From assembly GCA_029262065.1 (NCBI GenBank), contig JAJDAC010000007.1, positions 1 through 64,000 of the forward strand: a stretch of DNA of 64,000 nt. The letters are read 5' to 3'. The translations under genes were made by a program, and so were the position numbers. A model generated the notes under the pieces. That model worked only from the letters and a program-made list of their open reading frames with translations, was not told the DNA's origin and did no database searches. Of this stretch, positions 1 to 64,000 are shown in pieces. Each line of letters begins with the position of its first letter. Position 1 is the first letter of the stretch. Origin of the DNA: Candidatus Krumholzibacteriota bacterium (GTDB lineage Bacteria > Krumholzibacteriota > Krumholzibacteriia > JAJRXK01).

Positions 1-128
1 ATTGCGGCTCATTTTCTTCATAGTGGAAACGGGCCCTCGCGACCCGTGGGGCGGAACTCACTCACAACGAACGTCCCTGGACCTTGACCGGCAACCCCCG
101 GTTTGACGGATCCAGACGAGAACCAACT

Positions 129-527
129 ATGAACGCCAACGACCCAAAGACCAAGATCCTGATCATCGAAGACGATCCCGACCTGCGGCTCATTCTGCGG
201 GCCCAGCTCGAGATGTCGAACTATGAGGTATCGGTCGCCGAAGATGGCAAGGCCGGCTTCGAGCGCGCCAAAGAGGTCCTCCCCGACGTCATTCTGCTGG
301 ATCTCATGATGCCCGTCATGGACGGATTCCAGGTACTGAAACGGGTGAAGTCAATCGATGCCTTGGCGGAGATTCCCGTCATCATCCTTACCGCCAGCCA
401 CGACGATCACCACCGCAAGAAGGGCCTGTCCCACTACGCGGCGCACTACCTCACGAAGCCTTATACGCTCGAAGCCCTCAAAGAGATCCTGGCCGAAGTG
501 CTTGCCCCAGCTGCGGAGCCCACTTGA
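129..527 (+). CDS. Single-domain response regulator (CheY-like receiver)
   Basis: Stand-alone phosphoacceptor (REC) protein of about 132 residues, with no output domain. Counting from the chosen ATG, the acidic pocket is D15-D16, the phosphoacceptor is D58 in LLDLMMP, the switch Thr is T88 in IILTAS, and the conserved Lys is K110 in YLTKPY. These are all the residues a functional receiver needs. An in-frame upstream start at 84 exists, but residues before MNAND look non-homologous and 129 begins just before the first beta strand. It is one of only two plus-strand genes and converges on the aspartoacylase-like gene. No histidine kinase is nearby, so its partner and output are unknown; it could act by protein-protein interaction or in a phosphorelay. 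Confidence 0.9.
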   Translation: MNANDPKTKILIIEDDPDLRLILRAQLEMSNYEVSVAEDGKAGFERAKEVLPDVILLDLMMPVMDGFQVLKRVKSIDALAEIPVIILTASHDDHHRKKGLSHYAAHYLTKPYTLEALKEILAEVLAPAAEPT

Positions 528-559
528 TCGTCTGATTTTTCGGGCGATGGGATGGAGTC

Positions 560-1780
560 TCAGTCGCGACGGCCTCGGCTATGCGCACTGGAGATGTCCA
601 CGGTCCGCTCGGGGCGACGAGAGAAAACCAAAGCGCCCCCTTCGCGGCGCACCTTCCGGTAGCCGAAGAACTGCAGCAATCCGCGCGACGCCAATCGCAA
701 CGCGCGGCCCTCCACCCGGAAGCTGTATTCGCCCGGTTCGGCATTGGCCACTCGCTCCAAGCCGGGCAACAGTGTGAGCAGGTAGTCGCCGTGCAACCGC
801 CGCAGTAGCGTGGACCACCACAGCCAGGCTCCGTTACGCGGCGCACCCAGGAAGTAGGCATCGTTGCCCAGGCTCTGGTACAGCGGCATGAGGATTACCG
901 CATCATGCTGGGCGCGCACGTCGCCGCGCCGGTCCCGCCCGAGCTTCTCGCCGACTTTCACCGGTTGAAAGTTCCGGTATCCCGGCTCCATGACGTATCC
1001 ATCCGAGGCCTGCACCGGATGCCGGTAGATGATGCCGGTGACCTTGGGATGATGACGTCGAAGCTCGCGTAGTCGTCGCACATGCGACTCGTATCCGGGA
1101 CAGTCTTTGGCGCGCAGAACCCCCGCGCTTACCAGCGACACCCACAACACCGACTCCAGACAATCGGCCGAGGCGGGATCCTCGCTCTGCCCACCCTCAA
1201 CCGCCAGCACCACATTGCAATGGCGGATCATGAACTCGCCCAGCGTGCCATCGATTGCTTCTTCCAGACCCAGGATGAGTGGCAACGGTAGCCGGCGTGC
1301 GAAGGCACGACTGGTAAGCGTGTCTGAACACAGTGCAAACGGAGTACCCGGGGCCGAAAACGTATGCATGTCCACGAAGATACGATCGAACCCAGGATCG
1401 GCCTTGCCCAGGATATCCACGATGCTCTGGTAGAGCTCGGCCTGCTCGGCATCTTCCACGCGATCGCCTTCGCGGGTTCTCGACAAGAACTCTCGCATGG
1501 CCGTAGGCGACCACAGTCGGTTGAGATCCTGATCGATGAAGCGTTGGTTGCGTTGTAGCCCCGCACGGTTGCCGGCCAGAGCAATAGCGCGACCGACCGC
1601 GGGCGGGCTATGTTCGCCCAGCTGCGCGAAGACGCGCTGGGCCGCCACGACACCCGCGCGCTCGTTACCGTGGATTCCGGCCGTGATGATGAGCGTTGGT
1701 CCGGGGCTATCGCCCTCGTACCGGCCCAGTACACGGTCCTCCCGGCGTTGTTGGGTTCTCGATTGCAAGCGAACATCCAT
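560..1780 (-). CDS. Succinylglutamate desuccinylase/aspartoacylase family zinc hydrolase (M14-like)
   Basis: Predicted cytoplasmic zinc-dependent amide hydrolase of 406 residues. Visible motifs are GIHGNE (zinc ligands H37 and E40), DLNR (85-88), DMHTFS (third zinc ligand H139) and AVEGG with the catalytic Glu at 195, in the order of the AstE/AspA family. These enzymes remove an acyl group from the amine of an amino acid or cleave small amide bonds. The exact substrate cannot be read from sequence. The gene starts 5 bases after the stop of the GCS2-CBS amide ligase, so the two are almost surely co-transcribed and probably act on the same amide bond or pathway. No arginine-succinyltransferase genes are present, which argues against a simple AstE role. 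Confidence 0.85.
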   Translation of the reverse strand: MDVRLQSRTQQRREDRVLGRYEGDSPGPTLIITAGIHGNERAGVVAAQRVFAQLGEHSPPAVGRAIALAGNRAGLQRNQRFIDQDLNRLWSPTAMREFLSRTREGDRVEDAEQAELYQSIVDILGKADPGFDRIFVDMHTFSAPGTPFALCSDTLTSRAFARRLPLPLILGLEEAIDGTLGEFMIRHCNVVLAVEGGQSEDPASADCLESVLWVSLVSAGVLRAKDCPGYESHVRRLRELRRHHPKVTGIIYRHPVQASDGYVMEPGYRNFQPVKVGEKLGRDRRGDVRAQHDAVILMPLYQSLGNDAYFLGAPRNGAWLWWSTLLRRLHGDYLLTLLPGLERVANAEPGEYSFRVEGRALRLASRGLLQFFGYRKVRREGGALVFSRRPERTVDISSAHSRGRRD

Positions 1781-1785
1781 GGAAA

Positions 1786-3696
1786 TCAGTCTCGGAGCTT
1801 TTCCTGAACGAGTTCGGCCGTGATGTCCATGAAATCACGCTCGGTGACCACACCCACCAGCTTGTCGCCACGCACCACCGGCACACACGCCACTTTGTGT
1901 TGGCGCATGAGATTGATGACGTCGAGAGTTGGCGTGTCGGGATCCACGGTAATGGGGTTGCGAGTCATGATATCCGACACCGACAGAGGCTCGGGATTCG
2001 CCCGTGCACGCTTGGAGAGCGCTCGCAGCAGGGAGCGATACGAAACCAGCCCCACCAGATGCTGCTGGCCGTCTTCCACCAACACGTGGCGGATACGATT
2101 CCAGTCCATGAGATTCGCCACCAGATCGATCAGCTCGTCTTCCTGCACCGTATACAAGTCGGTGGTCATGAAATGTTCGACCCGCTGAAAGCTCCGGCGC
2201 CAATCGCCTGCTTCATCGAACGCCGCCAGGCTCCACTCGTGCACCGGTCGACCCAGGTGTTGGCGATTGACCATGGCCGCGGTCAACGCCGACAAACGCT
2301 CGTTCGTCGTGCCCTTGCCCTTGGTTGCCTCCCACGACTGTACCAACCAGTGCGCCCCCGTCTGACGTTTCTCTACTCGCTGCGCGATGATGTCCAGATA
2401 GCGGTCCGCGTCCCGACTGTCAACCTCCTGGCGCTCCAATCCCTCTCGGGCGATCGGCAGAAGCCGCTCGAGCAACAGATCCCGCGCCACGATGTGCTCG
2501 CCATCGAACCATGTAAATTCAGCCGATAGACCCAGTTGCGCCGCCGCGTGGAAGTTGGCGTTGGCGTACTCGAAGGGCAGTCGCTCGGTCACATCTTCGT
2601 AGCGGCCTACCATTCCCTCCATGAGCCCGAACCAGAACGCCGAGTTGGCCACCTCGTCCTGCGCCGTGGGGCCCGACGGTAGGATGCGATTCTCGATTCG
2701 TAGATGAGGTTTTCCCTCAGTACGCCCGTAGCATCCACGGTTCCAGCGGTACACGGTGCTGTTGTGTACCGAAAGAGCCCGTAGCGCGGGCGCCTCACCT
2801 CGGCGCAGGAGCTCGAAGGGATCCTCGGACTTCTCGGCCGCGAGCAACGCGCGGAATCTGGTGATGTCCTCTTTGTAGATCTCGGTGATTCCCTTGTGCA
2901 CATAGTCACGGCCGAACCAGACGCGCGGCGCCGATTCGCGCAGGCTTTCCTGGGTTGCCCGCGTATCCACGGCCTGCTCGAACAGGGCAATGCGTGTTTC
3001 GGCCCAAAGACGACGTCCAAACAAGAGCGGTGAGTTCGTAACCGCAGCCAGGATCGGCGCGGCCACCGCCTGGGCCACGTTGTAGTAGAGGGGAAACTGC
3101 TCGGGGTCTACCTGCAGGTGCGCCTGAAAGCTCGCGTTGCAGGACTCGACCATCACCGAGTCGTGTTTCACCATGAGTTCGTCGACGCCGCGAATACGGA
3201 ACTCGTATGAACTACCCCGCAGCGCCGTGAGAGCATCGTTCAGCGCGAAATAGCGGGGATTCGGCGTCATGTTCTCCAGACCCAGATCCGACATGGCGAT
3301 GGTCGGTAGTATGCCGGTCAGGAGAATCTTCGAGTCGTGGGCAGCCGCGGCGGTACGCGCTTTGGCCAGCAACGTATTCAACTGCTCTTCCAGCTCGCGG
3401 AAGCACTGCCCGCGGAAATCGATGGGATCGAGATTGGCTTCCAGGTTGAACCGCGCCAACTCGGTGGTGAAATGAGGATCCTGCAGGGTTTCCAGAACAC
3501 CAGGCGCGACCGGGGCCGGGCGCCAGTTCTCGTCGATGAGGAACAACTCTTGTTCGGCGCCGATGCGGCGGCGATCGCGCTCGACCATCCCCTTCTCGAG
3601 CATGTGCTCGAGCGCACCAAGATCGTCGAGGATGGCTTGGCTTATGGACCGTCGTTGCTCACCCGATAGCCGGCCTTGGACGTCTTGTTCTCCCAT
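1786..3696 (-). CDS. GCS2-type carboxylate-amine ligase with C-terminal CBS pair
   Basis: A 636-residue protein. Residues about 35-480 match the glutamate-cysteine ligase type 2 fold, with an RRIGAEQELFLI start and internal segments such as KHDSVMVESCNASFQAHLQ that carry the ATP/metal-binding glutamates of the family. Residues about 506-560 and 573-625 are two CBS modules (VEHFMTTDLYTV and VSDIMTRNPITV), ending VVTERDFMDIT. GCS2 enzymes join a carboxylate to an amine using ATP; CBS pairs usually sense adenine nucleotides. I infer an amide ligase under energy-charge control. It is followed at once by an aspartoacylase-like hydrolase. The substrate is unknown; gamma-glutamylcysteine is possible, but no glutathione synthase is seen here. 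Confidence 0.85.
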   Translation of the reverse strand: MGEQDVQGRLSGEQRRSISQAILDDLGALEHMLEKGMVERDRRRIGAEQELFLIDENWRPAPVAPGVLETLQDPHFTTELARFNLEANLDPIDFRGQCFRELEEQLNTLLAKARTAAAAHDSKILLTGILPTIAMSDLGLENMTPNPRYFALNDALTALRGSSYEFRIRGVDELMVKHDSVMVESCNASFQAHLQVDPEQFPLYYNVAQAVAAPILAAVTNSPLLFGRRLWAETRIALFEQAVDTRATQESLRESAPRVWFGRDYVHKGITEIYKEDITRFRALLAAEKSEDPFELLRRGEAPALRALSVHNSTVYRWNRGCYGRTEGKPHLRIENRILPSGPTAQDEVANSAFWFGLMEGMVGRYEDVTERLPFEYANANFHAAAQLGLSAEFTWFDGEHIVARDLLLERLLPIAREGLERQEVDSRDADRYLDIIAQRVEKRQTGAHWLVQSWEATKGKGTTNERLSALTAAMVNRQHLGRPVHEWSLAAFDEAGDWRRSFQRVEHFMTTDLYTVQEDELIDLVANLMDWNRIRHVLVEDGQQHLVGLVSYRSLLRALSKRARANPEPLSVSDIMTRNPITVDPDTPTLDVINLMRQHKVACVPVVRGDKLVGVVTERDFMDITAELVQEKLRD

Positions 3697-3769
3697 GGCT
3701 ACTCATCTCGTCCGGGGCGTCGGTTAGGAAAAATCTCCCCCCTAGATTCTCACACTCCACCCCACCGTG

Positions 3770-4555
3770 TCAGTCCAGAACTCGCCCGTGGCCCCAGCGT
3801 GGGGCCCGTTTGGCCAGAAAGGCCTCCACGCCTTCGATCGCGTCGGGAAGCGCGGCCACCTTATCGAGGTAGGTGCGCATGAGGGTCGGCCACACACTTT
3901 CCAGCGCCTGGTGTTGCGGCCAACGCGAAGCGGTCGCGGCCACGGCGAGCGACGCGGCCGACCGTGTGAGAAACGAGTTCTCCAACCAGGCGCCCAACTC
4001 GACGCCAAGGTCATTCCCTGGCGCTACCCTCTGTACGAGACCCACCTCCAGGGCACGTCGCGCGTCGATCGATTCGCCCGTGAGGGTAAGAAACGAGGCC
4101 ATGCCTCCGCCCACGCGGGCCGGCAACAACGCGGCCGCGGCCGGGGGGAAAACGCCCAGGGAAATCTCCGGACAAGCGAACGAGGCATCGGGAGCCGCGA
4201 GCACCAGGTCGCAGGCGAGCACCAGCTCCAACCCTCCGCCAAGCACCAGACCCTGCACGACCGCGATCGTTGGACCCGGCACCTGCAACCACGCTCGCAT
4301 CCAGTAATCCAGCCGCTCCAGGGCCGGGCCGATTTCGTCGACGCGGTGCTCCTGAACGCTGGCGCCGTAGCTGAAATGCGGTCCGGTCGATTGCAGGATC
4401 ACGGCCGCGCGCGGCGGCCCTTCGCGCAGCCGCTCAGTTTGCACCGTCAGCGATTCGAGCAGAAATTGGTCCAGAACATTGCCACGGCCGGCGTCGAGCG
4501 TAAGCACCGCAACCCGGCCAGCGTGCAGCTCCTGGAAGTGGCAAAGCTCGCTCAT
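3770..4555 (-). CDS. Enoyl-CoA hydratase/isomerase (crotonase) family protein
   Basis: A 261-residue crotonase-fold protein. The oxyanion-hole segments are visible as HFSYGASVQEH (about residues 60-70) and VQGLVLGGGLELVLACD. Both catalytic glutamates of the hydratase branch appear to be present, one in GGLELVL and one in CPEISLGVFPP. The FSYGASVQEH segment resembles dienoyl-CoA hydratases of the benzoyl-CoA pathway (Dch type), but no other aromatic degradation genes are in the window, so the substrate stays open. The gene follows the TPR gene by 10 bases and so looks like part of the transcript that runs out of ftsZ, an unusual place for a CoA enzyme. Confidence 0.85.
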   Translation of the reverse strand: MSELCHFQELHAGRVAVLTLDAGRGNVLDQFLLESLTVQTERLREGPPRAAVILQSTGPHFSYGASVQEHRVDEIGPALERLDYWMRAWLQVPGPTIAVVQGLVLGGGLELVLACDLVLAAPDASFACPEISLGVFPPAAAALLPARVGGGMASFLTLTGESIDARRALEVGLVQRVAPGNDLGVELGAWLENSFLTRSAASLAVAATASRWPQHQALESVWPTLMRTYLDKVAALPDAIEGVEAFLAKRAPRWGHGRVLD

Positions 4556-4565
4556 GGGCGAAGCC

Positions 4566-6233
4566 TCAGACTGGTGTGCTATGAAAAGAAGACGCGCTGG
4601 CCACCGGCTCCGATGTCGGAGGACTCAATGGCGGCATCCATCGCAGTGGGTCCTGCAGTCGCACGGCGGGCTCCAGCCCGAAGTAGCGATTGAGTTGGGC
4701 CAGATGCTCGGCGGCTTCGGCGCCACGACCCGCGGCGCGAAGGCAGAACAGGAGTTCCAACTCGACATCCAACGTGGATGACTCGAGTCGTCGTTCTTCC
4801 TGCAGCTTCTGCAGCGCCTCGGCGTGATCGCCATGGCCGCGCAACAATCGCGCGGCCACCCTGCGAACCTGGGGCATGGATGGATCGATGGCGAGGAGAC
4901 CATTCAGCCGACGTAGAGCGGAACTGGCGTTGCCCTGTTTGCCACGAAGAGTAGCCGCCAGGAGAATGAGTCCAGGATGTTCCGCCGCATTGCCGCTGGC
5001 CGAGTCCAGAATATCCATCGCCTCATCGAGTCGACCGTCGGCCGCGCAAACACTGGCCCGGGCCAAGCTGGCGTCGAGCGAATCCTTGCTGCCCAACCGT
5101 TCGACGAGTTCCAGCGCCCAGCGACCGTCACCACCGTACAAAGCCAGTGCGATAAGGTCGGTCAACACCCGGGGGTCGGTATTGCGATCGTGCGATGAAA
5201 TCTCGCGCGCGGCCGACAAGCGGCCCTGCAGGCCGTGGAGACACACCGCCAGGTGGGTCGCGAGCGCGGGTGGATCGGGTGCGTCGACCACCGGTTCCAG
5301 ATCGGCCAGAGCCGCTTCCAGATCTCCGAGCAGCAGGTGACACACAGCCGAGCCATAGTCCGTGAAGGGCGACCGTGGCGTCTCGCGATCGATCGCGTCG
5401 TAGTGCTCGCGGGCGATCATGATCTCACCGCGGCGCAGGCGCAGCGTGGCCGACAACACGTGCGCATCGGCAAACGACGAATTCCGGCCCAGTGCCTGGT
5501 CCAGATGCTCCAGAGCCGCGTCGTCTTCACCCAATTCGTAGTGGCAGGTTGCCAGTTTCAAGCGCAGATCGGGAAACTGTGGGTTCTCGGTGACGAGCTG
5601 CGTAAACAGATCCCGACTGGTGGACCAATCGCCCTGGTGAAACGCCTGCTCGGCCCGCTGAACCCGCTGTTGGCGCGCCTGCTCGTCGAACAGATGTTCC
5701 CACAGCTCTTCGCGCGTGGGCACCGAAGAGCGTTCTTCCAGAAACGCGGCCAGCGCGTGAGGTCGTGACCGCCCCGCGGCGCGGACCACCGACAACTCGG
5801 ACTCGGCGTTCGCCGCCTCACCCCGCGAGTCCAGGCACATTGCCCGCAGCACGCGTGCTTCGTGAAAAGATTCGTTCAGACCCAACGCAGCCTCGGCCGC
5901 CTGTTCGGCTTCCGTTACCCGGTCAAGTCGCAGCAGGGCCACACCGCGGCGAAAATGCAGATCCGGGTAACCACCCTCCTCGGCCAATGCGGTCTCGAAG
6001 TACGGCAGGGCTTCAGCGTCCTGACCCGCCGATAGCAGCTGCGATCCCAGACGACCCAAAGCCTCCAGGCGGTAGAATCTGGCCAGTGCCGCGTAGGGAT
6101 GGGTGGAGTCGTTCGCCTGACCGAGCGCGCGTTCGAACACGGCGAGCGCCTCGGAGTACGAGCCCTTGTTGAAGAGCTCGATGCCCTCCTGATAGGAACG
6201 CTCGATGTTCCCGCCGAACCACCGCCGGAACAC
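4566..6233 (-). CDS. Tetratricopeptide-repeat protein
   Basis: A 555-residue protein made almost wholly of TPR-like helical hairpins, for example YQEGIELFNKGSYSEALAVFERAL near the N-terminus and further 34-residue units at intervals to about residue 520. It has no signal peptide or membrane segment, so it is predicted to be cytoplasmic. The GTG start lies 3 bases after the ftsZ stop, giving tight coupling with ftsZ. TPR proteins are scaffolds, and the position suggests a role in or near cell division, but nothing in the sequence names a partner. The C-terminal 30 residues are Pro/Ser-rich and probably disordered. Confidence 0.8.
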   Translation of the reverse strand: MFRRWFGGNIERSYQEGIELFNKGSYSEALAVFERALGQANDSTHPYAALARFYRLEALGRLGSQLLSAGQDAEALPYFETALAEEGGYPDLHFRRGVALLRLDRVTEAEQAAEAALGLNESFHEARVLRAMCLDSRGEAANAESELSVVRAAGRSRPHALAAFLEERSSVPTREELWEHLFDEQARQQRVQRAEQAFHQGDWSTSRDLFTQLVTENPQFPDLRLKLATCHYELGEDDAALEHLDQALGRNSSFADAHVLSATLRLRRGEIMIAREHYDAIDRETPRSPFTDYGSAVCHLLLGDLEAALADLEPVVDAPDPPALATHLAVCLHGLQGRLSAAREISSHDRNTDPRVLTDLIALALYGGDGRWALELVERLGSKDSLDASLARASVCAADGRLDEAMDILDSASGNAAEHPGLILLAATLRGKQGNASSALRRLNGLLAIDPSMPQVRRVAARLLRGHGDHAEALQKLQEERRLESSTLDVELELLFCLRAAGRGAEAAEHLAQLNRYFGLEPAVRLQDPLRWMPPLSPPTSEPVASASSFHSTPV

Positions 6234-6236
6234 GGA

Positions 6237-7802
6237 TCAGTCCATGGTCCGACGGAGAAACGCCGGCTTGTCGAGTTCTTCTCGCGTGGGCATCTGCTGC
6301 GCATCGCGACCCTGACCCGAGAAGGCGCCGGGAGCCTCGGGGTCGGGAGCATCTGCATCCTGCTCTTCGTGCAACAGGCGGCTTCGCCCGGCCTCGCGAG
6401 CATCGGTGTCGAAGATCGAAGTCGGTCGACGCACCAACGGACGAATGGTCGTGGGTTCCTGTGCCGTCTCGGGCTGCACGGGAGCCGGAGCCTGGGGTGC
6501 GGGAGGCTGAGCCTCCGCGCCCGACGTGGGCGAATGTGCCGACGCCGACTCCCCACCGCGTGCCTCCATGAAGCGCAGCTCCTCGGCCGGAGAGGCTGGC
6601 GTCGGTGGTGCGACGGGGTCCACACGACTTGCCGCCGGAGCCACCGGCGCCGGTCGGATGGGAATCTCGCGTACGTCGGGATTCGCGGCGGGACGTACAC
6701 TTGGAGCGGTTTCGGGATATACCACGCGGTTCGGCGCCATCTCCGGTCGAACCGGTTCGGACGGCGCCACACGCGTTTGCAATACCGGAGCGGGCGCAGC
6801 CGCCGCGGCCGCGCGATGTTCCGGCTGGGCCAAGTCGCTCTGGGCCGAGCCGAATCCGGTAGCGATGACCGTTACCCGGATTTCCTCGCCCGCGGTGGGG
6901 TCGATGACCGCACCGAAAATAAGGTTCGCGTCGGCGCCCACGGCGTCCTGTACCAGGCCGGTGACCTCGCTCACCTCGTGCAACGTGAGGTCGGTGCCAC
7001 CGGTGATATTCACCAGGACACCCTGCGCGCCACGGACGTCCACGTCTTCCAACAGCGGACTCGAGATGGCGGCGTGGGCGGCTTCGACCGCTCGCCCGTC
7101 ACCTTTGGCCATGCCGGTGCCCATGATCGCGTCGCCCATTCCGGCCATGATCGACCGGACGTCGGCAAAGTCGAGATTCACCAGACCAGGGACGGTAATG
7201 AGATCGCTGATGCCTTTGGTAGCCTGGTAAAGCACCTGATCGGCCACGCGAAACGCGTCGGTCAACGGCGTGTTGGCCGGAACGACCTTCAGCAGTCGCT
7301 CGTTGGGAATGGCGATGAGTGTATCGACCTCGCGCTTCAGCTCTTCCATGCCTTCATAGGCCTGCGACCCACGACGACGTCCCTCGAACGAAAACGGCAA
7401 GGTGACGATACCCACGACCAACGCCCCGAGTTCGCGAGCAATCCGGGCGACAGTGGGTGCGGCCCCGGTTCCGGTGCCACCGCCCATTCCCCCGGTCACG
7501 AACACCATGTCGGCGCCAGTGAGAACCTCAGCTACCGTCGCGTGGTCTTCTTCGATCGCCTTGGCTCCCACGCGCGGATCGCCGCCGGAACCCAGGCCGC
7601 GTGTGACCATGCCCCCGATCTGGACCTTGGTGCCCGCGAGATTCTCGCGGAGCGCCTGCGCATCGGTATTCACAGAGACGAATTCGACGCCCTGGAGTCC
7701 CGAAGTGACCATGCCGTTCACGGCATTGCCCCCCGCGCCCCCGACGCCCACCACGCGGATCTGCGCTTGCCCGGTGAACTCTTCTTCAAACTGGAAGATC
7801 AT
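6237..7802 (-). CDS. ftsZ: Cell division protein FtsZ
   Basis: Tubulin-like GTPase that polymerises into the division ring. The start chosen is the ATG giving MIFQFEEEF; an upstream in-frame ATG would add 17 unsupported residues. Seen are the nucleotide-binding GVGGAGGNAVN (19-29) and the tubulin signature GGGTGTG (107-113). The protein is 521 residues, longer than the usual 380-400, because about 190 residues of Pro/Ala/Glu-rich linker follow the globular core. It ends in the conserved tail LDKPAFLRR, the peptide that binds FtsA in other bacteria. It is the last division gene of the dcw cluster, after ftsA, and the TPR gene follows 3 bases later. Confidence 0.98.
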   Translation of the reverse strand: MIFQFEEEFTGQAQIRVVGVGGAGGNAVNGMVTSGLQGVEFVSVNTDAQALRENLAGTKVQIGGMVTRGLGSGGDPRVGAKAIEEDHATVAEVLTGADMVFVTGGMGGGTGTGAAPTVARIARELGALVVGIVTLPFSFEGRRRGSQAYEGMEELKREVDTLIAIPNERLLKVVPANTPLTDAFRVADQVLYQATKGISDLITVPGLVNLDFADVRSIMAGMGDAIMGTGMAKGDGRAVEAAHAAISSPLLEDVDVRGAQGVLVNITGGTDLTLHEVSEVTGLVQDAVGADANLIFGAVIDPTAGEEIRVTVIATGFGSAQSDLAQPEHRAAAAAAPAPVLQTRVAPSEPVRPEMAPNRVVYPETAPSVRPAANPDVREIPIRPAPVAPAASRVDPVAPPTPASPAEELRFMEARGGESASAHSPTSGAEAQPPAPQAPAPVQPETAQEPTTIRPLVRRPTSIFDTDAREAGRSRLLHEEQDADAPDPEAPGAFSGQGRDAQQMPTREELDKPAFLRRTMD

Positions 7803-7860
7803 GATAGCCCTCCAACGGTGCCCGAACCTTGGCGATCTATAAGTAGTCGCCACTTGTGGA

Positions 7861-9072
7861 TCATACGAGGCGGCCGAACCACCGTTTCACATTATCCCAG
7901 AGTTGGCCGTCGCCCGTGGGGGTGACGATGGCAGTTGCAGTGGGGCTCTCGCTCTCCTTGGCACTCTCCACCAAACCCAATACGGTGGCCCAACTATCAG
8001 GCTGCGCACCCAGATCGTCTCCGGGTGCTCGACGAGCACACGAACGCAGGGCGAATACCTGCTCCGCGAGCTCGACGGTGCCGTCGAGTCGAGATCCACC
8101 GCCGGTCAGGATTATGCCGGACGCAAGCGCTGGTCTGCTTATACCCCACTGTAGTCCTTTTGCAACCAATTCCAGCAGTTCCTGCTGGCGTGCCTCGCAG
8201 ATCGCGGCCACCCGAGCCGCGATTTCCGGAGCAATCTTGGCCTCGGCCGCCGGCTGCGAGACCATCGACGAGCGGAGAGCGCGTCCATGCAGACGCTTGA
8301 ACTCTTCGGCCTGCTCCAGATCCAGGTCCAGACCGAAAGCGAGATCCCGGGTCACGTGGTTGCCGCCGACCGGGATCACCCCACTCTGACGCATTCGACC
8401 CCGATAGAAGAGCGCGTATTGGGAAATCTCGCCGCCAATGTCGATCAGCAGGCAACCATGCTCCCGTTCCTCGTCTTCGATCAGATACCGGCTCGTCGCA
8501 CAGGGGCCGAAAACCAGGGGATCCGCTTTGTATCCGGCCTGCATCACGGCCCGATCCAGGGTACTCACCGACGACTGCGTGCCCGTGATGAGATGGGCGT
8601 CCATTTCCAGACGAGCCCCGATCATACCCACCGGATTCTGGAGCCCGGCCCGGTCGTCCAGGGTGTACTCCACCGGCAGGCAGTGAAGAATCACCCGGTC
8701 AAAAGGAATGCCCATGGAGGTGACGCGCTGACGGGCCAGGTGCAGGTGATCGTCACGCACCGAGCCGCCACTGCTCTCCACCGAGACCACGCCGCGCGCC
8801 GCCAGGCTCCGCACGTTGTCGGCGCTGACCGAGGTAGCCACCAGATAGGGCTCGGCCTCGGCCTCGTGGGCCGCGCGGTCCAGCACTTCCCGTATGCCCT
8901 CGACCACCGCCGGCAGGTCACTCAGCTCGCCGCGGGTGAGACCGCGTGCGGGAAGGGAGGCATGGCCAAGAATGGACACTCCTCCCCTCCCGTCCGGCTC
9001 GGCTACCACGGCTCGAAATCGTGTCGTTCCCAGATCGAGAGCGGCCAATACACGCGAATCGTCCAACATCAT
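7861..9072 (-). CDS. ftsA: Cell division protein FtsA
   Basis: Actin-like ATPase that anchors FtsZ to the inner membrane. From the ATG at 9072 (a second ATG follows directly) the product is about 404 residues, beginning MMLDDSRVLAALDLGTTRFRA with the phosphate-1 motif DLGTT. Later come LIDIGGEISQYA (phosphate 2) and GIILTGGGSRLDG (adenosine motif). The last eleven residues, DNVKRWFGRLV, form the expected amphipathic membrane-targeting helix. The much longer open frame upstream is the shadow of ftsQ. The start overlaps the ftsQ stop as ATGA, supporting the choice and translational coupling. Confidence 0.97.
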   Translation of the reverse strand: MMLDDSRVLAALDLGTTRFRAVVAEPDGRGGVSILGHASLPARGLTRGELSDLPAVVEGIREVLDRAAHEAEAEPYLVATSVSADNVRSLAARGVVSVESSGGSVRDDHLHLARQRVTSMGIPFDRVILHCLPVEYTLDDRAGLQNPVGMIGARLEMDAHLITGTQSSVSTLDRAVMQAGYKADPLVFGPCATSRYLIEDEEREHGCLLIDIGGEISQYALFYRGRMRQSGVIPVGGNHVTRDLAFGLDLDLEQAEEFKRLHGRALRSSMVSQPAAEAKIAPEIAARVAAICEARQQELLELVAKGLQWGISRPALASGIILTGGGSRLDGTVELAEQVFALRSCARRAPGDDLGAQPDSWATVLGLVESAKESESPTATAIVTPTGDGQLWDNVKRWFGRLV

Positions 9073-9875
9073 CCTCCCACGTTCTCGATCGGGCTTCGTT
9101 CGGCGACGACGACCTGGCGGGCAAACCGCAAATCGACGCGCCGCGGAAATGGTTCGGTCAGCTTGGAATGAATCGAAAGGTAGCGGCGCAGACGGGCGGG
9201 GTAGTCGCCGCGGCCGAGCACGACCTCGGTTCCGCCGCCGGTCTGAAGCGTTAGCCCGTCGTCGTCGAGACGGACGGAAACCAGGCCCTCGTTCCAGTTC
9301 CAGGGCACCTGGGCGATTGACCCCACGAACTCGCGCACGCTGGTCCGTTGCCACGACACCAGGCGATCGCCTTCGAACGCGGCGCCTACCAACAACGGCA
9401 GCTCCTGCAGGGAAACCCCCGCGCGAGGCGGCAGGACCAAGCCTCGCTCGTCGATGCCGCGGCCATCGGGCAGACGCAGGCGCGGAACCGATTCGTCCAG
9501 TCGGACCAACAACGTCCGGGGAAGTTGAAACGAAACGCGTGCGTCAGAAACCCAGGGGTCGTCCCTGACGACCTTGCCCAGCGTGCCGTAGTCCACGAAC
9601 AGCACGCGTTCGCCGACGTAGGGCTCCAGGATCTCACGCAGACGATCGTCATCGGCCACCAGCATGCCCACCACCTGCACGTTCGCAACGCGCAGGCTCA
9701 GGCCAACCACGACGATCGCGGTGACCGCAAGCAAAGCCCCCATGGCGCGCCAGCTCGGCTGCCGCTCTCCCTTTTGGCGCCCGCGACCACGCCGACGCCG
9801 ACGACCGCGTGACATCACGTCATCGGCGACCGCACCCGGTCGAACACTCTCCTGCGCCGAACCCAATCTCATCAT
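9069..9875 (-). CDS. ftsQ: Cell division protein FtsQ (POTRA)
   Basis: Bitopic inner-membrane divisome protein of 268 residues that bridges FtsA/FtsZ and the FtsL-FtsI-FtsW complex. It has a very basic cytoplasmic N-terminus (SRGRRRRRGRGRQKGERQ), one transmembrane helix (GALLAVTAIVVVGLSL), then a POTRA domain starting VANVQVVGM and a beta domain with the pattern LRLPDGRGIDERGLVL. The ATG start at 9875 overlaps the murC stop as ATGA, which discards 43 upstream residues that are shadow of murC. It lies directly between murC and ftsA; the murB and ddl genes that often sit here are absent. Confidence 0.92.
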   Translation of the reverse strand: MMRLGSAQESVRPGAVADDVMSRGRRRRRGRGRQKGERQPSWRAMGALLAVTAIVVVGLSLRVANVQVVGMLVADDDRLREILEPYVGERVLFVDYGTLGKVVRDDPWVSDARVSFQLPRTLLVRLDESVPRLRLPDGRGIDERGLVLPPRAGVSLQELPLLVGAAFEGDRLVSWQRTSVREFVGSIAQVPWNWNEGLVSVRLDDDGLTLQTGGGTEVVLGRGDYPARLRRYLSIHSKLTEPFPRRVDLRFARQVVVAERSPIENVGG

Positions 9876-11320
9876 CGTCCATCGCCCCCCTCGGCCACTT
9901 GTCGCATCGTCTCCACCAGCATCTCCGAGAGTCGGGTCACGTCGCCCGCACCCTGGGTGAGCCAAAGGTCGCCCTCCACGCCCGACTGCGCGGCCCAGGT
10001 ACAAGCGTCTTCCAGCCCCGTGAGCAGGCGCGTGGTTACACCGTGTTTGCTGCGCAGCCGCGAGACGATCAGCTCGCTGCTGACGCCAATGATCTCGACT
10101 TCGCTGGCGGCGTAGATCGGCAGAATGCCAACCATGTCGGCCTGCGCCAGCACGTCCGCGAACTCCTCGTGGTGATCACGCGTGCGCGTGTACCGATGCG
10201 GCTGAAAAATCACTACGATCCGCCGGTCGGGAAAGCTCGTCCGCAACGCTTTCAACGTCACGTCGAGTTCGGTGGGATGGTGCCCGTAGTCGTCGAACAC
10301 CATCACGCCGCCAAACTCGCCCTTGGCTTCCAGCCGACGCCCGACCCCGCCGAAACCCGCCAGCGCCTCGGCGATGGCGGCGAACTCCAGACCCAACTCG
10401 ATGCCACAGGCCACCGCGGCCGCCGCGTTGAGCGCGTTGTGCGCACCGAACAGCGGGACCCGGCCGGTACCCAGAGCCGCGCCGCGCAGCCAGAATTCGA
10501 GTTCCATACCTTCGGCATCGCCACGAACCACGGCGACGCGCAAATCCACATCGTGTGACATGCCGTATCGGAACACCGGCCACCGCACGGTGGGAAGCAG
10601 CCGACTCAGTTCTTCGTCGTCGGCGCAGGCAATGATCTGTCCGTAGAACGGAACGCGGTCCATGAAGTCGACGAACGCGCGCCGAATGGCGTCCATGTCC
10701 TTGTAGTGGTCCAGGTGTTCGCGGTCGACGTTGGTGACCACGGCCACCGTGGGCGAGAGGCGTAGGAACGTGCCGTCGCTCTCGTCGGCCTCGGCCACGA
10801 GATACTGGCCCTGACCCAGGATCGCATTGCCACCCAGAGCCAATAGACGACCTCCCACGATCACCGTGGGATCCAGCCCGCCCTCGCTCAATACCGTGGC
10901 GACCAAACTGGACGTAGTGGTCTTGCCGTGCGAACCCGCCACGGCGATGCCGTGCTTCAGACGCATCAACTCGGCCAGCATTTCGGCCCGGCCGATGATC
11001 GGGATGCCGCGGCGATCGGCCTCCTTCAATTCCACATTGTGTCGAGGCACGGCCGACGAAACCACCAGCACGTCGGCGGGTCCCACGTTGGCCGTGGCGT
11101 GTCCGATGTTGACGGTGGCACCCAGCCCGCGCAGGCGCTGGGTCATTGTGTTCTCATGCATGTCCGAGCCGCTCACCTCGAACCCCAGGTGCAGCAACAC
11201 CTCGGCGATGCCGCTCATGCCAATGCCGCCGATGGCCACGAAGTGGATGCGTCGCGTCAGACGAAACGCCGCGGCGCGCTGACCAGGCTCAACCGATAGT
11301 CCGCGATCGCTCCAGTTCAC
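9872..11320 (-). CDS. murC: UDP-N-acetylmuramate--L-alanine ligase MurC
   Basis: ATP-dependent ligase that adds L-Ala to UDP-MurNAc in the cytoplasm. It is 482 residues, the normal length. Seen are the Rossmann-like UDP-binding start FVAIGGIGMSGIAE, the ATP loop AGSHGKTTTSS, EADESDGTFL, the central TNVDREHLDHY, and FDDYGHHPTE. The start is GTG at 11320, overlapping the murG stop as GTGA. It sits in the standard dcw order murG-murC-ftsQ. Confidence 0.98.
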   Translation of the reverse strand: MNWSDRGLSVEPGQRAAAFRLTRRIHFVAIGGIGMSGIAEVLLHLGFEVSGSDMHENTMTQRLRGLGATVNIGHATANVGPADVLVVSSAVPRHNVELKEADRRGIPIIGRAEMLAELMRLKHGIAVAGSHGKTTTSSLVATVLSEGGLDPTVIVGGRLLALGGNAILGQGQYLVAEADESDGTFLRLSPTVAVVTNVDREHLDHYKDMDAIRRAFVDFMDRVPFYGQIIACADDEELSRLLPTVRWPVFRYGMSHDVDLRVAVVRGDAEGMELEFWLRGAALGTGRVPLFGAHNALNAAAAVACGIELGLEFAAIAEALAGFGGVGRRLEAKGEFGGVMVFDDYGHHPTELDVTLKALRTSFPDRRIVVIFQPHRYTRTRDHHEEFADVLAQADMVGILPIYAASEVEIIGVSSELIVSRLRSKHGVTTRLLTGLEDACTWAAQSGVEGDLWLTQGAGDVTRLSEMLVETMRQVAEGGDGR

Positions 11321-12438
11321 GCTCGCACCCCGCTTTCGGCTCGCGCGATGATTTCACCGGCGATGGTTCGCGCGGCGTCCTGATCGCCGGTGAGAGCTCG
11401 GGCCGCCTTGGCCATGGCTTCCAACCGCGCGGGATCCTCGGCCAGGCGTTTCAGCTGGGCGGCCAACGTGTCCCCCGTCAGTTCGGCGTCGGCGATTACC
11501 ACGGCCGCACCGGCTCGCACGAACGCCTGCGCGTTGCGCGTCTGGTGGTCATCGGTAGCGTGGGGAAATGGCACCAGAATCGCCGGCTTGGCCAGCACCG
11601 ATAGCTCGGCCAATGTCAGCGCGCCAGCGCGACAGACGACAACATCGGCGATCCGATAGGCACGTTCCATGTCATGGATGTACGGCACGACCTGGGCCCG
11701 CTCACCTTTGGCCGCCGCGTAGGTCGCCTGATGATCGGCTTCACCCGTCTGCGCCAGAACCTGCCAGGAGGTTTCCGCCTCGATGGTAGTCCAGGCTTGC
11801 GCGAAGGCTTCGTTGAGCGACCGCGCACCACGACTACCGCCAAACAAAAGTACCGTTGGACGATCGGGCGACAATTCAAATCGTTCGAAATCTTCGGCCG
11901 TAGCTGGATCGTTGCGATGGTCGATGATCTGGGTACGCACGGGATTGGGCATGGGCACCACCGTGCGAACGCGAGAGAAGTAGATCTGGGCTTCCTCGAA
12001 CGCCACGAACGCACGCTCGGCCAGGCGCGACAACATCCGGTTGGTCGAACCCGGGACCGAGTTCTGTTCCTGCAACCACAGCGGTCGCAGGGTAAGCGCG
12101 GCCGATACCGCGGGCGCGGCGCTGGCGTACCCACCGGTGGCCAACACCAGGTGGGGTCTCAGACGCAGAATCAGAAACAGCGACGCTACGAGCGCCAGGA
12201 CGAAGGCACCGGCGAAGCGAAGCGCGCCGGCCAGGCCCAGGCCACGCATGCCGGCCGCGGGCAAACGGGTAAGAGGAAACCCCGCGCGCGGCACGAGTTC
12301 CTTCTCTATGCCACGACGCCCTCCCACGAAATGCACCCTGGCGTCCGGGCGCGCTTCACGCACGGCTTCGGCCACCGCGAGCGCAGGATAGACATGTCCG
12401 CCGGTACCACCGGCCGCCACCAGGAGTCGCACGGTCAT
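11317..12438 (-). CDS. murG: UDP-GlcNAc transferase MurG (lipid II synthesis)
   Basis: Peripheral membrane GT28 enzyme that adds GlcNAc to lipid I. The start is the ATG at 12438 (MTVRLLVAAGGTGGHVYPAL), which overlaps the ftsW stop as ATGA. The much longer open frame that continues upstream is the shadow of ftsW. The product is 373 residues. Motifs are the glycine-rich loop GGTGGH, the acceptor-side VLATGGYASAAPAV and LQEQNSVPG, and the UDP-GlcNAc site RAGALTLAE with DDHQTRNA. Everything expected for catalysis is present. Confidence 0.97.
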   Translation of the reverse strand: MTVRLLVAAGGTGGHVYPALAVAEAVREARPDARVHFVGGRRGIEKELVPRAGFPLTRLPAAGMRGLGLAGALRFAGAFVLALVASLFLILRLRPHLVLATGGYASAAPAVSAALTLRPLWLQEQNSVPGSTNRMLSRLAERAFVAFEEAQIYFSRVRTVVPMPNPVRTQIIDHRNDPATAEDFERFELSPDRPTVLLFGGSRGARSLNEAFAQAWTTIEAETSWQVLAQTGEADHQATYAAAKGERAQVVPYIHDMERAYRIADVVVCRAGALTLAELSVLAKPAILVPFPHATDDHQTRNAQAFVRAGAAVVIADAELTGDTLAAQLKRLAEDPARLEAMAKAARALTGDQDAARTIAGEIIARAESGVRA

Positions 12439-13574
12439 AGTGGCACCCCCACCCAACGATCGGCCGGGCCACGACGTTCGCGCAGGGTGCGACTGACGTT
12501 CACAACCACACCCATGGCCGCCATGTTCGTCATCAAGGCCCAGCCTCCGTAGCTCACGAACGGCAGGGGCAAACCGGCCACCGGCATGAGCGACACCACC
12601 ATGGCCACGTTCACTATTGTGTAGGAGAAGATCATGCTCGTCACACCCAGGCACGCCAGGTAAGCCAGGCCATCTTCGGAGTGGTAGGCGATCTTCATGG
12701 TGCGAGCCAGGAGCAGTCCGATGACCAACAACAGCGCGCCCGCTCCCAGGAATCCCAGCTCCTCGCCCAGAATGGCCAGGATGAAATCGGTGTGGCTGGC
12801 CGGCAGGAAAAGAAACTTCATGGTGCTCTCGCCCGGCCCCACGCCGTGTAGTCCACCGGCACCCAGACCCACGAGGGCCTGGTACGACTGGTACCCGTAG
12901 TCCGAAACCACTTCGTTGTTGCGTAGCACGGCCCACCACGCATTGACGCGTTCGTGGATCTTGCCGACGTGTTGATAGCCCATCAGACCAAAAAATGCGC
13001 CGGACAGCACCAGCGTGGACAGATAGCTGGCCCGCGTTCCAGCCAGCCAGAAGATACACATGCACATGAGGCCCAAAGCCAGGATGCTGCCGAAGTTCGG
13101 CTGCGCGGCCAGTACCAACATGGCCACCAATGGAATGGAGAACAGCGTCAGGAATCCGCCGCGCAGTTTCTGCGTGCTTTCGGGGTGACGATCGATCCAG
13201 TACGGAATACCCAGCGCCAGGCAGAGTTTGGTCAACTCCACCGGCTGCAGCGTGGTACCACCGATGAACGGCAACCAACGGAACACGTTGGCGTTGCCGA
13301 TGCCCAATTCGCCCACCACGGTGAGCAGCAGGAGCACGACGGTAACCGGGTAGGCGTAGAGGGCGAGGCGGCAGGACACCCGATAGGGCACGACCAGCAT
13401 GACCAGAAACGCCAGCACGGCCAGACCAACCTTGTTCAGGTGGCCCATGAACACGCCCATCTCCGAACCGCTGCCGTTTACCAGAGCGTCGTAGGAGCTG
13501 GCGCCGTACACCGCGATGAGTCCCAACCCCACCAGCATGGACAAGAACAACAGGAGACGACGGTCCATGATCAT
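12435..13574 (-). CDS. ftsW: Septal peptidoglycan polymerase FtsW (SEDS)
   Basis: SEDS-family polytopic membrane protein of 379 residues that polymerises lipid II together with the FtsI transpeptidase. It starts MIMDRRLLLFLSML; the ATG at 13574 overlaps the murD stop. About ten membrane helices are visible. Family signatures include the Gln-Pro-Val-Glu segment LQPVELTKL, the loop GPGESTMKFLFLPASHTDFI with ILGEELGFLGA, and the C-terminal LPFVSYGGWALMTNM. It lies between murD and murG in the usual order. Confidence 0.96.
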   Translation of the reverse strand: MIMDRRLLLFLSMLVGLGLIAVYGASSYDALVNGSGSEMGVFMGHLNKVGLAVLAFLVMLVVPYRVSCRLALYAYPVTVVLLLLTVVGELGIGNANVFRWLPFIGGTTLQPVELTKLCLALGIPYWIDRHPESTQKLRGGFLTLFSIPLVAMLVLAAQPNFGSILALGLMCMCIFWLAGTRASYLSTLVLSGAFFGLMGYQHVGKIHERVNAWWAVLRNNEVVSDYGYQSYQALVGLGAGGLHGVGPGESTMKFLFLPASHTDFILAILGEELGFLGAGALLLVIGLLLARTMKIAYHSEDGLAYLACLGVTSMIFSYTIVNVAMVVSLMPVAGLPLPFVSYGGWALMTNMAAMGVVVNVSRTLRERRGPADRWVGVPL

Positions 13575-14983
13575 GACGCGCCCCCCACATGCTGGCGAAC
13601 CCAGCGTTCGAAGAACTCGCCCCGATGCTCGAACGATTTGAATTCGTCGAAGCTGGCGCAGGCGGGCGAGAGCAACACGGCGTCTCCCGACTGGGCGACG
13701 GCCACGGCTCGGGTCAGCGCCTGCTCGCAGGTGTCGAAGCGCTCTACCTGGGTAGCGCCAGCAATTGCCTGGGCAATGCGCTCTCCCTGCTGGCCGTAAC
13801 AAAGCGCCACCCGAACGTTTGCCAAAAACCGGGTCAGGGCGCCGTAGTCTTCCTGCTTGTCGCTACCACCCAACAACAGCACCAACGATCCGTCCCAACC
13901 CCGCAACGAGGTGGCCGTCGCGTGCACGTTGGTAGCCTTGCTGTCGTTCACGTAGCGCACGCCGTTGGCTTCGAGCACCAGGGCCGTGCGATGCGGCAAG
14001 CCCTGTGCCTGTGCCAACGCCACCGCGACTTCCTTCGCCGGCACCTCGAACACCAGACACGAGGCCACCGCGGCCAGCGCGTTGTCCAGATTGTGCGCCC
14101 CCAGCAGACCGAAGTCGCCGACCGCCAGAATGCGTTCTTCGCTACCACGCCAACGACGCCAGATGGCACCAGAGCGAACGAACGCGCCGTCCCGCCCCGC
14201 CAGCAACTCGTCGTTCGCATGGAACGGAACCGCATGTGCTTTACACTCGCGCGCCCAGGTTTCCAACCGAGCGTCGTCCGCCGGAAAAGTGAACGTGTCG
14301 TCCGGTGTAAGCGTTCGTAGGAGGTTGCGCTTGGTGGCGGCGTAGTCTTCGAAATCTTCGTAGCGATTCAGATGATCGGGGGCCACGTTCAATACGGCGG
14401 CCGACCGGGCGTGAAACGTATCGATCCACTCCAACTGGAAGCTGCTGACCTCCAACACCACCGCTTCGCCCGCCTTCACCTGCGGAGCCACCTTGGTGGC
14501 GGCCGTACCGATATTGCCGGCCAGGTGCGCGCGCCCAATGCGTCCGAGAATTGCGTGCGCCAGACTGACCGTGGTGCTCTTGCCGTTGGTACCCGTCACG
14601 GCCAGGATTCGCCCGGGCATGGCGCGGGCGGCCAACTCGATTTCGCTGAGCACCTCGATGCCCGACGCGCGGGCCGCCACGATCAGGGGATGGTCGCGGG
14701 GCACGCCGGGACTCACGATCAGCGCGTGCAATGGCGCGATCTCAACCTCGGGCTGAACCACGGGCCCGGCCCGCAGAATGCCCTGACCAGCGACCCAATC
14801 GAGAACCTCGGCCGACAATTCGGACCGATCACGGTCGTCGAAGACGGTGACACGAGAGCCGCGATCGCACAGCAGAGCGACCGCGCCACGACCACTCTCG
14901 CCCAGGCCCACCACACCCACGGGAATGTCCTTCCACGTAGAACCGGAAGCAAGAACCCGACGAGGTTGTGTCATGGTGCTCAT
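13571..14983 (-). CDS. murD: UDP-N-acetylmuramoyl-L-alanine--D-glutamate ligase MurD
   Basis: Cytoplasmic ligase that adds D-Glu to UDP-MurNAc-L-Ala. The ATG at 14983 (MSTMTQPRRVLASG) overlaps the mraY stop as ATGA, giving 470 residues. Motifs are VGVVGLGESGRGAV (UDP-binding), LIVSPGVPRDHPLI, the ATP loop VTGTNGKSTTVS, ILNV-like APDHLNRY, GAHNLDNALAA and NDSKATN, which carries the carboxylated-Lys region signature of MurD. The open frame extends upstream in the shadow of mraY and is not used. Confidence 0.97.
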   Translation of the reverse strand: MSTMTQPRRVLASGSTWKDIPVGVVGLGESGRGAVALLCDRGSRVTVFDDRDRSELSAEVLDWVAGQGILRAGPVVQPEVEIAPLHALIVSPGVPRDHPLIVAARASGIEVLSEIELAARAMPGRILAVTGTNGKSTTVSLAHAILGRIGRAHLAGNIGTAATKVAPQVKAGEAVVLEVSSFQLEWIDTFHARSAAVLNVAPDHLNRYEDFEDYAATKRNLLRTLTPDDTFTFPADDARLETWARECKAHAVPFHANDELLAGRDGAFVRSGAIWRRWRGSEERILAVGDFGLLGAHNLDNALAAVASCLVFEVPAKEVAVALAQAQGLPHRTALVLEANGVRYVNDSKATNVHATATSLRGWDGSLVLLLGGSDKQEDYGALTRFLANVRVALCYGQQGERIAQAIAGATQVERFDTCEQALTRAVAVAQSGDAVLLSPACASFDEFKSFEHRGEFFERWVRQHVGGAS

Positions 14984-16062
14984 CGAATCTTCAGGGTGGA
15001 AATGGACAACAACGCAAGCAGGGCTCCGACGATCCAGAACCGGATGACGACCTTGCTCTCGGACCAACCGAGCTGCTCGAAGTGATGGTGGATCGGAGCC
15101 ATACGAAACACGCGACGGCCCGTGCGACGATACACGCCCACCTGAATGAGCACCGACAGCGCTTCCACCAGAAACACACCGCCGATGATACCCAACAGCA
15201 GCTCCTGCTTGATGAGCAGGGCCATGCTGGCGAGGGCGCCGCCCAAGGCCATGGATCCGGTATCGCCCATGAATACTTCGGCCGGATGACAGTTGTACCA
15301 AAGGAATCCCAGGCAAGCGCCGGCCGCGGCCATGCTGAAAATGGCCAATTCACCGGCGCCGCGTAGAAAGAATATGTCCAGGTAGTCGGAGTAGATCGCG
15401 TTGCCCGACAAGTAGGCCAGAGCGGCGAACGCAAAGAAGCAGAACGCACACAGGCCCACCGCCAGTCCGTCGAGACCATCGGCCAGGTTGACGGCGTTGG
15501 TGGTACCGGCGAACAACGTCATGGCCAGGGGCACGTACAGGTAGCCCCAATCAAAATCGACGGCCTTCAGGAAAGGAACGGTGGTGCTGGTGGCCATTTC
15601 ACCAAAGTAGCCGTCGTTCACCATCCACAACGCCAACACGAATCCAAACAAGCCCTGGAACAGCAACTTGATGCGTCCGGGCAGTCCGCCCTTGTTGCCG
15701 CGCAGCTTCAGGAGATCGTCGAGCCAACCCAGTACGCCCATGTAGACCGTACCCAACAGCGCCGCAATGACCATCTTGTTGCTCAGGTCTCCCCACAACA
15801 GAACCGGCACCGTGATCGCCACCACGATGAGCAGTCCGCCCATGGTGGGCGTGCCCGCTTTGGCCTGATGGGTGGCCGGACCGTCTTCGCGAATGGTCTC
15901 GGCAATCTGCAACGAGCGGAGCCGCCTTATCGTCCAACCGCCGAAGAAGAAACAAATGAGCAACGCGGTGATGGTTGCGTAGGCCGCCCGGAACGTCAGG
16001 TACCGGAACACATTGAATGGGCTCCACAAATCCCTGAGCAGATCCACGAATTCCAGGAACAT
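14980..16062 (-). CDS. mraY: Phospho-MurNAc-pentapeptide transferase MraY
   Basis: Integral membrane enzyme that transfers phospho-MurNAc-pentapeptide to undecaprenyl phosphate, forming lipid I. It has 360 residues and ten predicted membrane helices. Catalytic signatures seen are GWLDDLLKLRGNKGG (the Asp-Asp pair), NAVNLADGLDGLAVG, MGDTGSMALGGAL and the His-rich loop APIHHHFEQLGWSESK. The start is 3 bases from the murF stop. Confidence 0.98.
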   Translation of the reverse strand: MFLEFVDLLRDLWSPFNVFRYLTFRAAYATITALLICFFFGGWTIRRLRSLQIAETIREDGPATHQAKAGTPTMGGLLIVVAITVPVLLWGDLSNKMVIAALLGTVYMGVLGWLDDLLKLRGNKGGLPGRIKLLFQGLFGFVLALWMVNDGYFGEMATSTTVPFLKAVDFDWGYLYVPLAMTLFAGTTNAVNLADGLDGLAVGLCAFCFFAFAALAYLSGNAIYSDYLDIFFLRGAGELAIFSMAAAGACLGFLWYNCHPAEVFMGDTGSMALGGALASMALLIKQELLLGIIGGVFLVEALSVLIQVGVYRRTGRRVFRMAPIHHHFEQLGWSESKVVIRFWIVGALLALLSISTLKIR

Positions 16063-16064
16063 GC

Positions 16065-17462
16065 TCAGGCCCCCATCGAAAGAGTTTGGACCATGCTATC
16101 CACCGCGTGTTCCAGGCCCACACTTCGGCTGGCCTTGAACAGGAATGCATCACCGGGGCGACTCACGCTCGCCAGATAGCCGCCCAGCTCGGCGGTTTCC
16201 GAGGGTGCGGAATCCCAAGGCGCCACCGGCACCCACTCGCGCGTCTGCGCTTCGATCATGGCGTCGCCCACGGCTACCAACGCGTCCATTCCCAGCGAAC
16301 GCGCCTCACGTACCACTTCGCGATGCATACTCGGTCCCTGCGGGCCCAACTCGGCCATCGACCCCAGCACCGCCACCCGACGACCGGTGGCGGGTATGCG
16401 CGACAAGCTTCCCAGCGCGCTCGACACGCTGGCCGGATTCGCGTTGTAGCAGTCGTCCAACACGGTGCGCCCCGCTACGTGCAACACGCGGGACCGATGC
16501 GGCGACAGCTCGGCGCGGCTCATGGCCAACATCGCATCGGAAACGTTCACGCCAAACTCGGCGGCCATCGCGCAGGCCGCGGCCACGTTGAGTCCGTTGG
16601 CCTCGCCAAAAAACGGCAGTGTCTGCTCGCATCCGTTGATCGTAACCAGCAGACCGTCGTCGCGTTGCTCGCTGGTTTGCAATTGGAAGTCGGCTTCGGG
16701 GTGACGCCCGAAGGTCTTCATACGGCCGGTGACCACGCGCTCTCGCATGAATTCGAAACGGGCATCGTCGCGATTCAGAACCGCCGTGCCGTGGGACGGC
16801 AGACCCTCCACCATGGCTACTTTCGTTTCGAAGACCGCATCCTCGCTCTCGAACTGTTCGAGGTGCGCGGGGGCCACGTTCGTGATACAGCCCACCGTCG
16901 GTGGCGCAATGGCCGTCAACTGACTGATTTCGCCCGGCTCCGAAGCGCCCATTTCAAGCACCAGGATCTCTTCGTCACCGCGCTGCCCCAATACCGCGAC
17001 GGGAAGCCCCCAACCACTGTTGAGATTCCCCGGGTTGCCACCCGCGCGCTTGGTGGCCAACGAAGCCAGCAGGAGGTCTTTCGTAGTGGTCTTGCCATTG
17101 CTGCCGGTGATTCCCACGATCGTCGGCGAAAACTGTTTCAAGTAGCCACGGGCAGCCGCCGCCAATGCGCGGCGAGCCGAAGTCACATGCACCATCACGC
17201 CGTTCGTGGGCGCGGCCGGCGTTTCTCCCTCGACCAGGAACACACGGGCGCCACCCGCCACCGCGTTGGGCAAGAACCTTGCGCCGTGCGTGCGTTCACC
17301 GGCCACCGCCACGAACACGACGTTGGCGTCGGCGGTGCGACTGTCCAGCGTCACACCGCGAAGCTCGATCGACTCCAGCGAAACGCCAGCATCGGCGTCA
17401 ACCGCGGCATCGATGCTCTCGTCGGCAAGCCACTGCACGAATTCCGCCGCGGTGAAACTCAC
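16065..17462 (-). CDS. murF: UDP-MurNAc-tripeptide--D-Ala-D-Ala ligase MurF
   Basis: Cytoplasmic ligase completing the UDP-MurNAc-pentapeptide, 465 residues. Visible are the N-terminal domain with VTLDSRTADANVVFVA, the ATP loop GITGSNGKTTTKDL, the segment LEMGASEPGEI, TNVAPAHLEQF, NRDDARF and the C-terminal DDCYNANPASV. The start is GTG at 17462, overlapping the murE stop as GTGA. Confidence 0.97.
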   Translation of the reverse strand: MSFTAAEFVQWLADESIDAAVDADAGVSLESIELRGVTLDSRTADANVVFVAVAGERTHGARFLPNAVAGGARVFLVEGETPAAPTNGVMVHVTSARRALAAAARGYLKQFSPTIVGITGSNGKTTTKDLLLASLATKRAGGNPGNLNSGWGLPVAVLGQRGDEEILVLEMGASEPGEISQLTAIAPPTVGCITNVAPAHLEQFESEDAVFETKVAMVEGLPSHGTAVLNRDDARFEFMRERVVTGRMKTFGRHPEADFQLQTSEQRDDGLLVTINGCEQTLPFFGEANGLNVAAACAMAAEFGVNVSDAMLAMSRAELSPHRSRVLHVAGRTVLDDCYNANPASVSSALGSLSRIPATGRRVAVLGSMAELGPQGPSMHREVVREARSLGMDALVAVGDAMIEAQTREWVPVAPWDSAPSETAELGGYLASVSRPGDAFLFKASRSVGLEHAVDSMVQTLSMGA

Positions 17463-18931
17463 GTCCGCGCCTCCCAGGCCGTGCGCAAGGCGCGACGATC
17501 GTCCCAGGGCAGTCGCTCTCGTCCGATAAGCTGGTACGCCTCGTGTCCCTTGCCGGCCACGAGCACCAGATCGGAATCACCGGTACTCTCGAGCGCGGCC
17601 GCCAGGGCCATCTGACGATCGTCGATGCGGCGAACCGAAGACTCGGAGCGCACCGTCGTCCAGGCATCGGCTGCGATCTGCTCAGGATCTTCGGTACGCG
17701 GATTATCCAAGGTGAAGATCACCGCATCGGCCAGGTCCTGCGCCACGGCCATCATCATCGACCGCTTTCCCCGGTCACGATCGCCGCCGCAGCCGAACAC
17801 GAGCACGATGCGCCCCCGCGTGAGGTCGCGGCAGGTTTGCAGTGTCTTCTCCAGGCCGTCGGGAGTGTGGGCGTAGTCCACCAGACAGAGGGGACCCCCC
17901 TCCAGCTCCACCGGCTCGAGCCGTCCCGGCACCGCCGGCACGTGCGGTAGCGCTTCCTGCATGCGTTCGGCGGAAAGCCCCAACGTGTGGCCCACCGCAA
18001 TGGCAACCAGCAGGTTCTGAGCGTTGTAGGCACCAAGTAGTCTGGACTCGAAAGCGAAGCGACTTCCTGCGATCTCCAATGTGAGATGCGTCCGGTGCGA
18101 ACGGAAGTCGGTAGCTACGAGTCGTAGGTCGACATGGTCGCCACTGCCAACAAAGACAGTGCCGTGGGGCCAGTCGACCGAGGCCAAGACGGGATCGTCC
18201 CCGTTTACAATAGCCCTACCTGGCGCCTTGATTCGGGAGGGTTGCTCGAGGCGCTCGAGCAACCGAAGTTTGGAGTCGAGATAGGCAGACTCGTCGACGT
18301 GGTAGTCGAGATGATCGCGCGTGAGGTTCAGGAAGGCGGCCACGTCGACCTCGGCCTCGCCCAGCCGCTCCTGATCCAGCGCGTGACTGCTGGCTTCCAT
18401 GGCGCATGCCGTCAGGCCCGCCTCCACCATTTCGCTGAAGAGTTCATAGAGCTGCTCCACCCCCGGTGTGGTCAGGGTGGCCGCCTGACGCCGTTTCCCG
18501 GTGTCGTACTCGATCGTGCCCAACAAGCCGCACGACACGCCGCAGTGACGAAGCAGGTGACACACCACGTGGGCCACGCTGGTCTTGCCGTTGGTGCCGG
18601 TAACCGCTACCAGCTGTAGCCGACGATCGGGGGCGCCATGGACACCGCGCACGGCACGCCCCAGCAGGCGCCGGGCATGCTCGGTGCGAAGAACGGCTAC
18701 GTCGCCCGGGACCTCCTGATCGGCCTCGAGTACGACTACCGTGGCACCCTTGGCCACTGCCGCTTCGATGTATTGATGTCCGTCGTGCTCGGGGCCGGCA
18801 ATCGCAACAAACACATCACCGGGTTCGACCCGGCGGCTATCGGCGGTAATCGACCGTACCGGCCGGCTCGCGTCGCCCCGCAGAACTTCAACCGACGCAA
18901 GGTCGATCAGATCAGCCAGTCGGGAGGTCAT
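17459..18931 (-). CDS. murE: UDP-MurNAc-L-Ala-D-Glu--meso-DAP ligase MurE
   Basis: Cytoplasmic ligase adding the third amino acid to the stem peptide. The ATG at 18931 (MTSRLADLIDLAS) overlaps the ftsI stop; the further upstream open frame is ftsI shadow. The product is 490 residues. Motifs are ITADSRRVEPGDVFVA, the ATP loop VTGTNGKTSVAH, NLTRDHLDYH and LDNPRTEDP. The DNPR motif is the known marker for meso-diaminopimelate rather than lysine, so the cell wall is predicted to be of the A1-gamma (DAP) type. Confidence 0.96.
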   Translation of the reverse strand: MTSRLADLIDLASVEVLRGDASRPVRSITADSRRVEPGDVFVAIAGPEHDGHQYIEAAVAKGATVVVLEADQEVPGDVAVLRTEHARRLLGRAVRGVHGAPDRRLQLVAVTGTNGKTSVAHVVCHLLRHCGVSCGLLGTIEYDTGKRRQAATLTTPGVEQLYELFSEMVEAGLTACAMEASSHALDQERLGEAEVDVAAFLNLTRDHLDYHVDESAYLDSKLRLLERLEQPSRIKAPGRAIVNGDDPVLASVDWPHGTVFVGSGDHVDLRLVATDFRSHRTHLTLEIAGSRFAFESRLLGAYNAQNLLVAIAVGHTLGLSAERMQEALPHVPAVPGRLEPVELEGGPLCLVDYAHTPDGLEKTLQTCRDLTRGRIVLVFGCGGDRDRGKRSMMMAVAQDLADAVIFTLDNPRTEDPEQIAADAWTTVRSESSVRRIDDRQMALAAALESTGDSDLVLVAGKGHEAYQLIGRERLPWDDRRALRTAWEART

Positions 18932-20850
18932 CGAACGCCTCCCCGCCAGGCAACCTGCACGCGCGCTCCCGGCCGCACGGGGGTTCCCGCCGGCGGCATC
19001 TGCCCGATCACCCGAGCATGAGCATCGGGCGCGGGTGGGTAGGCATTCCACGCAGCCGCCTGCGCGATCTTCGCCAGTTCGCCGGCGTCGTGACCGCGCA
19101 GGTCGGGCAACGGTAACGACACCGGACCCGGAGCGGGGCGCAATCCCTGCGCTGCGTCATCGAGCCAGGTCGTGCACGCCATCGCCTTCTCGACGATGCG
19201 AGAAAAACACGGCGCCGCCGAGTGGCCACCCCACCGCATGGCGCCTTTGGCCTCTTGCAGCACCAGCACCGCAAGCAGACGCGGCCGATCGGCGGGCACG
19301 AAACCCACGAAGCTGGCCATGAAAGCATCGGACCGGTAACCATTGGGGCCGGGAATCTGCGCCGTGCCGGTCTTGCCGGCAATGCGAAGCCCGTCGACGC
19401 GGGCCGCGGTTCCCGATCCGTAGTCGTTGGCCACGACCCCTTCACAGAGCGCCCTCAGCACCGGCGGCACGCTCGCAGGCACCACATTGCGTCGCAGGAT
19501 ATTGGACTCGGGGTCGTGCAACGTCCCCTGGTCATCGCGCCAGCGCGAAACGAATTGAGGCGATCGCAGATGCCCGTCGCTCACCAGAGCGGCGTAGGCC
19601 ATGGTGAGCTGGAACAAGCTCACCCCCACCTCCTGGCCGATGGCCATGGTGGGTTGTGAACGATCGGACCACTTGGCCGGATTGTGCAGAAGACCCGCGG
19701 TTTCCGCCGGCCATCCCGAGTGGGTGCGACTGCCGAACCCGGCTCGCGCAATATCTTCGTGGAACTCATCGCGCCGGAGTAGCGAAACCGCCTTGCCCAT
19801 CCAGATGTTGCTACTGACGGCGAATGCATGCCGCAGCGAAACGCGGCCCACCGGATGCACGTCCTGAAACGTGAACCCGCCCAGGTCCACCCGGTTGCGA
19901 CGTTGGTTGGGGTTGCCCTCGGCGTCGTACACGGTGGACGTATCACAAACGCCCCGCGACAGCATCGAGGCCACGGTGAACAGCTTGAACGTACTACCGG
20001 GCTCGAACAGATCGGTGGCGGAACGGGTGCGCCAGCGATCGGCGGCGTACGATTTTCGGTCGCGACTCGAGAGTACGGGGACCTCGGCCAGGGCCAGCAC
20101 TTCGCCGGTGTAGGGCTCCACGATCATGCCCCACGCTTCGGACGACCCCGCCGCGACACGAGCGGTTTCGAGCTCTTCCTCCAGAATCATCTGCAGGCGG
20201 TGATCGAGGGTCAGCAGGACATCCCATCCGTCCCGCGGTGGTTCGATCGGCTGACGTTGCAGGGTGCCCTGCCGCAGAGCATCGTAGAACTGCATTTCAG
20301 TGCCCGGACTACCAGCCAGGCGATCGTCGAACAGAACTTCGATACCCGCGTCACCGTGTCCGGACGCGGCCACGCGACCCAGGAGCCGCGTCGCCAATCC
20401 CGATACCGGGTATTTGCGATCGTCCAGACGATCCAACGTAACGGTGGGCTGCGCCGCAAGCTGCATGCGCGCCACGGGATCGAGATCGGTCTTGTGCACG
20501 ACCACATGCCCCGAACGATTCTTGAGACGCCCGCGCACCTGTCGCTCGCTGATTCCCAACGCGCCGGCCAACCACGTCAACGAAGTCGGCTCCAACCATT
20601 TTTCTGGTTTGGTAACGCCGACGCGGTACCGATGCTCGGACATGGCCAGCGGATGGCCGTTGCGGTCGAAGACCGTACCCCGGCGAGCCGCCACTTCCAC
20701 CTTCTGCCGACTCTGGTCTTCGTAGACCTTCTGCCAGTGATCGTGACTGAACACCTGGACCCAGGCCAGCCTGGCCGTGAGCACCAACAGGGCGCAACCG
20801 ACGACCACCGCGAACGTCACAAAGCGTGTGTGGGGGTAACGTCGACTCAC
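18928..20850 (-). CDS. ftsI: Septal transpeptidase FtsI (PBP3 class) with one PASTA-like domain
   Basis: Class B penicillin-binding protein of 640 residues that cross-links septal peptidoglycan with FtsW. It has an N-terminal membrane helix (about 10-27), a PBP dimerisation region beginning RRGTVFDRNG, and the transpeptidase domain with the nucleophile S286 in STFK, SSN at 346-348 and KTGT at 493-496. After the transpeptidase domain the last 70 residues (LPDLRGHDAGELAKIA ... MPPAGTPVRPGARVQV) match a single PASTA module, uncommon for FtsI proteins of proteobacterial type. The start is GTG, overlapping the ftsL stop. Confidence 0.96.
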   Translation of the reverse strand: MSRRYPHTRFVTFAVVVGCALLVLTARLAWVQVFSHDHWQKVYEDQSRQKVEVAARRGTVFDRNGHPLAMSEHRYRVGVTKPEKWLEPTSLTWLAGALGISERQVRGRLKNRSGHVVVHKTDLDPVARMQLAAQPTVTLDRLDDRKYPVSGLATRLLGRVAASGHGDAGIEVLFDDRLAGSPGTEMQFYDALRQGTLQRQPIEPPRDGWDVLLTLDHRLQMILEEELETARVAAGSSEAWGMIVEPYTGEVLALAEVPVLSSRDRKSYAADRWRTRSATDLFEPGSTFKLFTVASMLSRGVCDTSTVYDAEGNPNQRRNRVDLGGFTFQDVHPVGRVSLRHAFAVSSNIWMGKAVSLLRRDEFHEDIARAGFGSRTHSGWPAETAGLLHNPAKWSDRSQPTMAIGQEVGVSLFQLTMAYAALVSDGHLRSPQFVSRWRDDQGTLHDPESNILRRNVVPASVPPVLRALCEGVVANDYGSGTAARVDGLRIAGKTGTAQIPGPNGYRSDAFMASFVGFVPADRPRLLAVLVLQEAKGAMRWGGHSAAPCFSRIVEKAMACTTWLDDAAQGLRPAPGPVSLPLPDLRGHDAGELAKIAQAAAWNAYPPAPDAHARVIGQMPPAGTPVRPGARVQVAWRGGVR

Positions 20851-21308
20851 TGACCGGCGCCTCCCCCGTCGGTCTCGACGGGTTCTTCGCCGACGGGCGA
20901 ACTGGGTTTGGCCACGGCTCCGGGAATTTCACCGAAGCGATGCAGGCCGCGCTTCAGGCGCTGCACGAAACGCGAATCTTCGGGTCCCTGAAGCGGCGGT
21001 TCCAGGGCCACGACTTCCTTGTCGGTAGGCCCCGGAAGCCGCAGCTTCAGTTCCGATTCGGCGCGCGGAACGATCACGTCGCGCCGAGTGTGTTCGTACC
21101 AATCGGCGGTCAGGCTTCGGTAGGCGCCAGCGCGGTGCAAATACTCCTGCGAGAGGTGCGCGTGCTCGCGCTGGAGCTGCTGGAGGCGGTGGGATTGCAG
21201 CGCCATGACGAACAGGGATCCCAGACCCACCAGGGTGAGGAGCGCCCACCGCGCACCCTGCCCCGACCGGGATCGACGCGCACGAGCCTTCTTGCGAGGC
21301 TTGCTCAT
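20847..21308 (-). CDS. ftsL: FtsL-like divisome protein
   Basis: A 153-residue bitopic protein between rsmH and ftsI, the fixed position of ftsL. It has a basic N-terminus (SKPRKKARARRSRSG), one membrane helix (about 20-38), then a leucine-zipper-like coiled coil (HRLQQLQREHAHLSQEY). Sequence conservation in FtsL is low, so the assignment rests on size, topology and position. The C-terminal 60 residues, rich in Pro, Glu and Gly, extend beyond the usual 100-120 residue length. The ATG at 21308 overlaps the rsmH stop. Confidence 0.8.
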   Translation of the reverse strand: MSKPRKKARARRSRSGQGARWALLTLVGLGSLFVMALQSHRLQQLQREHAHLSQEYLHRAGAYRSLTADWYEHTRRDVIVPRAESELKLRLPGPTDKEVVALEPPLQGPEDSRFVQRLKRGLHRFGEIPGAVAKPSSPVGEEPVETDGGGAGQ

Positions 21309-22225
21309 GACAACCTCTCGCCGGCCCGCAACCGGGCCGAGCGCGCCCGCGGGTTCAACTGCACCTCGGCCGCCGAAGGCCGCATGGGCTTACGGGTAAG
21401 AACGCGCATGGTGGCGACCGGAGTTTCGGCCACCGGAACATGCCGACTGCCTTCGGTGTACCCCGACGCCCGTCGTAGCATTGATTTCACGCGTCCGTCC
21501 TCCAGACTGTGATAGCTCACGGCAACGAAGCGCCCACCCGGGTTCAACCGGGCCGGCACCTGGGCCAAGGCGTCGTCGAGCTGGCGGAGTTCGGAGTTGG
21601 TCGCAATGCGTAGGGCTTGAAACACGCGAGCCAATTCGGCCGCGGATTTGGCGTGCGCGGGCATCGTCGACTTGACGGCCTCGCGCAGCTCACCGGTGGT
21701 GCGCATACGACCCTGGCGGGAACGATTGAACAGGATCCGAGCCAGGCGGCGAGCCCGGCGAACCTCGCCCCACTCGCTCAACCAGCGCAGGATCTCCTGC
21801 TCTTCTGCTTCTTCTACAAGCGTGGCCGCGGAAGTTCCCACCGCCGGATCGAACCGCAGATCGAGAGGCCCATCGTGACGGTAGGAGAAGCCGCGCGCGG
21901 CATCTTCCAGTTGATCGCTCGACAAGCCCAGGTCCATGCAGATGCCATCCACTCGATCGACCCCCTTCTCGTCGAGCACATTGCTCAACGAAGCGAATTC
22001 GCCGTGGTGGGGCTCGAAACGGTCGCCGTACTCCGCAAGCCGCTCGCGACAACGCGCGATGGCCGCCGGATCCCGGTCGAAACCGAGGACCGAAGCGCCC
22101 CGCTGGAGAATGGCCTCGGCATAGCCACCCCCACCAAGGGTCAGGTCCGCGAACGACTCTCCTGGCCGTGGCCGGAGAATCTGGAGGACTTCATCCAGCA
22201 TGACCGGCACATGGAGCGTCGTCAT
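21305..22225 (-). CDS. rsmH: 16S rRNA (cytosine-1402-N4)-methyltransferase RsmH
   Basis: SAM-dependent methyltransferase (MraW) of 306 residues that modifies C1402 of 16S rRNA. It starts HVPVMLDEVLQIL and shows the SAM loop LGGGGYAEAIL, GFDRDPAAIARC, GICMDLGLSSDQLE, RGFSYRHDGPLDLRFD, FQALRIATNSEL and GGRFVAVSYHSLEDGRVK, all typical of the family. The ATG follows the STAS gene stop by 6 bases. Confidence 0.97.
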   Translation of the reverse strand: MTTLHVPVMLDEVLQILRPRPGESFADLTLGGGGYAEAILQRGASVLGFDRDPAAIARCRERLAEYGDRFEPHHGEFASLSNVLDEKGVDRVDGICMDLGLSSDQLEDAARGFSYRHDGPLDLRFDPAVGTSAATLVEEAEEQEILRWLSEWGEVRRARRLARILFNRSRQGRMRTTGELREAVKSTMPAHAKSAAELARVFQALRIATNSELRQLDDALAQVPARLNPGGRFVAVSYHSLEDGRVKSMLRRASGYTEGSRHVPVAETPVATMRVLTRKPMRPSAAEVQLNPRARSARLRAGERLS

Positions 22226-22231
22226 GATCGA

Positions 22232-22708
22232 TCAGTGCCGCATGTCGCCCCAGGCCATCAATTGATCCCGAGCCCGCCCGACCGGAAGTTGCGCCGCACT
22301 ACTGACGACGCGAAGGGCGGTGGCCAGATCGACGAACGCCGGAAGCGTTTCGCCGTACCAGCCAGCCAGAGCCAATAGATTGGCCAGGTATGGCGTTAGA
22401 CCTACCCAAAGGGTCACGACGTCCAGCTCGCGCCAGCGTCGTTCGTATCCCATCAATTGTTCGATGGTGGAGATGGGAATGTGTTGAAGATGGGTTGCAT
22501 CGAGGATCACGTACTGCACCCCGTCATCCCCTTGGCGGGAATCACGAATGCGACGGTTGAGATCCTGAGCGCTGGACGAAGAAAGCCGTCCCGTCAACTT
22601 CACCTGGAACACGTCGGATGAACGCGCGACCAGCAAGAAGCCACCCCAGGCTTGGTGATCGGAACCCGAGAGTCCCTGACCAGCCGAATTTGAAGTGGAA
22701 TGCTGCAT
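22232..22708 (-). CDS. STAS-domain protein inside the dcw cluster
   Basis: A 158-residue protein counted from the ATG that gives MQHSTSNSAGQ; an upstream frame to 22837 would overlap mraZ and looks non-coding. Residues about 30-145 follow the STAS/anti-sigma-factor-antagonist pattern: FQVKLTGRLSSSSAQDL, then YVILDATHLQHIPISTIEQL, then LWVGLTPYLANLLALAG and a final helix FVDLATALRVV. The Ser/Thr of IPIST aligns with the phosphorylatable Ser of SpoIIAA-type proteins, though the usual Asp-Ser-Ser-Gly is not kept. A STAS gene between mraZ and rsmH is not part of the standard dcw order. Its partner, perhaps an anti-sigma kinase elsewhere, is unknown. Confidence 0.75.
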   Translation of the reverse strand: MQHSTSNSAGQGLSGSDHQAWGGFLLVARSSDVFQVKLTGRLSSSSAQDLNRRIRDSRQGDDGVQYVILDATHLQHIPISTIEQLMGYERRWRELDVVTLWVGLTPYLANLLALAGWYGETLPAFVDLATALRVVSSAAQLPVGRARDQLMAWGDMRH

Positions 22709-22729
22709 CTTGGCCCAATGCGAAAATGT

Positions 22730-22781
22730 GCCGGGCGTCGCGGAATCGCACCCCGCGACGGCGACTTCTACGACGCCCGGC
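22730..22781 (-). promoter_or_regulatory. Strong hairpin in the mraZ-STAS intergenic leader
   Basis: In the 100-base gap between mraZ and the STAS gene the minus-strand RNA contains a perfect 11-base inverted repeat (GCCGGGCGTCG at 22781-22771 with CGACGCCCGGC at 22740-22730). An inner perfect 8-base stem (22760-22753 with 22743-22736) shares five bases with the outer one, so the two cannot both form fully. Only four U residues follow, so it could be a weak terminator, an attenuator or an RNA stability element that separates mraZ from the rest of the operon. Confidence 0.55.
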
Positions 22782-22808
22782 TCCCCTGACTCCCGACCTG
22801 CACGACGA

Positions 22809-23288
22809 CTAGTCGTAGAACAGATCGTCCATCTCATCGGACCCGGTACGATGCTTCTTCAACTCGGCGAAGAACGTATCGGGGTTCCAAAGCTCCAGAA
22901 TGCGGCCCACGCCGACGATCAGCACCTCGCCCTTGATCCCGTTGTCGGTGAGCAGCTCGTCGGGAGCTGAAAACCGACCCTTGGGATCGAGTTGAGCGGG
23001 CTCCACCTCACTGCGGAAGCTTCGTTGTGCCCAGCGACGGTCGGCCCCGGTCTTGTCGGGGGTGCCGCCACGAGCACGCAGCTTCTGCCACTCGGTGAGG
23101 GGGATCATCTCAATGCACCGCTCCTTACCCTGACGCAGCAAAAAGGTCGACTCGCTTCCCTCGGGCATGGCCCTCCGGCAATACACCGGAAGCGTGATCC
23201 GGCCCTTTGCGATCTTCTGCCGATACCGGCCGAAGAAATCGCAGGGCGGCGAATCGTGCCCAGAGAGGAATGTCTTATCTTGCGCCAT
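22809..23288 (-). CDS. mraZ: Transcriptional regulator/nucleoid protein MraZ
   Basis: DNA-binding AbrB-like protein of 159 residues at the head of the dcw cluster, which in other bacteria represses its own operon. It has the two tandem MraZ domains, each with the KGR-type core: IAKGRITLPVYCRR and LDPKGRFSAPDELL. About 17 residues (SGHDSPPCDFFGRY region) precede the first domain and are longer than usual. There is no clear Shine-Dalgarno before the ATG. The gene is preceded by a 179-base intergenic region holding the terminator of the glycan island, a possible promoter and a palindrome. Confidence 0.92.
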   Translation of the reverse strand: MAQDKTFLSGHDSPPCDFFGRYRQKIAKGRITLPVYCRRAMPEGSESTFLLRQGKERCIEMIPLTEWQKLRARGGTPDKTGADRRWAQRSFRSEVEPAQLDPKGRFSAPDELLTDNGIKGEVLIVGVGRILELWNPDTFFAELKKHRTGSDEMDDLFYD

Positions 23289-23316
23289 GTTTGAATCATA
23301 ACTCTAATTTTCAGAA

Positions 23317-23328
23317 TGACCTAGGTCA
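23317..23328. promoter_or_regulatory. 12-base perfect palindrome upstream of mraZ
   Basis: TGACCTAGGTCA is a perfect dyad located 28 bases before the mraZ start, between the candidate promoter and the gene. Such a site could bind a dimeric regulator. It does not resemble the TGGG direct repeats known as MraZ boxes in other bacteria, which I could not identify here. Confidence 0.4.
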
Positions 23329-23372
23329 CTTTTCCTTTTCAGGACTTCCAAGGACCTTCTCGTCCCAAGCGC

Positions 23373-23401
23373 AGTCTGCCCGAGACCGAATTGGGCGTCA
23401 A
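23373..23401 (-). promoter_or_regulatory. Possible sigma70-like promoter for mraZ/dcw
   Basis: On the minus strand TTGACG (23401-23396) is followed after 17 bases by CAGACT (23378-23373). The -35 is good (5/6) and the -10 poor (3/6). It sits just after the terminator of the preceding transcript and about 85 bases before mraZ, so position favours it more than sequence does. Confidence 0.35.
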
Positions 23402-23402
23402 C

Positions 23403-23428
23403 AAAAAATCCCGCCGGGCGGCGGGATT
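23403..23428 (-). terminator. Rho-independent terminator at the end of the glycan island
   Basis: On the minus strand a perfect 9-base stem (AATCCCGCC/GGCGGGATT, 23428-23407) with a 4-base loop runs into six T residues. It begins 40 bases after the stop of the GT-C gene and separates the glycan island from mraZ. This is the best intrinsic terminator in the window. Confidence 0.85.
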
Positions 23429-23467
23429 GGATTCATTCTGACCGGTAAGTGACAAGCCGAACGGTTA

Positions 23468-24898
23468 TCAGGGAATACTTTCGACGCGGTATAGCGTGTA
23501 GACAACGGGTTCGGCACGGCTCAGCCCGAGATTCGCGACGCTCCGGTTCAGGACCGGTGTGAGTCGCAACCCAGCCACCCCCCCATCGACCAGGGCGTTG
23601 GGCAAAGCATCGCGATGGACCAGGAACTGGGGTGTAGCCACCTCGAGGAACAATCCCTGTTGGAGAATCTCCTCATCCCCCACCCGGTTCCGTAGGTCGT
23701 TGATGCGAGGCTCAATCAGCCCTCCCAGGTCCAGGATGCGACGATTGCTCCGATAGCCCACCAGCCCAATGTCGTAACTGGCCACGGTCGTCTCGGTCGG
23801 CGTGTTGGCGTCGATCCAACCCGCGATGTCACCCAGACCGGCCTCGAGCGACCGACCGAACGCCCGCGCATTCGGCGAGACCCACGTTATCGTGAGCACC
23901 AGGGAAAGAGCCACTTGCCCCGCCCACAGGAATCGCCAGTGCGATGAGTGGCGGTACGCCAACGAAGCCGCGAGCACCAGCACCACCGGCAACACCACTT
24001 CCAGGTAACGGCTGACCACCTGAACGTCGCGCACCAGATAGATCGCCGGCAACAGTACGATCCAGACCCAGAGTACCGGACGAACCCAGGCATCCGGCGC
24101 AACCGAACCAGATCGCCGGAACACGAGCATCAGTGCCACCAGGGGGACCGGAGCGGCAAGCAAGAGCAGCTTGCCCAGCACCTGCAGGTTCATCCAAAGT
24201 CGCGCCGGCTGGAGGCCAATGGGCGTGGACTTGGCCTGTAGGGTCTGCGGCCAGATCTCGCCGAACGTGGGGATCGCGTAGAGGGCCCACAGAATCACCG
24301 GAACGGCGGCGCCGGCGATCACCGGCCACCGGAATCGTCCCACGGTCAACGCGCGCGCGCCCACCATCACCGACAACAATGCCAGCTCGGGGCGCACGAA
24401 AGGAGCCAGGCCCAGAGCGAGGCCCAGGCGCCAGGCCGGGACCATGGCGCGAGGTCTGAGTCCCAGATCCACGATGGCCAACACGGCCAGCACGCCCAGG
24501 GCAGTCTCCATGCCCGATGCCGACCAACGTACGAACCAGATCTCGGTGGCAAACACCGCTCCCGCCAGCGCCAGCCAGATATCCGACAGACCCTCACGTC
24601 GCATGATGCGCAGGAATACGACCGTAGCCGCGACGGCTACGAGCATCCCCGCTCCTCGCAGAACCCCAGGCGCCCCCAACCCCGACCATTCTCCCAATGC
24701 CCCCACCAAGGCCCACACCGGACTGGTTACCGCGTGCACCGCGACGCCGGGGTTGAACACCAGCTCGCCGCTCTGCGCGAGATTGCGCGCGAAGCGCGCG
24801 TAGATGTAGGTGTCATCGGTGATGTAGCCGCGGTACAGAAAAAACTGGGCGATGAGCAGTGCCACAACCGACGCCATTGTCGCGGCGAGCCGGTTCAC
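23468..24898 (-). CDS. GT-C type membrane glycosyltransferase-like protein
   Basis: Polytopic membrane protein of about 476 residues with roughly ten hydrophobic helices. The first loop after helix 1 carries GYITDDTYIYARFARNL, whose Asp-Asp pair is the kind of acidic motif GT-C enzymes use to handle a polyprenyl-phosphate sugar, followed by PVWALVGALGE. The periplasmic C-terminal part (about 370-476) contains YDIGLVGYRSNRRILDLGG. I chose the GTG at 24898 because it overlaps the stop of the upstream gene as GTGA, like most junctions here; an ATG at 24961 is possible. Substrate and acceptor are unknown. It is the last gene of the glycan island. Confidence 0.7.
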   Translation of the reverse strand: MNRLAATMASVVALLIAQFFLYRGYITDDTYIYARFARNLAQSGELVFNPGVAVHAVTSPVWALVGALGEWSGLGAPGVLRGAGMLVAVAATVVFLRIMRREGLSDIWLALAGAVFATEIWFVRWSASGMETALGVLAVLAIVDLGLRPRAMVPAWRLGLALGLAPFVRPELALLSVMVGARALTVGRFRWPVIAGAAVPVILWALYAIPTFGEIWPQTLQAKSTPIGLQPARLWMNLQVLGKLLLLAAPVPLVALMLVFRRSGSVAPDAWVRPVLWVWIVLLPAIYLVRDVQVVSRYLEVVLPVVLVLAASLAYRHSSHWRFLWAGQVALSLVLTITWVSPNARAFGRSLEAGLGDIAGWIDANTPTETTVASYDIGLVGYRSNRRILDLGGLIEPRINDLRNRVGDEEILQQGLFLEVATPQFLVHRDALPNALVDGGVAGLRLTPVLNRSVANLGLSRAEPVVYTLYRVESIP

Positions 24899-25875
24899 GC
24901 CCGCCGGTCCCACGCTTTTCGCCACCATCGAAGCGGCAAGGATTCCTGCAGTATCAACCACCGCACGATCGACTGGGTGCCCAGGAGCTTCTTGTAGTTG
25001 GCCACGCCCCGCAGGTCCATGCTGTTGCCCAGATTCAACATCGACTTGCCGTGCTCACTGGCGTACCGCGCTTCTTCACGAATCAAGAGCGAGGCCGGGA
25101 ACACCTGCGGGCGTCGCAACGTCGTACCCAACCAAGCGAAGAGTTGGTCCTTCAACTCGAAACACAGATGCCCGCCCACTATCTCACCGTCGAGCTGGAC
25201 CACGAAGAATCGACACGCCGCTTCCTGCTCGAGGATACTGCGCAGGAACTGGTATGACTCTGGACGCGAACCCCATTCGATCGCCTGATCGCGATATATC
25301 GCGTAGAAAGAATCGAAGTCGGCCAGATCGCCCGTGATGTGGACCGCCAAGCCGCGACGCTCGCTTCGGTTGCACTCGTTGCGACGGTTCTTGGGAAAAT
25401 GATCGCGAAGGAACTCCTCGAAATCACCGGGCGTGGGCAGGATCGCAGCGTCGATCTCGATCTTGAACCCGTCGGGAACGGCCGGCACTGAATCATTTCC
25501 CCAGACAAGTTCACGACGCACGGTGCGGGGTCCACCCACCTTCAAGAAGGCGGCAAACAAACTCGCCTCCACGTCGGATTGCCCACCCACGACCAGGGGA
25601 CCACCGTACGTTCCGGCTACGCCACTGGCCACGGCACCCAACCCACGGCGACGGCGCGTAACGAAAGGAAGCCCGCCCTTCAGCTCGCCGTTCGCCGATC
25701 GCGCCACGAGCAGGCCCACGTCGGTGGCCACGTGGTGATGCACGAATCGCTTATACCAATCCAACGCGTGAAAGGGAGTGGACCGAGGGTCGGCGTCGAC
25801 CAGCGCCTGCCATGCTCCGGGGTCCATATCGGCCCCACGAACCAGTTCAATGGGTTCGCTCGCCACGGCGCTCAC
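24895..25875 (-). CDS. FemAB/GNAT-fold protein of the glycan island
   Basis: Soluble protein of 326 residues with the pattern of FemAB-like tandem GNAT proteins. The N-terminal half has ALDWYKRFVHHHV and LPFVTRRRRGLGAVASG. The C-terminal half has DFEEFLRDHFPKNRRNECNR, FFVVQLDGEIVGGHLCFEL and a final LNLGNSMDLRGVANYKKLLG, the K(F)G-type ending typical of these enzymes. Homologues add amino acyl or acetyl groups to cell-surface glycans or peptidoglycan and occur often in exopolysaccharide clusters. The exact reaction is not predictable. The start is GTG, overlapping the stop of the dehydratase gene. Confidence 0.75.
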   Translation of the reverse strand: MSAVASEPIELVRGADMDPGAWQALVDADPRSTPFHALDWYKRFVHHHVATDVGLLVARSANGELKGGLPFVTRRRRGLGAVASGVAGTYGGPLVVGGQSDVEASLFAAFLKVGGPRTVRRELVWGNDSVPAVPDGFKIEIDAAILPTPGDFEEFLRDHFPKNRRNECNRSERRGLAVHITGDLADFDSFYAIYRDQAIEWGSRPESYQFLRSILEQEAACRFFVVQLDGEIVGGHLCFELKDQLFAWLGTTLRRPQVFPASLLIREEARYASEHGKSMLNLGNSMDLRGVANYKKLLGTQSIVRWLILQESLPLRWWRKAWDRRA

Positions 25876-27299
25876 TGTGACGTTCCGGCTTGGGCCTCGT
25901 GATCGGGAATCAACTCGATCAACCGGCGCCGGATGCCGTCTCTATCGCAGGCCTGCGCCAGTGCTCGGAGCGACTCGACCACATCGACCGGATCGAAACC
26001 GTCGGGCACGTTGGGTCGCGCCACGAGGATCTGGGGGTGGGGGCTGGCCACGGTTGGTTCGGTGTCGGCCAGGTAGCGTTCCTGGAGTTTCTCCCCCGGG
26101 CGCAACCCGGTTTCGATGATCTCGACCTCGTCGTCCTTGGCAAAGCCGGCGAAGGCGATGAGATCCTGCGCCAGTTCGTAGATGTTGATGGCTTCGCCCA
26201 TATCGAGCACGAACACCTCGCCGCCCTGGCCTTCGGCCATGGCTTGGATGACAAGCATCGCGGCTTCCTTGATGGTCATGAAATACCGGGTAGCATCGCG
26301 ATGTGTGACGGTAAGCGGCCCACCCCTTCGCAGCTGGCGTTGGAAGATGGGAACCACGCTTCCCCGACTACCCAACACGTTGCCAAAACGCACCGCGGTG
26401 AACGGAAGCTTCGATTCCAGGGCGGCCGACTGAACCAGGAACTCGGCGAGTCGCTTGGTCGCGCCCATTACATTGCGCGGCAGGACCGCCTTGTCGGTAC
26501 TGAGCATCACGAAGCGCGAGGCACCCACGTCGCGAGCGAACGCCAGTACGTTGGAAGTGCCGACCACGTTCACCATGACCGCCTCTTCGGGATACATCTC
26601 CATGAGCGGTACATGCTTGTGAGCGGCCGCATGAAGCACGACGTCGGGCCGAACCGTCGCGGCCAGGTGACGCAAGCGATCGCGATCACGGATATCGCCC
26701 AAAACGATCTGCGTTTCCTCGAAACCAAACGCGTCGCGTAATTCTTCTTCTATTTCGAACAGGCTGTTCTCGCCGCGCCCCAGGAGATACAACTTCGCGG
26801 GCCCGAATCCCGTAAGCAACCGGCACAACTCCGACCCGATCGACCCACCGGCCCCGGTCACCAGGACCTGCTTACCCGCCACCGCGGCCCGGATGGGGCC
26901 TTCGATCAAATCGACGGTCTGTCGGCCCAGAAGATCTTCCGGGGCTACATCGCGTACCTGATCGAGGTGCACGCTTCCCTTGATGATGTCGCGCAGGCCC
27001 GGCACGATTCGCACGGGAACGCGCACCCGCCGCGCCAGCGAGAGCACGCGCCGCGCGGCCGATCCAGGAGCCGAAGGGATGGCGACAATGATCTCATCGA
27101 CACGCTCGCGACGGGCAACACCGGCCACATCGGTCGATACCCCCACCACCGCGACGCCGTCGATCGAGGTTCCAACCAGGCTCGTATCGTCGTCGAGGAA
27201 CGCCACGACCTCGCGCTCGTATTCGGGACTCGCCCGCAATGCCCGTGCGATGTCACGCCCCGCCTCGCCCGCACCGATTACCAGGATTCGCCGCGTCAT
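25872..27299 (-). CDS. FlaA1/CapD-like nucleotide-sugar 4,6-dehydratase (soluble form)
   Basis: A 475-residue extended short-chain dehydrogenase. The N-terminal 120 residues form a Rossmann-like domain (LVIGAGEAGRDIARAL), and the catalytic domain begins VLVTGAGGSIGSELCR. The active site reads STDKAV (T268, D269, K270) with M278 and K282 in NVMGATKR: Met replaces the usual catalytic Tyr, as is typical of UDP-GlcNAc 4,6-dehydratases of the PglF/WbpM class. Unlike PglF and WbpM it has no N-terminal membrane helices. It probably makes a 4-keto-6-deoxy sugar for the island. The ATG overlaps the stop of the propeller gene, which lies just upstream on the minus strand. Confidence 0.85.
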   Translation of the reverse strand: MTRRILVIGAGEAGRDIARALRASPEYEREVVAFLDDDTSLVGTSIDGVAVVGVSTDVAGVARRERVDEIIVAIPSAPGSAARRVLSLARRVRVPVRIVPGLRDIIKGSVHLDQVRDVAPEDLLGRQTVDLIEGPIRAAVAGKQVLVTGAGGSIGSELCRLLTGFGPAKLYLLGRGENSLFEIEEELRDAFGFEETQIVLGDIRDRDRLRHLAATVRPDVVLHAAAHKHVPLMEMYPEEAVMVNVVGTSNVLAFARDVGASRFVMLSTDKAVLPRNVMGATKRLAEFLVQSAALESKLPFTAVRFGNVLGSRGSVVPIFQRQLRRGGPLTVTHRDATRYFMTIKEAAMLVIQAMAEGQGGEVFVLDMGEAINIYELAQDLIAFAGFAKDDEVEIIETGLRPGEKLQERYLADTEPTVASPHPQILVARPNVPDGFDPVDVVESLRALAQACDRDGIRRRLIELIPDHEAQAGTSQ

Positions 27300-29671
27300 C
27301 GTTCGATCGCCAGGACCCTGGTCGCGCTGAACCCATTCTGAATGAGGCGCACCAGATACAGACCGCTGGCGGCAAGCTCGTCGTTGAGGGTTCTGGTATC
27401 CCAGATTGAACCCTCGTCGGGTCGCACCATGGGGCGCGACACCATCAGAACGCCAGACAGGTTGTAGATTTCAACATCGGCCAGGCCCGTGAACCCCGTC
27501 ACGCGCAATCGCGTGGAGTCACCACGGTAGGGATTGGGGTACAACGAGAACTCGAGAGCCTCGGCCGGCGCCGGCGCAAGGGCGCCAATTGAAAGCACGG
27601 CCGCTCCCGTCTGGGTCGCCACCACCAAACGATTCGACGCAGGGTCGTAGGCCAACGTCTGTGCGTTGGAACCGGGCATGGGCGATATGAACTCGAAGTT
27701 GAGGTTGCGCGACTCAAACGCCACGAAGTCGGTCCAGCTGTCCACCCGCAGGTCTACCGCGTCTTCGACCACCCGGTTGAGGCCGGCGTCGGTAACCGCC
27801 CACAGATCGTTCGAGGAATCGAGCACCAGGTCGCGAACCTGGCCCGAGAGCAACGACGGACCAAACGATGTCTCGCGGACGCGCAGAATCTGGTCGGGGG
27901 TTCCGCCCACGTTATAGCGAAAACGCACCAGGCCACTGCCATTGCTGGCCGCCCAGATCAGACCGGTGTTGGTTACGGCCACGCCACGCGGGTCGGTCAG
28001 ATTCGTCCCACCCACATCGGTCAGCGTATCCCACCGCGCGCCTACCTGGAACGACGACTCGCGCTGGGACCCGGTCCCCTGAAAGCCATCGTGGAGGAAG
28101 CGCTGCACACCGCCCCCTGTGCCCGAGATCCACACCACCGTATCACCCTGGAAGTCGATTCCCTTGATCTCGTCGGAAGCCAACATGGAGTTACCCGTGG
28201 TCATCTTCAACCACGAGTTGGCGTCGAGTGGATTGTCCTGATCGAGCAGGATGTCGATGCCCTTGTCGATCACGAGATCCGCGCCGCCGCCGTTGTTGGC
28301 GAACCAGATGCGACCGTTGGAATCCTCGGACATCCGCAACACGCTGTTGGCGCGCAACAGGCCCTGTGCGGCATCGAAATCGAGATACTCAGCGAGCGCC
28401 GGATCATCGGAAGGATGCGGTCGCATTCGGGTGACGCCATTGCCCAGGTCAGACACCCAGACATCGCCGTTGCTGGCGCGCAGAACCGCGATCTTCGGAC
28501 CCGAGCTGCCCCATCCGATCCCGTCACCCTCATCCTGGAGGTTGTAGGCCACCAGTTCGCCGTCGGATCGCCAGTGCGTAAGGCCGCCGCGAATGGGAAA
28601 CGTGCCGATCCAGAAGCCGCCTTCACCATCGGGCGCGACACCGCGTGGACCGTCGCCGAACAAGCCACGGGCCGCGACCGGCTCGGCCAGGCCCTCTCGC
28701 CAAAGCATGGCGCGCGGGTCGTTTCGCATGGCCTGCGGATTCAGAAGGCTACCGCCGTACCAGACCTGGCCGTCGGGTCCCCCCACCACGGTCTGGAAGT
28801 CACGGTTCGTGGTATCCAACGCGAGCGTGGTCCAGGTCGTGGCGCCGTCGGGCAATCGAAACGCGCGACTGCCTTCGCCCAACGCAAGAATGTCATTGCC
28901 GAGTTCGCTGAGCGACAGAACTGGTTCGGCCAGCCCAGCCGCGGCCAGGATCCACGTTTCAGTATTGTCATCGAAGAGATAGACGTCGGTCGCGGTGGCC
29001 ACAAACACCCCTCGTGCCGTGGCGAGTATATCGCGCACCTGTCGATCGGGGGCGGCCGCCAGGCCGTCGTTACGGGTCACCAGGACGTTGCCCGCGCGGG
29101 AGAAGCTCGACACGCCGACCGGGGTGCCAAACCAGGCCACGCCATCGCGCGCGGCCACCGCCACCACGTTGTCGTCCACCAAACCATCTTCTTCGGTGAA
29201 CGTGGCCGCGGGCGAGCCCGAGGAGATGAACCCGGCGCCATCGGAAGTTCCGTAGTACACGAACTGCCCATCGGCCGAAACGGCGGTTACGTCCAGATCC
29301 ACCAGCTGTACGACCGAACGCACCGAGCGATCGGGGGCCATGCGCACGATGCCTCCGCCGCGCGTCGCGATCCACAGATCACCACCATCGTCGACGGCGA
29401 AACCCGATACCCGATTGCTGGTAAGTCCCTCGCGGGTTGTCACCGACTCCAGCGACAGCGCACCGGGGTCGAAGAAGAACAGGCCGCCGCCATCGTCGGC
29501 CGCGGCGATGAGATCGCCCCATACGGCGCTATCGCCGATGCCCTCCTGGGTTATCAGAACGTTCCAGGCCGCGGGGTCGCGCAGGTCGGCCATGGCCGCC
29601 CCGGAAAAGAGCAGCAGAGAAGTACAGGCGATCCATCCCAGGATGGCGCCAACATCGAATCGTTGAAGCAT
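27296..29671 (-). CDS. Secreted two-component-regulator-type beta-propeller protein with C-terminal sorting/FlgD-like domain
   Basis: A 791-residue exported protein. The chosen ATG gives a signal peptide (ILGWIACTSLLLFSGAAMA) and the longer upstream frame is shadow of the fusion gene. The body consists of many propeller repeats of the type GLTSNRVSGFAVDDGGDLWIAT and NGRIWFANNGGG. The last 85 residues (SLYPNPYRGDS, VEIYNLSGVLM, ASGLYLVRL) match the T9SS type A/FlgD-like C-terminal domain. There is no kinase domain, so it is a free-standing sensor-like or surface protein. Its place between a glycosyltransferase and a sugar dehydratase, with ATGA coupling to the latter, suggests a surface-glycan-linked role. 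Confidence 0.8.
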   Translation of the reverse strand: MLQRFDVGAILGWIACTSLLLFSGAAMADLRDPAAWNVLITQEGIGDSAVWGDLIAAADDGGGLFFFDPGALSLESVTTREGLTSNRVSGFAVDDGGDLWIATRGGGIVRMAPDRSVRSVVQLVDLDVTAVSADGQFVYYGTSDGAGFISSGSPAATFTEEDGLVDDNVVAVAARDGVAWFGTPVGVSSFSRAGNVLVTRNDGLAAAPDRQVRDILATARGVFVATATDVYLFDDNTETWILAAAGLAEPVLSLSELGNDILALGEGSRAFRLPDGATTWTTLALDTTNRDFQTVVGGPDGQVWYGGSLLNPQAMRNDPRAMLWREGLAEPVAARGLFGDGPRGVAPDGEGGFWIGTFPIRGGLTHWRSDGELVAYNLQDEGDGIGWGSSGPKIAVLRASNGDVWVSDLGNGVTRMRPHPSDDPALAEYLDFDAAQGLLRANSVLRMSEDSNGRIWFANNGGGADLVIDKGIDILLDQDNPLDANSWLKMTTGNSMLASDEIKGIDFQGDTVVWISGTGGGVQRFLHDGFQGTGSQRESSFQVGARWDTLTDVGGTNLTDPRGVAVTNTGLIWAASNGSGLVRFRYNVGGTPDQILRVRETSFGPSLLSGQVRDLVLDSSNDLWAVTDAGLNRVVEDAVDLRVDSWTDFVAFESRNLNFEFISPMPGSNAQTLAYDPASNRLVVATQTGAAVLSIGALAPAPAEALEFSLYPNPYRGDSTRLRVTGFTGLADVEIYNLSGVLMVSRPMVRPDEGSIWDTRTLNDELAASGLYLVRLIQNGFSATRVLAIER

Positions 29672-29679
29672 GAAACGGC

Positions 29680-31794
29680 TCACGAGGTGTTGGGGAAACG
29701 ATGCCAACGGTCGCGCCCGGCGATCAACTGGGGAAGCGATGACAGGAACAGATCCAGATCGAGCGTGGGTGACCATCGCTCGAGGTAGTCCATGTCGTCG
29801 TAGGTCAGCTGTCGCAAGGAACTGGTCGTCGTGTGGTGTTGCCACAGTCCACTGAGACCGGGTTTCACCGCGAACCTTAGCCGTTGGATAGGTCCCAGCT
29901 CCTCCTCGAAGCCAACTGGAAGCGGATACGGGCCCACGAGACTGAGACCGCCGCGTAGAACCTGCAGAAACAGGGGAAGCTGGATGAACCCCCAAAGCGG
30001 CCGATGCGAGCGCCGCCAGACGAGTTCGTGCCAACTCAGGTCTCGCCGGTTCTTCCCCAGCCTGTAAACCGGCCGCAGCTCGACAAGACCGAGCAATCGA
30101 CCCAGGGCAAAGCATACCACGAACCCCGGAAGGGACAAAAGGCTCAGCAAGAGACCCACCGGAGGATCGGCGATCCGCTTGAGCCAGGCCGTTTCCGAGC
30201 AGGCCGCGGGCGAAGGCACATACCACCAACCCACTCCGTGGGCATCGTGTCGACGACGGCTGGTGCCCATGAGCCCAATCCACGCATGGCTCACCAGCAC
30301 CCGGGTTCCAGCCACGGCCAGGATGCGGGCGGCGGCCAACCGGCGCTCGTCGGGTGGGTCATGCCCGTCGATCAGGATTTCGTCCACGTGGTATCGCTCG
30401 ACCACCTCGGCCAGATCGCCCAGGCCACCCAGGATCCGAGTCGGCGCATCGGTGTCACCCCGAGGAGGGTCGGGAACGTCGCCTCGTATCGCCCCAACCA
30501 CCGTGGCGCCCTGGGCCCCGGCCATGATTCCGCTCAGGCGCTCGATGCCCGCCACCGAACCCAACAACAGCGACCGGGTGGGACCACGCGTGCCGACGAT
30601 GCCATCGAGCCAGCGGGATCGCAACGCGCGTAGAACTTCCAGCCCCAGCAAGTACATGGGAACGAACAACAGCAGCACCGCGCGACTGAATGTCCTGGTG
30701 TGGGAAAGATAGGTCCCGGCCATGACGATCAACGCCACGAACAATGCCGCCCGCACCGCGCCAATCCAACGCGTCAGCCGTCGCGTGGGCGGCGGTTCGC
30801 GGTATCGACCCAGGAGCGGAAGCGCGATCCACGAGACCACGTTCGTGAACAACAGCAACGGAAGGTAATCGGAGAAACCAAAGAGTGGCTCGGGAAAGTA
30901 CTGATCGAGTGCGCTACGAAGAACGTAGGCCGCGACGAACGCCACGTTCAGCACGATGATGTCGCTGAGCACGGACGAGACCGTCTCCCACTTCGATCGC
31001 CAACGCTTGGCCACGTAGACCATTGCCCCCCACTTGTCGTAGAACGAAACGAAGCTGCGCAGGTGGTGAACCAACGACTTGCCCACGCGCCCGCTGCTGC
31101 GTTGGTGCTCGTGCACGAACTCCGCACCCGGGAAGTAGTGGACCTCGTACCCCTGCTCCCACATGCGGTAGCACCAGTCGACGTCTTCGAAGTAGAGAAA
31201 GAACCGACCGTCCATGGCACCCACGCGCTCGATTGCCTCGCGGCGCGCGAGCATGAAAGCGCCCGTGACCCAATCCACCGGCCGCGGCGATTCCAGATCG
31301 TCGTCCAGCATGAGGTGGCTGCGTAGCGCGGGATGATCCGGGTAGCGGCGACCCAACGGCGTGCGGCGCAGCAATATGGTGGACAGGTTGTAGAAGCGAC
31401 GTGCGCTCCGCTGCAACGTTCCGTCGGCGTTGAGCAACCGCGCGCCGACGATGCCCGCCTCGGGGTGTTGGTCCAGGTACTCGAGGGCTTCATCAACGCC
31501 GCCGGCCGACAACACCACATCGGGATTGATGACCAGGATCGCCGCGCCCCGTGCGCACTCGATGGCAGCGTTCACCGCGCGCGCGTATCCCACGTTGGTG
31601 CCCATCGGCAACACGCGAACCGTGGGCCACTCGGCGGCTAGCCAATCGGCTACGCCGTCGTCGCCCGCGTTGTCCACCAGGAGCACTTCGTGCGAGGCCG
31701 CAATCGGGTACTCGCGCAGGCTCGCGAAGAACCGCTGCAACGGCTCGCCGCTGTGGTAATTCACTAGAACCAGGCTGACCTGGATCGATTCCAA
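29680..31794 (-). CDS. GT2 glycosyltransferase fused to a degenerate polyprenyl glycosylphosphotransferase
   Basis: A 704-residue fusion. Residues 1-255 are a rhamnosyltransferase-like GT2 domain (LVLVNYHSG, LLVDNAGDDG, LVINPDVVLS, FLYFEDVDWCYR). Residues about 272-395 hold four membrane helices and 405-515 a Rossmann-like module, the usual N-terminal half of WcaJ/WbaP-class enzymes. Residues 535-695 are the PGT domain (LKRIADPPVG, LSLVGPYPLP, KPGLSGLWQ). The catalytic Asp-Glu of the DELPQ motif is replaced by I604-Q605 and the KFRSM segment is missing, so the PGT part should not transfer phospho-sugar. The start is TTG with a good Shine-Dalgarno (AGGGAG, 6 bases). Confidence 0.85.
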   Translation of the reverse strand: MESIQVSLVLVNYHSGEPLQRFFASLREYPIAASHEVLLVDNAGDDGVADWLAAEWPTVRVLPMGTNVGYARAVNAAIECARGAAILVINPDVVLSAGGVDEALEYLDQHPEAGIVGARLLNADGTLQRSARRFYNLSTILLRRTPLGRRYPDHPALRSHLMLDDDLESPRPVDWVTGAFMLARREAIERVGAMDGRFFLYFEDVDWCYRMWEQGYEVHYFPGAEFVHEHQRSSGRVGKSLVHHLRSFVSFYDKWGAMVYVAKRWRSKWETVSSVLSDIIVLNVAFVAAYVLRSALDQYFPEPLFGFSDYLPLLLFTNVVSWIALPLLGRYREPPPTRRLTRWIGAVRAALFVALIVMAGTYLSHTRTFSRAVLLLFVPMYLLGLEVLRALRSRWLDGIVGTRGPTRSLLLGSVAGIERLSGIMAGAQGATVVGAIRGDVPDPPRGDTDAPTRILGGLGDLAEVVERYHVDEILIDGHDPPDERRLAAARILAVAGTRVLVSHAWIGLMGTSRRRHDAHGVGWWYVPSPAACSETAWLKRIADPPVGLLLSLLSLPGFVVCFALGRLLGLVELRPVYRLGKNRRDLSWHELVWRRSHRPLWGFIQLPLFLQVLRGGLSLVGPYPLPVGFEEELGPIQRLRFAVKPGLSGLWQHHTTTSSLRQLTYDDMDYLERWSPTLDLDLFLSSLPQLIAGRDRWHRFPNTS

Positions 31795-31806
31795 ACTGCG
31801 CTCCCT

Positions 31807-32514
31807 CTACGACCCCGAAGTGAACCGAAGTCGCCACACCATCCAGGTCGCCTCCCAGATGATTCGGCGGGACATCTTGCTTTCACCAATCACACGATCG
31901 GTAAAGATGATGGGAATCTCCTTCACCCGAAGCCCACGCTTCCACGCGAGGTAGTTCAACTCGATCTGGAACCCGTAGCCGTCGCTACGAACGCGGTCCA
32001 GCGGCAATGCGGCCAGGGTCGCCCGCCGGAAACACTTGTAACCGCCCGTACAATCCTTGAGCGGAAGACCCGTCACCTTGCTGGCGTAGATGTTTGCGCC
32101 CACCGACAGAAAGAGTCGTGACAATGGCCAGTTGATGACAGTGATGCCGTGCAGGTAGCGGCTGCCCACCACCAGGTCGGCCTCCTGGATGTGTTTGAGG
32201 AATTCCGGAATGGAACCGGGATCGTGGGAAAAGTCCGCGTCCATCTCGAACACGTACTCCGCGTCGGTATTCTCCAGCGCCCACTTGAAGCCCGCGATAT
32301 AGGCGGAGCCCAGACCCTGCTTCCCCTGGCGATGAATCACATGGATCCGGTCGTTGGCCGCCATCATTTCGTCCACCTTGGCGCCGGTTCCATCTGGACT
32401 GTTGTCGTCCACGACCAGCACGTGGATATCGTCGTCCTGCTGTAGCACGACAGGTACGATGCGCTGAATGTTGTTCAGCTCGTCGTAGGTGGGAATGACT
32501 ACCAGCGCCTTCAA
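31807..32514 (-). CDS. Polyprenyl-phosphate mannose synthase-like GT2 (DPM1 type)
   Basis: A 235-residue soluble GT2 of the dolichol-phosphate mannosyltransferase subgroup. It has VVIPTYDELNNI, LVVDDNSPDGTG, the metal-binding EMDADFSHDP, VVGSRYLHG and DCTGGYKCFRR. Family members transfer mannose (sometimes glucose) from the nucleotide sugar to polyprenyl phosphate at the inner face of the membrane, making the donor used by GT-C enzymes. It has no membrane tail. The start is TTG, overlapping the YfhO gene stop as TTGA. GDP-mannose genes lie at 61244-63672. Confidence 0.88.
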   Translation of the reverse strand: MKALVVIPTYDELNNIQRIVPVVLQQDDDIHVLVVDDNSPDGTGAKVDEMMAANDRIHVIHRQGKQGLGSAYIAGFKWALENTDAEYVFEMDADFSHDPGSIPEFLKHIQEADLVVGSRYLHGITVINWPLSRLFLSVGANIYASKVTGLPLKDCTGGYKCFRRATLAALPLDRVRSDGYGFQIELNYLAWKRGLRVKEIPIIFTDRVIGESKMSRRIIWEATWMVWRLRFTSGS

Positions 32515-35054
32515 GTTACCTTCCCTTCAGAACCCGAACGCCGAAACAAAGCGCCCAACAAACTCGCGAGCAGGCCCAGCCCAATGATGGCTCCGCTGGC
32601 CACACTGATCGACCGGCCACGCTGGAAACTGTCGGAGCGGAACTCGAATCGTACCGCATGTTGGCCGGCGTCCAGAGCGACGGCCCGCAAAGCGTAGTTG
32701 GCCCGCAGCAGGTCAGCCGGCCGGCCGTTCACGGTTACGGCCCAACCGGGATAGTAGATGTCGGCCATGACGAGGACTCCAGGCTGCGTCAGGTCGGCTT
32801 CGACCTCCACCCAATTGTAACCCTCATCTACCACGCGAGCCGAGCCGCGCGTTCCGCTGGCCGGCGCGGGCTGCGGTGAAGCCGATAATATGGCCGTGGA
32901 ACGCAGGTCGAACCCCGGCGCCGCGACGCGCGTCAACACCGACTCATCGGGGCGCTGCGAGGTCGTATCGTGCCCCATTCTTTCCTGTTCGATCCGCCCG
33001 ACCACCCAGGCCCGGGGCTGGGCGGTATGATTTCGGTACACCACGCCATCGCCGCCCCGGAACACCGGTGCCTGCCCCAGGTCCAGGCCCGTCTGGGCCA
33101 GACCGGTCAACGTGCCCACGTCAAACTCGCTGGGAGCTGACACGTACTCCACCGCCAGCAGGTTCACCAGCCCCACCGAGGGGCGCTCGGTATAGATTCG
33201 GGACCGCAGGTCCTCGAAAAGCTTCAGTTTGGCCGCATGGTATCCGCCCAGGCTCACGATCTCCTGGCCCGCGAATAGATTGGTGGAAGATCCCTCTTGG
33301 CCCAGTGGCCACACCCGCGACCTCTCGCCCTGGCTGCGAATCCACTCGGTAACATCGTTGCCCGCCACGAACTCCCGCACCGCGGATTCGTCGCGAATCA
33401 GACTGCCGTACGGAGCGGTGACGATTCTTCCGCCCTGTTGCACCGGAGCCACGAGATGTTGATCCGGATGTATGATGCCATCGCTCACACGGTGGTAGTC
33501 GAAGAACGTCAGCAGGGCGACGGCGGCGGTAAGAGCCAGTGCGGGAACACGCCGTTGCCCCCACGCCGCGACCAACCCCGACCCCACCAGGATGATGCAG
33601 CCCACGCGTACGGCGTCGGCTTTGGCCATCTCGGCAACGGGAATCATGACCACGGCTGGAACGGTGCCACGCATCCCGGTCCACTTGGCCAACGAACCGT
33701 CGACCAGGGAAGAACCAAACACCGTGCCCGCCGCCAGGAACCCCGCACCAACCAAGCCGACCCCGATCAACAAGGGCGACGAGAACCACACAGGGCGGTC
33801 TTCATCGTTCACGGTAGCCACCAGACGGTCGAGTCCCGCGGCCGCGAGGGCCACCAACGCGAACTGCTGTAGCGCCAGGATCATCACCGGCACCCTGAAC
33901 TTGCTGAAGCCCGGCAGCAGTTGGTAGAAAAGGTCATAGACGAAAGAGTGCTTTCCCATGGACACCGCGGTGGCCAGGAGCGCAAGCGAGGCCAGGCAGT
34001 AGCTCCACCGATCCCGGCGCAACACCACCGCCAACAGCGCCAGTAGGAGCACGGGCAGCCCCACGTAGTTGGGAAAGTCGGTAAATGGCATTCCACCCAC
34101 GTAGCTGGATTTGCCATAGCCAACCGCGGTGGGCCACCAGAACGTCTCGACCTCCGAGGGCGACAATGACCAATTGGTCGCGTAGTCGTAGGCGGCCGAC
34201 CTGCCCTGTTCGCTCGTACCCGCGCCCGAACCCGCGGCGCGAATCGAGTGCGACTGATACTCCAGGACCGGCATGTACAACACCATGGACGCGCCCAGGG
34301 CGAGCACGGCCGCCACCGCGATCATGGCGACGCGTCGCAACGCCCGCGCGCGATGTTCACGCAGCAACGGAACGCCAAAGAACATGGCCCACAGAAACAT
34401 GGCGATTACCGTGTAGTAGGCAATCTGCACATGACTACGCAATAGCTGCATCCCCACCGCGAACGCCAGTCCGAACACGTACACCCAACGACCGCGGCGC
34501 AATACGCCTTCGATACACCAAAGTGCAAGTGGCATCCAGGCCAACGTGCCCAGCTTCGTCCCGTGCCCGTAGACCGACCACGAAACCACGTTGGGCATGG
34601 CCATGAGCAAAGCTCCGGCCATCATGGCGGCTACCAGTGCCACGCCGCGCCACCTCAGGTAGGCGGCCAACGTGACACCCATGATGAACAGGTGGAACAG
34701 CATCCACGTCATGGGCGGCAAACCCAGGGTGCCAGTGAGCCAGCGAAGCGGAGCCGTCAGCGGATATACGTCGGGCGTGTAGGCCAGGCTGGCGTACGAC
34801 GGCATGCCCATGAATACGAACGGGTTCCAGAGGGGGTACTCGCCTTGCTGCCGCGCGGCATCGCCCAGGTGTTTGAACACGGCCGCCGACTGCATGTCGC
34901 TGCTGGTGTAGATCTTCCCCTCTACCAGTAGCGCTGGGTGCAGGAAAGCCAACGCCACCAGCATGACCACCGCCACCAGCGCCAACTCAACCCAGGCCGA
35001 ACGGGCGCTCCGGGGGACTTCATCCGAATGCTGTATCAAGCCGAGTCCTTTCAC
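32511..35054 (-). CDS. YfhO family membrane protein (GT-C-like)
   Basis: An 847-residue polytopic membrane protein with about 13 helices in the first 560 residues, then a large extracytoplasmic domain and a final helix near 815-835. The first loop after helix 1 carries TSSDMQSAAVFKHLGDAARQ and the stretch PLWNPFVFMGMPSYAS, both typical of YfhO proteins, which are GT-C-like enzymes that add sugars from polyprenyl carriers to surface polymers. The start is GTG at 35054; an in-frame TTG at 35039 has a better placed AGGA and is an alternative. It is coupled to the DPM1-like gene, its likely donor-making partner. Confidence 0.85.
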   Translation of the reverse strand: MKGLGLIQHSDEVPRSARSAWVELALVAVVMLVALAFLHPALLVEGKIYTSSDMQSAAVFKHLGDAARQQGEYPLWNPFVFMGMPSYASLAYTPDVYPLTAPLRWLTGTLGLPPMTWMLFHLFIMGVTLAAYLRWRGVALVAAMMAGALLMAMPNVVSWSVYGHGTKLGTLAWMPLALWCIEGVLRRGRWVYVFGLAFAVGMQLLRSHVQIAYYTVIAMFLWAMFFGVPLLREHRARALRRVAMIAVAAVLALGASMVLYMPVLEYQSHSIRAAGSGAGTSEQGRSAAYDYATNWSLSPSEVETFWWPTAVGYGKSSYVGGMPFTDFPNYVGLPVLLLALLAVVLRRDRWSYCLASLALLATAVSMGKHSFVYDLFYQLLPGFSKFRVPVMILALQQFALVALAAAGLDRLVATVNDEDRPVWFSSPLLIGVGLVGAGFLAAGTVFGSSLVDGSLAKWTGMRGTVPAVVMIPVAEMAKADAVRVGCIILVGSGLVAAWGQRRVPALALTAAVALLTFFDYHRVSDGIIHPDQHLVAPVQQGGRIVTAPYGSLIRDESAVREFVAGNDVTEWIRSQGERSRVWPLGQEGSSTNLFAGQEIVSLGGYHAAKLKLFEDLRSRIYTERPSVGLVNLLAVEYVSAPSEFDVGTLTGLAQTGLDLGQAPVFRGGDGVVYRNHTAQPRAWVVGRIEQERMGHDTTSQRPDESVLTRVAAPGFDLRSTAILSASPQPAPASGTRGSARVVDEGYNWVEVEADLTQPGVLVMADIYYPGWAVTVNGRPADLLRANYALRAVALDAGQHAVRFEFRSDSFQRGRSISVASGAIIGLGLLASLLGALFRRSGSEGKVT

Positions 35055-35080
35055 GAGCTTGCGACCCTACCATGGCCACC

Positions 35081-35989
35081 TCACACGAGGTACCGATTGG
35101 AGCCGGTGAGCGAATCCAGCCACGAATGAATCAACGCGCGCGCCGCGCCTCCATGCCCTCTGGCGACCAGCCAACCCAGTGTGGCCAGTTCCTGCCCGAC
35201 CAGGCCCACGACAAGAGTCGGCCAGTGCCAGGGCTTCGCATGGCGTAGTAACAACTGTCGACGGGCCCGGCTCTGGTGGTACGTCTTGAACGGTGCCCAG
35301 GCTCCGCCCACCGTCGAACTCACCGCGTGATCCACGCGAGCGGCGGGAACGTAGCGTGCACCCCAGCCCGCCGCGTGAGCCCGTAGGCAGAAGTCGACAT
35401 CCTCGGAGTATATATAGAAAGATGGATCCAGGCCGCGCAGGCTTTTCCAGACCGTGCTTCGCACGGCCAAGCAGCACCCGGTGACCCAATCCGTGGCCCC
35501 CGCCGGATCATGGCGATCGTCGGCCGGCCGCCGGATAGCTCGGTGCCTCACCACGCCCCACCACCGATGGAATATCCCTCCGCCGTACCAGATCACGTTG
35601 GCGGGGCGCTCAAAGCAGATGCGCGGGCCGGCGATGCCCAAGCGCGGGGCGTCGTCCAGGGCTTTGGCCAAATGACGCAGCGCATCGGCGGAAACGGTAG
35701 CATCGTTGTTCAGCAACACCACCACGTCGGCTCCCAGCTCCAGCAATCGTTCGCACCCACGGTTGTTGCCCTCGGCGAATCGCAGATTGGTGTCGTTGCA
35801 CACCAGATCCACCTGGGGCCATCGGTCACGCAGATGCTCCACGCTACCATCGGTGCTGGCATTATCGACGACCACGAGAACAAAATCGGGATGATCGGAC
35901 GCGAGCACGCTGGCGATGCAGTCGTCGAGCAGATCGCGGCCGTTCCAGTTCAACACGACCACGCCTAGTCGAGGCAGCGGCACAGCCAT
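35081..35989 (-). CDS. GT2 glycosyltransferase (WbbL/rhamnosyltransferase type)
   Basis: A 302-residue GT2 enzyme. Motifs are VVVLNWNGRDLLDDC, LVVVDNASTDGS, the metal-binding region VVLLNNDATVS, TDWVTGCCLAVR and FYIYSEDVDFCLRA, the pattern of family 2 rhamnosyl- and related transferases that extend O-antigen-like chains. A C-terminal hydrophobic stretch (LVVGLVGQELATLGWLVA) suggests membrane association. The sugar transferred cannot be told from sequence. The ATG lies 5 bases after the stop of the next upstream gene. Confidence 0.85.
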   Translation of the reverse strand: MAVPLPRLGVVVLNWNGRDLLDDCIASVLASDHPDFVLVVVDNASTDGSVEHLRDRWPQVDLVCNDTNLRFAEGNNRGCERLLELGADVVVLLNNDATVSADALRHLAKALDDAPRLGIAGPRICFERPANVIWYGGGIFHRWWGVVRHRAIRRPADDRHDPAGATDWVTGCCLAVRSTVWKSLRGLDPSFYIYSEDVDFCLRAHAAGWGARYVPAARVDHAVSSTVGGAWAPFKTYHQSRARRQLLLRHAKPWHWPTLVVGLVGQELATLGWLVARGHGGAARALIHSWLDSLTGSNRYLV

Positions 35990-35994
35990 GACCG

Positions 35995-36969
35995 TCAGTC
36001 CTCGTGGCGAATCCGGTAGTGGGTCGTCGTGTCCTTGGAAGCAACCAACAGTTCGGCCACCAGTCCCAGGCTCACGAATTGGATGGCCACCAACAGGAAG
36101 GCGACCCCCATGAGCATGATCGGGCGCACGCGAAGGCCCGCGCCACCAATCCAGATCACCAGGAAATAGGCGCAGATAAGGCTACCCAACACGCCGAACA
36201 CGAGTGCGATGCGGCCAAAGAAGTGCAGCGGCGACGTGCGCTGGCGGGTAAGGAACAATACGGTCATCAAGTCGAACATGCCGTTCAGGAAGCGGTTGCG
36301 ACCAAACTTGGTTTCGCCGAAACGACGCGCCTCGTGCCGAACGCTGATCTCACCGACGCGAAAGCCCATGACATGCGCCAATACGGGAAGGTAGCGGTGC
36401 ATCTCCCCGTATACCTGAAGCGACCGGGCCACCTCCTGGCGATAGGCCTTCAGCCCGCAGTTGAAATCGTGCAGATCCAGGCCGCTGGCCATGCGGGTCA
36501 CCGCGTTGAACACCTTGCTGGTACTCGTCTTTATCAGGGGATCCTTGCGGTCGAACTTCCAGCCGCTGACCAGATCGTAGCCTTCGTCCAATTTGTCGAG
36601 CAAGGCCCCGATCTCGGCGGGGTCGTCCTGCAGGTCCGCGTCCATGGTGACCACCACGTTGCCCCGCGCGCGCTGGAAACCCACCGCCAACGCGGCCGAC
36701 TTGCCGTAGTTGCGCTGGAACGTCACACGACGCAGCTGCTCGCAACGCGTGCGAACTTCTTCGGCTACCCGGGTCGTTTCATCGGTGGAGCCGTCATCGA
36801 TCAGTAGGATTTCGTAGGCCGAGGTAACGCCATCGAGCGCCTCGACGATTCGGTCGATTAGCTCGGGCAGGCTTTCGGCTTCATTGAACGCCGGCACCAG
36901 GACCGTGAGATCCAGTTCGCCAGGGCCTTCGAACACCGGGCGTTGATGGGTTTGAGGCAACGTGGTCAC
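35995..36969 (-). CDS. GtrB/ArnC-like polyprenyl-phosphate glycosyltransferase (GT2 with two C-terminal membrane helices)
   Basis: About 324 residues. The N-terminal GT2 domain has LVPAFNEAESLPELI, LLIDDGSTDET, TMDADLQDDPAEI and DLHDFNCGLKAYR. Two C-terminal helices (ALVFGVLGSLICAYFLVIW and MGVAFLLVAIQFVSLGLV) are arranged as in GtrB and DPMS. Such proteins load a sugar on undecaprenyl phosphate. The GTG at 36969 overlaps the epimerase stop as GTGA and is preferred to the ATG at 36996. With the gene at 31807 this is the second polyprenyl-sugar synthase of the island. Confidence 0.88.
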   Translation of the reverse strand: MTTLPQTHQRPVFEGPGELDLTVLVPAFNEAESLPELIDRIVEALDGVTSAYEILLIDDGSTDETTRVAEEVRTRCEQLRRVTFQRNYGKSAALAVGFQRARGNVVVTMDADLQDDPAEIGALLDKLDEGYDLVSGWKFDRKDPLIKTSTSKVFNAVTRMASGLDLHDFNCGLKAYRQEVARSLQVYGEMHRYLPVLAHVMGFRVGEISVRHEARRFGETKFGRNRFLNGMFDLMTVLFLTRQRTSPLHFFGRIALVFGVLGSLICAYFLVIWIGGAGLRVRPIMLMGVAFLLVAIQFVSLGLVAELLVASKDTTTHYRIRHED

Positions 36970-37982
36970 GCCGCGGGTTCCCCCCGCATGTTCCATCGCA
37001 CCTGGGCGTCCAGGCCATCTTCCAGGGAAACGCCCGCCGCGAACCCCAGCTCATCACGCGCCAGCTGTCCGTCCGCGTAGGTATGGATTACGTCACCCTC
37101 GACGCGATCGCCGTATTCGATCTGGATGTCGTCGGCCAGCCCGTGGGCCACGGCCCGATCGCGCAGAATGGCCAGCGCGTCTCGCAGGGCAATGCGGCTG
37201 CCTCCACCCACGTTGTATACGGCTCCGCGACGGGGCGAATCGGCCGCCAACAGATTGGCCCGCAACGCGTCGGCCACGAACGTGAAGTCGCGCGTCTGAC
37301 TGCCATCGCCATAGATCTTCCACGGCTGGCCGGCGCGCGCCGCCTCCAGAAACTTCTGGAACGCCATGTCGGGCCGCTGACGCGGACCGTACACCGTAAA
37401 GTATCGCAGGCTGGTCGTCCGCAGACCGAAGTTCTCGGCGTACAGACCGCAAAGATGCTCGGCGGCCAGCTTCGTGACCCCGTAGGGACTGAACGGCTGC
37501 AAGTAGGATGTCTCGACCACCGGGTACGTGGGCTGATTGCCGTACACCGAACTGGAACTGCTGTACACCAGACAACGCGACTCACCGTCGGCCCGATCGA
37601 GTTGAAGCATGGCTTCCAGCAGGTTCTGCGTCGCGCGGATGTTGTAGGCCAGGTAGATGTCGAATTCGCGTCCCCACGATGCACGAACACCAGCCTGCGC
37701 CGCCATGTGGAAACACACCTGCCGATCGGCGAGCACGTCGCTCAGATCCAGATCATTCAGGTCGGCTTCGAGCAGTCGAAAACCCGGGTTCAACAACGCG
37801 TCAGATAGATTCCTGCGTTTACGCGCGGGGTCGTAGTAGTCAGTGAAACAATCAACGCCCACGACGTCGTGGCCGCCGGCCAGCAAAGCGTCCGTGAGCG
37901 AACTGCCCAGGAATCCGCCGCACCCAGTTACCAGTACACGACGCGGCGACGAACGCCACGCCGACGGAAGCTCTACGGTCAA
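36966..37982 (-). CDS. NAD-dependent nucleotide-sugar epimerase/dehydratase
   Basis: Extended SDR enzyme of 338 residues. It has the NAD loop TGCGGFLGSSL (20-29), SSSSSVYG (about 141-148) and catalytic Y167 and K171 in SPYGVTKLAAEHL. The segment GVRASWGREFDIYLAYN resembles UDP-glucuronate and UDP-glucose 4-epimerases of capsule clusters. It supplies a nucleotide sugar to the transferases around it; which one is not certain. The start is TTG, overlapping the DUF2723 gene stop as TTGA. Confidence 0.87.
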   Translation of the reverse strand: MTVELPSAWRSSPRRVLVTGCGGFLGSSLTDALLAGGHDVVGVDCFTDYYDPARKRRNLSDALLNPGFRLLEADLNDLDLSDVLADRQVCFHMAAQAGVRASWGREFDIYLAYNIRATQNLLEAMLQLDRADGESRCLVYSSSSSVYGNQPTYPVVETSYLQPFSPYGVTKLAAEHLCGLYAENFGLRTTSLRYFTVYGPRQRPDMAFQKFLEAARAGQPWKIYGDGSQTRDFTFVADALRANLLAADSPRRGAVYNVGGGSRIALRDALAILRDRAVAHGLADDIQIEYGDRVEGDVIHTYADGQLARDELGFAAGVSLEDGLDAQVRWNMRGEPAA

Positions 37983-40663
37983 CGATCCTCCTCGGGCACT
38001 TCGTCTTCCGGCGGCGGCGTGGGCGTGGGCTCGTCAACCGCCTCGTCGTCGAACGCACCCTCCTCACGCATCTTCCGGAAGGCACGAAGTTCGTTTTCGG
38101 CATCGAGGCGCGACTGCGGGTCACTGGCGCGCTCCACCCAGTCCTGCAGTATGCCCTCGGCCGTATCGTACTCTTGCTTGAACAGATGAGCGCGGAACAG
38201 CAATTCAATGTAGAGCGGTTCATCTTCGTCGGTGGCAAAGACCTCCTTGGCCCAATCCAGGGCCAGGTCGTCTTTTCGCAACGTAAACAGGTCTTCGCCC
38301 AACTGCGCCGCCATGGGCGCTGGATCGGCCAGCGATTTCACGAGCCTACGCCCGGCGTCCAACGCATCTTCGGGTCGGCCCGCCTGCAGGTAGATCTTGG
38401 GCAGCAGGTCCCCCACCACCGGAAACGTAGGGTCCATGCGATACGCCATTTCCGCACCTTCGAGCGCGAAATCGAAATTGTTGGCCAACGCTTCGAAGTA
38501 GCCGATGCGGCACAGAGCGGCCGGGTAGTTTCGCAACAGGTGACGCGAGTTGTGGTCTCGGTACACCGACCTGTCGATCATACCCTCGTCGTCGAGCATC
38601 CCGTCCAGGTCGTACACCTGCGTGAAGTTGTGCCAGATCTTGTCGGTATTCACGAACGGAAGGTCTTCGTCGGGATTGCGATTCGGCGTGAGTCGGTAGG
38701 CCAGACCCTCCATGGACATATATGGCACGAAGTCGCCGATGTTCTCGTTGGGTATGGTCACCGCGAAATAGATGTCCCGCTCCCAATTGTTCTCCCGAAC
38801 GATGTGCCACACCGTCATGTCACGCACGTAGAGAATCGACCCGTCATTGAACTGCACGGCCTGCAGCAGACCGCGGTAGTTGCGGTACTGGATGTCAGCT
38901 TCGCCCTGGATTTGTTCGTCGGACCAATTGATGGGGACCGACGGCTCGTAGTCGCGCAGCTGCTTGATATACCAGGGCAGATTGATCAAGCTCAGGTTCA
39001 CGACGCGAACGTCGCGACGGAACCCCTCCACTTCCTGCATGTACCACAGCGGAAAGGTATCGTTGTCACCGTTGGTGAAGATGATGGCGTTCTCGGAAAG
39101 ACCCGCCAGCAGGTTGTAGCCGTAGTCACGAGCCAACGTGTTGTTGTGGTAATTGTGCTGAAACCATTTGGGGTGACCATGCTCGCCACCTACGTTGGCC
39201 ATGAGAACCGGAAGCGTGGGCAACAGGAGCAACACTCCCGCCCACGTTGCCATGACCGGGCGACGAAGGTTGCTGCCCTTCAGCGCGAACCAACCCTCAC
39301 GCAACAGTCCACCGGCTCCCAATCCCAGGAAAAGCGCGGCGAACTGGAACGCCGCGAAATAGAAGTAGTCGCGATCACGCACTTCGTGATCGGTGAAGTT
39401 CAAGAGGATCATCAGACCCAGGGAGTTGATGAGCAGGGTGGTCAGGAAGCCCGAGAACAGGCGCCAGTTCCCGCGCAACTGGCAGTACAACCCGTACAAC
39501 CACAACGCCAGCGGCAACACGCGGTCGAACCACCCCGGGTTGGGCAGAAACGTAAACTGCTGCAGGTAACCCACCGCGCGGTTGCCCGCCAACGACGTAC
39601 CCTCGCCCCATACGCTCGTACCCCACAGGTGACCCAGCTGCCACCATATGGGCGCCTCGCGAACGGCCATATCGCGCGGCGGATACTGCTCGCGTCGCAG
39701 GACGGTCATCAGGCGATCGAACGTTTCGGGGTCGGTCTGGTTCACCATGGGATCCTGTCCCGCGCGAACCATCATGACCAGATGGACCGATAGGCCCAGG
39801 AAGAACAACGCAATACCGGCCAACGAGAACCAGGCACCGTGCGCGTGTTCGTCCTTGCTGCCCCAGGTCATGAGACGCCACAGCCCCAGGAGCGTGGCAC
39901 CCACCAGACAGGCAATGACAAACGCGTCGTGCGTGAACAACTCCATGATTCCGCGACTGCCGGTGTACCGCTCGGGCCCACGCATGGTGGACAGCACGAA
40001 AGCACCCATGGCTACGGCGACGATGAGAATGTCGATATTGCGCAGCGCTTTTCGATCGGCCAACAGGATGATGAGAACGGCGCCCGGAAACGCCAACACC
40101 GCACCCAGATGAAAGCCCACGGCCAGACCCATGAGATAGATGATCAGCAACATGAGCGTGGCCGAAGACTCGGTTTCGCGAACCTCCCACCAGCGCACCG
40201 ACAGGTACGCCGTGAACGCCAGGGTGAACGAAGCCAGGCTGTAGACCTCGGCTTCGATCGAGTTGGTCCAGAAGGTGGTGCTGAACGCCAGGAACAGGGC
40301 ACCGATGGCCGCGCCGGCTTTCACCAACCAAAGCGGCGTCGGCTCTTCACGGTGCTGCTCCCAATCGCAGTGGAGCCGCACCCCGGTCAGATAGGTCATG
40401 GCCACGGCCAAGGCGCCAAAGAACGCGCTCATGAGATTGATCTGGTAGGCAAACGAGATTCCCAACGGGATCAACCCGAACACCCGGCCCACCAGTACGA
40501 ACAGCGGCGTGCCCGGCTGGTGCGGAATGCCCAGCGTGTACGCCGTGGTGACGAACTCGCCACAGTCCCAGAAATTGATCGTGGGTGATGCCGTAGCCGC
40601 GTAGACCGCGAAGCTCACGACGAACAGCGCCAGGGCGACCAAACGGTTGGAATCTCTCAACAT
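37979..40663 (-). CDS. DUF2723 (TMEM260-like) GT-C membrane protein with TPR-like C-terminus
   Basis: An 894-residue polytopic membrane protein; the ATG at 40663 is preceded by AGGAG at good spacing and the long upstream frame is shadow. The N-terminus has TINFWDCGEFVTTAYTLG and HQPGTPLFVLVGRVF, the DUF2723 signature with the acidic GT-C motif. About twelve helices run to residue 510. A soluble extracytoplasmic part follows, with TNGDNDTFPLWYMQEVEG, then TPR-like helices (FALEGAEMAYRMDPTFP) and an acidic Pro-rich tail. The human DUF2723 homologue TMEM260 is a protein O-mannosyltransferase, so a mannose-type transfer from a polyprenyl carrier is a reasonable hypothesis. Confidence 0.85.
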   Translation of the reverse strand: MLRDSNRLVALALFVVSFAVYAATASPTINFWDCGEFVTTAYTLGIPHQPGTPLFVLVGRVFGLIPLGISFAYQINLMSAFFGALAVAMTYLTGVRLHCDWEQHREEPTPLWLVKAGAAIGALFLAFSTTFWTNSIEAEVYSLASFTLAFTAYLSVRWWEVRETESSATLMLLIIYLMGLAVGFHLGAVLAFPGAVLIILLADRKALRNIDILIVAVAMGAFVLSTMRGPERYTGSRGIMELFTHDAFVIACLVGATLLGLWRLMTWGSKDEHAHGAWFSLAGIALFFLGLSVHLVMMVRAGQDPMVNQTDPETFDRLMTVLRREQYPPRDMAVREAPIWWQLGHLWGTSVWGEGTSLAGNRAVGYLQQFTFLPNPGWFDRVLPLALWLYGLYCQLRGNWRLFSGFLTTLLINSLGLMILLNFTDHEVRDRDYFYFAAFQFAALFLGLGAGGLLREGWFALKGSNLRRPVMATWAGVLLLLPTLPVLMANVGGEHGHPKWFQHNYHNNTLARDYGYNLLAGLSENAIIFTNGDNDTFPLWYMQEVEGFRRDVRVVNLSLINLPWYIKQLRDYEPSVPINWSDEQIQGEADIQYRNYRGLLQAVQFNDGSILYVRDMTVWHIVRENNWERDIYFAVTIPNENIGDFVPYMSMEGLAYRLTPNRNPDEDLPFVNTDKIWHNFTQVYDLDGMLDDEGMIDRSVYRDHNSRHLLRNYPAALCRIGYFEALANNFDFALEGAEMAYRMDPTFPVVGDLLPKIYLQAGRPEDALDAGRRLVKSLADPAPMAAQLGEDLFTLRKDDLALDWAKEVFATDEDEPLYIELLFRAHLFKQEYDTAEGILQDWVERASDPQSRLDAENELRAFRKMREEGAFDDEAVDEPTPTPPPEDEVPEEDR

Positions 40664-40722
40664 CCAGCTCCTGCCTTCCTCGGCGGGCACCTTAGCACAG
40701 GCCCCGCCCGGCGGCGACGCGT

Positions 40723-41721
40723 CTAAGCCGTTGGCTCTGAATTGGTTCGAACTTTTCCGCCACGGCGACCTCGCAACATCTTCCAGGCAAAGATCAGCCC
40801 CCCGACGAGGCTCACCGCGACCTGGACCAGGAAGGTGGCCAACTCCATGACGAATGCCTCGCCGGCCCCGATACCGATGTTGGGCAGGAGACGGGTGGCG
40901 ACCCACTCCCGAAGCCCCAGACCGTTGAACGAGATGGGCAGGACAATGGCCACGCCCAGGGCCGGAACGAGAACGAAGAGTTCCTGCATACGCAAAAACC
41001 CCAGAGAGATTCCCAATTTCCACGCCACCAGCAGGTGGGTGGCCACGCGCAGCGACTGCACCAGCAGGGCCAGCAGGAACACGCGAGCCACAAAAGCCGG
41101 ATCCACGCGGAATCCGACCATCTCGTCCACCAACGCTCGCAGCCGCCCACGCGCACGACCGCGCGTCAAGCGATCGGCCAGGTCCGCGCCCCAGTGGCCG
41201 GCGCGGCGAGACAGGATCGCGGCGGTTCCGCCCAACACCGGCAACGCCACGACCAGCAACATCCACCAAGGAACCCCGGCCGGGGTGGGCCCGCCAAGGG
41301 TGACCGCGGCCACCAACGCCAGGGTGACCAGGGCCGACAGCCCCATGAGCCGGTCCAATAGCGTAGCCGCCACCGGCCGCGCCAACGTTCCCGTCTCCAG
41401 GGCCACGTCGGTCACCTTGACCAGATCGCCGCCGACGTTGGTGGGCAGGAAATTGTTGAAGAACAGACCCACCCAGTACGTGGCCTGCAGCCGACGCGGC
41501 GATACCGAAACGCCGGCGTGACGCATGAGCAGCGTCCATTGATAGGCGCCCAGTACCGAACTCAGGGCAAAGACCACGGCCGCGGGCCAGAGGGTTATCA
41601 GACGAAGCTCACCCAGTTGCGGCAATTCGCCGCGCAGGCGCGTGACGAGCCACAGCAACAACGCCAGGCTCACCGCCACGCGAAGCACAAACCACACCCT
41701 GGATCGAACGCGGGGGTTCAT
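40723..41721 (-). CDS. UPF0104/LPG-synthase-TM-like membrane protein
   Basis: A 332-residue protein with about eight membrane helices. It carries the family pattern YWVGLFFNNFLPTNVGGDLVK and ATLLDRLMGLSALVTLALV, and near the C-terminus PISFNGLGLREW, characteristic of the lysylphosphatidylglycerol synthase transmembrane (UPF0104) family. Members move or flip lipids, often lipid-linked sugars, in glycan clusters; a flippase-like role is inferred from context. The ATG at 41721 overlaps the stop of the GT4 gene as ATGA. Confidence 0.8.
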   Translation of the reverse strand: MNPRVRSRVWFVLRVAVSLALLLWLVTRLRGELPQLGELRLITLWPAAVVFALSSVLGAYQWTLLMRHAGVSVSPRRLQATYWVGLFFNNFLPTNVGGDLVKVTDVALETGTLARPVAATLLDRLMGLSALVTLALVAAVTLGGPTPAGVPWWMLLVVALPVLGGTAAILSRRAGHWGADLADRLTRGRARGRLRALVDEMVGFRVDPAFVARVFLLALLVQSLRVATHLLVAWKLGISLGFLRMQELFVLVPALGVAIVLPISFNGLGLREWVATRLLPNIGIGAGEAFVMELATFLVQVAVSLVGGLIFAWKMLRGRRGGKVRTNSEPTA

Positions 41722-42893
41722 CGCCGACCTTCCCGCACGCAACGCTGCAGCAGCGCTTCGGTGCGTTGGGCCGCTTCGTCCCAACTGAAGCCGCGGGCCC
41801 ACCGCACCGCGCTCTGGCTGAATGCCGTCCATCGCGCGTCATCGGTGAGCAGCGTGAGCGCCTTGCGCGCGAAATCATCGGCGTTACCATACTCGGCCAA
41901 CAATCCGGTCTCGCCGTCGCGCACCGAATCCACCAGACCCGGGCGCCGGCTCGCCACCACCGGAACCCCACACTCGTTGGCCTCGATGACGGTCAGACCC
42001 CAACCTTCCTTCGGGCTGGGATTCAGGAACAGATGCGTGCGGTAGAGCTGGTCGACGATTTGTTCCCGGGGCAGATAGCCGCGGAAGTGGACGTGGTCGG
42101 CGATGCCCAGCTTCACGGCCAGCTGGCGCAATCGCGGTTCGTCGGGTCCGTCGCCAATCACATGCAACTGCGCCTGCGGCAGCGTCTGCCGAATGCGAGC
42201 CAGCGCTTTGATGACCACGTCCACGCTCTTGTAGCGACGCAGGCGCCCCAGATGGATCAGGGTGGGATGTTCTTCGCGCGGCGGCGGGTCGTCGCGAATG
42301 TAGCGGTCATGGTCCATGCCACACTCGATCACTTCGATACGATCGCGCTCGATGCCACGCTCCACCAGGTCGTTGGCCGTGCTGTCGCTGATGGCCATGA
42401 ACCAGCTACGCCGGTAGACGCGGGGAATCGGCCATTCGTTCATCCACACGTAGGTGCCGGTCACCGGCCCCGCCTCGCGGTAGATCGTGCGCCCGAACAG
42501 ATGGGGTACGACCGCCAGCACGGGCAACGAGGTATGGAGCGGCGAGAAGAAGGGAATCTTGTTGATGTCGTCGACAACCACGTCGTAGTCGCGCTGCTTC
42601 AGCTCGTCGCGCAGCAGCAGGGGCAACACGAAGTTGCCCAATTTCCAGTGGCCACGGCGCCGATACCGAATGCCGTCGTCGGCCACCTCTTCCTTAACGG
42701 CTCCTTCGTAGTCACAGGCCAACCACGTGACCTCGTGGCCATTGGCTACCAGGCGACGCAGCAGCTCGTGCAGATGCACTTCAGCACCGCCCGCCATGGG
42801 ATCGTTGCGATCCCTCCAGTTCACGGCCAGGATTTTCAGTGAAGGCTCCCCGACGGCAACGTGCAGACTGCTACGCCGCCGCTCCCGAACCAC
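41718..42893 (-). CDS. GT4 (GT-B fold) glycosyltransferase
   Basis: About 373-391 residues. The N-terminal domain starts LKILAVNWRDRNDPMAGGAEVHLHEL with the acceptor-side GGAE. The C-terminal nucleotide-sugar domain has LIHLGRLRRYKSVDVVI, LHVIGDGPDEPRL and the E-x7-E motif PKEGWGLTVIEANECG. It is a retaining GT4 that likely adds an internal sugar of the glycan. The annotated start is GTG at 42893, overlapping the methyltransferase gene by 23 bases. An in-frame CTG at 42839 has GGGGAG six bases upstream and would begin exactly at the conserved KILAVNW. Confidence 0.88.
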   Translation of the reverse strand: MVRERRRSSLHVAVGEPSLKILAVNWRDRNDPMAGGAEVHLHELLRRLVANGHEVTWLACDYEGAVKEEVADDGIRYRRRGHWKLGNFVLPLLLRDELKQRDYDVVVDDINKIPFFSPLHTSLPVLAVVPHLFGRTIYREAGPVTGTYVWMNEWPIPRVYRRSWFMAISDSTANDLVERGIERDRIEVIECGMDHDRYIRDDPPPREEHPTLIHLGRLRRYKSVDVVIKALARIRQTLPQAQLHVIGDGPDEPRLRQLAVKLGIADHVHFRGYLPREQIVDQLYRTHLFLNPSPKEGWGLTVIEANECGVPVVASRRPGLVDSVRDGETGLLAEYGNADDFARKALTLLTDDARWTAFSQSAVRWARGFSWDEAAQRTEALLQRCVREGRR

Positions 42894-43677
42894 CGGACGT
42901 ACCGGGCTTGCGACCGATTACGCCGACGATGATGGTCGTATACAGTGATGCTCGACGTTGGCGAAACCACCGCCGCCAACTCTCGGCCACCTGAGAGAAG
43001 GGAAAGATCCCCTTCGGGTACATCGGAAGCCGCCAACCGACCGTAGTCAACAACACCTTGCGAACGGCACGGTAGACGAGATTGGGGACCATCCAATCCC
43101 CGTAGGACTGAACCGGCTCCAAGCCGGCCTCGCGCACGCGACCTTCCAGCTCGCCGATGGAGAACTCGGTTTCCCAACCCGCGAACCACTTGTCGATCCA
43201 CATGAGCATGTGCTTGCCCAGAGTGTAGTAGTGATAGCGTTGCGGAACATCGACCAGAAGATGACCACCTGGCTTCAGCACCCGCACGTTCTCGCGCAAC
43301 AGCGGCATGGGGTCGCGGAAATGCTCCAGCAGCCCCTGATGAAAGACCAGGTCGAATGTGCCATCGGCGAATGGCATGCGCGTGCCGTCTCCGCCCACCA
43401 CCTGGACGGTGGCCCCGGTCTCGTCGGCGGTCTTCTGGATGAGGCGTAGGCTTTCGGGTGCGTAGTCCAGCGTGACCACCTGGGCACCGGCGCGGGCCAG
43501 CGCCATGCTGTCACGTCCGGTTCCGGCCCCTACTTCCAGAATACGCAGACCGGTGGGATCCACGACGCCGAAGATCTCGCGCAGGATGCGGCCATCGTTG
43601 CCGTAGACATCGTCCAACGACAGGCGGTCGGCCTCCGACCAGAAGGCCTCCCAATGATCTCGTCTGGATTCGCGCAT
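42871..43677 (-). CDS. Class I SAM-dependent methyltransferase
   Basis: A 268-residue protein with the SAM-binding motif ILEVGAGTGRDSMALA, a downstream acidic VVTLDYAPESL, VVGGDGTRMPFADGTFDLV and the post-motif LRENVRVLKPGGHLLVDVP. The C-terminal 80 residues, with KWFAGWETEFSI, are less typical. The ATG at 43677 gives a sensible N-terminus (MRESRRDHWEAFW); a TTG at 43722 is the longer alternative. It is the first gene of the glycan island and probably O-methylates a sugar or a lipid-linked precursor. Target unknown. Confidence 0.82.
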   Translation of the reverse strand: MRESRRDHWEAFWSEADRLSLDDVYGNDGRILREIFGVVDPTGLRILEVGAGTGRDSMALARAGAQVVTLDYAPESLRLIQKTADETGATVQVVGGDGTRMPFADGTFDLVFHQGLLEHFRDPMPLLRENVRVLKPGGHLLVDVPQRYHYYTLGKHMLMWIDKWFAGWETEFSIGELEGRVREAGLEPVQSYGDWMVPNLVYRAVRKVLLTTVGWRLPMYPKGIFPFSQVAESWRRWFRQRRASLYTTIIVGVIGRKPGTSGGSGAAA

Positions 43678-43727
43678 CCGGGAAGTATAGGTGGCCCGGA
43701 GGAGGCCCGGCAAGCCCACCAATCGAG

Positions 43728-44144
43728 CTACGCGGACTGACTTTCGTCCGACTCGCGCTGAAGTCGAGCGAGCACGCCATTGACGAAACGGGCGGCGTCG
43801 TCACCGCTGAAGGTACGGGCCAGTTCCACGGCCTCGTTGATGGCCACCTTGGCCGGCACGCCTTCGAGCGTCATTTCGGCCGTGGCCAGGCGTAGGATGC
43901 AGCGCTCCACCGCCGAAACACGATCGGCACTCCAGCCGGTGAGCGCGGCGTCGACCTTCTTATCGAGTTGCTCGCGGTGCTCCTGCAACCGGGGACCCAT
44001 GTGCTCGACGTATTCCAATGCCTCGGGACTGGGATGACGACGTTCGATCTGGTCGGCAATGGTGCGAGCCAGGTCGCCATCGGTCAGATTGGCCGCGTAT
44101 AGAGCCTGTACGAGCAGCTCACGTGCCTTGTGCCGACGTCCCAC
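43728..44144 (-). CDS. nusB: Transcription antitermination factor NusB
   Basis: All-helical RNA-binding protein of 138 residues that, with NusE (S10), supports rRNA antitermination. It starts GRRHKARELLVQALYAANL, with the conserved arginine-rich first helix, and continues VAINEAVELARTFSGDDAARFVNGVLARL, the family's C-terminal signature. The GTG start at 44144 overlaps the ribH stop (TAGTG). The long frame upstream is the shadow of ribH. The ribH-nusB order is common in bacteria. Confidence 0.93.
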   Translation of the reverse strand: MGRRHKARELLVQALYAANLTDGDLARTIADQIERRHPSPEALEYVEHMGPRLQEHREQLDKKVDAALTGWSADRVSAVERCILRLATAEMTLEGVPAKVAINEAVELARTFSGDDAARFVNGVLARLQRESDESQSA

Positions 44145-44638
44145 TAGTGGTCTCCGGAGGGCAGCTGACCCATCAGGTCCGCCATCTCCAGTGCGGCCAG
44201 GCCAGCGTCGAATCCTTTGTTGCCAGCCTTCGTGCCCGATCGCTCCATGGCCTGTTCGAGCGAGTCGGTGGTAAGCACGCCGAAGATCACCGGAACGCCC
44301 GATTCCTGCCCGGCCCGTGCGCACCCGTCGGTCACCGATTTGGCCACCATATCGAAGTGCGGGGTCGCGCCGCGAATCACACATCCCAAGGCGATCACGG
44401 CCGCGTAGCCGCCGGATCCGGCCAATCGTTGGCAGACCATGGGAATCTCCATGGCGCCGGGCACGTGCACCACGTCGATGCGGGTCCCGTCGACGCCGTG
44501 ACGCACGAGGGCATCGCGGCACCCGGCCAACAGCTGCTCGGAGAAAAGCGAATTGAAACGCGCCACGACGACAGCAAATCGACCACCTTTGTCGATGAAG
44601 CGACCCGCGAAGTCGCCACCGCTTTGAGAACCAGACAT
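44144..44638 (-). CDS. ribH: 6,7-dimethyl-8-ribityllumazine synthase RibH
   Basis: Condenses the pyrimidine and butanone-phosphate intermediates of riboflavin synthesis. It is 164 residues. Motifs are VVVARFNSLFSEQLLAG, VHVPGAMEIP, GCVIRGATPHFD and GVLTTDSLEQAMERSG with AGNKGFDAGLAALEM, so all active-site regions are present. The ATG overlaps the ribBA stop as TGATG. Confidence 0.97.
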   Translation of the reverse strand: MSGSQSGGDFAGRFIDKGGRFAVVVARFNSLFSEQLLAGCRDALVRHGVDGTRIDVVHVPGAMEIPMVCQRLAGSGGYAAVIALGCVIRGATPHFDMVAKSVTDGCARAGQESGVPVIFGVLTTDSLEQAMERSGTKAGNKGFDAGLAALEMADLMGQLPSGDH

Positions 44639-45888
44639 CAGTTTCCTTTCGAGTCCAGATCACCCAGAAGGTGTCCCAGCTTGTCGCGTTTGGTAGTCAG
44701 GTATTGCAGGTTGGACGGATTGGGGTCGATCTCGATGGGCACCCGCTCGACCAACTCGAGCCCGTAGGCCTCGAGGCCCACGATCTTCTTGGGGTTGTTG
44801 GTCAGAAGGCGCATCTTCCGAACCCCTAGATCGAAGAGAATCTGCGCGCCAATGCCATAGTGCCGCAGGTCGGGCGGAAACCCCAGTTTGCGATTGGCCT
44901 CGACGGTATCACTGCCGGCGTCCTGCAAGGCGTATGCCTTCAGCTTGTTCAACAAACCAATACCGCGACCTTCCTGGCGCATGTACAGGAACACGCCCCG
45001 GCCCTCGCGCTCGATCTGACGCAACGCCGCGTCCATCTGCTGACCGCAGTCACAACGCTTGCTTCCCAACAGATCTCCCGTGAGACATTCCGAGTGCACC
45101 CGCACCAACACGGGAACACCGCTATCGACATCGCCCATGGTCAGGGCCACGTGCTGCTCTGAGTCCACCTGACTGCTGTACAGGTGGAGCATGAACTCCC
45201 CGTACTCGGTGGGCATGGACACCCGGGTTTCTTCGTTCACCAGACGTTCGTGACGCCGACGGTGCTCGATGAGATCGCGGATGGAAACCAGCAACAGACC
45301 GTGCTCGTCGGCGAAGCGTCGCAGGCGAGGCAGGCGCGCCATCGAACCGTCATCGTCCATGATTTCGCAGAGCACGCCCGCCGGGTAGAGACCCGCCAGT
45401 CGCGCCAGGTCGACCGCCGCCTCGGTGTGCCCGGCCCGTTGGAGAACGCCGCCCGCCTGCGCTTCGAGCGGAAACACGTGCCCGGGACGCGCCAACTCTT
45501 CGGGCTTGGTGGCGCGGTTCACGAAACTCTGGATGGTGATGGCCCGGTCGGCGGCGCTGATGCCCGTGGTGGTACCCTCGACGGCATCGATGCTTTCCGT
45601 GAAGTTGGTTCCCAGGCGCGAAGTGTTGCGATGCACCATGGGTTTGAGATCGAGGCGTTGCAGGTGTTCGATTTCGGCCGCCACGCAAACCAGACCCCGC
45701 GCGTGCTTGGCCAGGAAGTTGATGGATTCGGGCGTTACCGTTTCGGCGGCGAAGATGACATCGCCCTCGTTCTCGCGATCTTCGTCGTCCACCACCACCA
45801 CCATCTCGCCTCGCTTGATGCGCTCGATGGCGTCAGCCACCTGATCGAGGTGGCCGTGCGATGAGGCTGAACCAGATTCGGTGGCCAT
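44638..45888 (-). CDS. ribBA: Bifunctional DHBP synthase/GTP cyclohydrolase II RibBA
   Basis: A 416-residue fusion catalysing two early steps of riboflavin synthesis. The N-terminal half (about 1-210) is DHBP synthase, with [28 protein letters not shown]-like substrate loops and [13 protein letters not shown]. The C-terminal half is GTP cyclohydrolase II, with zinc cysteines in [16 protein letters not shown], catalytic RQEGRGIGL and [12 protein letters not shown]. Both halves keep their catalytic residues. Confidence 0.97.
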
Positions 45889-45889
45889 T

Positions 45890-46555
45890 TCAGCCCTCCT
45901 CGCTCGATGATCGGGTGAAGCCGGCGCGAGCCAGATCGTCCCAGTTCAACGCGCCGCCGCGGGAGTCGGACCCGAGGTAACGCAGAATGTACTTTCCCAA
46001 GATGTCCGTCTCCAGATTCACGCGAGCGCCCGCTCTCAGGTCACCCAGGTTGGTGGCTTCCAACGTGTGGGGAATAAGAAACACGTCGAACCGTTCGTCT
46101 TCGATGTCCGGCCCTACCGTCAGGCTCACGCCATGGATGGCCACGCTTCCCTTGGGTACAAGCTGCGCCACCAATTCGCCCGGCGCCACGAATCGGTACC
46201 GGATCGAGTCTCCCCAGCTCTGCCGCGACTCCAGACGAGCCACCCCATCGACGTGCCCCTGCACGAAGTGACCGCCCAGCGGCGCCCCCGCGGCCAACGC
46301 GGTTTCGAGGTTGAGAGCCGATCCCACTTCCAGGTCGCCCAGGGTCGTGACGCGCAGGGTCTCGGCAATGGCGTGGACCTGGAACTGGTCGCCGTCGAGA
46401 TGGATGACCGTCTGACAGACACCGTCCAGCGCCACGCTATCGCCGATATCCAGGCGCGCGGCGGCGCCGGCGTCACGCACGGTGATCTGGCGATCTTCTT
46501 TTTGGGCAGCCACTTGGGTGACTTGCCCGATACTCTGGATGATGCCCGTGAACAT
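45890..46555 (-). CDS. ribE: Riboflavin synthase alpha subunit RibE
   Basis: A 221-residue enzyme that dismutates two lumazines to riboflavin. Two tandem lumazine-binding domains are visible: the first begins [12 protein letters not shown] with [12 protein letters not shown], and the second begins [13 protein letters not shown] with [13 protein letters not shown] and [13 protein letters not shown]. Length and both Ser/Cys-region motifs are normal. The gene lies between ribD and ribBA with gaps of 9 and 1 bases. Confidence 0.96.
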
Positions 46556-46564
46556 CCGGATCCT

Positions 46565-47665
46565 TCACGTAGATGGCGGTCCCTGAGGCAGATCGGAGCG
46601 AGCCAGTATCCATTCGAGGTCGTCACCCAGACGCCTCGCCCGTACTCGCCGAAAGTCCAGCCCCGCTCCAGCGTACTCGGCCAGGGACGGGCCGTCGCCT
46701 CCCAACAGGCGTGGGGCCAGGAAGACATGAAACCGATGAACGTGTCCGGCGGCCAGCAGAGATGTGGCGACCTGGGCTCCACCCTCCACCATCACCCGGC
46801 CCAGGCCACGATCCGCCAGCGCCTCAAGCACCGCCGGCCAGGCCAGCCGCCCCGTGGCGGCGTCCAGCGGCAAGCCGACGAGCTCCCCTGGGCCCGGGCG
46901 GGAACCCTCGTCCAAAGCCTCTGCGTGAAAGACCAGGGCGCCTGCCGGCAACCAGGCGGGGTCCAACGACAAGTGGGTATCCAACACCACGGGGCGGGGT
47001 TGGGACTGGGTCTGGACGTCCCGGGCATCCAGTTTGGGTCGGTCGACCGCCACCGTCTCACGACCCACCAACACACAGCTACTGGCCGCGCGCATCTGGT
47101 GCACGCGGCGATGCGCGCGCCCGCCGGTAATCCGACGCTGAGCCACCGCCAGCGGACCGCGGGCCGGAGCCAGTCGACCGTCCAGCGACAGCGCGAGCTT
47201 GAGCGTCACGTGCGCTTCGGTTCGACCCTGGGTTTCAAAGAAGGGATGGTTCAGTTCCCACGCCGCATCGGCCAGCAAGCCGGATTCAACCTTCACCCCG
47301 CCCTGCTTCAACCAGGCACCGCCGCCCTGGGCAACTGGATTGGTATCTCCAACCGCGTAGACGACGCGACCGATCCCCGCCGCTCGTATGGCCTGGCTGC
47401 ACGGTGGCGTGCGACCGCGGTGATGGCAGGGTTCGAGCGTGACGTAGAGGGTGAGCTCGGATGGATCCAGACCCAGGCCCGCCAGCTGCTTCAACGCCGC
47501 CGCTTCGCCGTGGTCCGAACCTGGCCCACGATGCGCACCTTCAGCTACCAGCGTGCCTCGGTGCACGATGCAGGCACCAACCGTGGGATTGGGCCACGTA
47601 AGGCCGGCGTGCCGCCGGGCCAGGACGAGAGCGCGCCGCATCCAGTGCGTGTCGCCTGTGCGCAA
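46565..47665 (-). CDS. ribD: Bifunctional riboflavin deaminase/reductase RibD
   Basis: A 366-residue two-domain enzyme. The deaminase part shows NPTVGACIV, HGEAAAL (zinc His and catalytic Glu; HGE in place of HAE) and EPCHHRGRTPPC (zinc cysteines). The reductase part has LKLALSLDGRLA, GRETVAVDRPKL and VMVEGGAQVATSLL. The TTG start at 47665 is preferred over the ATG at 47641 because it keeps the conserved DTHWMRRAL and has GGGGAG upstream. No FMN riboswitch fits: only 29 bases separate it from ftsY. Confidence 0.95.
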   Translation of the reverse strand: MRTGDTHWMRRALVLARRHAGLTWPNPTVGACIVHRGTLVAEGAHRGPGSDHGEAAALKQLAGLGLDPSELTLYVTLEPCHHRGRTPPCSQAIRAAGIGRVVYAVGDTNPVAQGGGAWLKQGGVKVESGLLADAAWELNHPFFETQGRTEAHVTLKLALSLDGRLAPARGPLAVAQRRITGGRAHRRVHQMRAASSCVLVGRETVAVDRPKLDARDVQTQSQPRPVVLDTHLSLDPAWLPAGALVFHAEALDEGSRPGPGELVGLPLDAATGRLAWPAVLEALADRGLGRVMVEGGAQVATSLLAAGHVHRFHVFLAPRLLGGDGPSLAEYAGAGLDFRRVRARRLGDDLEWILARSDLPQGPPST

Positions 47666-47694
47666 TGCGGCCGTGCTCCCCGAAGAGGTGGTTT

Positions 47695-48669
47695 CTACTG
47701 CTCGGTGGCGTCGGCGGCTGCGTCCTGCGCGGTCTCGTCCAACGAGCTGGCGTCGAACAGTCCGCGTGCGAAGTCGTCGGCGTCGAACAGTGCGAAGTCT
47801 TGCGCTCCTTCACCGGTGCCCACGTACCGCACGGGCAGATCAATACTCTGGGCAATGGCGATTACGACGCCGCCTTTTGCAGTGCCGTCAAGCTTGGTCA
47901 GGAAGATGGCGTCGAGCGGAACCACCGAAGTGAATTCCTTGGCCTGGCTGATTCCGTTCTGACCGGTGTTGGCGTCGAGACAAAGCAACGTTTCGTGCGG
48001 TGCTTCAGGAAGTTGCTTCTGCACCACGCGCGCGATCTTCTCGAGTTCGCGCATGAGCCCTTCCTTGTTCTGCAAACGCCCCGCCGTGTCCACGATGACC
48101 ACGTCGATGCCCTTGGCCTTGGCCCTACCAATGGCGTCGAACGCGACGGCAGCCGGGTCGGCTCCCATGGCCTGTTTGACGATTTCCACCCCGGTACGGT
48201 CAGCCCACATGGAAAGCTGCTCCACGGCGGCCGCGCGAAACGTGTCACCCGCGGCCAGAAGCACCGAGCGCCCCTTATCGCGATGATACTGGGCCAACTT
48301 GGCAATCGAGGTGGTCTTGCCCACGCCATTCACGCCGACCATCAAGACTACGTGCGGCGGGCCCTGCATGACCGGCTCTTCGGCGCTGGCTCCGCCAAGC
48401 AAGCGGGCTACATCTTCCTGCAGCACCGCGGCCACGTCGGCCAGCTGCATGGAACCACCCTTCTTGCGCAGGCGACGACCGATTCCCTCGGTGAGTTCCA
48501 CCGCCGCATCGACGCCAACGTCGGAGGCGATCAGGATCTCTTCCACTTCCTCGAGGAAGTCTTCGGTCAGGTACACCTCGCGGCGAATCGCCGCGCCGAT
48601 GCGTCCCAGGACCTGCTCGCGCGTGCGTCCCAGGCCCTTCTTGAGCTTCTTGAAGGCACCGAACACCAT
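47695..48669 (-). CDS. ftsY: Signal recognition particle receptor FtsY
   Basis: SRP-receptor GTPase of 324 residues for co-translational membrane targeting. After a short basic N-terminus (GAFKKLKKGLGRTREQ) come the N domain and the G domain with GVNGVGKTT (112-120), DTFRAAAVEQL, DTAGR (194-198), TKLDGTAKGG (258-267) and GTGEGAQDFALFDA. The long acidic A domain of enterobacterial FtsY is lacking, as in many other phyla. The gene follows smc by 5 bases. Confidence 0.97.
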   Translation of the reverse strand: MVFGAFKKLKKGLGRTREQVLGRIGAAIRREVYLTEDFLEEVEEILIASDVGVDAAVELTEGIGRRLRKKGGSMQLADVAAVLQEDVARLLGGASAEEPVMQGPPHVVLMVGVNGVGKTTSIAKLAQYHRDKGRSVLLAAGDTFRAAAVEQLSMWADRTGVEIVKQAMGADPAAVAFDAIGRAKAKGIDVVIVDTAGRLQNKEGLMRELEKIARVVQKQLPEAPHETLLCLDANTGQNGISQAKEFTSVVPLDAIFLTKLDGTAKGGVVIAIAQSIDLPVRYVGTGEGAQDFALFDADDFARGLFDASSLDETAQDAAADATEQ

Positions 48670-48674
48670 TGCGC

Positions 48675-51600
48675 TCAGGCCTCGCTCTCGGCTACCGCGC
48701 CTTTGGCCATGGTGGCCTCGCCGGCGGAGCCATCAACCAGATCTTCCGTCACTCCCAGGAGTTCGCCCGCGTCGGTGGTGCGTGCCCCGCCCTTGCGCGC
48801 GGTTCTACCCGCGCCGCGCTCCAGCGCGCCCAGCGGGTCCTCGGCGCCCAGCTCCTCGAAGCTGACCGACACCAGCCGGCTCACGCCGTTCTCTTCCATC
48901 GTCACGCCGTACAGGTGATCGGCGGCTTCCATGGTGAGCTTGTTGTGGGTAATGACGATGAACTGCGTCTTGGTATCGAACTCGCTCAGCAGGCGCACGA
49001 AGCGCCCGACGTTCACGTCGTCCAGCGGCGCGTCGACCTCATCGAGCAGACAAAAAGGACTGGGCTTGATCAGGTACACCGCGAACAGGAATGCGATGGC
49101 CGTGAGCGCACGCTCACCACCGGACAACAACGCAACGTTGTCGACCTTCTTGCCCTTGGGCTGCGCCGAGATGACCACGTCGCCTTCGAGTGGATCGTCG
49201 GACCTCACCAGTTCCAGATCGGCCTTGCCGCCCTCGAACAGCGTGGCGAACAGGCGCTGGAAGTTCTCGCGCACCTGATCGAAGGTGGCCTGGAATTGTT
49301 TACGCGCGGTCTTGTTGATCGTGTTGATGGCCTGCATCAGGTCTTCTTTGCTGCTCAACAGATCGTCGCGTTGCTTCTCCAGGAACTCCAGACGCAGTTT
49401 CTTTTCTTCGTACTCGTCGAGAGCAACGAAGTTGACCGGACCCAGCTTGTCGAGTTTCTCCTGGCGCTCGGCGAGCAACTCCTCGACCTGGTTGACCTGA
49501 AACACCCCGTCTTCACCGCGAACCAGTTCACTGGGCAGCGCCTCATCGGCGATCTGGGTCACTCCCTCTTCCACGGAGATCTGGAACTTCTCCTGGATCC
49601 GCTCGGCGATGTTCTGGACCGTCAGTTCGATTTTCGTACAACGCGTTTCGAGCGCGCCCAGGGCGTCGGCCTTGCGACGCTGCCGCTCGTTGATCTCGCC
49701 GATGGTCTCCTGCACGGCTTCCATGGCCACGCGTTTCTCGTCGATCGACTCCTGCAGCGAACGCAGCGCCTCGCGGCGCGTATCGCGATCTTCGAACAGA
49801 CCCGACAATGACTCTTCCCGCTCGACCTTGCTGGCCTGCCAGCGTTCGGAATCTTCTTCGAGCGTAGCGCGCTCGCTTTCGAGCCGGGCCAGCCGTTGCC
49901 GCAGGTCTTCGAGCATCACCTCGAGGCGCTGGTGGCGACTCTCGAGTTCGCGCTCCAGCCCCTGATCGTGAGCCAGCTTGAGCCGCGCCTCGGCCAACGA
50001 GTCGTGAGCCTGTTCGCGGTCCGCCTCGAGCCGCGTCAACTCGGCCGACAGATCGCCCACCCGCATATGGGAGGCTTCCTGATCGGCCCCGTGCAGGCCC
50101 AGTTGCGTTTTCAGCGATTCGATCTCACGCACCAGTTGCTCGATCGAACGTGTGGTCTCGTCGCGCTGGGTCAGCACCTGACGTCGAGCCTCTTCTTCGC
50201 GCGTCAGGGCGGTGCGCTTGCCCGTCACCTCTTCCTGCGCGCTACGCAGCTCCCCGTGGATCTCGCGCGAGCGACGCTCGAGGTTGGCCACGATCGTACG
50301 TGCTTCGTCGCGGTGTTCCCTGGACCTCTCCTGTTCGGAGGTTCGCGCCTCGAGCAGCGCCTGCGCCTGTTCAACACTGGTGGTGAGGTGTTCGATCTGT
50401 TCGGTGCGACCGAATAGCGACAGCTCACGTCGCGCGCCGGTACCACCACGAACGAGTCCATCCGCGCGGACGAACAAACCCTCGCGGGCCAGGAAGCTCA
50501 CGCCCCGACCGGCGTAGTGTACGGCCGCTTGAGCCGCTTCATCGACACTGCCCACCACGCGTACCGATCGCAACCAGCGGCGAGCGAGCGTGTAGGCCGC
50601 GCCATCGGCGCGCACGAAGTCCAGCGCCGGCCGTCCGGGCAGATCGTGCCCGTCATCTGAATCCCCGTTGGATCCATGGCTGCGAATGAGAAAACTGGTT
50701 TGACCCAGGTCGCCCTCGGCCAGACGTCGAGCGAGACTACGGGCATCGTCAACGGAATCGACGAGCAGTGCGTCGGCGTCTTCGCCGAACACCAACTCGA
50801 ACGCGGATTCGTAGCCCGACTCGATCTGCAGTTGCTCGGCCAGCGCTCCGTGCACGCGATCGCGTGTCTCAACGTCGTTCAGCAGCGCCGCCGTTCCCGC
50901 GCGGTACCCCTCGAACTCAGCGGCGATCCGCGTGGCAATTTCCAGACGACTCTCGGCGCGGGCCAATTCGTCGCCCGCTTCGCTTCGGGCATCGTGGGCG
51001 GCCTGGAGCCGGTCTTCGGCCAGGCGCACGCCTTCGTTGGCTTCCTCGGCCTCCCCTTCCAGCTCGGTCTGCTGATGCACCAGATCGTCGGCCCTCGACT
51101 GGGCCTCGGCCAGTTCCTGTTGGATGCTCGCCTCGCGCTCTTCACTCTCGCGCAGGGCCTGGCCCAGCTTCCCCTGTTGCTCCTGCAAGCTGTTGAACTT
51201 GGTTTCGGCCGCGGTGATCTCGGTCTTCTGTTCGGCCTCTTCTTTCAAGAAACCCAACGTCAGTTGTTGCGCGTCGGCCAAAGCGGTGCGGATCGATTCG
51301 TAGCCGTCGCTCACCTGTCGGGCAATCGCCTGTCGCGACTCCATGTCAGCCTTGAGCTCGGCCACCCGTTCCTTCAGCCCCGCTTGTTCGCGATTGGCTT
51401 CGCCGGCCTCGGCTTCCAATTCGACCGAACGATCGCGACAGCGCGCGACCTCTTCAAGGATCTCCACCATGCGACGTCCGCCGCTCTCGATCTTCTCGCG
51501 CAGAACCAACAACTCGCCTTCGACCTGGCTGAGCTGGTTTTCCACCTGTGACAGTTCGTAGCTCTTTTCCTTGCGCTGGCTATCGAGCCCATCGAGTTCG

Positions 51601-52421
51601 GGGCGCATGTTCTCGAGTTCAGCGCGGCGCTGGCTCAGCTCGGCATCGTCGCCGCTACCCTCGGTACGGAGTTGTTGAACCTGGTCCTGCAGCCCCTTCA
51701 ACTCCAAGGTATGCTCGGCCACGCGCTTCGAAGCCCGCAGCAACTCCAACGCCTTCACTTCGCTGAACAGTTTCTGGTGCCGGCGCGCCTTACCCACCTG
51801 ACGGGCCAGGCTTCGGACCTGTCGCCCGATCTCGTCGATGATGTCTTCCACGCGCAGGAGATCACGCTGCGTCAGGTCGAGCTTCCGCAGCGCCTCCTTG
51901 CGCTTCACCTTGTAGCGAACGATGCCCGAACCCTCTTCGAGAATCGAACGAACCTTTTTTTCGTGCGGGTCGAGCACCTGACCCACGACTTCCTGTTCGA
52001 TCACCGAGTAGGCGTTGTTTCCCACACCGGTATCGTAGAAGAGGTCCCGGATGTCCTTCAGACGGCAAGGGACCTTGTTCAGGTAGTAGTCGGAGGTTCC
52101 GGTACGGGTGACCTTTCGGGTGATGGCCACGTCGGTGTAGGGAACGCTGAGTACGCCGGCCGTGTTGTCGAAGACCAACGACACCTCGGCCATCGACAGC
52201 GCCTTGCGTTTGCCGGTGCCCTTGAAAATGACGTCTTCCATTTTCTCGCCACGTAGCTGTTTCGCGCTCTGCTCACCCAGCACCCAGCGAACCGCGTCCA
52301 CCACGTTGCTCTTGCCGCACCCATTGTGTCCGAGAATCGTGGTAATGCCATCGCGGAAATCCAGGACCGTGCGGTCCATGAACGACTTGAAGCCGATCAT
52401 TTCCACTTTCTTGAGTCGCAA
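48675..52421 (-). CDS. smc: Chromosome segregation ATPase SMC
   Basis: Condensin-type ATPase of about 1,248 residues: N-terminal head, coiled coil (about 170-500), hinge (about 515-640), second coiled coil and C-terminal head with ALLSGGERALTAIAFLFAV and LLDEVDAPLDDVNV. The Walker A reads GHNGCGKSN (31-39) instead of the usual GPNGSGKSN. I chose the TTG at 52421, which has AGGAAGGG seven bases upstream and gives the typical start RLKKVEMIGFKSF; a TTG at 52445 would add eight residues. About 60 residues beyond the head form an extra Gly/Ala-rich tail. No scpA or scpB is nearby. Confidence 0.95.
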   Translation of the reverse strand: MRLKKVEMIGFKSFMDRTVLDFRDGITTILGHNGCGKSNVVDAVRWVLGEQSAKQLRGEKMEDVIFKGTGKRKALSMAEVSLVFDNTAGVLSVPYTDVAITRKVTRTGTSDYYLNKVPCRLKDIRDLFYDTGVGNNAYSVIEQEVVGQVLDPHEKKVRSILEEGSGIVRYKVKRKEALRKLDLTQRDLLRVEDIIDEIGRQVRSLARQVGKARRHQKLFSEVKALELLRASKRVAEHTLELKGLQDQVQQLRTEGSGDDAELSQRRAELENMRPELDGLDSQRKEKSYELSQVENQLSQVEGELLVLREKIESGGRRMVEILEEVARCRDRSVELEAEAGEANREQAGLKERVAELKADMESRQAIARQVSDGYESIRTALADAQQLTLGFLKEEAEQKTEITAAETKFNSLQEQQGKLGQALRESEEREASIQQELAEAQSRADDLVHQQTELEGEAEEANEGVRLAEDRLQAAHDARSEAGDELARAESRLEIATRIAAEFEGYRAGTAALLNDVETRDRVHGALAEQLQIESGYESAFELVFGEDADALLVDSVDDARSLARRLAEGDLGQTSFLIRSHGSNGDSDDGHDLPGRPALDFVRADGAAYTLARRWLRSVRVVGSVDEAAQAAVHYAGRGVSFLAREGLFVRADGLVRGGTGARRELSLFGRTEQIEHLTTSVEQAQALLEARTSEQERSREHRDEARTIVANLERRSREIHGELRSAQEEVTGKRTALTREEEARRQVLTQRDETTRSIEQLVREIESLKTQLGLHGADQEASHMRVGDLSAELTRLEADREQAHDSLAEARLKLAHDQGLERELESRHQRLEVMLEDLRQRLARLESERATLEEDSERWQASKVEREESLSGLFEDRDTRREALRSLQESIDEKRVAMEAVQETIGEINERQRRKADALGALETRCTKIELTVQNIAERIQEKFQISVEEGVTQIADEALPSELVRGEDGVFQVNQVEELLAERQEKLDKLGPVNFVALDEYEEKKLRLEFLEKQRDDLLSSKEDLMQAINTINKTARKQFQATFDQVRENFQRLFATLFEGGKADLELVRSDDPLEGDVVISAQPKGKKVDNVALLSGGERALTAIAFLFAVYLIKPSPFCLLDEVDAPLDDVNVGRFVRLLSEFDTKTQFIVITHNKLTMEAADHLYGVTMEENGVSRLVSVSFEELGAEDPLGALERGAGRTARKGGARTTDAGELLGVTEDLVDGSAGEATMAKGAVAESEA

Positions 52422-52469
52422 CGTCTTCCCTTCCTGCGGGTCCAATGCCCGCCCACGCGTTCGCGATGC

Positions 52470-54158
52470 CTAGCGCACCCGAACGACACCCACATAGTCG
52501 ACATCCGCCCGCGCGCTCATCAGGGTGCGCGCGTCCTGCGCATCACCCCGCGTGGGATACCGTCCCACGACCACTCGAAACCAGCGTCCCCGACCGGGAA
52601 TGTTCGCGCCGATTACCACGGGCTCGAATCCGTCCCGACGCAACACCGGCAGTTGCGAAACCGCCTCGAGCGAATCGGGGAAACTCCAAACGTGCAACGC
52701 GAAGCCACCACCGGGCGCCAACTTGGCCAAGCGGAGCACTTCAGACTCGACGCTTTCGGTAGGCGTGGGTAGTTCCGGTACGTCGTTGTCGCCGCTCTCG
52801 GCGAAATCAACATCTTCGTTCGGTTCGACAGGGTTCACCGGCGGCGCATCGCCGCGGCCGGCGGCTGTGGCCCTGTCTCCATCGGAGGTTCCGTCTCGTT
52901 GGAAGGTGCTGTCTCCATCGGAGGTTTCATCAGGACCCGCGACTTCGGTCGTGCCACCGCCGCCCGAATCGGAATTGGCAACCTCGTCGGGCGATCCGGC
53001 CGCTCCGTCGCCGGCGCCATCGACCAGGGCATCGGCGCCAGCCGGCGGCGTGGGGACCGCGGTTTCGACGGAAGGGGCACGGTTGCCATCGGCTACCGAC
53101 GGCGGCGTGACCGGACCGGCAATCTGTCGCGACGCGGAATCCGATTTGAAGAATTGTTGGTACGCGAACCAGCCCGCGAACACCACGAGCAACGCCACGG
53201 CACCCATGGATATCCATCGGAACCGGGGATTCGAACTCTCTTCGTCATCATCGAATCCCGTGCGACGCACCCGGGGCGGCACCGCTTCCGCCTCTACGTC
53301 ATGTTGGCCAGTTGCGGCGGTCGCCAGCTCGGGCTCGGGTACCGACGGGGCACCGTCGAACGCGTCATCCACCGCGACGTCTACTGATTCGCGCGCCCCG
53401 GTGAACGCAGCCACGCCCCAGACCGGTAGAGCCAGCCCTTTCAGATAGGCCATCAGTCCTTCGAGCGGTTCGCTGGTCGGCGCGTGCAGATGGGTGGTCA
53501 ACACGAGTCCGTCTACGTGCACGAGCAAGGGGTGGTAGTTCTCGCCATCGGGCAGAGCCGGCACCACCAGGATCACTGCGTCGAACGTGGCCCGCAACTG
53601 GGCCAGCGCATGCCGAACCTTGGTTTCCTCGAAAGCTTCCTCGGGCGAGGGCACGAACGATCCCACGCTCATTTCCATGATGCCCGTAACCGGTGAGGGA
53701 CGACACGCCATGCGAGGCGACACCCCGTACAACACCAGGTCGATGAATCCCTCTTCGTCTTCACTGCCCGCCGCGTCCAGGTCCACGTCGACCAACAGAA
53801 CGTTCTGACCTCGCTCGGCCAACAGGCGCGCGGTCTGCCTTGAGACATACCGTCGCAGATCGTTTTCGGTCTGGGTGTCGGCGACCGCGAGCACGCGTCC
53901 CCCACCTTCGGTGCGCTGAAGCACTGCGAGCGCGAGGGTGCGGAACTCGTCGAGGTGCTGCACGTCGGGCCAGGTCTGAGCTTGGACCGCGGAAGGCTTC
54001 GCAGAGGTATAGACCACGGGGTAGGGCGAGCCCTCGCGCGGAACAAGTATGTCGTGCAGCGAGGGGCCATCGGACTGTGTAGGATCGTTCATGATTTTGT
54101 CCTGGGCTTCGTCGTCCAGAGCCGAATGCGTTGATGCCAACTGCGGGTTGCCCTTCAT
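52470..54158 (-). CDS. Degenerate BY-kinase/MinD-like domain, membrane helix and SPOR domain protein
   Basis: A 562-residue protein. Residues 68-250 follow the BY-kinase/ParA-like layout: DEFRTLALAVL, then GGGRVLAVADTQTENDL where the Walker A should be, then RGQNVLLVDVDLDAAG (Walker A'-like) and AVILVVPAL. The glycine-rich GKS/T loop is absent, so ATP binding is doubtful. One membrane helix lies at about 315-333. A Pro/Asp/Gly-rich linker follows to about 470, and a SPOR domain (FALHVWSFPDSLEAVSQ ... WFRVVVGRYPTRGDAQDA) ends the protein. SPOR domains bind denuded peptidoglycan at division sites. An inner start at 54092 with AGGAC upstream is possible. Confidence 0.75.
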   Translation of the reverse strand: MKGNPQLASTHSALDDEAQDKIMNDPTQSDGPSLHDILVPREGSPYPVVYTSAKPSAVQAQTWPDVQHLDEFRTLALAVLQRTEGGGRVLAVADTQTENDLRRYVSRQTARLLAERGQNVLLVDVDLDAAGSEDEEGFIDLVLYGVSPRMACRPSPVTGIMEMSVGSFVPSPEEAFEETKVRHALAQLRATFDAVILVVPALPDGENYHPLLVHVDGLVLTTHLHAPTSEPLEGLMAYLKGLALPVWGVAAFTGARESVDVAVDDAFDGAPSVPEPELATAATGQHDVEAEAVPPRVRRTGFDDDEESSNPRFRWISMGAVALLVVFAGWFAYQQFFKSDSASRQIAGPVTPPSVADGNRAPSVETAVPTPPAGADALVDGAGDGAAGSPDEVANSDSGGGGTTEVAGPDETSDGDSTFQRDGTSDGDRATAAGRGDAPPVNPVEPNEDVDFAESGDNDVPELPTPTESVESEVLRLAKLAPGGGFALHVWSFPDSLEAVSQLPVLRRDGFEPVVIGANIPGRGRWFRVVVGRYPTRGDAQDARTLMSARADVDYVGVVRVR

Positions 54159-54181
54159 TCGATTGCTCTTTCGTCCACGCG

Positions 54182-55609
54182 CTACGATGCAAGTTCGCCG
54201 ATGGCGAACACGATGCGTTCGCCGATGATCTCCAACTCGTCCTGACTACAGGTCCACACGTCGATTCGCAGGGCATCGTCTCCCACCTTGGCCAGGATGG
54301 AAGGCTTACCGGCCCGCAGTGCACGCTGCAGGCGCTGGGCATCGACGGTGCGCGTGGGGCGTACCGTAACTTCGTAGCTCGACACCGGGTGCTCCGCGAA
54401 ACTCCCGCCCCCCACCGCGGCTTCGCTGCGTTGGGTGCTGACCGTCCAGCCCGTGGGAACATGAGGATCAATTCGATCCTGCAACGCACGGGCTCGACTG
54501 CGCAGCGCCGTCTTCTTCGTCTTCAGCGACTCGAAGATCGGCAGAGCTGGCGGGTCATCGGTCGCCGCGTAGGCGGCCAGAGTCGCCTCCAGAGCACTGA
54601 GAACGAGCTTGTCACACCGCATGGCCCGCATCATCGGATGACGCGCCATTCGGTCGACCCAGCGCGAGCCGCCGATCACCAAGCCCGCCTGGGGGCCGCC
54701 CAGCAGCTTGTCGCCGCTGAAGGTGATCACGTCGGCGCCGCGACGGAGGCTGGCTGCGACGGTTTCCTCACCGGTCAGGCCGAACCTGCCGAAGTTATAG
54801 AGGGAACCGCTGCCGGCGTCAAAGATCAAACAAGCGCCGCGCTGCCGGCAGAGTTCGGCCAGGCCGTCCAGGGAGGCTTCTTCGGTAAATCCCTCGATCC
54901 GGTAGTTGCTTGGATGCACCTTTACCACCAGATCACCCTCACGCAGCTCCTTGGCGTAGTCGGCCACCTTGGTGCGATTGGTGGTGCCCACCTCCACGAT
55001 CTTGGCACCCGTCGAGCGCATCAGATCGGGCATCCGGAAGCTGCCGCCAATGGCCACCATCTCGCCGCGTGACATGACCGCCCGCCGCCTGGCCCCCAAC
55101 GAATGCACGGCCAGCCACAGAGCGGCCGCGCCGTTGTTGACCACCAGTGCCTGCTCGGCGCCCGTGAGCAGGCGCAACCAATTCGCAATACGTTCGTTGC
55201 GGCTTCCGCGCTGTCCCGTGGACATGTCGACTTCAAGCGCCACGGGCTCGCGCGCCACGCGAGCGACCTCCCGAGCCGCGGCCTCGCTCAGCCTGGCTCG
55301 CCCCAGATTGGTGTGCAACAGCACGCCGGTGGCGTTGATGACCCGCTCCAGGCGTGGCTCCAGCAGCTCGGCGCTGGCATCCATCAGGCGAGCCTCTACG
55401 TCCTTCAACAGGACGGCGCGGGTGGGCGTCTGGGGCCCGAACCGGCGCCTGGCCTTCTTGTTGTCCAGTAGGTCCTCGCGGCACTCCTGCAGCACATCAC
55501 GAAGCAGCGCGACCACGACGTCACGCTTCAATCGGCGCAGCAGACCGCGCACCGCTCGGCGCTCCAAAACCTCCGTGAGCGATGGCAACTGCCGGGCGGG
55601 ATGGCTCAT
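54182..55609 (-). CDS. selA: L-seryl-tRNA(Sec) selenium transferase SelA
   Basis: PLP-dependent enzyme of 475 residues that converts Ser-tRNA(Sec) to Sec-tRNA(Sec) with selenophosphate. It shows the N-terminal domain (LPSLTEVLERRAVRGLL), INATGVLLHTNLGRARLS, VVNNGAAALWLAV, VHPSNYRIEGFTEE, DAGSGSLYNF and the PLP lysine K301 in FSGDKLLGGPQAG. All are standard for SelA. No selB, selD or tRNA(Sec) was found in the window. A promoter with TTGACC and TACGTT lies upstream, divergent from the TonB-like gene. Confidence 0.95.
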   Translation of the reverse strand: MSHPARQLPSLTEVLERRAVRGLLRRLKRDVVVALLRDVLQECREDLLDNKKARRRFGPQTPTRAVLLKDVEARLMDASAELLEPRLERVINATGVLLHTNLGRARLSEAAAREVARVAREPVALEVDMSTGQRGSRNERIANWLRLLTGAEQALVVNNGAAALWLAVHSLGARRRAVMSRGEMVAIGGSFRMPDLMRSTGAKIVEVGTTNRTKVADYAKELREGDLVVKVHPSNYRIEGFTEEASLDGLAELCRQRGACLIFDAGSGSLYNFGRFGLTGEETVAASLRRGADVITFSGDKLLGGPQAGLVIGGSRWVDRMARHPMMRAMRCDKLVLSALEATLAAYAATDDPPALPIFESLKTKKTALRSRARALQDRIDPHVPTGWTVSTQRSEAAVGGGSFAEHPVSSYEVTVRPTRTVDAQRLQRALRAGKPSILAKVGDDALRIDVWTCSQDELEIIGERIVFAIGELAS

Positions 55610-55657
55610 GCGGTCTGAAAACTCGGGCCGTGGGGAAGGTCATGCGGGAAGAGCGGC

Positions 55658-55686
55658 AACGTAGCATAGGGCTATTCCCAGGTCAA
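55658..55686 (-). promoter_or_regulatory. Promoter of selA
   Basis: On the minus strand TTGACC (55686-55681) and TACGTT (55663-55658) are separated by exactly 17 bases. They match the sigma70 consensus at 5/6 and at the three key -10 positions. The site lies about 50 bases before the selA ATG in the divergent gap. Confidence 0.5.
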
Positions 55687-55697
55687 ACCGCCCTCCC

Positions 55698-55726
55698 TTG
55701 ACGCAAAGCAGGACAGGCCCTACTTT
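55698..55726 (+). promoter_or_regulatory. Promoter of the TonB-like gene
   Basis: TTGACG (55698-55703) and TACTTT (55721-55726) are separated by 17 bases, a good sigma70-type promoter. Transcription would start near 55733, leaving about 30 bases of leader. The leader has no strong Shine-Dalgarno sequence. The -35 lies 11 bases from the divergent selA -35, so one bound regulator could affect both genes. Confidence 0.6.
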
Positions 55727-55762
55727 GAGGGAAGCCCCCAAACCCTTGAGATTTTTGTCTTT

Positions 55763-56500
55763 ATGAGCTTTCGACGCTCCAACGAAGATCCCTACCTCAA
55801 GCGCCTGGCGACCGCCGCCGCCGTGGTGACCCTGGGTCTGATCGTCGCCAGCTTCTTTGGCCCCAGTGCCGACCAGATCGATCGGTGGATCAAGCACACC
55901 GGGGCCGAAGGCGATCTGGTACTCCTGGATTACGTGGACATCGTTCCCGACATCGACCCGGTCGTGCAGGAGCAAAAGGAATCGAGCTCCAGCGCCATGG
56001 TCGGGCTCGAGGTCGAACCGCTCGACCTCACTCCCACCGAGTCACCCGAGGTTCTGCCGATCACCACAGAATCGGGCACCAGCAACGCCACCACCGAACT
56101 GGCCGACGACATCCTGAAGGAAACGGGAAATGACACCGAACCCGTGCCGCAGGCCGAGCAACACCGCGCGCAGCAGTCGCTCGACTTCGTACTTCTCAAG
56201 TTCGTGTCGCCCGATTATCCCGCGCAGGCTTCGGCCACCACCCGCGCCCGCGAGGTCTGGGTGATCGTGGCCATGTACGTCGACGCGAGCGGCAAGGTCG
56301 CCGACGCGTACACCACGCGCAACGACGGCGGACCCGCATTCAGCCGGGCCGTGCTCAGCGCCGTGAAACAATGGGAATATGAACCGTTGGTAATCAACGG
56401 CGAGGCGCGCGGTTTCTGGGACGAGATCCACTGGCGGTTCGTCGCCACGCAGAACGGTTACGAAAGCCAGATGGTTCCGCCCTCCCAACGTGGGCGCTAG
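55763..56500 (+). CDS. TonB-family protein (energy-transducer C-terminal domain)
   Basis: A 245-residue inner-membrane-anchored protein. It has a short cytoplasmic start, one membrane helix (about 16-34, ATAAAVVTLGLIVASFFG), an acidic Pro/Thr-rich periplasmic spacer (about 50-135), and a C-terminal domain from about 145 with SPDYPAQASATTRAREVWVIVAMYVDASGKV and VLSAVKQWEYEPLVINGEA, the TonB-C pattern. The spacer is acidic rather than the Pro-Lys/Pro-Glu type of classical TonB, and no ExbB/ExbD genes adjoin. It may be a TonB paralogue with an envelope-structural role. It is the only plus-strand gene within the long minus-strand run and ends 2 bases from the stop of the next gene. Confidence 0.78.
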   Translation: MSFRRSNEDPYLKRLATAAAVVTLGLIVASFFGPSADQIDRWIKHTGAEGDLVLLDYVDIVPDIDPVVQEQKESSSSAMVGLEVEPLDLTPTESPEVLPITTESGTSNATTELADDILKETGNDTEPVPQAEQHRAQQSLDFVLLKFVSPDYPAQASATTRAREVWVIVAMYVDASGKVADAYTTRNDGGPAFSRAVLSAVKQWEYEPLVINGEARGFWDEIHWRFVATQNGYESQMVPPSQRGR

Positions 56501-56502
56501 CC

Positions 56503-58290
56503 CTAGTCGATGCTCTCGTCGTCGGCCGGCTCGGCCACGTAGACATTGGGAAACGCAGTGTACGGGAAGGGCTCGATGCCGGTGCCCTGCACCATTCGTA
56601 GCTTGTCCAGACCCAGCGCCCCTCCGCCACCGTCGATGTGCATAGCCAGTGCCGTGAGCATCTCTTCGCGGCTACGGGCACCCTGGTCGTAGGCATCCAA
56701 CACGGCTTTCACCGCGAAATAGGTCTTCAGCCCAAACGGATTCGAGCTGACCTGAGGAAAACGGCGTCTCCAGAGATCCTCGAATCGATCGCGGTCGGAC
56801 GGCGGAATGAGCGCGATGTCGCTGGGGAACAAAGCCCGGTCCAGGAACTCCCCGACCTCGCGAGTGAGCAGCGTGTTGTTCCAACTGCTGGGGCCGAGTA
56901 GCTGCGTCTCAACGCCATAGAAGGTGAGCTGGGGTGCAATCAACCGCATCTCGGTGGGCGATGCCGGCACGAAAAGGGCTTCGGGCCCCGCTGCGCGCAA
57001 CTGCGCTGCGATCGTGGCAAAGTCGTTTACGTCGCGATCGAACGCAATCTTGGCCACGATCTGTCCGCCCCGCTGCAAGGCCTCGGACTCGAACAGATCG
57101 GCCGCGGTACGCCCTTCTTCGGTTTCTGGATGGAGAATAGCCAGGCGCCGCTTCAACAACGTCTGAACCGCCGCACGGGCCACCAGGCGGGTCTCCACCG
57201 ACTTCGTGAGGTTGGTCTGGAACACAGTTTCGCCCAGGTCGCTGATCGTCTCCTGCGTTGCGGTGGGAGATATCAGGGGGACGCCCCGCTCGGAGCACAA
57301 CGTTGCCACGGCAATGGTCTCGGCCGAGAGCAATGCTCCCACCAAGGCCAACGCATCTTCATTCTCGATCAGCTGCCGCGCGAACTGTACGGCGCGGACG
57401 CCGTCGCCTCGCGTATCCATGGAGATGAGTTCGATTTCCTGACCGGTAGCACGGCTGTGCTCCTCGAGAGCGAGCAGGGCACCGTCGTACATGGCCTGAC
57501 CCATGGCAGCGTATTCTCCGGTGAGCGGGCAAAGCAATCCCAACCGGGCCTGGGCCGCCAAGCGGAAGCCGTCGCTCACTTCGTAGCCTTGCTCGCGCAG
57601 ATCGGCCAGGAGTCTTCGTGCCTCGTTTCCATATTTGCTTTCGGGGTAATCCTGCAGGAAGGATTCCAGCATGGCGCCGGTCACCCCGACATCTCTTCCC
57701 GCATCGTAGGATCGTTGGGCCCGAAGGAAGTGAACGTAGCTACCCAGGATGGTATCGCCCTGCTCTCGCGCGAGGCGTTCGATCTGTTCGTCGCGTAGCT
57801 TGGTGTCGATGATGTCCTTGAGACGCAGCGCCGCTTCGTCGCGACGCGAATCCTCGCCGCTCACTTCATAGTACTCGGCGTAGGCATTGGTGGCGTCGAA
57901 CCAACGACTGCGACCCTCGTAGAATCGCGCCAGCTCCCACCAGGCGGTCGGCGCATGCTCACCATCGGGGTACGCGGTAACCAGCCGCTCGTAGGCCAGG
58001 CGAGCGCCAGCGGCATCGCCCTGCTCACTGGCCGCCTGCGCGACCAGCGCCATGACGTGGTCAGCCTGCGGCGCATCGGAATGACGTTGCAGGAACTCGT
58101 CTCCCGCTTCGCGCACCGAAACCCAATCGCCGCTGGCGGCCAACGCAACGATGGCTTCGTGCTGCCGCTTGGCATCGGAACGCGCCGGATCGGTGGACAC
58201 GCCCGAGGTGCGACCAGGCGGGCGCGAGCATCCGGATACGGCCAGGGCCGCAATGGCCAGAATGAGAATGAGAGTTCGATTGCGTCGCAT
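56503..58290 (-). CDS. Lipoprotein with TPR-like N-terminus and periplasmic-binding-protein (LpoA/Peripla_BP_6-like) domain
   Basis: A 595-residue predicted lipoprotein with signal ILILAIAALAVSGC (lipidated C21). Residues about 35-215 are TPR/YbgF-like helices (YERLVTAYPDGEHAPTAWWELARFYEG). From about 228 a type I periplasmic-binding fold starts LGLLCPLTGEYAAMGQAMYDGALLALEE and continues VGALLSAETIAVATLCSERGVPLISPTAT. TPR plus this fold is the domain plan of LpoA-like penicillin-binding protein activators, but also of amino-acid-binding proteins. No ABC transporter genes adjoin, which favours an envelope-assembly role. Confidence 0.8.
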   Translation of the reverse strand: MRRNRTLILILAIAALAVSGCSRPPGRTSGVSTDPARSDAKRQHEAIVALAASGDWVSVREAGDEFLQRHSDAPQADHVMALVAQAASEQGDAAGARLAYERLVTAYPDGEHAPTAWWELARFYEGRSRWFDATNAYAEYYEVSGEDSRRDEAALRLKDIIDTKLRDEQIERLAREQGDTILGSYVHFLRAQRSYDAGRDVGVTGAMLESFLQDYPESKYGNEARRLLADLREQGYEVSDGFRLAAQARLGLLCPLTGEYAAMGQAMYDGALLALEEHSRATGQEIELISMDTRGDGVRAVQFARQLIENEDALALVGALLSAETIAVATLCSERGVPLISPTATQETISDLGETVFQTNLTKSVETRLVARAAVQTLLKRRLAILHPETEEGRTAADLFESEALQRGGQIVAKIAFDRDVNDFATIAAQLRAAGPEALFVPASPTEMRLIAPQLTFYGVETQLLGPSSWNNTLLTREVGEFLDRALFPSDIALIPPSDRDRFEDLWRRRFPQVSSNPFGLKTYFAVKAVLDAYDQGARSREEMLTALAMHIDGGGGALGLDKLRMVQGTGIEPFPYTAFPNVYVAEPADDESID

Positions 58291-58292
58291 GA

Positions 58293-58814
58293 TCAGGATT
58301 CCTTCCCGAGATAGACCGCGGCCAGATCGCGATATTCCTGGGCGTGCTCACGGCGCGCCTGACGGTTTGCTTCGTCCAGTTCCCGCTTAATCTTGGCTGG
58401 TACACCCGCCACCAGTCGATCCGATGGAATGACCATGCGCTCGGGCACCACGGCACCCGCGGCCACGATGCTGTACGCCCCCACTTCGGCCAGGTCCAAC
58501 AACACGCTCTTCATTCCCACCAAAGCGCACTCCTGGACATGGGCACCATGGATGATGGCGTGATGGCCCACCGACACGTTGGGTCCCAACACGGTAGTGC
58601 TGTGTTCGGTGGTGGCGTGCAACATGCAGCCGTCCTGCACGTTGCTACCTCGGCCCACCACGATGCGTCCGCAATCGCCTCGAAGCACGCTACCCCACCA
58701 GATCGAAACATCGTCTTCCAGTATCACGTCGCCAATGATCACCACATTGTCCGACAGATAGACGTTGGACCCGATCTGGGGAACCAGACCCTGGTATTCC
58801 TTGATGATAGCCAT
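58293..58814 (-). CDS. Gamma-class carbonic anhydrase-like hexapeptide protein
   Basis: Left-handed beta-helix protein of 173 residues of the gamma-carbonic-anhydrase/YrdA/PaaY family. Hexapeptide turns start at NVVIIGDVILEDDVSIWWGSVLRGD. The metal-binding histidines are visible in MLHATTEHST (one) and VGHHAIIHGAHV (two). RGDCGRIVVGRGSNVQDG is the conserved family segment. The C-terminal 35 residues form a helix. Whether it hydrates CO2 or has another acyl-transfer role is not decidable. The ATG follows the BFN gene stop by 15 bases. Confidence 0.9.
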   Translation of the reverse strand: MAIIKEYQGLVPQIGSNVYLSDNVVIIGDVILEDDVSIWWGSVLRGDCGRIVVGRGSNVQDGCMLHATTEHSTTVLGPNVSVGHHAIIHGAHVQECALVGMKSVLLDLAEVGAYSIVAAGAVVPERMVIPSDRLVAGVPAKIKRELDEANRQARREHAQEYRDLAAVYLGKES

Positions 58815-58829
58815 GCTGCGCTTCCGCTC

Positions 58830-59360
58830 TCAGCTCGAGGGGGGAATCTCGTCGTCGTCTGGCGGTGGCGGGCCCTCGCCCTTCTCGACGCTACGTAGGA
58901 GGGCATCGAGATCAGCCTGCATTTCGTCGGTGCCGTCCGAATCGGACTCTTCTTCGAACTGATAGAGGTTCTCCGACTGGCTGGCCAGAAGTTCTTCGGT
59001 CAGGAAGATGGGGCACTCCGCGCGCACGGCCAAGGCCACCGAATCACTGGGTCGAGCATCGATCGAGATGATCTCGTGCTCCCGATTCAGAAAGATGCGG
59101 GCGAAGAACGTGTTGTCCTGGATGGTGGTGATCACCACGCGCGTGACCGTCGCGTTCAGGCCGTCGATCACCTGCTTGAGTAGATCATGGGTGAGGGGGC
59201 GCTCGAACTTCTGCTTGCGCAGCGCCATGGCAATGGCGTTGGCCTCATTCAGACCGATCCAGATGGGCAGGTACTTCTGCATATTGGGCACCTTCAACAA
59301 CAAGACGTGACTGCCCGTCTTCTTGTCGGGAATGAGCCCCCCCACTTTGACCTCGATCAT
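58830..59360 (-). CDS. Bifunctional nuclease (BFN/DUF151) domain protein
   Basis: A 176-residue protein. Residues 1-135 match the BFN family: VLLLKVPNMQKYLPIWIGLNEANAIAMAL, RPLTHDLLKQVIDGL, VVITTIQDNTFFARIFL and DARPSDSVALAVRAECPIF. Family members have reported RNase/DNase activity. The C-terminal 40 residues are acidic and Pro-rich (EGPPPPDDDEIPPSS) and probably disordered. Role here unknown. Confidence 0.9.
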   Translation of the reverse strand: MIEVKVGGLIPDKKTGSHVLLLKVPNMQKYLPIWIGLNEANAIAMALRKQKFERPLTHDLLKQVIDGLNATVTRVVITTIQDNTFFARIFLNREHEIISIDARPSDSVALAVRAECPIFLTEELLASQSENLYQFEEESDSDGTDEMQADLDALLRSVEKGEGPPPPDDDEIPPSS

Positions 59361-59371
59361 TTCAGCTCCAC

Positions 59372-59857
59372 CTACTCCACCTCGAACCCAATGGTCTTCA
59401 AAACGGCGCCGTCCTTGGTCATGATCTTAACTTCCCAGCTTCCGGTCCACGAAGCAAGCAGCCGCTTGCTGCTCCAGGTTCGCCAGGCGGGTCCGCGGAC
59501 CGGCAACTCCACCCGCGCCCGGGTGGTTCCCTCGTGGATCCAGGCGTGGACGACCGTTTCGCCCTGCCCACCCACGATACGCGTCCAGCAGATCAGTCGC
59601 TCCTCCCGTACCGAGAATCGGTCGCCGGCGTTCACCGGTTGATGCTCCTGAACTTCCGTGCAGATGACCGCCTCGGCCACCGTGAGAGAGGCGGGGCCTG
59701 GGGCATCGACCGGCGGAGTATCGGCAGCGGGGGCGTCGGTGGCAGGCTCTTCGTCGCCGGCCGCGGCCCCCGGGGTGGCGGGCACGGCCAGTGACACGAC
59801 CAGCAGCATCGCCGCCACGGCCCAAGGAGTGCTCAAGGTGTAGATTCTCATGCTCAT
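59372..59857 (-). CDS. DUF2914 domain exported protein
   Basis: A 161-residue protein. The ATG at 59857 has GGAG six bases upstream and gives a signal peptide (STPWAVAAMLLVVSLAVPATPGAAA), then an Ala/Pro/Asp-rich spacer and a DUF2914 domain: VAEAVICTEVQEHQPVNAG, LICWTRIVGGQGETVVHAWI, ARVELPVRGPAWRTWSSKRLL and WTGSWEVKIMTKDG. The domain's function is unknown. The gene starts after the terminator of the PpiC gene and so needs its own promoter, which I could not clearly identify. Confidence 0.85.
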   Translation of the reverse strand: MSMRIYTLSTPWAVAAMLLVVSLAVPATPGAAAGDEEPATDAPAADTPPVDAPGPASLTVAEAVICTEVQEHQPVNAGDRFSVREERLICWTRIVGGQGETVVHAWIHEGTTRARVELPVRGPAWRTWSSKRLLASWTGSWEVKIMTKDGAVLKTIGFEVE

Positions 59858-59912
59858 TTCCAACTCCTTCTGCGGCTTACCATGAAACCGCGCCCCCAGG
59901 TAAATCAAGACA

Positions 59913-59968
59913 AAACCGCCCCCCGGAATTCCCGAGAGGCGGTTTGGACCGAACGCAGAGGGCGTTCG
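59913..59968 (-). terminator. Terminator after the PpiC lipoprotein gene
   Basis: On the minus strand two hairpins follow the stop at 59974. The first is CGAACGC/GCGTTCG (59968-59950, 5-base loop). The second is AAACCGCC/GGCGGTTT (59945-59913) with a 17-base loop containing the palindrome GGAATTCC, followed by TTTTG. The U tract is short, so strength is uncertain, but the arrangement fits the end of the rplI-manB-manC-ppiC run. Confidence 0.6.
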
Positions 59969-59973
59969 AAGGT

Positions 59974-61215
59974 CTACTGCCCCTGGAGCTCCTGGATCTT
60001 TCCATGCACGTCTGATGGCGCCTGAGGCGATCCCTCGCGCAGCGTAGGCTGGCTTCGACCCAGATTTTTCAGCATGTATTGGGCCGATTCGGCGTACTCA
60101 CTGTCGGGGTAGTTACGAATGAGCTTGCGGAACGAAACCGCGGCCTCGCCCGTGCTACCAAATTCTTCGCTTTGGATGAAACCCACCATGAACTGCGCCT
60201 GATGGGCCCGTTCGTCGTCGGGGTACTGGTCAACCAACGTCTGGTAGTAGTAGAGCTTGGCGTGGTTGTTGCGTGTCTCCGCACCCAGTCGGAAGAGCTG
60301 TTCGGCGGTACGCGAATCGTCTTGCTGGTACTCGCCGTAGCGCTCGACTCCCAGCGTTGCCTTCAGTTCCTTCATGTGGGCTTCGTACAACTCACGCGCG
60401 ATCACCGGTCGCAACTCGGTGGAAATCCGATCGCTGGCGTCTTCGAGTGACAGCTGCTCGGCCGCGACCTTCGCACCGACTTTGATGATGTGCCAATTGT
60501 CACCAATCCTGATTGGTTCGGTGTAACCATTCTCGGGCGTGGCAAACGCGGCGTTGGTGAAGTCCTGCACGAAGCCGAGTCCCATGACGTAGCCATCGGG
60601 ATTGAACCAGCCCACCAGACCCTCGTTGGTTCGTGTGTTCTCATCTTGACTGTACTGCGCAGCCGCCTGACCGAAACGAAGGTCGCCGGCTTGCAACTTC
60701 TCGTAGGCTTCGCGAATCCGGTCCTCGTTCTCGTTCATTATGTGATAACCAAGCGCGCGACCCAGAGTGCGGTACTGCTCCTTGTTGCTTTCGTAGTGCT
60801 CAGCCACCGCTTCGTCGCTAGCCTTCACATCGTCACGAAACTTCTTGTCGTGGTACGCCTTGACCAGGATCGAACGACGCGCCACATCCAGGCGCCTTTC
60901 TACCTCTGGCCAAAGGTCGAACTTCTCCGCCTCGGCCTGCTGGTACAACAGTGTCTCGTCGACCAGGTAGTCGAGGAATCGGTTCTTCCAATTGTCGCCG
61001 CTGTAGCGTTCCTTGTCGGTCGCCGAGATGTTGGCGTAGCGGAAATCGAAATAGGCCTGGGTAATGTCGACGTCACCGATGCGGGCGATCACGGGCGAAA
61101 AATCCTGCCCGAATTGATCGGCTACATCGGGTATCGACGTGGAGCCCTTCTCTTCGGCTCCGCCACACGCGAGTAGCGTGAAGGCAATCATGATCATGAC
61201 GAGATTTCTTCTCAC
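59974..61215 (-). CDS. PpiC/parvulin-type prolyl isomerase lipoprotein with TPR tail
   Basis: A 413-residue predicted lipoprotein (IMIAFTLLACGG, lipid Cys at 17). A SurA-like N-terminal region (VADQFGQDFSPVIARIGDVDITQAYFDFRY) precedes a parvulin domain at about 150-255, with ALGYHIMNENEDRIREAYEKL, FGQAAAQYSQDENTRTNEGLVGWF and RIGDNWHIIKV. TPR-like repeats follow, with LYYYQTLVDQYPDDERAHQAQFMVGF and RKLIRNYPDSEYAESAQYML. It probably folds outer-membrane or secreted proteins. The GTG start has a strong GGAGGAA five bases upstream. Confidence 0.85.
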   Translation of the reverse strand: MRRNLVMIMIAFTLLACGGAEEKGSTSIPDVADQFGQDFSPVIARIGDVDITQAYFDFRYANISATDKERYSGDNWKNRFLDYLVDETLLYQQAEAEKFDLWPEVERRLDVARRSILVKAYHDKKFRDDVKASDEAVAEHYESNKEQYRTLGRALGYHIMNENEDRIREAYEKLQAGDLRFGQAAAQYSQDENTRTNEGLVGWFNPDGYVMGLGFVQDFTNAAFATPENGYTEPIRIGDNWHIIKVGAKVAAEQLSLEDASDRISTELRPVIARELYEAHMKELKATLGVERYGEYQQDDSRTAEQLFRLGAETRNNHAKLYYYQTLVDQYPDDERAHQAQFMVGFIQSEEFGSTGEAAVSFRKLIRNYPDSEYAESAQYMLKNLGRSQPTLREGSPQAPSDVHGKIQELQGQ

Positions 61216-61243
61216 AATATTTCCTCCGGGATCCTCGCGGTAC

Positions 61244-62314
61244 CTACAGGTACTGCGTGAGTCCGCGTTCCTTCAGTCGATCAAGCACGCCGCGAACCTC
61301 CTGGGCGTGCTCGGCCGAACAAACGAGAGTGGCATCTTCGGTGTGTACCACGACCAGATCGCGAACACCCACCAGCGCTGTCAACCGGCCGGGGCCGTAT
61401 ACAATGTTCTCCGCGCTGTCCACGGCCAGAATCTCGCCGTGGGCGGCGTTGCCTTGGGCATCGCGAGGCCAGAGGTCTCGCATGGCTACCCAGTGGCCGA
61501 CGTCGTTCCAGTCGAACGTGGCGGGTAGAACCACCACGTTGTCGGCTCGCTCCATGAGCCCGTAGTCGATCGAGATGGACGGAACCTGGCCGTAGGCCAA
61601 TTCCAACGCCGAAGCAAAGCCGGAAGTTCCCAGCTGCTTCGCAGCTTCCCGGCAGGGGGCCACGACGTCGCTCAGATGACGCTCCAGGCCAGCCAGGACC
61701 ACTGAGGCACGCCAGGCAAACATGCCGCTGTTCCAGTAGTGACGTCTGCTATCGACGTAGGTCTGCGCGGTCTCGCGGTCGGGCTTCTCGCAGAAGGCAG
61801 CAACCCGACGTGCACCTCCGTTGAGGTCTTCGGCCGCTTCGATGTAGCCGTAACCGGTTTCGGGACGGGTGGCCTTCATACCAAAAGTGATGAGCACATC
61901 CTCGGCCGCCGCCAGCTCCAGCGCCTGTTGCAAGCTACTGCGAAACACCTTGGCCGGACTGATCAGGTGATCGCTGGGCAACACCGCGAAGGTGGCCTCG
62001 GGATCTTCCCGCTCGAGCAGAGCCGCCGCCAGCGCCACCGCGGGCGCGGTGTTGCGTCCCACGGGCTCGGCGATGATATGGTCGCGGGGAATGTCCGGCA
62101 GCATCTGCGCCACGGCGGGCGCCAGGTCGTCGCTGGTAATCACCCATTGGCGTGACGCCGGAATCAGGGGCTCGATTCGATCGAGCGTGAGCGACAACAG
62201 ACTGCCCTCGCCGGTGAAATCCAGCAACTGCTTGGGATTGGCATGACGCGACAGGGGCCAGAAGCGCGTGCCTCTACCGCCGGCCAGAATGAACGCGTGG
62301 CTGGGCGCCGCCAT
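61244..62314 (-). CDS. manC: Mannose-1-phosphate guanylyltransferase
   Basis: Makes GDP-mannose from mannose-1-phosphate and GTP; 356 residues. It has the nucleotidyltransferase signature FILAGGRGTRFWPLSR and NPKQLLDF, then VLPSDHLI, PETGYGYIEAAE, YWNSGMFAWRA and DYGLMERADNVVVLPATFDWNDVG. The ManC-type C-terminal cupin isomerase domain is absent, so this is a single-function enzyme. It follows the phosphomannomutase gene by 5 bases and should feed the polyprenyl-mannose synthase of the glycan island. Confidence 0.93.
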   Translation of the reverse strand: MAAPSHAFILAGGRGTRFWPLSRHANPKQLLDFTGEGSLLSLTLDRIEPLIPASRQWVITSDDLAPAVAQMLPDIPRDHIIAEPVGRNTAPAVALAAALLEREDPEATFAVLPSDHLISPAKVFRSSLQQALELAAAEDVLITFGMKATRPETGYGYIEAAEDLNGGARRVAAFCEKPDRETAQTYVDSRRHYWNSGMFAWRASVVLAGLERHLSDVVAPCREAAKQLGTSGFASALELAYGQVPSISIDYGLMERADNVVVLPATFDWNDVGHWVAMRDLWPRDAQGNAAHGEILAVDSAENIVYGPGRLTALVGVRDLVVVHTEDATLVCSAEHAQEVRGVLDRLKERGLTQYL

Positions 62315-62319
62315 GGTGG

Positions 62320-63672
62320 TCAGGCTCCTGCCTGGGCGATGGCACGTTCCAGCTGGCCGCGGTAGTCATTCATGTGCTCCACGCTGCTGGCTTCGACCCG
62401 CATGACCAACGCCGGCTGGGTGTTGCTGGCTCTCACCAGCCCCCATCCGTGTTCGAAGCGCACGCGCGCGCCGTCGATGTCCACAATATCGTGATTGGCC
62501 CGAAACGCATCGGTGACTTTGCGTACCACTTCGAACTTCTGGTCGTCGGGACAGTCGATTCGAATCTCGGGCGTGGCCTGCAGCTCGGGCACGTCGGCCA
62601 GCAATCCACTGACCGGAGTGTTGCCTCGGGCAACGATCTCCAGCAACTTGAGCGTGGCGTAGATCGCGTCGTCGAAGCCGTACCAGGTCTCGCCGAAAAA
62701 CATGTGGCCGCTCATCTCGCCCGCCAACTTGGCGCCCGTTTCCTTCATCTTGGCCTTGATGAGCGAGTGCCCCGTTTTCCAGATCACCGGTTTGCCGCCC
62801 GCTGCGGTAATGGCATCGGCCAGCGTCTGACTGCATTTCACGTCGAAGATGACAGGAGAGCCGGGCTGACGCGAAAGCAGGTCACGCGCGTACAGAATGA
62901 GCAGACGGTCGCCCCAGATCACGCGTCCCTTCTCGTCGATCACACCGATTCGATCGGCATCGCCATCGTAGGCAACGCCCAGTTCCAGACCCTGCTCCAC
63001 CACCGCACGTTGAAGGTCTTCGAGGTTGGCGGGGACGCTGGGATCGGGATGGTGATTGGGAAAGGTGCCATCGGGCTCATCGAACAGCGCCACGGGTTCG
63101 AGACCGAGCCGCGCGAACAGGTCGGCGGCCATGAGGGCACCGGCCCCATTGCCGCAGTCGTAGGCGAACCGCGGCTTGCGCGCCAGGTTCACGCTCTTCA
63201 CCAGGTCGTCTAGATACGGCTGCATGGCGTCACGAGCCGTAAGAGTGCCCTGACCGGTTTCGAAGTCCTGGGCGTCGATCCAGCGGCGCACCTGCTGGAT
63301 GTCCTTCCCGAAGAAGCTGCCGCCCCCCATGGTGATCTTGAATCCGTTGAACTCGGGCGGATTGTGACTGCCAGTAATCTGGACGCCACCCTCTTCGTCG
63401 CCTACGGCCACCGCGTGGTAGGCGGCCGGAGTGGGCAACTGGCCCAGGTCGACCACGTCGCACCCGGTGCTCAGAAACCCTTCGGACAGCGATCGGAACA
63501 ACGAGAGTCCGCTTTCGCGTACGTCGCGACTGATCGCGACCTTCGACAATCCCGCCCGACGAAAGGCGGTGCCGAGACCTCGTCCCAGGTCTGAAACGAC
63601 GTCCGGGGTGAGATCGGTTTCGACCACACCCCGAATGTCATACTCGCGATAGATATGCGCGGGTGTCGGCAT
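62320..63672 (-). CDS. manB: Phosphomannomutase/phosphoglucomutase
   Basis: Alpha-D-phosphohexomutase of 450 residues. It starts IYREYDIRGVVETDLTP and has the phosphoserine loop GVQITGSHNPPEFNGFKI, the metal loop YDGDADRIGVID and the C-terminal phosphate-binding segment EHGWGLVRASNTQPALVMR. This is the AlgC/ManB type, which interconverts mannose-6-P and mannose-1-P and often glucose phosphates. Together with the next gene it supplies GDP-mannose. Confidence 0.94.
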   Translation of the reverse strand: MPTPAHIYREYDIRGVVETDLTPDVVSDLGRGLGTAFRRAGLSKVAISRDVRESGLSLFRSLSEGFLSTGCDVVDLGQLPTPAAYHAVAVGDEEGGVQITGSHNPPEFNGFKITMGGGSFFGKDIQQVRRWIDAQDFETGQGTLTARDAMQPYLDDLVKSVNLARKPRFAYDCGNGAGALMAADLFARLGLEPVALFDEPDGTFPNHHPDPSVPANLEDLQRAVVEQGLELGVAYDGDADRIGVIDEKGRVIWGDRLLILYARDLLSRQPGSPVIFDVKCSQTLADAITAAGGKPVIWKTGHSLIKAKMKETGAKLAGEMSGHMFFGETWYGFDDAIYATLKLLEIVARGNTPVSGLLADVPELQATPEIRIDCPDDQKFEVVRKVTDAFRANHDIVDIDGARVRFEHGWGLVRASNTQPALVMRVEASSVEHMNDYRGQLERAIAQAGA

Positions 63673-63675
63673 GGA

Positions 63676-64000
63676 TCAGGCTCGCTCGATCCAGACCTGA
63701 ACCTCGACGTGCACATCCCGATGCAGGCGAACCGGCACGGTGTAGCTACCCAGGCTCTTGAGCGGCTCTTCGAGTTCCACCTGGCGCGCGTCGATCTTGT
63801 GGCCCTTGTCCACCAGCGCCGCCGCGATCATCTGCGCGGTGATGCTGCCGTACAGCGTGTCTTCGTCGCTGGCGTTGGCCTCGATCTTCACCGAGACATC
63901 CTTCATGGACTCGGCCAGCTCCTGCGAAGACTTGCGATCGCGGTCGTCCCGCGTTTGCAGCGCCGTAAGGCGGAGCTCAAGCTCTTTCTTCTTCGCCGTG
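63676..64000 (-). CDS. rplI: Ribosomal protein L9 (C-terminal part, cut by window edge)
   Basis: The frame continues to the right edge of the window, so only the last 107 residues are seen and the start lies outside. Visible are the long connecting helix (KKKELELRLTALQTRDDRD) and the C-terminal RNA-binding domain: VSVKIEANASDEDTLYGSITAQMI, DARQVELEEPLKSLGSYTVPVRL. The internal ATG at 63906 is not the real start. It is followed by manB at 3 bases. Confidence 0.93.
   Translation of the reverse strand, partial: TAKKKELELRLTALQTRDDRDRKSSQELAESMKDVSVKIEANASDEDTLYGSITAQMIAAALVDKGHKIDARQVELEEPLKSLGSYTVPVRLHRDVHVEVQVWIERA

Follow-up and report, generated by a model that had tools for sequence, protein, structure and literature searches.

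A GT2 glycosyltransferase fused to a predicted pseudo-phosphoglycosyltransferase in Candidatus Krumholzibacteriota and four other phyla

We report that a gene in a 64,000-nucleotide stretch of Candidatus Krumholzibacteriota DNA (contig JAJDAC010000007.1, positions 1 to 64,000; the window) joins a GT2 glycosyltransferase domain to a large phosphoglycosyltransferase (PGT) whose core appears, by every residue tested, to be catalytically dead. The family of the window protein is a pseudoenzyme branch of the large-PGT fusions, and sequence comparison establishes its dead core, its conserved GT2 residues, its wide conservation, the existence of an intact sister lineage and the conservation of the operon in which it lies. 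Wherever monotopic PGTs occur they are annotated as active initiators, yet here the PGT half is predicted to be dead, a warning that these fusion genes are not to be annotated as initiating sugar-phosphate transferases. Literature searches returned no pseudo-PGT and no account of this fusion, although a mention in the PNAS paper on the monoPGT network is possible.

The fusion gene and its PGT core

The fusion gene has GGGAG upstream of its start codon, and its parts lie as follows.

29680..31794, minus strand: GT2::pseudo-large-PGT fusion gene, 704 aa in one frame, TTG start
31087..31794, minus strand: GT2 domain, aa 1-236, from profile match and residue conservation
30589..31011, minus strand: four-helix membrane bundle, aa 262-402, from the AF2 model
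30217..30588, minus strand: Rossmann-like module, aa 403-526, counterpart of the large-PGT DUF PF13727
29719..30213, minus strand: pseudo-PGT core, aa 528-692, with about 24 residues (KFRSM...DPR) deleted
29980..29985, minus strand: codons of I604-Q605, where intact PGTs have the Asp-Glu dyad, from the alignment

Pfam places the GT2 match (PF00535) at residues 7-234 (E 1.7e-15), a sub-threshold match to CoA_binding_3 (PF13727) at 338-475, and a Bac_transf match (PF02397) at 606-689 that scores 51.6 bits against a cut-off of 27 but spans only profile positions 91-176 of 179, the C-terminal half. NCBIfam gives EPS_sugtrans and WcaJ-type matches, both under their cut-offs. An AF2 model built from 60 orthologues (pLDDT 89.4) puts long membrane helices at 266-295, 307-327, 339-363 and 371-400, between the GT2 and a Rossmann-like region at 406-501 that is followed by the PGT core. 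The coordinates, strand and order of parts proposed in an earlier sequence-only reading are right. When the whole model was compared with the PDB by Foldseek, WbaP (8t53) ranked first (E 2.3e-13). Folded alone, the pseudo-core reached a pLDDT of 92.7 and matched, at E<0.001, only PglC (8g1n/8e37, TM 0.70) and WbaP (8t53, 0.71). As modelled, the window core keeps the PGT fold and has lost PGT chemistry.

The loss of chemistry was read from an alignment of 33 intact PGTs of the same phylum with 60 full-length fusion orthologues of Candidatus Krumholzibacteriota. The dyad columns hold D and E in 33/33 intact PGTs each and in 0/60 fusions each. In the window fusion, the D and E of DELPQ are replaced by I604 and Q605, as the sequence-only reading had it; its two closest relatives (54-56% identical) read V-Q there, and the E column across all 60 holds Q in 33, K in 17, N in 8, and A and S in 1 each. 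The KFRSM segment, also noted earlier as missing, is gapped in 60/60 fusions, as is the Asp of DPR, and the R of GPRP has become Y in the window fusion. In 53 of the 60 fusions RxG and LVGP are 39 residues apart, compared with 62-94, mostly 63, in the intact PGTs. Every catalytic motif group tested is missing together from the window core. What the core keeps, in nearly all orthologues, is PG(L/I)TGxW and two glycines of the GxxSLVG region; its helix 534-567, a candidate re-entrant membrane helix, has a near-invariant Arg540 at its start and a mid-helix Pro.

The GT2 half looks active, judging from its motifs. The catalytic Asp/Glu motifs of PF00535 are present in the window protein, and across 74 fusions of seven lineages P91, D92, E203, D206, D41 and H228 are identical in all 74, while D204 is kept in 73 and replaced by E in one distant member (L146).

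Distribution and evolutionary history

The window protein has a match in 75 of 80 Candidatus Krumholzibacteriota genomes (E <= 1e-20), a count that includes GT2-only matches in some incomplete genomes. The fusion also occurs in five further phyla, labelled here B to F: 18/20 genomes of B, 5/5 of C, 6/8 of E, 6/7 of F and 4/4 of D. Scanning genome contigs with the single window protein returned no relatives, and a linker alignment returned 17; a tblastn search of plasmids gave GT2-only matches, none spanning 80% of the query. The search for homologues with the same fusion and the same dyad loss, proposed from the sequence alone, succeeded in 60/60 orthologues of the phylum and in four more phyla: no readable core of B, C, E or F has a complete dyad, and two B-lineage members keep the Asp at the dyad position.

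Phylum D is different. Three of its four fusions (L145, L147 and L148) have KFRSM, DPR and DELPQ intact and, on these residues, probably combine an initiator with a second transferase. The fourth (L150) reads LDLLPQ, with the Asp kept, the Glu lost and the loop shortened. The family spans, therefore, a range from a probable bifunctional enzyme to a GT2 with a pseudo-PGT. Fusion homologues with an intact DELPQ had been named as evidence that would count against the proposed dyad loss; they exist, but in a separate sister phylum with what is probably the ancestral form, and they leave the loss standing. Another GT2::large-PGT fusion with an intact dyad (L146) is more distant and perhaps of separate origin.

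To place these states in order, we used a tree built from the GT2, membrane and Rossmann parts, leaving the PGT core out. Phylum D is sister to all the dead lineages on this tree (SH-aLRT 91), whose root is provisional because the single outgroup is long-branched. The observed states need no more than two losses, on the stem leading to the dead clade and in L150, and we infer a single-loss history for the dead lineages. The deletion scars in the core vary between phyla, which suggests either that erosion went on after an old loss or that there were several losses. The intact form in phylum D is the probable picture of the ancestor, a bifunctional initiator and second transferase. Together, the five phyla with a syntenic, near-universal dead-PGT fusion and the sister phylum, in which intact and half-dead intermediate forms both occur, make a natural series in which the role of the non-catalytic parts of large PGTs can be studied.

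The surrounding operon

The fusion lies in an operon of about nine genes (25872-41539 in the window) that is conserved across Krumholzibacteriota. Besides the fusion, its members in the window are the following.

37979..41539, minus strand: TMEM260-like O-mannosyltransferase-family membrane protein
36966..37982, minus strand: NAD-dependent sugar epimerase/dehydratase
35995..36996, minus strand: GtrB/ArnC-like polyprenyl-P-sugar synthase
35081..35989, minus strand: second WbbL-like GT2
32511..35054, minus strand: YfhO-like membrane protein, a conserved operon member
31807..32514, minus strand: DPM-synthase-like GT2, 235 aa, immediate upstream neighbour of the fusion in every PGT-dead lineage
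27296..29671, minus strand: beta-propeller protein with a T9SS type A sorting domain, PorZ model match under cut-off
25872..27299, minus strand: CapD/PglF-like UDP-sugar 4,6-dehydratase

The usual order is TMEM260-like, epimerase, GtrB-like GT2, GT2, YfhO, DPM-like, fusion, propeller and CapD-like. The fusion sits between the DPM-synthase-like and propeller genes at each of the 12 Krumholzibacteriota loci examined, which come from seven families. In the window, mraW and a division transpeptidase (about 18900-22300) adjoin the CapD-like gene.

The propeller protein gives a lead to the T9SS. PorZ consists of two propellers and a CTD and delivers A-LPS to PorU (PMC8545088). In the propeller protein of the window the type A sorting domain scores over its cut-off, and all 80 genomes of the phylum have PorU-type sortase matches, 54 of them over cut-off. 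We did not adopt an identification of the propeller as PorZ, as that match is sub-threshold only and phmmer against the PDB returned propellers of two-component type rather than PorZ. Gene context alone hints at a link between the operon and the synthesis of a T9SS anchor glycan resembling A-LPS. Should the PorZ-like neighbour prove informative, the operon would point to unknown T9SS anchor-glycan genes outside Bacteroidota.

The genome of the window also encodes intact stand-alone PGTs. One intact large PGT (G000:C7:73071-73616, outside the window) lies on the same contig about 41 kb from the fusion, and a similar spacing, 41-49 kb, is seen in G002, G007, G042, G044 and G064.

Role of the retained core and relation to known systems

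The explanation that we favour, and hold to be probable, is that the window protein is a membrane-anchored GT2 descended from a bifunctional enzyme, with the dead core kept as a membrane module. In the ancestor, the C-terminal large PGT would have loaded the first sugar-phosphate onto undecaprenyl phosphate (UndP) and the fused GT2 would have added the second sugar, all within one polypeptide. On the way to Krumholzibacteriota and the four other dead phyla, the core would then have shed the dyad, the residues that bind Mg and phosphate, and some of the active-site loop, with the GT2 staying active throughout. Still folded and in the membrane, the dead core would hold the GT2 in place and set its orientation, and with the four-helix bundle and Rossmann module it may take part in assembling a dimer. 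The lipid-linked acceptor would now be made by a different protein, a stand-alone PGT or the DPM-synthase-like enzyme encoded next door. For the window fusion, we infer GT2 activity, the substrates, the scaffold role and the source of the acceptor from these comparisons.

It is unlikely, though worth weighing, that the core is instead a passive relic or plain membrane anchor that is slowly eroding, the GT2 and four-helix bundle being sufficient. Among close pairs, dN/dS (Nei-Gojobori, with dS close to saturation in some pairs) is 0.15-0.47 for the PGT core and 0.04-0.23 for the GT2, which indicates purifying selection that is relaxed in the core, two to four times looser than in the GT2. The orthologous gene of G007 (L077, about 9845-11371), a relative in the same family as the window genome, ends after the Rossmann module and has no PGT core; no more than about 250 bases separate it from the propeller gene behind it, and there is neither an N nor a contig end at this place. 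The dead core can therefore be lost in evolution, and the cores of family f6 are very divergent and barely recognisable, so that in some lineages the core may do nothing essential. Erosion is also in keeping with the scars that differ between phyla. Against a mere relic, however, dN/dS is well under 1, the 39-residue spacing is held exactly in most orthologues, the PG(L/I)TGxW motif and both glycines persist, and full length is kept in 60 sequences of one phylum.

A broader proposal, which we regard as improbable, extends the membrane module to a whole machine: the pseudo-PGT family, deep-branching and spread over several phyla, would be the membrane platform of a conserved assembly (DPM-like, YfhO, GT2-pseudo-PGT, PorZ-like and CapD-like proteins) that builds the lipid-linked glycan anchoring T9SS cargo, with the dead initiator organising the complex and marking a switch from PGT-primed to DPM-primed synthesis.

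Such a switch can also be proposed by itself. The DPM-like neighbour would have taken over initiation by making Und-P-hexose for the GT2 to extend, so that assembly moved from a UndPP-linked to a UndP-linked route. The closest solved relative of the DPM-like protein is dolichol-phosphate mannose synthase (E 4e-28), and its gene is directly upstream of the fusion at 108 loci of the dead lineages, or 98 genomes after duplicates are removed, the exceptions being two cases at a contig end and one gene truncated at its N terminus. In the five genomes with intact or half-intact fusions (those of phylum D and G227, which carries L146), it adjoins the fusion in none. Homologues 51-53% identical are nevertheless found elsewhere in four of these five, so that the contrast is one of linkage and not of gene content, and the idea that the gene was gained when the PGT died is weakened. 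The adjoining YfhO is moreover an equally good user of a Und-P-sugar, and we consider a takeover of initiation by this neighbour quite improbable.

The sequence-only reading had described the PGT half as a membrane or UndP-sugar-binding scaffold that places the GT2 on its lipid-linked acceptor. Its membrane part agrees with the dead PGT half, the apparently active GT2 and the retained folded domain; its binding part fares poorly. A docking site in which UndP- or UndPP-sugar is still bound and offered to the GT2 would fit the retained PGT fold and N-terminal membrane helix, and in the intact relatives the PGT product would be the natural acceptor of the fused GT2. The columns that we take to be those of PglC Arg88 and Arg145, placed through the DELPQ and VNGR motifs, hold Arg in 33/33 and 32/33 intact PGTs. 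In the fusions, by contrast, E, V or P usually stands in the Arg88 column, with no Arg in the window protein, and the Arg145 column has Arg in only 9 of 60, the window protein not among them. Arg88 and Arg145 of PglC bind the UndP phosphate, and simulations and mutants tie them to UndP binding (PMC10519829). Because the phosphate-binding arginines are lost, along with the KFRSM loop, in the window protein and most relatives, and with the core absent altogether from G007, docking by the dead core is disfavoured and, to us, very doubtful.

It is scarcely credible that the dyad loss is an artefact of frameshift or mis-assembly in residues 585-610, a refutation once envisaged but now excluded by the absence of both dyad residues from 60/60 orthologues in independent genomes, 53 with the identical deletion spacing, or that the PGT remains active through other residues, for which only the lone Asp in the two B-lineage members speaks and against which all tested catalytic motif groups are gone together.

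The window protein can be set beside several known systems. Large PGTs comprise a four-helix bundle, a PF13727 DUF and a PGT core (PMC10942596), and the fusion has this layout of four TM helices, PF13727-type module and core with an extra GT2 in front. The order of these parts is identical in WbaP (8t53) and WcaJ (TIGR03023), which have the dyad, KFRSM and DPR that the window protein is without. The small PGT PglC (8g1n, 8e37) shares the core fold (TM 0.70), but its catalytic and UndP-phosphate-binding residues are all missing from the window protein. WbbL-type rhamnosyltransferases (TIGR01556) share the GT2 fold and its NPD and EDxD motifs; these enzymes stand alone, whereas the window GT2 is fused and scores under the curated TIGR01556 cut-off. 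Finally, the Bi-PGT class consists of bifunctional monoPGTs in which the PGT core is fused to another functional domain (PMC10942596). L145, L147 and L148 fit this class, and the window protein shares its fusion of a PGT core to another functional domain; unlike the class, it is predicted from its residues to be incapable of the PGT step, with only its GT2 half equipped for catalysis.
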